Assembly (NCBI GenBank): GCA_963402885.1
Contig: OY727093.1
Coordinates: forward strand, 17,613,036-17,677,035
Origin: Antedon bifida
Taxonomy: Eukaryota > Echinodermata > Crinoidea > Comatulida > Antedonidae
Length of the DNA stretch: 64,000 bases
Direction: 5' to 3'
Shown here: in pieces, positions 1 to 64,000 of the stretch
Numbering within the stretch: the stretch's first letter is position 1
How the letters are laid out: every line of letters starts with the position of its first letter
Position numbers and translations under genes: made by a program
The notes under the pieces: model-generated
What the model was told of the DNA's origin: nothing
Seen by the model: the letters and a program-made list of their open reading frames with translations, nothing else
Database searches by the model: none

Positions 1-50
1 CCGACCGACCGACCAACCGACCGACCAACCATCCGACCGAACGACATAAT
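1..50. repeat. CCGA-rich repeat module, copy 1
   Basis: Short (CCGACCGACCAA)-type tract followed by CGACATAATGA and a CGCGACT word. The same arrangement recurs at 1745-1811 and, inverted, at 6250-6312, so this is a dispersed module rather than a chance simple repeat. The copy is cut by the window edge. Confidence 0.6.
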
Positions 51-579
51 GACACGCGACTAAAAACGTATACAAAATGTCCGAATTCAGATTCAAAATT
101 AAGAATATATTGACGCTATAGAAGAATAGAGGATTTCTGTTATATAAAAGTTGTCTAGTTTCTAGACCTTATGCAATGTGTGAATGCCACATAAAAAATT
201 CAAACCATTTTAGTATACTGAAATGCTTCGTCTAGAGGGCGCATCAAATAGACTATTTATGACATGTACCTGATGCGAATAAATACAAGTAGGCTATGAA
301 TTATTAACATATTTTTTTATAAATATATGTCAAAGCTTCCGATGACATTGAGTAAAGCTACCGTGGTTAAATTTACCATTTTTAAAATCTACTGCGAACA
401 AAGCTTAAATTACATTGGTTGAAAAATGTTTCTACTTTTCAAGTCCAGTGTGAAGAAGGCTTAAGAACTCACTGTCAGTAGTATTATTATAATGTGAAAT
501 GGTAAAACGTATCACCGAGGTGCCTATGTGAGGAACTAATGCGTTTAATCCTCCATTTACAAATGTAACTTAAAACCCA

Positions 580-1503
580 GTGGCCGTATTCACCAATCAC
601 ACTTAAGTGAGATATTTCCCTTAAATCCTAAGAATTTCCCTTAAATCAAGAAAATATTAAGGGTTTCACTTAAGTGGTATTCACAAAGGGTTTAAGGTTA
701 AGGGAAACCCTTAACTTGGTCTATTTTCCCCTTAACTTTTAAGGGACCTCAGAGGTCCCTTAAAAGTTCCCTTAACTATTTAGTACCAGTTGTGCTGACG
801 ATTCTGTATGTGCGAGTACTATGCCTACTTGTAGATGGCCCCAGTCTAGACTAGGTAGAGATGCTAGGCCCCCTGTTGGTCTGCCCACTAACCGGCCTAG
901 GATTCATGTTTGGTTTGAGTAGCATCTAGGCCTAGGCCTAGACCTTTTTTGCTGATCCCCACCATACAAATTAGTCTATGGCTATACATTCATTTATTTG
1001 TTTTATTTTGAATGCCATTATTTATTCCCATTTCGTTGTAATAGAAATTATCCCCATTCTATTAGGCTAGAGGAGGTAGAAATGCTAGGCTCCCTGTTGG
1101 TCTGCCCAGTAACCAGCCTAGGATGCATATGCTTCAATACAGACAGGTTTAGGCCTACACAGAATGTTGGTTTGTTAGTAGCATCTAGGCTAGACCTATT
1201 TTTTTTTATCCTCATACAAATTATTCTAGGTTTAATATTTATTTACTTGTTTTTGTTTTGACTGCCATTTTCTTTTTATTGATCATCGTCCATACACTGT
1301 TCTCTTCATCCTCCCCGTCCTCCCAACCCCTTACTCTTTAAGTAAGTTTTACCCTTACATTAGGCTAAGTGTTTTCCTTAGGTAAGTGAATCCCTTAACT
1401 CATTTGTGAATACCCCTTAAGTGTTTCCCTTTGTTAATGGAATTCTTAAATTTTAAGGGTAAGTATTTCCCTTAGCCTAAGTGAGATTGGTGAATACGGC
1501 CAC
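580..1503. mobile_element. DNA-transposon-like element with ~19-bp terminal inverted repeats
   Basis: The ends 580-598 (GTGGCCGTATTCACCAATC) and 1485-1503 are reverse complements, and the match continues imperfectly inward through CTTAAG-rich sequence. The interior has many CCCTTAA/TTAAGGG words that can fold back, and two diverged direct copies of a ~150-bp segment at about 845-1020 and 1075-1270. The only long open frame (998-1261) looks non-coding. This is a non-autonomous element. I could not define its target-site duplication or superfamily. Confidence 0.75.
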
Positions 1504-1744
1504 ACTAACATAAGATAGACATACACTTTATAACTATGGAAGCTCACCTGCACATATATAAGTTGATAATAAATATAACATTTACATGGAATTGAAAAAG
1601 TATCTCAAAATTAACAAACAGAAGTCTTTCGTATAATATAGATGGCGTTGGATATCAATTCAATTGCTTTTGAAATATGGATACCAATACTTTGATACAT
1701 CATTATATCGTTTATTTCGAAAATCGACTGCACCTTATTGCCCT

Positions 1745-1811
1745 ACCGGCCGACCGACCAACAGACCGACCGACCAACCGACTGACATAATGATCTGTAG
1801 AGTCGCGTGCA
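1745..1811. repeat. CCGA-rich repeat module, copy 2
   Basis: A CCGACCGACCAA tract, then GACATAATGATCTGTAGAGTCGCGTGC. It matches the reverse complement of 6250-6312 including the TGTAGAGTCGCG part, and runs directly into the hairpin at 1810. Confidence 0.6.
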
Positions 1812-1890
1812 ATTTTTATTCGCGTTTAAACTCAACTCTGTAGTCGACATAGTGAACTACAGAGTTGAGTTTAAACGCGAATAAAAATTG
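1810..1890. repeat. Perfect 35-bp inverted repeat with 11-bp loop
   Basis: Arms 1810-1844 and 1856-1890 are exact reverse complements, separated by CGACATAGTGA. As DNA or RNA this would form a 35-bp uninterrupted stem. No T-tract or gene lies at its ends, so terminator function is not supported. It is probably part of a young fold-back element. Confidence 0.9.
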
Positions 1891-2165
1891 TTGAATAATT
1901 ATGCCATTTTATAGTCAAGTAATAATAGGTAGTCACTTTGACCAAAAATAGGATTGAAAAAAAGACAACATTTACCTAAAAAACTGTAAATTACAGCAAC
2001 ACATATTTTAATTGGCTGCCAGTTTTTGGTTAAATTCAATCGTTGATTTTGTCTTTTTCTTTTGTTTATTTTGTTTTCGTTTGTTTCCTATCGAAGTGAT
2101 TAACTTTTAAAACAATTTGAATTTTACAAATTGTATTCTTAATTTTTTCTTCTTATTTATGTCTG
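1891..2165. mobile_element. Diverged member of a MITE-like family (relatives at 13478 and 17646)
   Basis: Shares an ordered set of words with 13478-13808: a TAGTNNTTNACTTTGACC-like segment, GACCAAAAATNGGAT, TTACCTNAAAAA-CTG, and GAAGTGATTAACTTTT near the end. The 5' end is replaced by the hairpin and the 3' end has decayed. Non-coding. Confidence 0.45.
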
Positions 2166-2593
2166 TATATTTTTTATATTAATTAGCTTATCTTTTAAGG
2201 AAGTTTACTTGGCGAGTGGGTAAGTATATAACATCTTATTGGCTTATTGACAATAGTTTTTGCCTTATGTGGGTTCATCCCACTTTTATTTCCATCATGT
2301 GCATTTTATCATTTTAAATCTCGCATGCAAGAAACATGTGCATATTTACATATATGATAAATACAAATTTCACTAACTTATACATAAACATCTTACAAAA
2401 AACCCCCCAAAAAACACACATATAAAATGCAAATTTGTTTTGCTGTTTTACTTTATCATTTTGCAATTATCTATTCATTTAGTATCTCACTTAGTAGTTA
2501 TCATCTAGTTATAATACATATTTATATTTGATTTAGCCTAGTATTTTTGTTTTCTAAAAAAAAAAATAGTTTGTTTTAATGTAATAGGAAATT

Positions 2594-3863
2594 GGTTCCT
2601 GGACATACTGTTGAAGCGTATACTACACCCGTCCCTGGACATACTGTTAAAGCGTATTGCTGCACCCGTCCCTGGCCGGACATACTGTTAAAGCGTATTG
2701 CTGCACCCGTCCATTGACATTATGTTAAAGCGTATTGCTTCACCCATCCCTGGACATACTGTTAAATCCTATTGCTGCACCCGTCCCTGGACATACAGTT
2801 ACAGCGTATTGCTGCACCCGTCCCTGGACATACTGTTAAAGCGTATTGCTGCACCCGTCCCTGGACATAATGTTAAAGCGTATTGCTGCACCCGTCCCTG
2901 GACATACTGTTGAAGCGTATACTATACCCATCCTTGGACATACTGTTAAAGCGTATTGCTGCACCCGTCCCTGGACATTATGTTAAAGCGTATTGCTTCA
3001 CCCGTCTCTGGACATACTGTTAAATCGTATTGCTGCACCCGTCCCTGGACATACAGTTACAGCGTATTGCTGCACCCGTCCCTGGACATACTGTTAAATC
3101 GTATTGATGCACCCGTCCCTGGACATACTGTTAAATCGTATTGCTGCACCCGTCCCTGGACATACTGTTAAATTGTATTGCTGCACCCGTCCTGGACATA
3201 GGCCTACTGTTAAATCGTATTGCTGCACCCGTCCCTGGACATTATCTTAAAGCGTATACTACACCCGTCCCTGGACATACTGTTAAAGCGTATTGCTGCA
3301 CCCGTCCCTGGACATACTGTTAAAGCGTATTGCTGCACCCGTCCATTGACATTATGTTAAAGCGTATTGCTGCACCCGTCCATGGACATACTGTTAAATC
3401 GTATTGCTGCACCCGTCCCTGTTGGAAATACCGTTAAAGCGTATTGCTGCACCCGTCCCTGGACATTATCTTAAAGCGTATTACTGCACCCGTCCCTGGA
3501 CATACTGTTAAAGCGTATTGCTGCACCCGTCCATGGACATTATTATAAAGCGTATTGCTGCACCCGTCCCTGGACATACTGTTGAATCGTATTGCTGCAC
3601 CCGTCCCTGCTGGACATACCGTTAAAGCGTATTGCTGCACCCGTCCCTGGACATTATCTTAAAGCGTATTGCTTCCCCCGTCCCTGGACATACTGTTAAA
3701 TAGTATTGCTGCACCCGTCTCTGGACATAATGTTAAAGCGTATTGCTGCACCCGTCCCTGGACATACTGTTGAAGCGTATACTATACCCATCCTTGGACA
3801 TACTGTAAAAGCGTAGTGCTTCACCCGTCCCTGGACATACTGTTAAAGCGTATTGCTGCATCC
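2594..3863. repeat. 37-bp minisatellite, about 34 tandem copies
   Basis: Unit of 37 bp built around CATACTGTTAAAGCGTATTG and CTGCACCCGTCCCTGGA. Variants such as TGAAGCGTATACTAYACCC recur together (about 2905-2990 and 3770-3850), showing higher-order duplication inside the array. Because 37 is not a multiple of three the frame rotates every unit, so the MLHPSLDI-type open frames here are by-products. No other feature seen. Confidence 0.92.
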
Positions 3864-5002
3864 GATACTCGTACAGAAAATAAATTCTGGGAATCTGCAG
3901 TTTCTTGTCTCCTGACTATAACTTTCGGCATTTGTCTCTGTTGTTGTAGGCGTGTAAATAGACAGGTGCATTGTCTTCTTTACAATATTGAAATTGCGTA
4001 ATAGTGATCGATCGAGTTTAAAGTATCAAATACACGTTTGATCCATGATATTGATAAGTTGATATACGTAACGCTAACATAATCGATAGATCAACAATAC
4101 GAATATACCATTTTTGTTGCTGTATGGTTTATGTCTTATAATATACTATAATATATTTTACAAAAATGTATATTTTGTCAAAATTGATGTATGTTAATAA
4201 TCATTATTTCTCTATAAATATAACCTAGTATAACTATTATTAGATATTTCTAGTCAGAAATAAGTGATTTTATAGTGAAAACAAATTTGTTTCCCCAGGT
4301 AAAAATAATTTGTCCCAGAATTGTGATCAATAGATCGTGATCCGATTTGATGATTTATCTTTATAAATTATGTTTTTCAATCACATTCAACCGGATTTCA
4401 AAGTAGGCGGCTAGCAATTATTACTAGAGTGGTAAGTAACCTAATTTGAATTATACTTTTGAAAAGTTTTCTTCTTTTTTTTTTTACAGATTCTAATTTC
4501 AGTAAGAATTCTCACGATTTACTTACGATAAAGAAACTAAAAAATGGTATTTATCATACAGTACAATTATAGGTAAAAACATATACATTTTCATCTAAAA
4601 ATCAAGGGTATTAAATAAAATGTGTCTATAAGCAAATGTTGTATAACATCAATTAGTGTGATGTATTTTCCACCAAATATCAACAATAAAATTTGAATAG
4701 GCAAGACAGATGTTATAATTTAACTTATATTAAGAAAAAAATGATAAATAGTTAAATTTAACAAAAAACACATTGAATAAACTCGATTAAAAGATAAAAA
4801 ACTTGTATTGTCCAATATTCATTAAAAAATTAATACCGTTGGAAATGTGTTATTTGATACACTACTAAAATAACAGAAATGTACAGAACAAGTAAAAATT
4901 AAAAAAAAAGAAAAGTAAAATAGTGCATTTATATAATATCATATGACCCTCCAATAAAATGACAAGAATATACCAAGGTGTGTTATATTTTTTAAATTTT
5001 AG
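3864..5002. other. AT-rich intergenic stretch upstream of gene A
   Basis: No convincing coding region or structured repeat. It should contain the upstream non-coding exon and promoter of gene A, because a splice acceptor sits five bases before the start codon of that gene. I could not place that exon or a core promoter with any confidence. Confidence 0.4.
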
Positions 5003-5007
5003 AAACC

Positions 5008-8000
5008 ATGATTTGTTTCAAGGTAATCCTAATTACGGCGACATTTATGTCAATGGTATTCGCCAAACCGTTTATGAAAGGTAAGTAATAAGTTTAATAT
5101 TTAAGCTAAAGCTATTTAAGAATAAAAGTCATGTTTTGTAGTATTGTTCACAACAATTATTGAAGCTTAAAAGTTTCTTTTCTATCACTAGGAAGACCTT
5201 TTCATCTTTAAAATAGAGTTCATCTATCATTATTCGGTATCATTGTATTTGTCAATAGAAACATTATGGTTTCATTATTCATTGATCCAAATATCTCCCG
5301 TTCCCTAGAAATATCATTCGGTTCTTTTGGAATTAATTTGGTTGGTTCTCTCGGAACACTATAATATTTTGTTCTCACAGAAAACCATTCCGTTCTTTTG
5401 GAATATCATTTCGTTCTCTCGGAGCACTAGTCTGTTCTCACGAATTCCATTCGGTTCTGTTGGAATTTCAATTCGTTCTCTCGTAACATTATTCTGTTCT
5501 CACGGAATACCATTCCGTTCTTTTTCTTGAGAATATCATTTCGTTCTCTCGTAAAACAATATTCAGTTCTCACGGAATACTATTCCGTTCTTTCGGAATA
5601 TCACTTCGCTCTCTCGTAACACTATCCGTTCTCATGGAATACCAATACCATTCCGTTCTTTTTCTTGGGAATATCATTTCGTTCTCTCGGAACACTATTC
5701 TGTTCTCACGGGATACCATTCCGGTCTTTTGGAATCATTTTGTTCTCTGTTCCGGAATATAATTTTTCCCTGTCGAACATCATTTTCATGATCGAATGCA
5801 TGATTTAATATTCTATAATTTAATTTCCACAGGTTTCGGAACAATAAGATATTTCAAATATGAAAATTGCATATTTTATTATTTTTTAGCTACTTAAAAT
5901 TACGGTCGTGAGAAAATGAACTTTTCGTAGTCTGATTTCGATGAAATTAAAAATAATTGTTAAGCAATATCTTGTTGTTAATTAATCCTCGACGCAAACA
6001 TGTCGATAGAGCAAGCGTACGATTTCTACATGTCTATGTTTTGTTGTTAATCTTGATTTTTTTAAATGCCAACGGTATGGATTACCATCTCCAGCAAGCA
6101 GCGACCACGTGTCAGTCCTGCATTCCCGGACATGATTGTATTTTTTTTTTCAAAACAGATTATTTCAGCCTGTGCTACAATTAAATATGTAAGTGGCTAT
6201 ATCTTAAAACATTGTTAGAAAAACCCGTGAATATTTAGGTTATCATCTTTAGTCGCATGCAACGCGACTCTACAGCTAACTATGTCGGTCGGTTGGTCGG
6301 TCGGTCGGTCGGTAAACACTAACTTGAGCACGCGACTGCAGCCATCTATATGGCCTTGTTAATAAACAATTTTGGTTGAAAAAACATTTATAGAATTTCA
6401 TTTGCACATTTAACGTCAAAACTGATCGTGTTTACATTTAACGGCGTGATGATTGCACATTAGTGGATTATACATTTTTACAGATTTTCACATTTGAGGG
6501 TGCCATGTTTGCACAAACGTGGTTGTTCGCACAAATGTGACTTTCTGCACATTTTACGGTTCAACACACCGTTGATACGTATCCATCTATTCATTAATCT
6601 ATGCTTTCAAACAATGAGTTTCCAATTTATGTACGAAAAAAATCGCGTAGACGTATGATGTAGACTTCATGTAAGTGAAGATGTTCTAATAGATAATGTC
6701 AATCAATTCATTTCCTAAAAAAAACATTTTGTTCACTCAGAATATTTATATATGCGAATTATTCCATACCTATAAAATACAGAAATAAACACCTATTATA
6801 GTATAAGCAACAGTAAATTAGTGGATTCTAGGGATACAGTATCTAATTGGACCAATACCAGTATAGGCAAATTCCGTGATACAGGATCATATATGTTTCA
6901 TATGTAACACATATACCCTAACCTAATTAATTTAATGTCATACTGTATATGGAGATATACAGAACTAAAAATCGGTTGTTTACTTATTTTTTAGCCGCTG
7001 AGTATAATGCAGAGGCAAGGTACAAACTCGGTATGTACGATTATATAATTTATATTGTAAGAGAGATTGTTTGTCATACGCAATTTTCTAATGAACGCAT
7101 CCATACAAAATGACTGCAATATGTACTAGGAAGGTTTTAAATATTAGCTCCAAGTTTAAAATTTATCCCATTCCTATCTTACGAAAAACATTATGAACAA
7201 GTTTTGACAATGCTCGTTCTGCTTTACCGCTGAAATAAGTGGCGGTTATATCAATTTCGATACTTTAGACATGTGTTTCTTAAAACTGTAATATAAAAAC
7301 TGAATAATGGAAATAATTTCGGATGATTTAGAGATTTTTAAAAATCTATCATTTGTTGTTACAAATTTATATTTTATTTATTTCAGAAGTAAATTTCCAA
7401 GGTGACAGCGACACTGTTACAGCAGGTACCGTAATTATAATTATTAGGAAACATGATTTGTAATAAAACAAATGAAATTTATTAAAAGCATAAAAAATAT
7501 GCTATGAATTGTATATTAAATAATGTTATAATTGGACCATGATATTTTTTTGTATTTTACAGCAGCGGGCAGCACCACTGCTGCAGCAGGTAATTATATT
7601 ATGAAACATGATTTGTAATTAAGCAAATGAATTTGATTTAAAACATAAAAAGATGCTATGAATTGTATATCAAATAATGTTAATTGTTATAATTGGACTA
7701 TGATATTTCTTGTATTTTACAGCACCGGTCAGCACCACTGCGGCAGCAGAAGGTAATATTATCAGACGTGTTTTGTAATTACGCAAATGTAGTTTTTTAG
7801 GCTTTATAATGTGTTATAAACTTACTTATTGAATGATAAAGATATTATATTTTTGTTACCTCATAGAGCTCTGGAATATTGTCTGGAATACTAGGGAATG
7901 TAGCTGTACTTGTTATTTAAATTAATATTCTTTGTATTTTCTAATTTTAGGCAAAGGTAAATGACGACACGATTACGTATTGGATTCGCATGCTTCAACT

Positions 8001-11000
8001 TTCAATGAAATTTGAAAAAAAAACAATTCAAAATGAATAATGAAGTTGTATTAGTATATTTTGTATTATTTATATTGAACGTCTTTTTTCTAAAAAGAAA
8101 AAAAAATACATAGATATCCTTTAGTTAGGCCAATGATTTGCTGGTAAAAATATGCAAGATTGCGGTTTTGTTTTTCCAAATGAAGTTGTATTAGTATATT
8201 TTGTATTATTTATTTTGAACATCTTTTTTCTAAAAAGAAAAAAAAATACATAGATATCCTTTAGTTAGGCCAATGATTTGCTTGTAAAAATATGCAAGAT
8301 TGCGGTTTTGTTTTTAAAATTGTAATATAAAAAAATATCTATCATTTGTTGTTACAAATTTATATTTTATTTATTTCAGAAGTAAATTTCCAAGGTGACA
8401 GCGACACTGTTACAGCAGGTACCGTGTTTATAATTATTAGGAAACATGATTTGTAATAAAACAAACGAAATTTATTAAAAGCATAAAAAATATGCTATGA
8501 ATTGTATATCAAATAATGTTATAATTGGAGCATGATATTTTTTGTATTTTATAGCAGCGGGCAGCACCACTGCGGCAGCAGGTAATTATATTATGAAACA
8601 TGATTTGTAATTAAGCAAATGAATTTGATTTAAAACATAAAAAGATGCTATGAATTGTATATCAAATAATGTTAATTGTTATAATTGCACTATGATATTT
8701 GTTGTATTTTACAGCACCGGTCAGCACCACTGCGGCAGCAGAAGGTAATATTATCAGACGTATTTTGTAATTACGCAAATGTACTTTTTTCAGGCTTTAT
8801 AATGTGTTATAAACTTACTTATTGAATGATAAAGATATGATATTTTTGTTACCTCATAGAGCTCTGGAATATTGTCTGGAATACTATGGAATGTAGCTGT
8901 ACTTGTTATTTAAATTAATATTCTTTGTATTTTCTAATTTTAGGCAAAGGTAAATGACGACACGATTACGTATTGGATTCGCATGGTTCAACTTTTAATG
9001 AAATTTGAGAAAAAACCCAATTCAAAATGAATAATGAAGTTGTATTAGTATATTTTGTATTATTTATATTGAACGTCTTTTTTCTAAAAAGAAAAAAAAA
9101 CATACATAGATATCCTTTAGTTAGGCCAATGATTTGCTGGTAAAAATATTCAAGATTGTGGTTTTGTTTTTCAAAATGAAGTTGTATTAGTATATTTTGT
9201 ATTATTTATTTTGAACATCTTTTTCTAAAAAGAAAAAAAAACATAGATATCCTTTAGTTAGGCCAATGATTTTGGTAAAAATATGCAAGATTGCGGTTTT
9301 GTTTTTTAAAATTGTAATATAAAAAAATATCTATCATTTGTTGTTACAAATTTATATTTTATTTATTTCAGAAGTAAATTTTGAAGGTGACAGCGACACT
9401 GTTACAGCAGGTACCGTGATTATAATTATTAGGAAACATGATTTGTAATAAAACAAATGCAATTTATTAAAAGCATAAAAAATATGCTATGAATTGTATA
9501 TTAAATAATGTTATAATTGGACCATGGTATTTTTTGTATTTTATAGCAGCGGGCAGCACCACTGCTGCAGCAGGTAATTATATTATGAAACATGATTTGT
9601 AATTAAGCAAATGAATTTGATTTAAAACATAAAAAGATGCTATGAATTGTATATCAAATAATGTTAATTGTTATAATTGCACTATGATATTTGTTGTATT
9701 TTACAGCACCTGTCAGCACCACTGCGGCAGCAGAAGGTAATATTATCAGACGTATTTTGTAATTACGCAAATGTAGTTTTTTCAGGCTTTATAATGTGTT
9801 ATAAACTTACTTATTGAATGATAAAGATATGATATTTTTGTTACCTCATAGAGCTCTGGAATATTGTCTGGAATACTAGGGAATGTAGCTGTACTTGTTA
9901 TTTAAATTAATATTCTTTGTATTTTCTAATTTTAGGCAAAGGTAAATGACGACACGATTACGTATTGGATTCGCATGGTTCAACTTTCAATAAAATTTGA
10001 AAAAAAACCAATTCAAAATGAATAATGAAGTTGTATTAGTAAATTTTGTATTATTTATATTGAACGTATTTTTTCTAAAAAGAAAAAAAAAATACATAGA
10101 TATCCTTTAGTTAGGCCAATGATCTGGTGGTAAAAATATGCAAGATTGCGGGTTTGGTTTTTAAAATTGTAATATAAAAAAAAATATCTATCATTTGTTG
10201 TTACAAATTTATATTTTATTTATTTCAGAAGTAAATTTCCAAGGTGACAGCGACACTGTTACAGAAGGTACCGTGTTTATAATTATTAGGAAACATGATT
10301 TGAAATAAAACAAATGAAATTTATTAAAAGCATAAAAAATATGCTATGAATTGTATATCAAATAATGTTATAATTGGACCATGATATTTTTTGTCTTTTA
10401 CAGCAGCGGGCAGCACCACTGCGGCAGCAGGTAATTATATTATGAAACATGATTTGTAATTAAGCAAATGAATTTGATTTAAAGCATAAAAAGATGCTAT
10501 GAATTGTATATCAAATAATGTTAATTGTTATAATTGCACTATGATATTTGTTGTATTTTACAGCACCGGTCAGCACCACTGCGGCAGCAGAAGGTAATAT
10601 TATCAGACGTATTTTGTAATTACGCAAATGTAGTTTTTTTCAGGCTTTATAATTTGTTATAAACTTACTTATTGAATGATAAAGATATGATATTTTTGTT
10701 ACCTCATAGAGCTCTGGAATATTGTCTGGAATACTAGGGAATGTAGCTGTACTTGTTATTTAAATTAATATTCTTTGTATTTTCTGAATTTTGGGAAAGG
10801 TAAATGACGACACGATTACGTATTGGATTCGCATGGTTGAACTTTCAATAAAATTTGAAAAAAAAAACAATTCAAAATGAATAATGAAGTTGTATTAGTA
10901 TATTTTGTATTATTTATATTGAACGTCTTTTTTCTAAAAAGAAAAAAAAATACATAGATATCCTTTAGTTAGGCCAATGATCTGGTGGTAAAAATATGCA

Positions 11001-14000
11001 AGATTGCGGTTTTGTTTTTTAAAATTGTAATATAAAAAAAATATCTATCATTTGTTGTTACAAATTTATATTTTATCTATTTCAGAAGTAAATTTCCAAG
11101 GTGACAGCGACACTGTTACAGAAGGTACCGTGTTTATAATTATTAGGAAACATGATTTGTAATAAAACAAATGAAATTTATTAAAAGCATAAAATATATG
11201 CTATGAATTGTATATCAAATAACGTTATAATTGGACCATGATATTTTTTGTATTTTATAGCAGCGGGCAGCACCACTGCTGCAGCAGGTAATTATATTAT
11301 GAAACATGATTTGTAATTAAGCAAATGAATTTGATTTAAAGCATAAAAAGATGCTATGAATTGTATATCAAATAATGTTAATTGTTATAATTGCACTATG
11401 ATATTTGTTGTATTTTACAGCACCTGTCAGCACCACTGCGGCAGCAGAAGGTAATATTATCAGACGTATTTTGTAATTACGCGAATGTACTTTTTTTCAG
11501 GCTTTATAATGTGTTATAAACTTACTTATTGAATGATAAAGATATGATATTTTTGTTACCTCATAGAGCTCTGGAATATTGTCTGGAATACTAGGGAATT
11601 TAGCTGTACTTGTTATTTAAATTAATATTCTTTGTATTTTCTAATTTTAGGCAAAGGTAAATGACGCACGATTACGTATTGGATTCGGATGGTTCAACTT
11701 TCAATGAAATTTGAGAAAAAAAAAACCAATTCAAAATGAATAATGAAGTTGTATTAGTATAATTTTATTTTGTATTATTTATATTGAACGCCTTTTTTTT
11801 AAAAAGAAAAAAAACCCGTTGATATCCTTTAGTTAGGCCAATGATTTGCTGGTAAAAATATGCAAGATTGCGGTTTTGTTTTTCAAAATGAAGTTGTATA
11901 TGTATATTTTGTATTATTTATATTGAACGTCTTTTTTCTAAAAAGAAAAAAAAATACATAGATATCCTTTAGTTAGGCCAATGATTTTGGTAAAAATATG
12001 CAAGATTGCGGTTTTGTTTTTTTAAATTGTAATATAAAAAAATATCTATCATTTGTTGTTACAAATTTATATTTTATTTATTTCAGAAGTAAATTTCCAA
12101 GGTGACAGCGACACTGTTACAGCAGGTACCGTGATTATAATTATTAGGAAACATGATTTGAAATAAAACAAATGCAATTTATTAAAAGCATAAAAAATAT
12201 GCTATGAATTGTATATCAAATAATGTTATAATTGGCCCATGATATTTTTTGTATTTTATAGCAGCGGGCAGCACCACTGCTGCAGCAGGTAATTATATTA
12301 TGAAACATGATTTGTAATTAAGCAAATGAATTTGATTTAAAACATAAAAAGATGCTATGAATTGTATATCAAATAATGTTAATTGTTATAATTGGACTAT
12401 GATATTTGTTGTATTTTACAGCACCGGTCAGCACCACTGCGGCAGCAGAAGGTAATATTATCAGACGTATTTTGTAATTACGCAAATGTACTTTTTTCAG
12501 GCTTTATAATGTGTTATAAACTTACTTATTGAATGATAAAGATATGATATTTTTGTTACCTCATAGAGCTCTGGAATATTGTCTGGAATACTAGGGAAAG
12601 TAGCTGTACTTGTTATTTAAATTAATATTCTTTGTATTTTCTAATTTTAGGCAAAGGTAAATGACGACACGATTACGTATTGGATTCGCATGGTTCAACT
12701 TTCAATGAAATTTGAGAAAAAAAACCCAATTCAAAATGAATAATGAAGTTGTATTAGTATATTTTGTATTATTTATATTGAACGTCTTTTTTCTAAAAAG
12801 AAAAAGATACATAGATATCCTTTAGTTAGGCCAATGATCTGGTGGTAAAAATATGCAAGATTGCGGTTTTGTTTTTCAAAATGAAGTTGTATTAGTATAT
12901 TTTGTATTATTTATATTGAACGTCTTTTTTTCTAAAAAGGAAAAAAAAACTATCCAGATCCTATAGTTAGGCCAATGAATTTGCTGGTAAAATATGCAAG
13001 ATTGCGATTTTATTTTTAAAATTGTAATATAAAAACAATATCTATCATTTGTTGTTACAAATTTATATTTCATCTATTTTTTCAGAAGTAAATTTCGAAG
13101 GTGACAGCGACACTGTTACAGCAGGTACCGTGATTTTAATTATTAGGAAACATGATTTGTAATAAAACAAATGAAATTTATTAAAAGCATAAAAAAATAT
13201 GCTATGAATTGTGTATCAAATAATGTTATAATTGGACCATGATATTTTTTGTCTTTTACAGCAGCGGGCAGCACCACTGCGGCAGCAGGTAATTATATTA
13301 TGAAACATGATTTGTAATTAAGCAAATGAATTTGATTTAAAGCATAAAAAGATGCTATGAATTGTATATCAAATAATGTTAATTGTTATAATTGCACTAT
13401 GATATTTGTTGTATTTTACAGCACCGGTCAGCACCACTGCGGCAGCAGAAGGTAATATTATCAGACGTATTTTTTAATTAAAGATGTATTGTCTCCCTGA
13501 AAAATATTTTTTTACAATTTTGTTGTTGAATATGCCATGTTAATGTCACATAATAGTTATTGACTTCGACCAAAAATTGGATCGAAAAAAAATTTATTTA
13601 CCTGAAAAAACTGGAATTTAAAGCAAAAAATGGTCAAATTTGGTTGAATTTAATCATTTATCATGTTATTTTATAAGTGAAAACATTATTTTTTCCGGGT
13701 TTTTTTTCCATGGAAGTGATTAACTTTATTAAAACTACAAAATAAGCTATTGAAAGTCTAATTTAATAAATCTTCATTTTTCATGTTTTTGGGACAATAC
13801 ATCTTTAAGCAAGTGTATGAAAATATCATTCCGCTTTCGAAAGGCAAAATTAAATAATTAACTATTTTCAACTAATGTGCCGAGTGATTAAGTTTGGTTG
13901 ACCTACTTCAATGTATGCATTGATGGAGATATCGCCTCTCGTCTAGCAAAATAACATTTTTCATTATTTTTGACATTTCCTTCTGTTTTTTTTTACTTTA

Positions 14001-14364
14001 AACACATAGTTTAATGTTTAATATTATCTTATTTACATTTTCTTCATTTTATAGAATTAGCATAATAGACTGTGTTATATTCTTTTTGAGCTTAGTTTAA
14101 TTTTCTTTAACCTCAGAAATAAACTTAGGAGTTCCGATGGCATTTCCTGCTGGTCGATAGTTATGGCAAGATTTTAAACTACCGTAATGTTACGGAGAAG
14201 TTGGTCAACAAAATTCAATCCATCGTTCCATTTTATGTTTTGGTCATTTGAAAATGAATTATTGTTGCTATCATTATTGTACAAACTAGATATTTTGTTT
14301 AATTTAAGGCGCCGATGAGCTCCTTCTTGAAGCACTGGAAATGGATGGTGAATTCGAATACTAG
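5008..14364 (+). CDS. Gene A: secreted Ser/Thr/Ala-rich repeat protein encoded by micro-exons
   Basis: No named family recognised. Spliced model with all introns phase 1. Exon 1 (5008-5080; acceptor at 5001-5002, so a 5' UTR intron exists) encodes a hydrophobic signal peptide starting MICFKVILITATF, with likely cleavage after VFA. Exon 2 (6995-7030) is AAEYNAEARYKL. Seven cassettes follow: E (39 nt, EVNFQGDSDTVTA), F (27 nt, AAGSTTAAA), G (30 nt, APVSTTAAAE), and in five cassettes a possible 6-nt exon (GK). The last exon (14309-14364) encodes GADELLLEALEMDGEFEY and a stop. Predicted length is about 288 residues, or 278 without the 6-nt exons. The STT/Ala repeats suggest a mucin-like, O-glycosylated, extracellular product; that role is inferred. 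Every internal exon is a multiple of three with equal phases, so any can be skipped in frame. Order and motifs match gene B, so the two look like paralogues. Confidence 0.75.
5291..5765. repeat. ~60-bp minisatellite in intron 1 of gene A
   Basis: Tandem units of roughly 60 bp, each made of three ~20-bp sub-units carrying CGTTCTNTCGGAAT-like words (TTCGTTCTCTCGGAA, CTGTTCTCACGGAA, CCGTTCTTTTGGAA). Copies are diverged. The open frame at 5327-5530 is a product of the repeat. Confidence 0.8.
6250..6312. repeat. CCGA-rich repeat module, copy 3 (inverted)
   Basis: Reverse complement of the module at 1745-1811: ACGCGACTCTACAG, then TATGTCGGTCGG and a GGTCGGTCGGT tract. It lies in intron 1 of gene A. 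Confidence 0.6.
7387..13451 (+). repeat. Seven tandem copies of a 0.86-1.0 kb exon cassette in gene A
   Basis: E exons start at 7387, 8380, 9372, 10229, 11086, 12087 and 13086 (39 nt each). F exons start at 7563, 8555, 9547, 10404, 11261, 12262 and 13262 (27 nt). G exons start at 7723, 8715, 9707, 10564, 11421, 12422 and 13422 (30 nt). Periods are 993, 992, 857, 857, 1001 and 999 bp. The long units differ from the short ones by an extra ~135-bp spacer copy (TGAAGTTGTATTAGTATATT...). Introns are nearly as similar as exons, so the amplification is recent or homogenised. The F and G copies differ only at synonymous third positions (GCT/GCG, CCG/CCT). E has Q/E and A/E replacements. Confidence 0.93.
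7951..7956 (+). other. Candidate 6-nt micro-exon (GCAAAG) of gene A, first of five
   Basis: CTAATTTTAG precedes GCAAAG and GTAAATG follows. With phase-1 introns it would add Gly-Lys. Identical arrangements are at 8944-8949, 9936-9941, 11651-11656 and 12651-12656. In cassette 4 the acceptor is destroyed (TTTTGGGAAAG near 10790), and cassette 7 has no copy. It could instead be a decoy pair of splice sites. Its use is unproven. Confidence 0.4.
13478..13808. mobile_element. MITE with TTAA duplication inside cassette 7 of gene A
   Basis: Ends are AGATGTATTGTC... and ...GACAATACATCT, flanked on both sides by TTAA (13478-13481 and 13805-13808). Removing it restores TTAATTAAGCAAGTGTA, which matches TGTAATTACGCAAATGTA at the same place in the six other cassettes. 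These act as internal empty-site controls. The TTAA target suggests a piggyBac-type non-autonomous element; that assignment is inference. Confidence 0.85.
14309..14364 (+). CDS. Terminal coding exon of gene A
   Basis: The acceptor TTTAATTTAAG joins in phase 1 to the preceding G exon and encodes an acidic C-terminus, GADELLLEALEMDGEFEY, then TAG. It is part of gene A and lies 0.86 kb past the last repeat cassette, beyond the MITE. A canonical poly(A) signal follows about 260 bases later. Confidence 0.7.
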
Positions 14365-14624
14365 ATTTAACCTGGTATCACAAGGATTCTCCAAATACAA
14401 TTATGAGACAAATGAAGTCTGCTACAACATGATTATAAATTTTATTTAGACGAGAAGGCAAAGATAGTTTAATAATAATTATAATACACTATTAATGAAT
14501 ATTCTACATGTTCAGGATAATTTATTAATATATAATCGGGCTCGTGGTACATCCGATTATAACATTAATACATTTTGCTGTACTATTAAAGATGTTATTT
14601 TATTTTTCATTTGGTTTATTGGTC

Positions 14625-14630
14625 AATAAA
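14625..14630 (+). promoter_or_regulatory. Probable poly(A) signal of gene A
   Basis: AATAAA, 261 bases after the stop codon of gene A, in an AT-rich 3' UTR. It is the first canonical hexamer I noticed downstream. Confidence 0.5.
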
Positions 14631-16582
14631 TACGTGTTGAGGGTAACATTTCTGTTTCCAATGTATTGATTACTTTGTCGAATATATTGGCTGGGAAAGT
14701 GTAGACACTAGTCGAACTTTTATCTAAATGAAACATTCGAAGAACTAGAATTCGTCTTCGAAAGGTACCGAATTTTTGTACGGTGAAAATATAAATACGT
14801 CCTCGCTAATACAAATTCGCCTAATGGAAAACACAGTTAAATACTTACATCTTTGAAAAATTAAACAGTCTGTATAGTTTAATGCTGATCTAGTCATCTA
14901 ACTAAACATTCACGTTACGTTTTACTAGTGGGTCTACAGTACAGGATTTGGTGTCAGGGAGTAAAAGGAAGAAAAATATAAATATTGTGTGATCTAATTA
15001 CGTCATGGTTGCGTGAAAACAAGGCGTACAGTAGGCCTAGATACAGAATCAAAGTTGAAGACATTGCTGGAATGGCTGCAAGAGTTGGTGTTAATGGTAA
15101 TAGGGAATTTAAAAATTGAGCTTTATCAAATTAATGATAAACTAAGTTTTTAAAAAGGTAATTATATGAATGACGATGACATAACGGAAAAAATACATAG
15201 ATTTAACTGGGCCTATTTAATTAATAATTCATGCAACTCGGACAGCATTTCTTCGTAGGAACCATACATTTCTAGTCGCCTTATATACCCTGTATAAGGG
15301 CTTCTCGATTTTACGACTTGCAAACGCACACGCAAATTACACAGTCAATATTAAACTCCTCGAGAATTTGCTGGATTTTACACATTTAATGACAGCAACA
15401 CGATAAACACGCGAAAATTATCATCGTATTCGAGGACATAAACGATTTACGATCCTAGGGCGGTAGTCATGTGATGCAGTTTCAACCAATCACGTTAAAG
15501 TATTTACACAGGCTATATAATAACCAAATAACTAAACCTGTACACATACGAAAATTACCAGAGCAACGATTGATTTAAAAGTATGCACGTGTGTGGCTGC
15601 CATTTATAACCTCCGGTAATAATTATATAATATTTCTATTTTTTAGAGTCGTCACGAGTATTGCTTTGCAGACTTGTTGATACTGAATAGTTGAGATTGC
15701 GCAATGATACAATAATTGATTATCATTGAATCCTTTGTTATCAAGTCGTTCATCAATAATTATAATCCAAACAGGTGTAGATCGAAGAGATTATATTGTT
15801 ATTGATTTATAGCAAGGAAACGGAGTGTAAAGCAACGATGCTAATAACATCAACGAAATATGTATTTTGTTTGATTATAAACCTATTATTAAAACAAAAT
15901 CAATTAATTTAATATCAATTTTTTGTCAAGCGGCTACCCAAGCTATTAATAATTCTAGTAATGGTATTTTACTTATTTCTGTAGACTACTAGCAACATTA
16001 GTTTTAGCTTACGACTAAAAAATTGAGACTGGAATAGGACTCAACACGAACACACATTACAACGTTTGATGAATTCCGTGTATTGATTTTGTTTACATTT
16101 ATGTTTCTATAAACTTTTTATATTATGGCAATTATAATTATTATTGTACATTTTAAAAAAAAGAAGAAGAGAAAAACATAAACTTTTCGATGTGCCTACT
16201 TAATGTTACTATTAATTTATAATTATTCTTAAATTAGCCATTCCAATGGACAGACATAAACCAGAAACCAATGCTTCCTGTGGAGTAGAAAAGCATGGTC
16301 TTACATTATAAAACTCAATTTATTATTATTATCTTATTGCTAATTACATTAAAAAAAGATGAGAGATACAAAAATTAACAGAATCACTGACTCTATCATC
16401 TCAGGTTACACAAATAATAATAATTAAATATTTCAAAAACTGTATAACTATTTACAGAAATAAGTAGGAAAGGTACGACAAATTCGCTGTGTTGGTTTTT
16501 CATAAACTTAATTATCATTACAAACATCAGTAATAATGAGTTGACAGTAAAATAAATACCGTGATACAAAACAGTTCCTCCA
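14631..16582. other. Intergenic AT-rich stretch between genes A and B
   Basis: No exon, RNA gene or repeat that I could support. Open frames are short and lack coding character. Confidence 0.4.
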
Positions 16583-17105
16583 GAATCCGGGACGATTCGG
16601 CCCTGAGACGATTCGGCCCAGGACGATTCGGCCCACTTTTAGTGCGACGATTCGGTCCACTTTTGGGACGAAACGTCTCACTTTAGACCAAATTCATATT
16701 CATTTTTGTTTGGGTTTATATCAAGTTTTCAAAGGTGTTTAAAAATCCGTAATTTATTGATATTGACAATGTTGATATAATATATCAAATAAATTACTTA
16801 AAAACGTAATTTTATATTCAATTTATTACTTCGAAAACTTTGTTTATTTCGTGCATTCGCCAAGCGGCCAACTTAGGCGTAACAACGTTCGCGTGACTAA
16901 AAAATGATCATTTTCGACAATGTTTTCAAAATGTTTGCTTTATTGCATCTTTATCCCTAGTAGTACTACCTCATAGTCTCTCTGAAAATAAAGTTTGGAG
17001 AAAAAGCTTATAAAATGCATATCAAAGCCGATAAATTTAAGTGTGCTGAATCGTCTCAGGGCCGAATCGTCCCGGGCCGAATAGTCCCGGGCCGAATCAT
17101 CCCGC
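16583..17105. mobile_element. MITE with iterated GGGACGATTCGGCCC termini
   Basis: The left end carries three to four tandem GGACGATTCGGCCC words. The right end carries the same words in inverse orientation (GGGCCGAATCGTCCC), so the element has terminal inverted repeats that are themselves iterated. The interior is AT-rich and non-coding. A small related piece lies at 56695-56725 in a phosphatase intron. Confidence 0.75.
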
Positions 17106-17645
17106 TACATACCTCCAATTAAAAATCGCTTTATTTCCGCTCCGTATGATTACCTGTGTTTTATCATTAGCTGCTCCATTTGGGCCCCAAAAGTTGGCCT
17201 TTAATTGGAGGGAGACATGTAGGCCTATTAAGAGGTAGAGCTAAAGTTTGCAGAAAGTATCAACAGAAATATACATATTGTTTTTATGTATACCGGATGG
17301 TTAATAAGATTCAATCAATACCAAATCAGAATTTTAAAATTAGGATTAAATCGATTATTGAACTGATGTCATAAAGAATTCTATACAGGGATTACACTGA
17401 TCCCCACCAACTCCAATTATAATGAACTAAAATATACGTCACTAATTTGTTTGAGATATAATACTAATGAACATAATTTGGCTTGGTCACTTTGTTTTGG
17501 TATTTGTTTGCGATTAAACGTGTTTAAGGACATACATACTGTACACTCCTTTTGATATTATCACGTTAATCCGGTAAGTAATCTGTCAAAGATGTATGTG
17601 TACTTATATGATTAGCAAATAATAATTATTTTTTTATTTTAAGGA

Positions 17646-17866
17646 TACCTCTAAAAAAAACAAACATTTGTATTGTTGTTAAAATAATATGTCATTTAAT
17701 GTCACATTATAGTTATTCACTGATAATTAATATCGAAACAAATATATTATATTTACTTGAAAAAACCTTAACTTAATAAAGGTTTTGATAAATTTCAGTT
17801 TTATTAATGAAATCATTGTTTTTATTTATCTTTATCTTACATACTTCAGAGACAAAACATCTTTAA
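17646..17866. mobile_element. Decayed relative of the TTAA MITE
   Basis: Shares TTGTTGTTNAA, TTTAATGTCACATTATAGTTATTCACT and the 3' end GACAAAACATCTTTAAT with the element at 13478-13808. The 5' terminus is degraded. Confidence 0.5.
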
Positions 17867-18815
17867 TATTCATTTTGTTTTGGTGTTGTAACATAATAAC
17901 ATAACTAATAGGCTTACTAATGTTTGACACATTGAAATAAAAAGTAATACATTATCATCATTATTATTTTTTTTTTATTTTTTTTTTTAAACGAAAAGTG
18001 TAGACAGGAATTGAAAGGTAAAAACGAATTTGTAAAGTTTTTCAAAATTGGTACAACCTTGTTGCAAATAATTATAATTTTGTCTTAGATTGTACATATT
18101 ACACAAAAATTACACAGTAATTTTAAAACATTTTTAAAGTAATTACCCAAAAAGTGAACGTTTATTTTATTAATGAACAACACGAATGAAAAAAGTACGT
18201 AATACATTGGTAAGATTTACTTATGTTGCATATTAAAAGAAGTAAATTATCTTGCTACTAATCAGATAAAATGTAGTTACATTATTGTTTGAGCAACTAC
18301 TTGTTGAATATATGTGTCATAAAACGCGAAGCTACTGAACTTTCAACCCATCATTTGTTTTTTAATGAAAAAAAATGCCCATTGTCATTTTGGTTCTTAT
18401 AGGGATAAATCTCCGAAAACAAAAATTTTCAAACTATAAACATGGATATCAGACTGACAGAAATTGTCTTTAAAAAACTGTTAATTAATACTTCTTATGG
18501 CAACATATATGTAAGTTAAACCTTACACCTAAAAAATAACAAAAACAAAGAGAAGGTTTTTAGCGTTAAACGGTCTCATTTTACGTTGATTGTTAATGCC
18601 ATTTTTTCCACTAATTTAATGTTTCTTTCTTTATATCATAAACTATACATGTAATAACTTATATCTATACAGATTGTATCAAGGATAACTAAGCAATAAA
18701 TGCAATATGACAAAACTTGTGTACTATATATAATTATATATTAGAAATATTTTTAATGAAATATAGAAGCATGAAATATTGTTTTCTTTTTTTTTAGTGC
18801 TAGTAAAAAATAAAG

Positions 18816-21800
18816 ATGAAGCAGACAGTACTTGTACTCGCTATTGCATTTGCATGCATAGCAATAACCTATTCTTCACCTTCAGGTAATTTGATCAATT
18901 GTGGTAATACAAATGGTAAAGGTGTTGATAGTTTATATTGATAAAGGAAAGAACTACGTATTATATACAACCTAAATAATTTCCTTCATTTGAGTGGACA
19001 ATATAGTAGACGATATAACGATGGCGGTGACGATGTAATTGACAATACTATAATGGTGACGATTTTGACGATACAATGATGGCGGCGACAATGTATGTGG
19101 CAATAATGGTGACGATTGTGACTATGCAATGATGATGATGGTGCTGATATAGGTGGCAATAATGGTGACGATCGTAAAGATATAATGATGGTGATGACAA
19201 TGTATGTGGCAATAATGGTGACGATTGTAAAGATATAATGATGGTGGTGACAATATATGTGGCAATAATGGTGACGATCGTAAAGATATAATGATGGTGG
19301 TGACAATGTATGTGGCAATAATGGTGACGATTGTGACTATACAATGATGATGATGGTGCTGATATAGGTGGCAATAATGGTGACGATCGTAAAGATGTAA
19401 TGATGGTGGTGACAATGTATGTGGCAATAATGGTGACGATCGTAAAGATATAACGATGGTGATGACAATGTATGTGGCAATAATGGTGACGATTGTGACT
19501 ATACAATGATGATGATGATGGTGCTGATAGGTGTCAATAATGGTGACGATCGTAAAGATATAATGATGGTGATGACAAAGTATGTGGCAATAATGGTGAC
19601 GATTGTGACTATACAATGATGATGATGGTGCTGATATGGGTGGCAATAATGGTGACGATCGTAAAGATATAATGATGGTGGTGACAATGTATGTGGCAAT
19701 AATGGTGACGGTTATGACGATACAATTATAGTGGTGACGATGTGTGTGGCAATAATGGTGACGGTTATGACGATACAATTATAGTGGTGACGATGTATGT
19801 GGCAATAATGGTGACGGTTATGACGATACAATTATGGTGGTGACGATGTATGTGGCAATAATGTTGACGGTTATGACGATACAATTATAGTGGTGACGAT
19901 GTATGTGGCAATAATGGTGACGGTTATGACGATACAATTATAGTGGTGACGATGTATGTGGCAATAATTGTGACGGTTATGACGATACAATTATAGTGGT
20001 GACGATGTATGTGGCAATAATGGTGACGGTTATGACGATACAATTATGGTGGTGACGATGTATGTGGCAATAATGATGACGGTTATGACGATACAATTAT
20101 AGTGGTGACGATGTATGTGGCAATAATAGTGACGACTGTGACAATACAATAAGATGGGGTGAGCGATATAAGTGGCAATAATGGTGACGATTGTGAAGAT
20201 TCAATGATGACTGTGGTGACAATGTGGGGGCAATAATGGTGACGATTGTGACGATACAATCTTAGTGGTGATATAGGTGGAAACAATGATGACAATTGTG
20301 ACGATACAAAGATGATGGTTGGGTGACGATGTATGTGGAAATAATTTGAAGATTGTGATGATACAATGATAGTGGTGATATAGGTGGCAATAATGATGAC
20401 GATTGTGACGATTCAATGATGATGGTTTTAGTGACGATGTAGGTGGCAATAATTGTGAAGATTGTGACGATGCAATGATGGTGGTGATATATCGTAGATC
20501 GTAAAAATATAATAATGGTGGTGACAATAAAAATATTTTTACGATACAATGATGGTGGTGATATAGGCGGCAATAATGGTGATGATTGTGACGATACAAT
20601 GATGGTGGTGATATAGGCGACAATAATGGTGATGATTGTGACGATACAATGATGGTGGTGATATAGGCTGCAATAATGGTGACGATACAATTATGTCTGT
20701 GGTGATGAGGTAGGGTAATAATCGTGATGATTTGACAATACAATAATGACGATGATGTAGGTGGCAAAGATGATGACGAATATGACGATATATTATTATT
20801 GGTGTAATGATATTTACAATTGTGAAGATGCATAATTATTGTAATAATCGACCACATGATTGTGATGAACTAAACTGAAACTATGGTAAAAAACCAGAAA
20901 TACTTAAAGTTGGAGAATGAAAGATAATAGCCATAAAATATTATTGTTTTAATTATGAGCCTGTTAATAATGTTGAAACAAAATGAACATTTTACGTTTA
21001 ATTTATTTTCAGCAAAACGAGCAAAGCTAATGGCAGCATTAGGTAGGTAAAATGCATACAAAATTATAATATAATACCTATTTGTGTAATAGTAGTAGGT
21101 CATACGAAATTAACTACTAAAACAAAATTGCTGTCGATAATTTTATATTTGTAACTTTTTATTTAAATTTTGAAATTGATTTTAATATTTTAGTATAATA
21201 ATTCCTTTCTACTGCAAATAATTATGTTAACATAAATGTATGTAACATGATTTGTACAAACACTACCGAACCGTAGAAAAGCTTGCCGAACTGAAATAAA
21301 TAGAATTTAATATTTGAGTTAATTCTAATTTTGTTCTTCTACTTTATTTTCAGAAAATCAAGTCGATTTCCAAGGTATGCTATATCTCAAATATTATTAT
21401 CTATTATGTATTTCATAGTATAGGCATAAAATTAGTAATTCGATTAGACTACTGTGTAATATTACCGTTCGCCTTTATTATATACAAACATTATGTTGGC
21501 GTTTGGTATAAGCCATGGTGTATCATAACGTATCGTATATGTATTTGATATATGGGATGGACGCATGCACGTTGTATAGTCCTAATAATGATAATTATAC
21601 ACCACGTGGTAATTAAAATTGACTTATCAGTCAATTTCTTGAAATTTCATATAACCATTTTACTTGTTGTTAGAGATACTTGTTGCTACAGTTAAAATTG
21701 ATCCTTATGTCTATACGAAAAATAAATTTTTTTTTTTACATTTTCAGAAGAAAATGCTGTAGCTGAAGGAGGTAGGCTGCTACAGCATTAACTTATTCCA

Positions 21801-24800
21801 GTGTCAGTGGGGTCACGCTTTAAAAATCTTAAACTTCAGTCTACACAAGTGTATTTGGTTCTCGCAGTCTAGTCGTTTTGGACCATTTTTGCCACTTATA
21901 TCCACCTTAAAACCAACTTGTAGTGGTAGCCGTTTTTAACAATTTGTCATTCATGTCAACCTAAGAACTAAATGGCAATCTAGCCTTTTTAACAATGTTG
22001 TCATCCGTGTCCACCTAAGGACTAACTCACAGTCTAGCCGTTTTTAACCATTTCGTCATCCCTATCCATCTAAATAAATATTGTCAATTTAACAATTTTT
22101 TAACCATTATGATTCAAAACACAATATTGTTTTAATTTTAGGAGATACTGCAGAGGTACCTGCTGCAGGTAAGAAACAGTAACAAAAACACAATGTAATT
22201 TCTAATAGTATTCATTCTATTTTGTGTACACTTGGGATAAACAAATTGTTTTATGTTTGAAGACCAGGCAGCGAAAGTAAAGTGTCCGATATTTTGTGTG
22301 GACCATCTTTTGGCTTTTTACAGTTCATTACAACTGATCCTGAAGCTTGGTTCTCACTTGAAAACTTGACCAATCAGAAGCAACAGTTCGGATGGCCAAT
22401 CGCGTCGTGATTGGTCAAATTACTTACGTTCTAATCACGTCCTTACGTTGCGATCAAGCGAGAACCAAGCGTTAGGTTTGTGAATAAACGCACTCTTATT
22501 TTTGATTTGTCAGACAATAGTACAGCTACAAACAACGGTACAGCTGAAGCCGACGGCACAGCCGTGGAAGAAAGTGCAGGTGATGGTAAGTAAGAAACAT
22601 AAGAAATTCATCATTTAACTTCATTCGTCGTTAATTTTGGCTATCGTCTATTGGCTTAATTTAATACACTAATCTCGAGTTGGAGAAACAAATTGGAATA
22701 TCAATGATCGTTTATTAAACATTTATTTTGGATTCAGTGCTCCAATTAGGTATATTTACTATGTAAGTTTGTCTCTCTGTCTTTCTGCCAAGGCAATCTA
22801 GCAACAGAATGATGAGCCCGCCTTGCCAAGATAGGAATGTTACGGTTACAGCCGTTAATTTGTAGGCTGACCATACATTTAATTGTACTTATTCTTTTAA
22901 AAGTTCGAGTGTGTCAGATTTTTCTTACGAACATGAAGTTCTAAATAGTTATCTATTTCGTTTAATTGTTTTATGATAATATACACGATAGATCAGACTT
23001 AACAGTTTTAAGTTGACGATATTGTTTGTCTTCATTTTGACAATGTTGGAATTCATTAATACACAAACCATTATTGTAGATGGCCGGAAATGGTATTCTC
23101 GCACGTAAAAATCATGAAGTGCAATTGGCAAAACAATCGTAGCATAATTTTTTCCGACGGTAAACACACGCACACTAAAAGTTCTCCCGAACCATAAACA
23201 GTTCCTCTGGCTTGGGCCTGAATAACATAACATGTAACACCATTTGGGGTGGACCTGTTTCTAGAATGTTCATTGTAAAAGTTCCCACCGCCGCGGCGTT
23301 ACATCAAACTTTGCCGTTTTTCAGTCAAGTTACACACTCTTTTGCAAACTACAGAAAACTAGCGTCTTTGTAGAACCAGCATGGTACAGGTACATCCACG
23401 TCCTAAAAGGGAATTCCCGACTTGTATATTAACAACGAATATGCGTTCCATTGCCCCATCGTCGATTCCTAAATGACGGTACAGTACGCTACTCGCCTCA
23501 ATATAGGGGAAAACTGTATATTTAAAATGTAATCCTTGTTGTAGATTCTCCAAAACTGAGAACATTTCACATCTAGATCAGTGTATAATTGATAACAAGT
23601 TTCAGCATCGGAAACAATTTCGCAACCCACCATTTTTTTCCCCACCCAAACATTGGGTCGCGACCCATATGTTGCGGAACGGCGGTGTAGACTAACTTAA
23701 ATGTTTTATTTCCCTAACTAATGAATTCTCACCGCATTACTTCATTGATTAATTTAAATTGGGTTGTGTTTTGAAGAAACAAGATAAGTATATATGTACA
23801 TTATTCTCCGGTTTCTCTTATAACCAAACATTTGAGTAAGCCAATTGGCCAATCAGTCAAACGTAGGGCGTGGAACTGTCGCAACCACAGTTGAGATTGC
23901 CTTGGTTGCAATGGTCATAAATAACGGGATTTTATCCCACTCTATATTATTCAAACGTGTTTTTGCCAAACTAATTTATTGACCGTGATATCATACTGAC
24001 CAATAGAATGACGGACTGATCAAGATAAATGTCATTTCTTGACACTAACAGAATTAAATTTAATGTTATTTTTATTTTCAGCCAATCAAGTCAACTTCCA
24101 AGGTACGATATTTGTCTGCATATTATTCCAAAACAGTATTATGTATTTTATTATAGGCTAATAAATATACGATAATAATTAAATTATTTTAATATAAATA
24201 TTTGTAATTGGTGCTACAGGAATTGTTCTCCTTTTTTTGTTATTGTTGTGGAAAGATAATTTTAGTTTTTAATAAGAGATATCAAATATAATACTATTTT
24301 GTTTATAATTAATAATTTATAATTGATGTTGATTTTGCATCCATTGTATTAATTTCTTTTTGAATGTATACTATGAATATTGAATAAAAAAATAGTAAAT
24401 ACTGTGTTACGAAACATAAATTGCAATACAAAAAACGCCTAAAAAACGAATTAACTTTAGTGTATTCTACCTAAAAACGAACTCTCCGTCTCTATTAGTC
24501 CTTTCTGATTATTTATTTGAGTCATTCCTATCCACCCAAAAACGAACACGTTTTTAGCCGTTTGTTATCTTATCTTATTATAATTGATCATCTTGCTTTA
24601 ATTGCTGGTATGCCTACATTTCTTACATTATGAATGCCTATATGAAAAAAAGAGACTTGTTTTAATTTCAGACGATGGCGCAGTTGTAGACGCTGGAGAT
24701 GGTGCAGCAGGTAAGTGAGAACAAATACAATTTTTAAATTACTTAGCCATGTTTGAATTTAGTTGGATACAATTTAGTTTGGCTACTCGTGAGATGGACG

Positions 24801-26770
24801 AATGGGGCATTGTTTAAAGGATCACGAGGTCCATGGATAATAGTGCATTAACATGACGTATGTTTCAGTTTCTAATGAACCATTATTGTGTGTTGACAAG
24901 CTCTGTCTACACTATCAAACTAGTTTGGCAAAAAATGTGTGATGTGCCTAAATATGGTAGTGATATGACATCATCATGTCCATATAGGGCACATCACATT
25001 TTTTGTCACATAAAATGTGATTATTTTAGAGTTTTAGAGTTCTTTCATTCATCATTATAACACTATTACTTTCATTTTTCAGCAGGAAATGGTACAGTAG
25101 TTGCAGATAGTGCAGGTAGGCCTAATACCCATTTCATGCAACATAAATTTAAACTTGTTACGACTTGTAACATATTTTGATCCCTGACTTATTCGCATCC
25201 TCGAACCTTGTGAAATCTCCTATAAGTGTTGTTCATATTATGGGGAAAATAATGCACGGCGTGTAATAAGAAACAAGCCAATCAAATCATACACTTAGGC
25301 TTGTTATAATGCACCCTAATGTAAGGTAAAGTTCTCTGAAACAAAAAACATACATTGGATACTATTAAATTTGAATAATCCATAGATAAACAGTACATTA
25401 ACATGACGTATGTGTTCTAATTTCATGTTTTTAAATTTTCATTTGATTCATCGTTGTAAATTATCCTTATGTGTGATTAAAAACACTGTTACTTTTTACT
25501 TTTCAGCTGGAAACAGTACAGCTGTAGATGGTAAGTAACATTACATACAACCATTAAAACAATTAAAACCGTGTTCATTTATTCGATTCTTAGTGCTGTA
25601 TCTCAACATACAGTACAATGTAAAAATAACGAATGTTTATGAGTGTTATGGTACAATAAAAACATGCGGTAAAAGATAAAATTCCATTTTTAAGAGCGAC
25701 ATCCGAGTGAAATGGAATTCTCATAACCCGGATAAAAATAGTCACAGATGATTGAAAATGCTCTATATTGATACATTAATTAGGGTGACTAATGAATATT
25801 ATTCTATACCAAATAGGGTGAAGAATATTTAGAACTTATCTAAATTAATTAGAAACTACAGTATTTTAGCTTTCAAATTCAACAATATAAGATAATAGGT
25901 TATTTTCTGTCTGTATTATTCAGTTTGTATCAGTGTACATTTATATATTATTATAATTGTTATTATTAGGAGACGCAGCACCAGCAGTTGCACCAGCAGA
26001 AGAACCAGCACCAGCAGGTATGTTCCTGACGGTTGTTATTTCAAACAAATAAACATTTTTTATTTTTAAAATAGTGTATTATATATTATTATACACTTTC
26101 GAGGTAAAAAAACATAAACATTTTGTAAAAGTCGGTACTTAAAATAGTACCGACAACACCATTAGACCTAGTTATAAAAAACTTCATTTTTAGTAACTTA
26201 CTGTTATGTTTAATTCGAATTCTGTATTTGTTAACTTAGAATAATTTGACAACGATGTTTATAAATTTAATTTATTTAACTGGGGGAGGGAGGAATGGTT
26301 CCACATGGATTGATTTGCAGATTAATAAAAAGTAAGACCAAGTTTAATCCATTCATTTCATTCATCTTTTTACTTTGGAATACCATGATCACATAATACA
26401 GTATATCCATAGCCAAAAAAATCTTAACCCAAGAAAGCATTGTACAGATAAAAAAAAGTTAAGGTTGTAACATTTTACAATGAATATAATTATTCTGAAA
26501 AGTAGGCGCCTGTTGTGATTTGTATTTATTTATTTACTTACTAATGTTTGTTTTAAAAGTAAATGTATTTATTTGAAACAATTTGTATGTTTTACTTTAA
26601 CACAATATGTTGCCTGTAGGCCTATCATCCCTTCATCTACTTGCCTTCACTAGCTCATCATCTAATCAATCTATTCATTATTCATTTTACATTTTTCTAT
26701 CTTTGAAAAGACATGAATTTATTTAATTTCATTAATATTATTGTTTTCTTTATTTTTTTCTACAGTATAA
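18816..26770 (+). CDS. Gene B: secreted acidic Ala/Gly-rich protein encoded by micro-exons
   Basis: No named family recognised. Twelve coding exons, all junctions phase 1: 18816-18885 (signal peptide MKQTVLVLAIAFACIA...), 21013-21042 (AKRAKLMAAL), 21354-21374 (ENQVDFQ), 21748-21771, 22142-22168, 22514-22585, 24082-24102 (ANQVNFQ), 24672-24710, 25083-25115, 25507-25530, 25970-26017 (Pro/Ala/Glu-rich) and 26766-26770 (Val-stop). Predicted length is 137 residues. An acceptor at 18796-18797 implies a 5' UTR intron. After a basic second exon the chain is acidic and has four N-x-T/N-x-S-type sequons (for example NST and NGT), so extracellular glycosylation is plausible. Exons 3 and 7 look like duplicates of each other and carry the (N/D)FQ motif also found in gene A. 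Internal exons are 21-72 nt, symmetric and individually skippable. Function unknown; the splice pattern and repeated motif make the gene credible. Confidence 0.78.
19005..20850. repeat. 53-bp minisatellite in intron 1 of gene B, about 35 copies
   Basis: Unit of 53 bp of the form GGCAATAATGGTGACGATCG followed by TAAAGATATAATGATGGTGG and TGACAATGTATGT. Variant groups cluster (GATCGTAAAGATATA type at 19000-19700; GGTTATGACGATACAATTAT type at 19700-20110; more diverged to 20850), which suggests regional expansion. Minus-strand His/Ser/Ile-rich open frames exist in all frames because 53 is not a multiple of three. They are by-products. Confidence 0.92.
22344..22472. mobile_element. Short MITE in an intron of gene B
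   Basis: Ends are inverted: AGCTTGGTTCTCACTTG and (C)AAGCGAGAACCAAGC. The body includes GACCAATCAGAAGC and ATTGGTCAAATTA. The family also appears at about 39160-39313, ending GGGAACCAAGCTT. Non-coding, inserted between the 22142 and 22514 exons. Confidence 0.65.
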
Positions 26771-27180
26771 TTTCTACAAATTCCATACTGTGGGAACGCA
26801 TCAAGAATACTGCGTCTGATGTCATCCTGCTAATATAAAACAACTATCATCTCTATTATAAAGTAAAATGATATAGTAACATTCCCATTTTTCGACAGTA
26901 ATTGTGATTATTTTGATTGGGAACCTATCACTTTCTGGTGCTGTGAATTCATTCTTTATATTCTAAAGATTATTTACAATATGTTATATTGGTTTAGGTT
27001 ATTAAATGTCTGGTGTAACTAATGGGGAAATAGATAGGATTAAGACCGATACATTAATCAAAGTATAAACTTGAAAAAATCTATAATCATTAAAGATTTG
27101 CTAAAAGGTTGAACTTAATACAAATTTCTTTTCATGATTTAAATAGGTATGTTTGTTTACAAAAGTATTCCCGTAAGATA

Positions 27181-27186
27181 AATAAA
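27181..27186 (+). promoter_or_regulatory. Possible poly(A) signal of gene B
   Basis: AATAAA about 410 bases after the gene B stop codon. Other hexamers are possible in this AT-rich tract. Confidence 0.3.
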
Positions 27187-28617
27187 ATACTAAATTGTAT
27201 TTATTTAAAATTTATACTCAGGTGTCCTAAATTTAAATAGCTTTTTAAATTGACAGTGGATATTTATTAAAATAATTAAACAGGGAAGAGTAAGATTACA
27301 TTTTCTCACTCATCCCTGAATTAATTAACTAATTCTTTGAAGTTAAACCAGGGAAGACAATGTAGAAGGAATGATGGTACTGTACAATATGATCACGTTT
27401 ACATCTAGATTAAGCAGGCAAAAAGTGTACAGAAAGTATAGTTATTTTTTAGTACATGTTTGCACAACCACATTCAAAATGTGTACACTGCCTTCTCACG
27501 TGTTTCAACCAATAGTTTAACTTTTAAAGAATATTGCAATTTGTTGTCAATTTATTAGTGCCGTATTTATTTAAATTTAGGTTTCTATTCTAACATAATG
27601 CGTATAGGTAAAATACGTAAAGTATAATTTATTATAATAATATTGAAATGTTGATATTATATTGCATTAAACATGTTATTATTGTTGGTTCCTATGTTAA
27701 TATTACATTAAGGTATTATATGTAATGATAAATAATATATGATTATACATTATAATAATTATAGTTTATATATTATTAAAATTTAGTATTTAAAATATAC
27801 TATTTAATACAATTACTGTACTTTACAATAATTATACAGAATTTGTATTAAAATAAAGACATTATGTAATATTAAAATGTATTACAAAACAATATTATTA
27901 ATATTACTGTAAAATGTCGTGTAGGCAAAAGTTACAGTATAAAATGCTACAAAATATAATAGTATTACAGTATAATATGCAATTGTTCAACTATACTATA
28001 ATATTATTTATATTGTAGTAAATAATAATAAAACAAGAAATAATTGCGATGGAAGACTATCTTTAGTGTTAGACTCTCGTTATAGTTTGTCTGAGCTTAT
28101 AAGACATCGAAATAACCACATGTTACAGTAATATTACTGATAGATATATTGCAAACTTATTACCAACGAACTGTATAACTATACTTCTTAGCTAAATGGT
28201 AAACAATTCATCAATAAGGTTATCGAAAGGAAACAATAAACAAAGCTTACCTTGTCTTCTGCACATTCTTGTCGTTTTGACTTGTTTATTTGTAATGCGT
28301 TGTGGTATTCGAATTATTTCACGATGTGATTGGTTAGAAATGTTTTTTAAAAAATACCGTTTCGCGGTCTTGTTTAGGCCTACTTCCTTCATTCAAAACA
28401 TCCTTAAAACATCTGCTGTTAAATAAGGCGGTACACTTCTTTATCAAATTACGTATTTGGTTCATAGAAGTGATTGACAATACTGGTTCTATGTTTGGTT
28501 GAGATTATTGTGCTACTGACTGCAGTCACATACTGTAACTGTATGTCAAAGTTAACCGAATAGACTTGTATAGTTAGCATTCGCATAAAGCTGTTGGCCT
28601 ACCTATAATTTTACTTT
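27187..28617. other. AT-rich intergenic stretch after gene B
   Basis: Very AT-rich, with many ATAATATTA words. The overlapping opposite-strand open frames at 28192-28426 show no recognisable domain. Nothing supported. Confidence 0.4.
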
Positions 28618-28851
28618 TTACTCGGGGTACCCGAGTCTAGGACTTACTCATTTTCTCCATCTGGACACTATTGAGTAAAAAGTGCGATTTTTAAAGTACT
28701 ACTCCTCTCTTATTAGTTGTAGTATTGAGCTGGGATTTGGCATGAATGTACTACAGGGACATGTCCTCAAATCTATAGAGCCGGATTTTTAAATTTTAAA
28801 CCGGATGCAGCCATATGACGTCTCAAAGATGGTACCATATAGCCGTATTTG
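28618..28851. repeat. tRNA-Val-associated cassette, left part (target of LINE insertion)
   Basis: Begins near the palindrome CTCGGGGTACCCGAG and continues through GAGCCGGATTTTTAAATTTT to GGTACCATATAGCCGTATTTG. Segments of the same order recur at 37654-37836 and 37989-38116. The right-hand continuation of this copy is displaced to 37357 by the LINE. Confidence 0.75.
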
Positions 28852-30303
28852 GTAGGTTACAGTACACCAGTCCACGCGCTTCTAGTTCAACATCAAGAGG
28901 AACGTTCAACCGTAGTAAGAAGTCTTATGAAACCCACGACCACATGAACAACCGACCTAAGCAACGAGCCCATCACAACCACAAAGGCCACGCGCGTCTA
29001 AGAACATTTGAGTGTTTAAAATGTGGATTAACAAATCATCAAACCAGAGACTGTTTTTATACTCATCCAATTCGATGTGCTATTTGTGGTGAGTATGGAC
29101 ACAAAGCATACCTTTGTCGTACACAAGATCACAAACACGTCCACTTCAACAATCGTGAAGCATAGGACAACGGCAGCAGCAATGTAAGCACTAACAATAA
29201 ATTCACTGTCCTATTAGACGAAGCAGAACATTTAGAGAACAATGACAATTATTTCCCTACAAATACTACATCAGCATCTACGACTGGAAGCATTTTTAAA
29301 CGTCACAGACGTGGTCATGGTAAAAGAAACAAGAATAAGACTGGTAAGAATATTACAAATCATGGCAAATGTCTTTTAAATATTGGTTTCAACAATGTAA
29401 ATCGATTACGCTCTAAAGTTCCAGAAATTTTAAGATTAATGAATTCGGAAAATATACACATATTTGGAGTTGTAGAAACTTTTTTAAAAGGTGAATTAAC
29501 TGATGATATTAATGGGTTCCAATGGATAGGTAAAAACAGAAGTTCAAAGGGGGGTGGTGGAATTGGTGTATTTATATCAAAAAATGTTAAGATTATTGAT
29601 GACAATGTTTTGAACTCGCGAGATGATACATATGAAAGATTATGGTTCAAAATCTCTCCTGGTGAAAATCAAATTTATATAGCCGTTGCATATTTTCCTG
29701 TTGAGGGAGTAGATAATGATTTATGTGATGAATTATATAACCAATTGCTTTCTGATATAATTTGTATCGAGAATGATCATGGGGACACCGATCCCCAAAT
29801 CATAATAATGTCTGATATGAATGCTAGGATAGGTAAAGAAATCCCTTATGGCGATCCAGTTCTAAACTCAAATGGCGAGCGTCTTTTAAATTTTCGTAAC
29901 GACACATGTTTAAATATTCTTAATTGTACTCGGAAGTGTGTAGGTAAATTCACATGGTTTAGAAACAATTTCCAAAGTACTATCGATTATATGCTTTGTT
30001 CTGATAATTTAGTTGATTCGGTTCAAGAATTTTTAATTGATGAAGATCGAATAATGGGTCTGGGGAGTGACCATAATGTTTTATTATTAAAATTATCTGT
30101 AAAAGGTGTTGGTAAAGTATACGTTAATCGTAATACCAGATATAGCTGGGACTTTAAACAAGGGCAAGATTTTGAATTATTTCATGGTAAAATAGACGAA
30201 AAGTTTAAAGATTGGAATGCCGATTCATACCATGATGTTGACATGCTTTGGGAATCATGGAAACAAAATTTAATTGAAGCGGCTCGCAAAGGAATTGGTG
30301 TAC
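28852..30303 (+). pseudogene. Outer LINE, 5' part: CCHC-finger and endonuclease region
   Basis: A single frame is open apart from one TAG at 29163-29165. It encodes paired zinc knuckles (CLKCGLTNHQTRDC and CAICGEYGHKAYLC) and then an APE-like endonuclease with a VVETF start, SDMNARIG and a terminal SDHN motif. The first Met of the frame lies in flanking DNA, so the element is probably 5'-truncated. The frame is cut at 30303 by the nested CR1-like insertion and resumes at about 34539. It is a non-LTR retrotransposon of uncertain clade; the stop, frameshifts and insertion mean it is dead. Confidence 0.85.
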
Positions 30304-30325
30304 ACTTACACTTACACTTACACTT
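30302..30325 (-). repeat. (ACACTT)4 microsatellite tail of the CR1-like LINE
   Basis: Four hexamers at the 3' terminus of the nested element (AAGTGT on its own strand). Short 3' microsatellite tails in place of poly(A) are typical of CR1/L2-group LINEs. It overlaps the TGTAC direct repeat that brackets the insertion (30299-30303 and 34534-34538). Confidence 0.7.
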
Positions 30326-30400
30326 AATGTTTGATGGAAATAGTTTAGGCTAGTGCCTATTAGATTCCATTTCTAGCCGAAAATAGTTGTCATAGCCTCT

Positions 30401-33310
30401 TCAGATGTTCACTGAAGAGGCTTGTATTACATATTTAGGCAGAGAATTCCAGTGATGTATGACTCTGATGGTAAAAAAGTTGACCCTGCACATAAGATTT
30501 CCTCTAAGTTTTGGACGATATAGTTTTAAGCTGTGTCCCCTGGTTCTGATGTTGTGAGACAATTTAAATAAATCTTTTGGGTCAATATCCTCAAAGCCTT
30601 TCAAAATTTTGAAAGCTTCAATCAAATCTCCTCGTAGTCTTCTTGTCTCTAATGGTTGAAGATCAAGATATTCTAACCTTTTATCATATGGTAGATCACT
30701 TATTGACTTAACCATCTTTGTAGCTCTTCTCTGCACCTTCTCCAAGATTTCTTTGTCTTTGTTATAGTAAGGAGACCAGGACTGTATACAGTATTCCATA
30801 TGTGGACGGATGTATGCCTTGTACATGACCTGAAAACTTTCTTTGTCAATATTTTTGAATGTTCTTTTGACAGTTCTCATACTATTCGTCGCTCTAGCTG
30901 CTGCTGCAGCACACTGTCGGCTTGGCTTGCAGTCGCTAGTGAAGATAACACCAAGGTCTTTTTCTTCGTTTACTGCCAATAACGTTTCCCCATTTAGACA
31001 ATATTCTGATTTCTCTGTCTTTCTGCCAACATGGAGCACTTCGCATTTCTTGGTATTGAATTTTAGTAGCCAGTCTTCTGACCATTCCTGAGCCCTATCA
31101 AGATCAATTTGAAGTTTTCTTGAATCCGATTTTTCTTTGATGGTCTTTATAATCTTTGCATCATCTGCAAACATGTTAAAGTCTGCGCTGATAATTTTAT
31201 CTGGAAGATCGTTTATGAAGAGGATGAATAGGATTGGGCCAAGGACTGATCCTTGTGGGACTCCACTCACTACATCTACCGGCTTGGATGTTGTATTTCT
31301 TACAATTACTTTCTGTGTTCTTCCTGCCAGAAACTCAGCTATCCAATTTATAGTCTTACCAGATATTCCATAGCCTATCAGCTTGTGAATTAGTCTTCGA
31401 TGTGGAACGCTATCGAACGCCTTCATATAATCAAGGTATACGATATCCACATCTTCACCACTATCTAGAGCTTCAGTGACTGTTTCGAATGTTTGTAGCA
31501 AATTTGTAAGACAAGACCTACCACTTAGGAATCCATGTTGACACCTAGACAGCATTCTACTTCCTTTAACAAAGCCAAGCACATTGTCTTTGATGATTGA
31601 TTCAAAAACTTTACATGGTATTGATGTTAGGCTGATGGGCCGATAATTTTCAGCTTTCTTCTTGGATCCTTTCTTGAAAATTGGTGTGACATTTGCAGTC
31701 TTCCAATCTTTTGGTAATTTACCTGTCTCAAGTGAGAGCTTGAAAATGATAGTAAGTGGATGAGCTAGAGAACTGGCACATTGGTTCAGAACCATAGGAT
31801 GGACACCATCTGGACCAGGAGCTTTGTTTGGTTGCTGTTGATTTAATTTCTTCTGAACATCTTCTTCCGAAAATACAATATTTTCAAGAATGTTGTCGCT
31901 GTTTCTGCTATCAAACTGGGGTAGGTCACCATCTGGTTCATGGGTATATACAGATTGAAAAAATTTGCTCAACATTTCAACTGCTTCCTGGTCACTTTCG
32001 GTCAAACTTCCATCTTCCTTTACAAGATTAGTTATACCTTCTTTTACTTTTTGTTGTTCCCTAATGTACTTGTACACTGGCTTAGGATTTTTCTTAAAGT
32101 TCTTCATTAACTTTTGCTCATGTTCTATACGTGCCTTTCTCACGTTTGCACTTGCGACATTCCTCTGTTTCTTGTACTCAAGGTAGTCCTTGTACTGGTT
32201 TGTCTGTCTGTACTTTTTGTATAATTTGTGTTTCTTCTTTATACTCTTCTTTATTCTAGCTTTCAGCCATACAGGTTTCATGTTCTTTCTCATTGACCTC
32301 TTAGGTATATATTTTTCAGTTTCTTCGTTGTAGATTTCCATAAATGTTTCCCATGCCTGGTTACAACTTTTAGCATCAAGCAGAGCATCCCAATTTAATT
32401 TCCCAAATGAATCATTTAGTTTCTCATAATCACCTTTTGCGTAATTCTTTTGTTTTTTCTCATCACTTCCAATAGGATTTCTTGAACAGGTATACTCAAA
32501 AAACAATACATCATGATCACTTTTCCCAAGTGGGCTACAATGTTGTATCTCTTCAATTGCACTTTCATCATTTGTCAATACCAGGTCAAGCATTGATGGC
32601 CTTTGTCCTTCTTTGTGTCTTGTCATCTCAATTACATGCTGATGTAAAAATAAGTCTTGGCTTGTTTCGTAGAAACTCTCAGCATCATCTCCCTTTATGC
32701 CTTCAGCTTCCACTCTATATTCCTCCCACTTGATCTGGGGATAATTAAAGTCTCCCATTAACAGTCTATGAGTTACATTCTGCTTCATGGATTCCTCGAT
32801 TAGTATATTGAGGGCTCTGTTGTTTTGTCTTGAGCTACTGACACAGCTTCGGTAACATACTCCAACCAATAGTGTTTCATATAATGTTAACTTGATTTTG
32901 CACCAAATACTTTCGTTGAACTGATTCTCATTTAGCACATAGCACGGAGTGGCCTGCAAGGATTTGTGACAGAGCAACATTACTCCTCCTGCTGAGGTTT
33001 CGCCATCATGATCCCTTCGGAAAAGGTCGTAATCAGGAATAGAAAGTATACCGTCTGTTACTGTTTGCTTGCCCCACGTTTCAGTAATTCCAATAATGTG
33101 TGGCTTGTAGAGTTCAATATCCATTTTGAGTTCATCCATCTTTTTTACAATACTTTGTGCATTTGTGTAATAAACATTTAAAGACTCTCTATTTACAATA
33201 TTTACATTTTCTATAGCTTCTGCATGTTTTCTAACGTCTCTCATCTGTTCCTTTCGCTCTCCGAAAGGGCTGATGAGGTTGACGTTCCACATATATCTCA
33301 TCCTCCTCAC
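30401..33310 (-). CDS. CR1-like ORF2: endonuclease and reverse transcriptase
   Basis: 969 residues. The N-terminal APE-type endonuclease has NAQSI, IGITETW, LLMGDFNYP and KSDHD. The reverse transcriptase follows, with NYRPISLTSIPCK, QHGFLSGRSC, YLDYMKAFDSVPH, GVPQGSVLGPILFILFINDL and the catalytic FADD box. The C-terminal region includes VQRRATKM and FFTIRVIHHWNSLP, as in CR1/L2-group proteins. It would nick target DNA and prime cDNA synthesis from its own RNA. The frame overlaps the end of ORF1 by 80 bases in another frame, so translation may begin by reinitiation or at a downstream Met. No disabling stop is visible. Confidence 0.93.
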   Translation of the reverse strand: MRRMRYMWNVNLISPFGERKEQMRDVRKHAEAIENVNIVNRESLNVYYTNAQSIVKKMDELKMDIELYKPHIIGITETWGKQTVTDGILSIPDYDLFRRDHDGETSAGGVMLLCHKSLQATPCYVLNENQFNESIWCKIKLTLYETLLVGVCYRSCVSSSRQNNRALNILIEESMKQNVTHRLLMGDFNYPQIKWEEYRVEAEGIKGDDAESFYETSQDLFLHQHVIEMTRHKEGQRPSMLDLVLTNDESAIEEIQHCSPLGKSDHDVLFFEYTCSRNPIGSDEKKQKNYAKGDYEKLNDSFGKLNWDALLDAKSCNQAWETFMEIYNEETEKYIPKRSMRKNMKPVWLKARIKKSIKKKHKLYKKYRQTNQYKDYLEYKKQRNVASANVRKARIEHEQKLMKNFKKNPKPVYKYIREQQKVKEGITNLVKEDGSLTESDQEAVEMLSKFFQSVYTHEPDGDLPQFDSRNSDNILENIVFSEEDVQKKLNQQQPNKAPGPDGVHPMVLNQCASSLAHPLTIIFKLSLETGKLPKDWKTANVTPIFKKGSKKKAENYRPISLTSIPCKVFESIIKDNVLGFVKGSRMLSRCQHGFLSGRSCLTNLLQTFETVTEALDSGEDVDIVYLDYMKAFDSVPHRRLIHKLIGYGISGKTINWIAEFLAGRTQKVIVRNTTSKPVDVVSGVPQGSVLGPILFILFINDLPDKIISADFNMFADDAKIIKTIKEKSDSRKLQIDLDRAQEWSEDWLLKFNTKKCEVLHVGRKTEKSEYCLNGETLLAVNEEKDLGVIFTSDCKPSRQCAAAAARATNSMRTVKRTFKNIDKESFQVMYKAYIRPHMEYCIQSWSPYYNKDKEILEKVQRRATKMVKSISDLPYDKRLEYLDLQPLETRRLRGDLIEAFKILKGFEDIDPKDLFKLSHNIRTRGHSLKLYRPKLRGNLMCRVNFFTIRVIHHWNSLPKYVIQASSVNI

Positions 33311-34418
33311 TATCTTCTGAATCAGTAAATGATTTTCTTCCTACCATTTTTTCTTTAGGTACAGCACCCTTTACAGGAGTTTCTTTCATAATGTTGTTAT
33401 CCTTCTTGGTTGTGACTAGAACAACTTTGTTTTTCTCTATCTTCCATTTCTGCCCATCTTTTCTTTTTATTTTTAGCTCTTCTCGTAGCTCCCTGCCTCT
33501 TTTCCTTTCCTCATAATTTAGATCAGGCGAAATGTACACATTGGAGAGAACCTTACTGACGCTGCTACGTAAATTCCTTGCTAATTTTAATACCTTTTGT
33601 TTATTTTCTGATGACGCCAGCTTAACTTTGATCAACCTTGGTTTTCCCTCATGGTTTTTTCTTCCAAGACGAGTTAGATCGAGTATTGATACATCAGGTA
33701 CCTTGAGCTCCAAAAGCACTTTCTTGATTTGGTTTCCATCATCCTGGTGACCTTGACCCTCATCATCATTTTCCGATTCGGGAACATTGTGGAAAATCAG
33801 ATTTGATCGTCTATTCTCTTTGTCAGCTTTGCTTTCAAAGAAGCTTTTAACCTTGTTTTCAATTATCTTTTCAATATTTGTTTCTTCTTTAACCACTGAT
33901 TTTTCCATCTTGTGTATGACTTGTGTAAGGGACTCAATCTTCATCGTCAATTCTTCCAGATTGTTGCTATTTGGAATCGAGTTTGGGAAAAAAACAGACT
34001 GCCTATCTTCCAATACCTGGTTACAGTCCAAACAAAACCATCTAATTTGTGTGTATTGTTTACCTTTCTTGGATAAAACTTTGAAGTCAGATTGGAGTAG
34101 CCCAGCACATTCAAGGTGTGCCCATCCACAGCACCTATCACACATAACAGCTTTGCTATCATCAATGTTAATATGACATTCTTCATATATACACTGGAAT
34201 TCATCATCATTTTGTTTTTCTACTGCTAGGCCTAGGCCCCCTTGCCTTCTATTGTTGTGGTTATTCACAGGTCTGCTAGCTGTCATGCCTGGCTGACTCT
34301 GGGCCTTTGTCTGCTGTGTACTTGGGGCTAGCCTATCAGACTTTTTTGAAACATCTTTCTTACTTACAGGACTTTTTACAACTACCATTTTGGCTGATGG
34401 AAGCAATCTATAAGGCAC
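33231..34418 (-). CDS. CR1-like ORF1: PHD-type zinc finger and L1-ORF1-like RNA-binding protein
   Basis: 395 residues. A basic Ser/Lys-rich N-terminus is followed by a Cys/His-rich finger (CDRCCGWAHLEC ... WFCLDC) of PHD/esterase-associated type. A coiled-coil stretch starts around LEELTMKIESLTQVIHKMEK. The last part is an RRM/C-terminal-domain module with RRSNLIFHNVPES, DLTRLG and KPRLIKVKL, related to transposase_22-type ORF1 proteins. It probably binds element RNA as a chaperone. Initiation at 34418 is the first Met of the frame; the next gene, ORF2, overlaps its 3' end. Confidence 0.88.
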   Translation of the reverse strand: MPYRLLPSAKMVVVKSPVSKKDVSKKSDRLAPSTQQTKAQSQPGMTASRPVNNHNNRRQGGLGLAVEKQNDDEFQCIYEECHINIDDSKAVMCDRCCGWAHLECAGLLQSDFKVLSKKGKQYTQIRWFCLDCNQVLEDRQSVFFPNSIPNSNNLEELTMKIESLTQVIHKMEKSVVKEETNIEKIIENKVKSFFESKADKENRRSNLIFHNVPESENDDEGQGHQDDGNQIKKVLLELKVPDVSILDLTRLGRKNHEGKPRLIKVKLASSENKQKVLKLARNLRSSVSKVLSNVYISPDLNYEERKRGRELREELKIKRKDGQKWKIEKNKVVLVTTKKDNNIMKETPVKGAVPKEKMVGRKSFTDSEDSEEDEIYVERQPHQPFRRAKGTDERR

Positions 34419-34538
34419 TTAAAACCTAGCTAAACCAATCAAACCTGTATCCTCTTCTTGAATCGCTTTTTTGAAGTGTTTTTTTTATTTCTGCATTAAC
34501 ACCCTCCTCAGTCTACAACTACCACTGTACAACTGTAC

Positions 34539-35466
34539 GTAACAAAAAAATGGTAATAAATGCAATGCTTGGTTTGACAAGGAAGTCGAAACTGCTATAA
34601 AACAAAGAAGAGATGCAGCTCGTCTTCATAGAAAATGGGCAAAGAATAAAAGTAATTTAGATGAAGGGGAAAAGCTATGGCAAAGCTATCTTGATAAGAA
34701 AAATCATACAAAGAATCTAATTAGAAATAAGATTACTGAAATGCAAGTAAATAGGTCGATTGATATTGCCAACAAAGGTGGTCGTAATTGCCGTGACTTT
34801 TGGAAAGTGCTTAAAGGAAATACGCGAAAAAATGACACTGTACAATGCCTAAAAATACCGGGCACTAATGAAATAACTTGTGACCGAAATAAAATGAACT
34901 ATACCGTCTTAGAGTATTGGAGAACACTAGGAAAGATGAATAGAAATTTAAATTCCGAGTATGATAAAGATTATATAGAGACTGTCAATTTCGTTAATAA
35001 CCTTAAAATAAATAATGACTGCAGGCAAAATGTTGAGGATAGCACTAAATCAATCGTTGACATTAAACTCACATTAGATATAGTGAAATCTGCTATCTAC
35101 CAATCAAAAAACAACAAATCTGCTGGTTCTGACAATATATCTAATGAATTACTTAAAAACGGTGGGACGATTTTAAATAGATTAATTTTATCACTATTCA
35201 AAAAAATTGTGAGTCTTGAAAAAGTACCGTCGGAATGGAATAGTAGCATTGTTGTACCAATATATAAAAAGGGTGATAGAAGGGACCTAAATAACTTTAG
35301 AGGAATATCTTTAACATCTTGCGTTTCTAAAATATTCAATAGAGTTGTACATTACACAGTTTCCGACTTCTTAGAAGAAAACAATACCCTTTCAGAAGTT
35401 CAGGGAGGGTTTAGACCCCACCGAAGATGTGAAGACCACATTTTTACTCTTAAAAAACATTGCTAG
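34539..35466 (+). pseudogene. Outer LINE, middle part: start of reverse transcriptase
   Basis: The frame resumes after the CR1-like insertion (AWFDKEVETAIKQRRDAARL) and enters the reverse transcriptase: NKSAGSDNISNELLK, VVPIYKKGDRRDLNNFRGIS and GGFRPHRRCEDHIF. It ends in a frameshift near an A-run at about 35450, after which the protein continues in the frame that is open from 35429. The join upstream also appears one base out of frame in the A7 run at 34544-34550. Confidence 0.85.
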
Positions 35467-37093
35467 TTGCCAACTTGCTGAAGGCAAGAAGACTTACTTA
35501 GCATTCCTTGACAAAGAAAAAGCATTTGATAGCGTATGGAGAGATGGATTGCTAATGGCAATATGGAATATTGGAATTCGTGGTAGATTATGGAATATTA
35601 TAAGTAGCTTGTACGACAATGTTAAGGGGCAAGTCAGATTTGGTGACATTGAAACACAGTCTTTTGATATAGAAGAAGGTGTTAAGCAAGGGTGTGTCCT
35701 TTCCCCAACCTTGTTTTGCATAATAATGAACGAACTCACTAAATTATTACGAGAACACGCGTTAGGTGTGCGCATACACGATATCTGCCTTGGTAGCCTT
35801 TTTTGGGCCGACGATATCGTACTTTTAGCAGATAGCGAAAAAGAACTCAATAAAATGTTAGATTTAGTATCCTTATTTGCTAAAAAATGGAAATTTAATT
35901 TTAATAGTGAAAAGTCAAATGTTTTGATAATAGGCCAGAATTTGAATAGCGAAAAACTTTGGAAATTGGGGGATACTTTTATATCTGAAGTTGAAACATA
36001 TAAGTATCTTGGTGTATATATTTCTAGAAATCTAAAAGACAATTTCCACATCAATCAAGTTATTAAAAAGGGCAATAGGATCATTGCATACATTAAATCC
36101 ATTATAGATAGACTCAACAATCTTGATCGTGTTGTATATGGAGATATCCTTTGGAGAAGTATCGGCCTTCCGACTATTAACTATGCTTGTGCTGTATGTG
36201 TTAATACAAATACTAAAGACATACAAAGGATTGAGTCTCTTCAATTACAAATGGCGCGAACAATTCTTAAAGCGAGTAGAAGCACTGCAAAAGAGGCACT
36301 ATATGGCGATCTATGTTGGCAACCAATTAAAGTAACTCAGGATATTTTTAAAGCAAATAATATAAGAAATGTTATGTGTATGGAAATGTATCGTTGGCCA
36401 AAACTTATATTAAATACAATTATTAGACATAAGAATTTTAATTCAAGGTACCAATTTATTAATGAATTTGAAAAAACTTGTGATTATCTTAAGTTCGATT
36501 TCAATGCCATTCTTAATGATATATGTACAGGTTCTGATATTGATATAAACTGGGTCAAGCCATTTGAAAATACAATTAAACAATCGTATTCTACTTTTTG
36601 GAAACAAGAAGTATTAAGAAAATCATCTTTGCTTGATTACTCTTTGATAAAAGAGTCACCTGGCCTAGAACCTTACCTACTGGATAAAACAGATTTTTAT
36701 GGCTCAAGTTTAAAATTTAAACTTCGTTCAAACACTTTACCACTTGGAAAAATTACAAATAAGTGGAACATTGATAATATAAATGACAAGTGTAAGGTTT
36801 GTGGGTCAGGTGAAGAAGATGTTAAACATTTCCTGTTTATTTGTAATAAGTTACATTGTATTAGAATGGAAGAATTACAAACACTTCAACGTAAACTCAT
36901 TGCAATAAATTGTGTAGATACTTGGGTAAATTTTATTTCTAGTGACCTATCTATAAAGGTTCAATATGTCCTAGGAAGCACTTTATTTCATCAAAATAAC
37001 TCTCACGACATTTATGCTGTATTTGACAGTTATTGTAAAATGTACACAAGCCGTGCTTGGAAATTAAGAAATGCAATTGTATTACAACTTTGA
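35429..37093 (+). pseudogene. Outer LINE, 3' part: reverse transcriptase core and C-terminal zinc finger
   Basis: Continues the reverse transcriptase after the frameshift: FLDKEKAFDSVWRDGL, GVKQGCVLSPTLFCIIMNEL, the catalytic FWADDIVLLAD and a thumb region. It ends in a zinc-finger-like CKVCGSGEEDVKHFLFIC motif typical of many non-LTR polymerases. The 3' UTR ends in (ATT)4 at 37345-37356. Clade not assigned. Confidence 0.88.
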
Positions 37094-37513
37094 ACTGTTT
37101 TATTTTAAAAAAGTGTTTTCTTTTCCATTGCTGTTGCAAAATTAGTAGTTGTATTAGTGTAGTTTTAGTTTGTAAATAAGTTTTGTAATAGCGTCGAGTC
37201 AAATTTTATGTCATTATCTCAAATATGTTTTATTTTCGTTTCAGTTTTTATTTTTCATTGTTTTTGTATTGAATTTTGTAATTGGTATGGACGCACCATC
37301 TACACATGTGTGCCACTGTTAAAAAAGTGTTGTTCCAAATAAATATTATTATTATTGATGTGTATGTGATGTCACATCCCGTCTTATGACGTCATTACAG
37401 CTTCATTTGCTGTACCCTGAGTATCGCACATTCGTGCTTTTTTGTTAATTAATTTGTTTAATTAAGAAGCCACAATGTGTGACACACACCCACAGCGTTA
37501 TGTTGTTATATGC

Positions 37514-37585
37514 GGCTTCTTGGCGTAGTGGTTATCACGTTTGCTTAACACGCAGAAGGTACCTGGTTCGAGCCCGGGCGAAACC
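37514..37585 (+). tRNA. tRNA-Val(AAC)-like sequence, probably pseudo
   Basis: 72 bases. D-arm GTAGTGGTTATC, anticodon loop with CTTAACA (AAC) and T-arm CCTGGTTCGAGCCCGGG are intact and resemble metazoan tRNA-Val. A T-run follows as a polymerase III terminator. The acceptor stem GGCTTCT/CGAAACC has two mismatches (positions 3-70 and 7-66), so processing may fail. It could be a diverged gene or the head of a tRNA-derived repeat. Confidence 0.6.
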
Positions 37586-37942
37586 TTTTTTTCTTAAACT
37601 TTATGGTGAAAAGTACTGTATACGTAATATGATATAGAGTATATCTCGTTTTATTACTCGGGGTACCTGAGTCTAGGACTCTCTCATCTTTTCCTCTTCT
37701 TCTTCCATCTTGACACTATTGAGCAAAAAGTGCGATTTATAAAGTACTACTCCTCCCTCGTTGTAGTATTGAGCTCGGATTTAGCATGGATATACTACAG
37801 GGACATGTCCTCAAAGCTATAGAGCCGGATTTTTTAATTATCACTTTTACACATGTTTATCTTGCTTTGTGCTTATTACCATATTTATTTGTAATTTAAA
37901 TGGATTAAAAAACTTTGTGTAACCTACATTTTTGGTGTAAGA

Positions 37943-38003
37943 GGTTTCGTAGTGTAGTGGTTATCAAGTCTGCTTAACACGCAGAAGGTCCCCTGGCGAG
38001 ACC
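37943..38003 (+). pseudogene. Truncated tRNA-Val(AAC) copy
   Basis: 61 bases. The acceptor stem GGTTTCG/CGAGACC is fully paired (with one wobble), and the D-arm and anticodon region match the copy at 37514. Most of the T-arm is deleted (GGTCCCC joins TGGCGAGACC), so it cannot make a normal tRNA. Confidence 0.75.
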
Positions 38004-38557
38004 ATTTTTCTTAAACTTTAGGGACATGTCCTCAAAGCTACAGAGCCGGATTTTTAAATTTCAAACCGGATGCAGCCATATCACATCTCGAAGATGGTAC
38101 CGTATAGCCGTATTTGATGTGTATGTGACGTTACATCCGGTCTTATGACGTCATTACAGCTTCTTTTGCTGTACCCCGAGTATCGCACATTCGTGCTTGT
38201 TATCCCAACATTTGGACGTGATGAAATGTCTGACGGATTGTTTGTCTTACGACGTAATACACAGTCACACTTTCGCTAAAACAAAAGGTTCATCGAAGCC
38301 ATACAATGTTGACGGCAACTGTGTGCAATTTAAATATGGCGGCAAATCAAACACAACAGCAACTTGAAGACGATTGAGGTATGGTTGGTATTATGTCATT
38401 TGTATCTATTTGTTCTGATGGCAAAATACCAGTGTTGTCCTTAATTAACAAGATGCATTATTCTATTAGAATTGAAATACGTTTTCCATGAGTCCGTCGC
38501 CTGTGGAATCCTCATTTTGGAGAGGGACGCGTACATAATTAAGTTGGGGACACCTCT

Positions 38558-38873
38558 CATGAAACGTCACAAAATAAACATGAATAATTCATCAGTTACA
38601 TTTTGCTGTTCCGTGTGCACGCAATATTAGTATTAATAGAAACTATAATTTTAACACGTAATTCTATAGTAATAAATTCTATTAAAAAAAACATAAACTA
38701 AAGGCTGATTATTTCGACAATCCATACAAAATGCCGCTATTCTTTTATGAAATCGCACGCAGCAACCACAGCGGAGATAGGCCTAGAATCGTATCGCATG
38801 CAGTTGTAATCACTCATACGGAACAACACATTTAACTGATGAATTATTCATGTTTATTTTGTGACGTTTCATG
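38558..38873. repeat. Fold-back element with perfect 41-bp inverted arms
   Basis: Arms 38558-38598 and 38833-38873 are exact reverse complements (CATGAAACGTCACAAAATAA...), about 234 bases apart. Both flanks contain GGACACC-type words. Perfect arms indicate a recent origin. No coding content. Confidence 0.9.
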
Positions 38874-40484
38874 CATGCACTTATGTACGAAAAAAAAAAT
38901 CGCGATCAGGACACCCTTAATTAAAAGGACACTTTTCTGTGACACGAATGAAAAGCAATTGTGTTTTAACATTACGGCCATTTCAGGAGACATCCCCATT
39001 AGGAGACACGTTGTTGAGTTTCGAATGTGTCTTTTACGCACGTTGTGTGTATGAATTTGATATTATAGACTTATTTATCATCATTTTGATGTAAAGCAGA
39101 TTGGCATAGAATATCTCTTTTGTATCTGTGAATCGAGTGTATGCATAAAACACAGTGCCGTTGTACTGAGAGTGAAACGCAAGGGCGTACGAGCAACGCA
39201 AGTTATTTTACCAATCACAAGCGATGGATTATTTGAACTTTCGCTTGTTATTTGTCAACTTGCTTGCTTTGCGTCTACATCCTTGCGTTGTGTCCTAGTG
39301 GGAACCAAGCTTTAGTCTGATCATCATCATGGTCTGATTCGATACGGTCTTCCAATAGCTGCTGTCAGTCTGATAGGTTCGATGTAAAGTTAGACACGTG
39401 ACAGAAATATCAATTACCGGATTACACCGGGTTCTTTGTAGTTGTGTGTGTGTGAACGATGGACTATTACTGCAGGTAACCTCCCTGATTACTGTATCTA
39501 ACTCCGATAGATAAACAGTGTACACATAGCTTTATTGGATAGTAACTATTTTAAGCGCATTTTCTTAAAGGGCGTATGTGGACAAACTAGTAAACAAAAC
39601 ACAAGTTCTATGATTGTTTTATTCAGTAGGATTATTGACGTTTTATTAAAAATAATTTAGTGGGCAAAGAAATATATCAGGCATGTCTTTTACCAGATGG
39701 TAAAACTTCCATAACCGACCATAGCCAGCATATGCTACTGTATGTTTATCATAAATGTTTTCATATTCTGAAAATTACTAATTCTTGCTGATAAAGATAA
39801 ACTGATTGATATCATTATCATTACCCAATTTTAGAAAGTATTTTTTTTCAAACTGGAGAGGAAATTTTGTCTAAAAACGACCCTTGTCCATATATTATAC
39901 TTCAACTAAATATTATAATGTTATATCTTATAAAATTGCATAATAATTATTTGGAGGCTCTAAAACCCTCAACCTTTGTTATTATTAAATTATACAACTA
40001 AGTAAACCTCGCCTTTTGCTTTTCTAATTGTAATTTTAACAATCTACCCGTCGTACAAAAATATATTTATATAATAAAATTACAAAAATAGCTTATCTAC
40101 AATATTGTTAACCGCCAACACTAAACATCTAGAACAACAAACTTTGTTCATTTAATTTATGTAAAATGATGAATATATAAAATGCCATGTACCATACAAT
40201 CGCTACGATATAAATTATGTATCATATATATTACAGAGTAGTTCTATACTTCCCTAAAATGTAAAATGTCACCTATAGATTTTTACGTAATCAAATTATT
40301 GCTAATTTTGAATTTTAACTATTACGGCTTTCGATTTAAATATGATTAAATATGATAGATATAATAACAATTAAGATATTAAAAGTCAGTATAAACAGAT
40401 TACTGTATGTGCTTACAAATTAAAATCGTTATCTTTAATTAAACAAAAATTACAATTGATTGATTTATTTAGCATAATGCAGTT
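38874..40484. other. Intergenic stretch
   Basis: Contains a decayed copy of the GGTTCTC/GAACCAAGC MITE (about 39160-39313) and otherwise AT-rich sequence. No gene supported. Confidence 0.4.
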
Positions 40485-40682
40485 ACAGTAGAATCCCTCG
40501 TTTGGGAGGACAATCCTATCCAGGGACACCCCTATCCGGGGGACACCTCTATTCAGCGGACACCTCTATTCAGCGGACACGTCTATTCAGCGGACAACGT
40601 GTGCTGTGTAACGATCACTTCTATTCAGAGGACACTCTTATTAAGAGGCTGAAGATATCCCCTAATATGGGTTCTACTGTGT
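40485..40682. mobile_element. Small MITE with ACAGTAGAAYCC ends
   Basis: Left end ACAGTAGAATCCC and right end GGGTTCTACTGT are inverted. The interior has tandem CCTCTATTCAGCGGACA words. It lies about 0.6 kb beyond the 3' end of the phosphatase gene. The open frame 40502-40768 is repeat-derived. Confidence 0.65.
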
Positions 40683-41328
40683 ATAGTACTGTATTACAAA
40701 CTTGCAATGCAAACATCGTAAAGTTACACATTAAAATACAAAATACTTTACATTTAGTATTAAAATAAAAATGATTAATACAATAATTTATATTAATTCA
40801 TTTCACATCAAACTTGTCTGTAAATAAAGTGTACTACAAGTTTTAACAAAAAATTGATATTATCAGTATTGATATAAAAATAAACATTTTACGGCAAGAG
40901 GTAGCTTGTTATTTATGTATGTTTGTAGTTTAGTGAGTAGCAACCAAGGACTATAACAACTTTGTCTCAACATCATTTCATGTTGTGATATATTCTACAA
41001 CTACCCCAAGTTATCATTATCTGTAATTTGTTCGTTATATAATTGCTAACATTCACATAACATTTCCGAATAAAAAAATCGTATTTTAACATTTTCCAAA
41101 ACTACTCAAAACATTTCTGAAAAAGCCAATTATTCAAAGTTTACACTTATAAAACGTTTTAAAATTATTCTAAATTTGTGATTATTGTTGATAATTCAAT
41201 TATCAAAAGCTACCCATTAAGAGGAATTTCAACAATTATATTTCACTTCTTAAGCTAAAATTGTTATCTGCTCCAAGGCTTGGAAGATTATTTCATTCTT
41301 AATTTCAGGTGATTTCAAGTTGATTCAC

Positions 41329-63895
<22,567 letters not shown>

Positions 63896-64000
63896 CTGAA
63901 ATAAAAATAAAATAAATCATAACAGTTTGTGTAAGTTTAAAAAGGCAGTTTTCAATACTAATTGCACATGGTCAGGGATTACAATAGTAAATTAATCACT

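Follow-up and report, generated by a model that had tools for sequence, protein, structure and literature searches.

Organization of the locus

The window, meaning the whole 64-kb stretch of DNA analysed, carries two predicted plus-strand genes of micro-exon build, gene 1 (5008-14364) and, 4.5 kb downstream, the non-repetitive gene 2 (18816-26770), with their features as given in Table 1. Working from sequence only, we confirmed the exon chain of gene 1 where the initial annotation had placed it. This chain opens with a signal peptide exon (in a hydropathy scan, no other phase-1 start exon of signal-like character passes the cut-offs within positions 1-5100) and proceeds through a second exon, whose acceptor (7.2 bits) lies below the first cut-off of 7.5, to seven repeats of exons A (39 nt), B (27 nt), and C (30 nt) that together span 7387-13451. 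It closes with a terminal exon having a weak acceptor (4.7 bits), after which an AATAAA is found at 14625. The joined coding sequence of 837 nt specifies 278 residues with no internal stops. All 23 modelled introns are GT-AG and phase 1, and the 22 internal exons are each a multiple of three, as expected of the micro-exon gene with phase-1 symmetric cassettes that had been proposed, with the proviso that this symmetry is partly built in, the scan having required multiples of three. Exons below 36 nt account for 48% of the coding sequence, those up to 36 nt for 52%, and those up to 39 nt for 85%. Moreover, the GC content is 0.58 in exons versus 0.23 in introns, and every 27-nt window of GC ≥ 0.5 in 7387-13451 (365/365) overlaps an A, B, or C exon.

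Table 1. Exons and tandem units of genes 1 and 2 (positions within the window)
Feature	Position	Strand	Details
Gene 1 exon 1	5008-5080	+	Signal peptide exon, MICFKVILITATFMSMVFAKPFMK; 73 nt, phase 1 end, donor AAG/GTAAGT
Gene 1 exon 2	6995-7030	+	AAEYNAEARYKL; 36 nt
Unit 1	7387-8379	+	A 7387-7425, B 7563-7589, C 7723-7752, candidate 6-nt D 7951-7956
Unit 2	8380-9371	+	A 8380-8418, B 8555-8581, C 8715-8744, candidate D 8944-8949
Unit 3	9372-10228	+	A 9372-9410, B 9547-9573, C 9707-9736, candidate D 9936-9941
Unit 4	10229-11085	+	A 10229-10267, B 10404-10430, C 10564-10593; D (10794) without acceptor AG
Unit 5	11086-12086	+	A 11086-11124, B 11261-11287, C 11421-11450, candidate D 11651-11656
Unit 6	12087-13085	+	A 12087-12125, B 12262-12288, C 12422-12451, candidate D 12651-12656
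Unit 7, ends after C	13086-13451	+	A 13086-13124, B 13262-13288, C 13422-13451; no D
Gene 1 terminal exon	14309-14364	+	GADELLLEALEMDGEFEY + stop
Gene 2 exon 1	18816-18885	+	Signal peptide MKQTVLVLAIAFACIAITYSSPS (hydropathy scan); 70 nt, phase 1
Gene 2 exon 2	21013-21042	+	AKRAKLMAAL
Gene 2 exon 3	21354-21374	+	ENQVDFQ; pattern at gene 2 locus only
Gene 2 exon 4	21748-21771	+	EENAVAEG
Gene 2 exon 5	22142-22168	+	GDTAEVPAA
Gene 2 exon 6	22514-22585	+	72 nt; 66-nt form also possible
Gene 2 exon 7	24082-24102	+	ANQVNFQ; exon 3 duplicate including flanking intron sequence
Gene 2 exon 8	24672-24710	+	DDGAVVDAGDGAA
Gene 2 exon 9	25083-25115	+	AGNGTVVADSA; 3-nt shorter form from 25086
Gene 2 exon 10	25507-25530	+	AGNSTAVD
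Gene 2 exon 11	25970-26017	+	GDAAPAVAPAEEPAPA; acceptor weak, 5.0 bits; added by reading, not scan
Gene 2 terminal coding bases	26766-26770	+	V + stop; added by reading

Chance controls

Splice sites were scored with approximate matrices, and the cut-offs were fixed in advance of scoring. Unit 1 holds five micro-exon candidates (exons A, B, and C together with two variants in the same frame) against a shuffle mean of 0.02, and by the same counting none of 1000 dinucleotide shuffles of this unit reaches three. In 7031-14308, each of the 31 candidates corresponds to exon A, B, or C or to an in-frame variant of one of these. Many of these segments of the array can also be read open in another phase (17 candidates in phase 0 and 23 in phase 2), so the assignment of phase 1 rests on the chain and not on single exons. 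Exons on the minus strand were rejected, as only one phase-1 candidate occurs there in the array versus 31 on the plus strand. No further micro-exon cluster was found in the 210-kb flank (420,000 nt, both strands), where the candidates form 29 scattered groups and nine listed start-exon lines look signal-like; the candidates in the array exceed those of the 29 groups.

Tandem units and the 6-nt exon

The six full units measure 857-1001 bp, the seventh being shortened, and all are 95-98% identical where aligned, for which reason the seven count as one observation. Unit 1 additionally has two 140-bp direct repeats within its inter-unit intron (8039-8315). In a search that skipped common words, the repeat unit gave eight matches in the 315-Mb genome, all at the gene 1 locus, and a satellite or mobile repeat was accordingly rejected. 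A smaller duplication is apparent inside the unit, where the A-B and B-C introns in unit 1 share 91% identity (shuffled maximum 81%) and exons B and C match at 24 of 27 positions, a conservation no higher than that of their introns. Among the copies, 5 of 96 exon columns and 33 of 355 intron columns are variable (p = 0.30), with no gap columns within exons. Since exon and intron divergence are thus indistinguishable, and B and C agree no better than their introns, these comparisons do not demonstrate selection on the exons.

The candidate 6-nt exons first proposed from the sequence were recovered, with D intact in five of six copies, broken in unit 4, and absent from unit 7. Only two equally strong 6-nt candidates occur in the 420 kb of flank, which gives an expectation of 0.0027 per inter-unit intron. 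Elsewhere, a 37-bp satellite at 2.6-3.8 kb is rich in minus-strand 6-nt candidates.

The neighbouring gene 2

All ten internal exons of gene 2 are multiples of three (again in part a requirement of the scan), seven of them shorter than 36 nt, and its modelled introns are, like those of gene 1, all phase 1. At three cut-offs, there are 6, 7, and 9 non-overlapping candidates versus shuffle means of 0.12, 0.29, and 0.29, with a maximum of two in 200 shuffles. A genome-wide search with the ENQVDFQ/ANQVNFQ exon pattern, allowing one mismatch, returned two matches, both in gene 2, and none for the reversed control. Judged by its exon grammar, gene 2 is the best independent support for the micro-exon build of gene 1. 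We infer that the two are probably relatives; the DNA similarity between gene 2 and the A exon of gene 1 is 33, not above the 33-35 scored by unrelated pairs in the same test.

Predicted proteins and host

The mature proteins of both genes have a computed pI of 4.05, 26-29% Ala, and no Cys, and inspection found no Trp in either predicted protein. A secreted Ser/Thr/Ala-rich product, as suggested in the initial annotation, is indeed predicted for gene 1 (signal peptide by hydropathy scan). The mature gene 2 protein has Ser/Thr at 13 of 117 residues and hence is not Ser/Thr-rich. A search of the protein collection yielded no homologue, and as a flanking-gene query was also matchless, this collection may contain few animals. 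Pfam returned nothing above threshold for gene 1, where all matches were sub-threshold, and none at all for gene 2, and the best PDB hits had E values of 0.55 and 0.15, respectively. When searched against their own genome, the proteins matched nothing but their own exons, the first and last for gene 1 and two for gene 2. An Rfam gathering scan of the window identified two tRNAs and nothing else.

As to the host, the mitochondrial COX1 points to an echinoderm, probably a crinoid (feather star), in agreement with the suggestion of an animal outside flatworms. Mitochondrial code 9 is common to flatworms and echinoderms. A flatworm origin was rejected, as this COX1 gives a full-length alignment (862 bits) to COX1 chains of the vertebrate type, and flatworm COX1 is far more divergent.

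Repeat number as the main source of variation

The exon grammar, the duplications, the single locus, and the taxon are all evident from the DNA itself. From these, we think it probable that gene 1 specifies a convergently evolved secreted protein, acidic and built of repeats rich in Ala, Thr, and Ser, whose number could be altered in frame through recombination and perhaps also through splicing. If expressed, the product would be an echinoderm (probably crinoid) coat, mucus, or matrix protein, presumably disordered and O-glycosylated. The middle of the gene was probably built by nested tandem duplication, in which an exon was copied along with its intron to give B and C, and the A-B-C block was then copied to seven. 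Because the introns are all phase 1 and the exons all multiples of three, a unit gained or lost by unequal recombination (and possibly polymorphic), or skipped in splicing, would add or remove 32 residues without a frameshift. A-B-C is probably spliced as a block, with introns of 133-137 nt inside units versus 492-636 nt between them; the commonest product would likely be the full or nearly full chain, varying mainly in repeat number.

It had been claimed that any exon subset stays open, and this was so for 20,000 of 20,000 random in-silico isoforms. The 'very large set' of isoforms, however, was an overstatement, since the peptides are near-identical (three A variants, one B, and one C) and variants would differ mainly in length. 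In fact, the 2,097,152 exon subsets reduce to 732,360 distinct proteins, and the 128 subsets from whole-unit skipping to 65. This small diversity makes it rather unlikely, though conceivable, that splicing is combinatorial, with single micro-exons, 15- or 39-nt forms of A, 24- or 27-nt forms of B, and D freely chosen to give many secreted variants per animal. Besides the open random combinations, such free choice would be consistent with the in-frame internal donor of every A exon (7/7; 7.3 bits, the donor of the 39-nt form scoring 7.1 or 5.9), located where similar gene 2 exons end, with a second acceptor 3 nt downstream in exon B, and with the absence of G at +5 from all A, B, and C donors. 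These in-frame alternative sites, present in all A and B copies, would be left unexplained, unless simply unused, by a plain structural repeat protein that is always fully spliced, its exon boundaries having no regulatory meaning. We regard such a protein (for example, of skeletal matrix or mucus) as improbable, even if acidic Ala-rich repeats and a mature chain free of Cys would suit a matrix or mucin-like role and every unit (7/7) retains intact splice sites for A, B, and C. A tandem repeat that is dead or not transcribed, its exon-like segments having arisen by chance, would fit the lack of detectable exon constraint among copies and the broken fourth copy of D, but is very improbable given that the shuffle and flank controls are exceeded, that the non-repetitive gene 2 follows the same grammar, and that the unit is confined to one locus rather than being a genome-wide satellite.

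Comparison with known systems

Our preferred reading, a secreted protein of variable repeat number, has its closest analogue in the polymorphic mucins of Schistosoma mansoni (SmPoMuc), a better comparison than micro-exon genes (MEGs). In SmPoMuc, a signal peptide is followed by genomic tandem units of ~1 kb, every one bearing a 27-bp exon; identity among the introns exceeds 94%, and the number of repeats differs between transcripts and between individuals (PMC2576457). Gene 1 resembles this in its 27-nt exon and in the length and identity of its full units. SmPoMuc differs in having one repeated exon per unit (gene 1 has three and a candidate 6-nt exon), in being a multigene family (a single array was found in our genome search), in carrying an intronic hammerhead ribozyme (none in the window by Rfam), and in being a flatworm system with measured variation, gene 1 being an echinoderm gene known from its DNA. 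Intron complementarity has been proposed for SmPoMuc; by raw count, unit 1 has five candidate pairs of short A/T-rich arms.

MEGs have a 5' signal peptide exon and small symmetric central exons, the central coding part being mostly exons < 36 bp, and many of their products are disordered and Thr/Ser/Pro-rich (PMC4671649). Their motifs after the signal peptide include Trp or, in one clade, Cys (PMC10526429), and in 2015 they were described as seemingly confined to platyhelminths (PMC4350168). Compared by published description, the likeness to MEGs initially proposed holds for layout, signal peptide in the first exon, and symmetric exons, these last two in both genes, and fails for the Trp or Cys motifs, missing from both, and for the echinoderm host; the share of exons < 36 nt falls in between, at just under half of the gene 1 coding sequence and seven of the ten internal exons of gene 2. 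Aphid bicycle genes, putatively encoding effector proteins, also have many small single-phase internal exons (PMC9168663), though of phase 2 rather than phase 1, and the portion of that account consulted describes no tandem array of identical units such as that of gene 1. A literature search found no paper combining 'micro-exon genes' and 'echinoderm'.

Vertebrate tropoelastin is a repetitive secreted protein with small phase-1 cassette exons and with hydrophobic and cross-linking repeats; its cassette layout is like that of gene 1, its sequence different. Micro-exon genes of the MEG kind are linked to parasitism. We put forward only tentatively that the crinoid genes are an independently evolved deuterostome counterpart of schistosome MEG/SmPoMuc, arising by nested exon duplication and giving secreted proteins of variable length and composition through splicing plus unequal recombination between individuals. 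If an echinoderm does share the MEG layout, this would suggest that exon duplication at phase-1 introns alone can produce it, and the mechanism would be separated from the parasitic role. Together at one locus, genes 1 and 2 display two steps, namely the duplication of a single micro-exon and the amplification of a whole block.

Exon chain of the array gene

The exon chain proposed in the initial annotation for the array-bearing micro-exon gene (gene 1) was recovered on the plus strand, where its exons join into an open frame of 837 nt and 278 residues with a sole stop at the end. The lengths of exon 2 and of every exon in the array (n = 21) are divisible by three, and each modelled intron is GT-AG and phase 1. 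Five of the six inter-unit introns, which run from C to the following A, contain a 6-nt candidate exon (GCAAAG); copy 4 lacks the acceptor AG, and unit 7 is without a copy.

Positions of the predicted exons and of other features in the window
Feature	Position	Strand	Content
37-bp tandem repeat	2598-3864		~34 copies, upstream of gene 1
Gene 1 exon 1	5008-5080	+	encodes MICFKVILITATFMSMVFAKPFMK
62-bp tandem repeat	5365-5748		within gene 1 first intron
Gene 1 exon 2	6995-7030	+	12 residues
Gene 1 units (n = 7)	7387-13451	+	each with A (39 nt), B (27 nt), C (30 nt)
Gene 1 terminal exon	14309-14364	+	
Gene 2 signal exon	18816-18885	+	
Large minisatellite, 50-53 bp	19050-20687		within gene 2 first intron
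Gene 2 internal exons (n = 10)		+	21-72 nt, phase 1
Gene 2 terminal exon	26766-26770	+	added by reading
LINE-type ORFs	28800-37093	both	all but the 979-aa ORF judged by reading
979-aa ORF	30401-33340	-	matches RVT_1 and endonuclease families
tRNA-Val(AAC) match	37514-37586		
ORFs	47859-64000, probably beyond	-	two tested match fibronectin type III; one with sub-threshold PTP_tm (PTPRJ) match; several with GDNLW-like motif and no accepted Pfam match
tRNA match	55580-55648		
Run of N	within 55753-56180		X in translated ORFs
247-bp tandem repeat	57618-58443		3.3 copies, 94% matches

Chance expectation

The micro-exon scan used splice-site matrices with cut-offs fixed ahead of any score. Unit 1 yielded its A, B, and C exons plus shortened forms of A (15 nt) and B (24 nt), five candidates that were open, symmetric, and in phase 1, while 1000 dinucleotide shuffles counted in the same way gave a mean of 0.02 and never as many as three. 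All 31 candidates across 7031-14308 are A, B, or C exons or in-frame variants thereof, with B falling below the cut-off in four units (7.4 vs 7.5) and detected there solely as the 24-nt variant. Exon 2, scoring 7.2, and the terminal exon, scoring 4.7, were likewise under the cut-off. Scanned in the other phases, the array returned 17 candidates in phase 0 and 23 in phase 2, and because these phases leave many of the segments open as well, the phase 1 assignment rests on the chain. Exons have a GC content of 0.58 vs 0.23 for introns, and every 27-nt window of the array with GC of at least 0.5 overlaps an exon (365/365). For biological comparison, the 210 kb of flank scanned on both strands (420,000 nt) held 29 candidate groups, some perhaps genuine exons of a flanking gene, at no more than 4 per 5.2 kb; the density was 3 in 1 kb of unit 1 alone and 7 in the 5.2 kb of gene 2, the second predicted micro-exon gene. 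At the flank rate, the Poisson value for 7 candidates is 1e-7, which is too lenient if real exons cluster.

Divergence and origin of the array copies

Since the units are 95-98% identical, the array is young and was counted as one observation. Variable columns in the A-to-C block number 5/96 in exons vs 33/355 in introns (p = 0.30), mean pairwise divergence is 0.024 and 0.034, respectively, and exons B and C of unit 1, identical at 24/27 positions, match no better than their introns; with exon and intron divergence thus alike, purifying selection on the array exons is not demonstrated. Two of the five variable exon columns change residues by inspection (Q/E and A/E), and no exon gaps were seen among the unit copies, a comparison of low power. 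Introns A-B and B-C share 91% identity over 126 aligned bases in unit 1 and 88-89% in units 3 and 6, with a mean of 67% and a maximum of 81% in 200 shuffles; B and C were therefore derived by copying an exon plus its intron. Duplication of the whole block followed. The 3' 27 nt of A are identical to B at 19 positions. Unit length varies (857 vs about 1000 nt) because a 140-bp repeat (e.g. 8039-8315) occurs once or twice per inter-unit intron, as detected computationally for units 1 and 5 and visually for units 2 and 6. A unit search of the 315.6-Mb genome (27 contigs), with common words skipped, gave eight matches, all within the gene 1 locus.

Splicing options and isoform diversity

Every A exon has an in-frame internal donor (AAG|GTGACA) 15 nt past the exon start, which scores 7.3, with the donor at the 39-nt end scoring 7.1 in five copies and 5.9 in two. 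A further acceptor lies 3 nt into B, and the A, B, and C donors all lack G at +5. Intron lengths, being 133-137 nt inside units and 492-636 nt between them, favour splicing of A-B-C as a block. Retention of any of three introns tested would lead to a stop within 13 codons. As for the "very large" isoform set first envisaged, the 21 exons do allow 2,097,152 subsets, but these encode 732,360 distinct proteins; the peptides come in three versions for A and a single version each for B and C, and skipping by whole units would, as computed, yield 65 distinct proteins from 128 combinations. The main variable would be length and repeat number, not sequence.

A second micro-exon gene

Applied to the whole window, the micro-exon scan revealed phase-1 micro-exons at 21-25.5 kb beyond those of the initial annotation, and gene 2 was completed by reading the region and by a start-exon scan (414 nt, 137 residues), with exon 11 (acceptor 5.0), like the terminal exon, placed by reading. 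Three cut-offs gave 6, 7, or 9 non-overlapping candidates in 20900-26100, the loosest having been chosen after the start-exon scan scores were known; shuffle means were 0.12, 0.29, and 0.29, with a maximum of 2 (n = 200). Other readings of the region gave 2-4 candidates in phase 0, 4-6 in phase 2, and 0 on the minus strand. Gene 2 has no tandem array, and each of the 1024 possible combinations of its internal exons is computed to be open. Exons 3 (ENQVDFQ) and 7 (ANQVNFQ) are duplicates including flanking intron (score 77, with shuffles reaching at most 31), and a further relationship links exons 9 and 10 (score 43). Allowing one mismatch, the exon 3/7 pattern matched twice in 315 Mb, both times in gene 2 (reversed control, 0).

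Exon 7 scores 33 against A of gene 1, and because unrelated pairs score 33-35, kinship of the two genes is unproven by DNA similarity; the case for it comes from build and composition together with the V(D/N)FQ motif. Both predicted mature proteins have a computed pI of 4.05, 26-29% Ala, and no Cys, with Ser plus Thr at 63/259 in gene 1 and only 13/117 in gene 2, the latter with four N-X-S/T sites. The ENQVDFQ and ANQVNFQ exons terminate at the point matching the internal A donor, which, if these exons are related, would suggest that the internal donor marks the older exon end.

Known systems, homologues, and host

The schistosome micro-exon genes (MEGs) are described as having long flanking exons, a signal peptide usually encoded by the 5' exon, and a central set of micro-exons shorter than 36 bp, 26/33 being symmetric in one set (PMC4671649), and another source describes MEGs as apparently confined to platyhelminths (PMC4350168). 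The MEG-like layout suggested initially held up as a micro-exon build; the locus departs from MEGs in taxon and in published motifs. The array is closer to the Schistosoma mansoni polymorphic mucins (SmPoMuc), whose ~1-kb units each include a 27-bp exon and whose introns exceed 94% identity; their genomic copies number at most 20, yet transcripts contain between 1 and 100 repeats (PMC2576457). Aphid bicycle genes differ in intron phase (PMC9168663). On paper, the locus could function like SmPoMuc. Homology to MEGs, SmPoMuc, or bicycle genes is not shown; gene 1 is real as sequence and is a convergent variant of a known gene kind. No prior report of the locus was found among the top-ranked literature matches.

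The protein collection gave no homologue, with 7990 candidates scored in one search and no candidate at all in another, and since a flanking-gene query was equally unmatched, this absence says little. Pfam searches of the predicted proteins gave no accepted match, and nothing meaningful was matched in the PDB. Mitochondrial COX1 strongly favours an echinoderm over a flatworm, bearing out the placement in an animal outside flatworms. Its alignment to the top-scoring PDB COX1 chain, presumably mammalian, spans the full protein at 862 bits; AAA codons stand opposite Asn (4/4) and ATA codons, in the alignment read by eye, opposite Ile in 11/15 and Met in 1/15, both as in code 9. The host mitochondrion (contig 27), at 15,844 bp (GC 0.269, A+T 73.1%), closely resembles in size and base composition that of the crinoid Comaster schlegelii, at 15,887 bp and 72.73% A+T (PMC8820819), making a crinoid likely.
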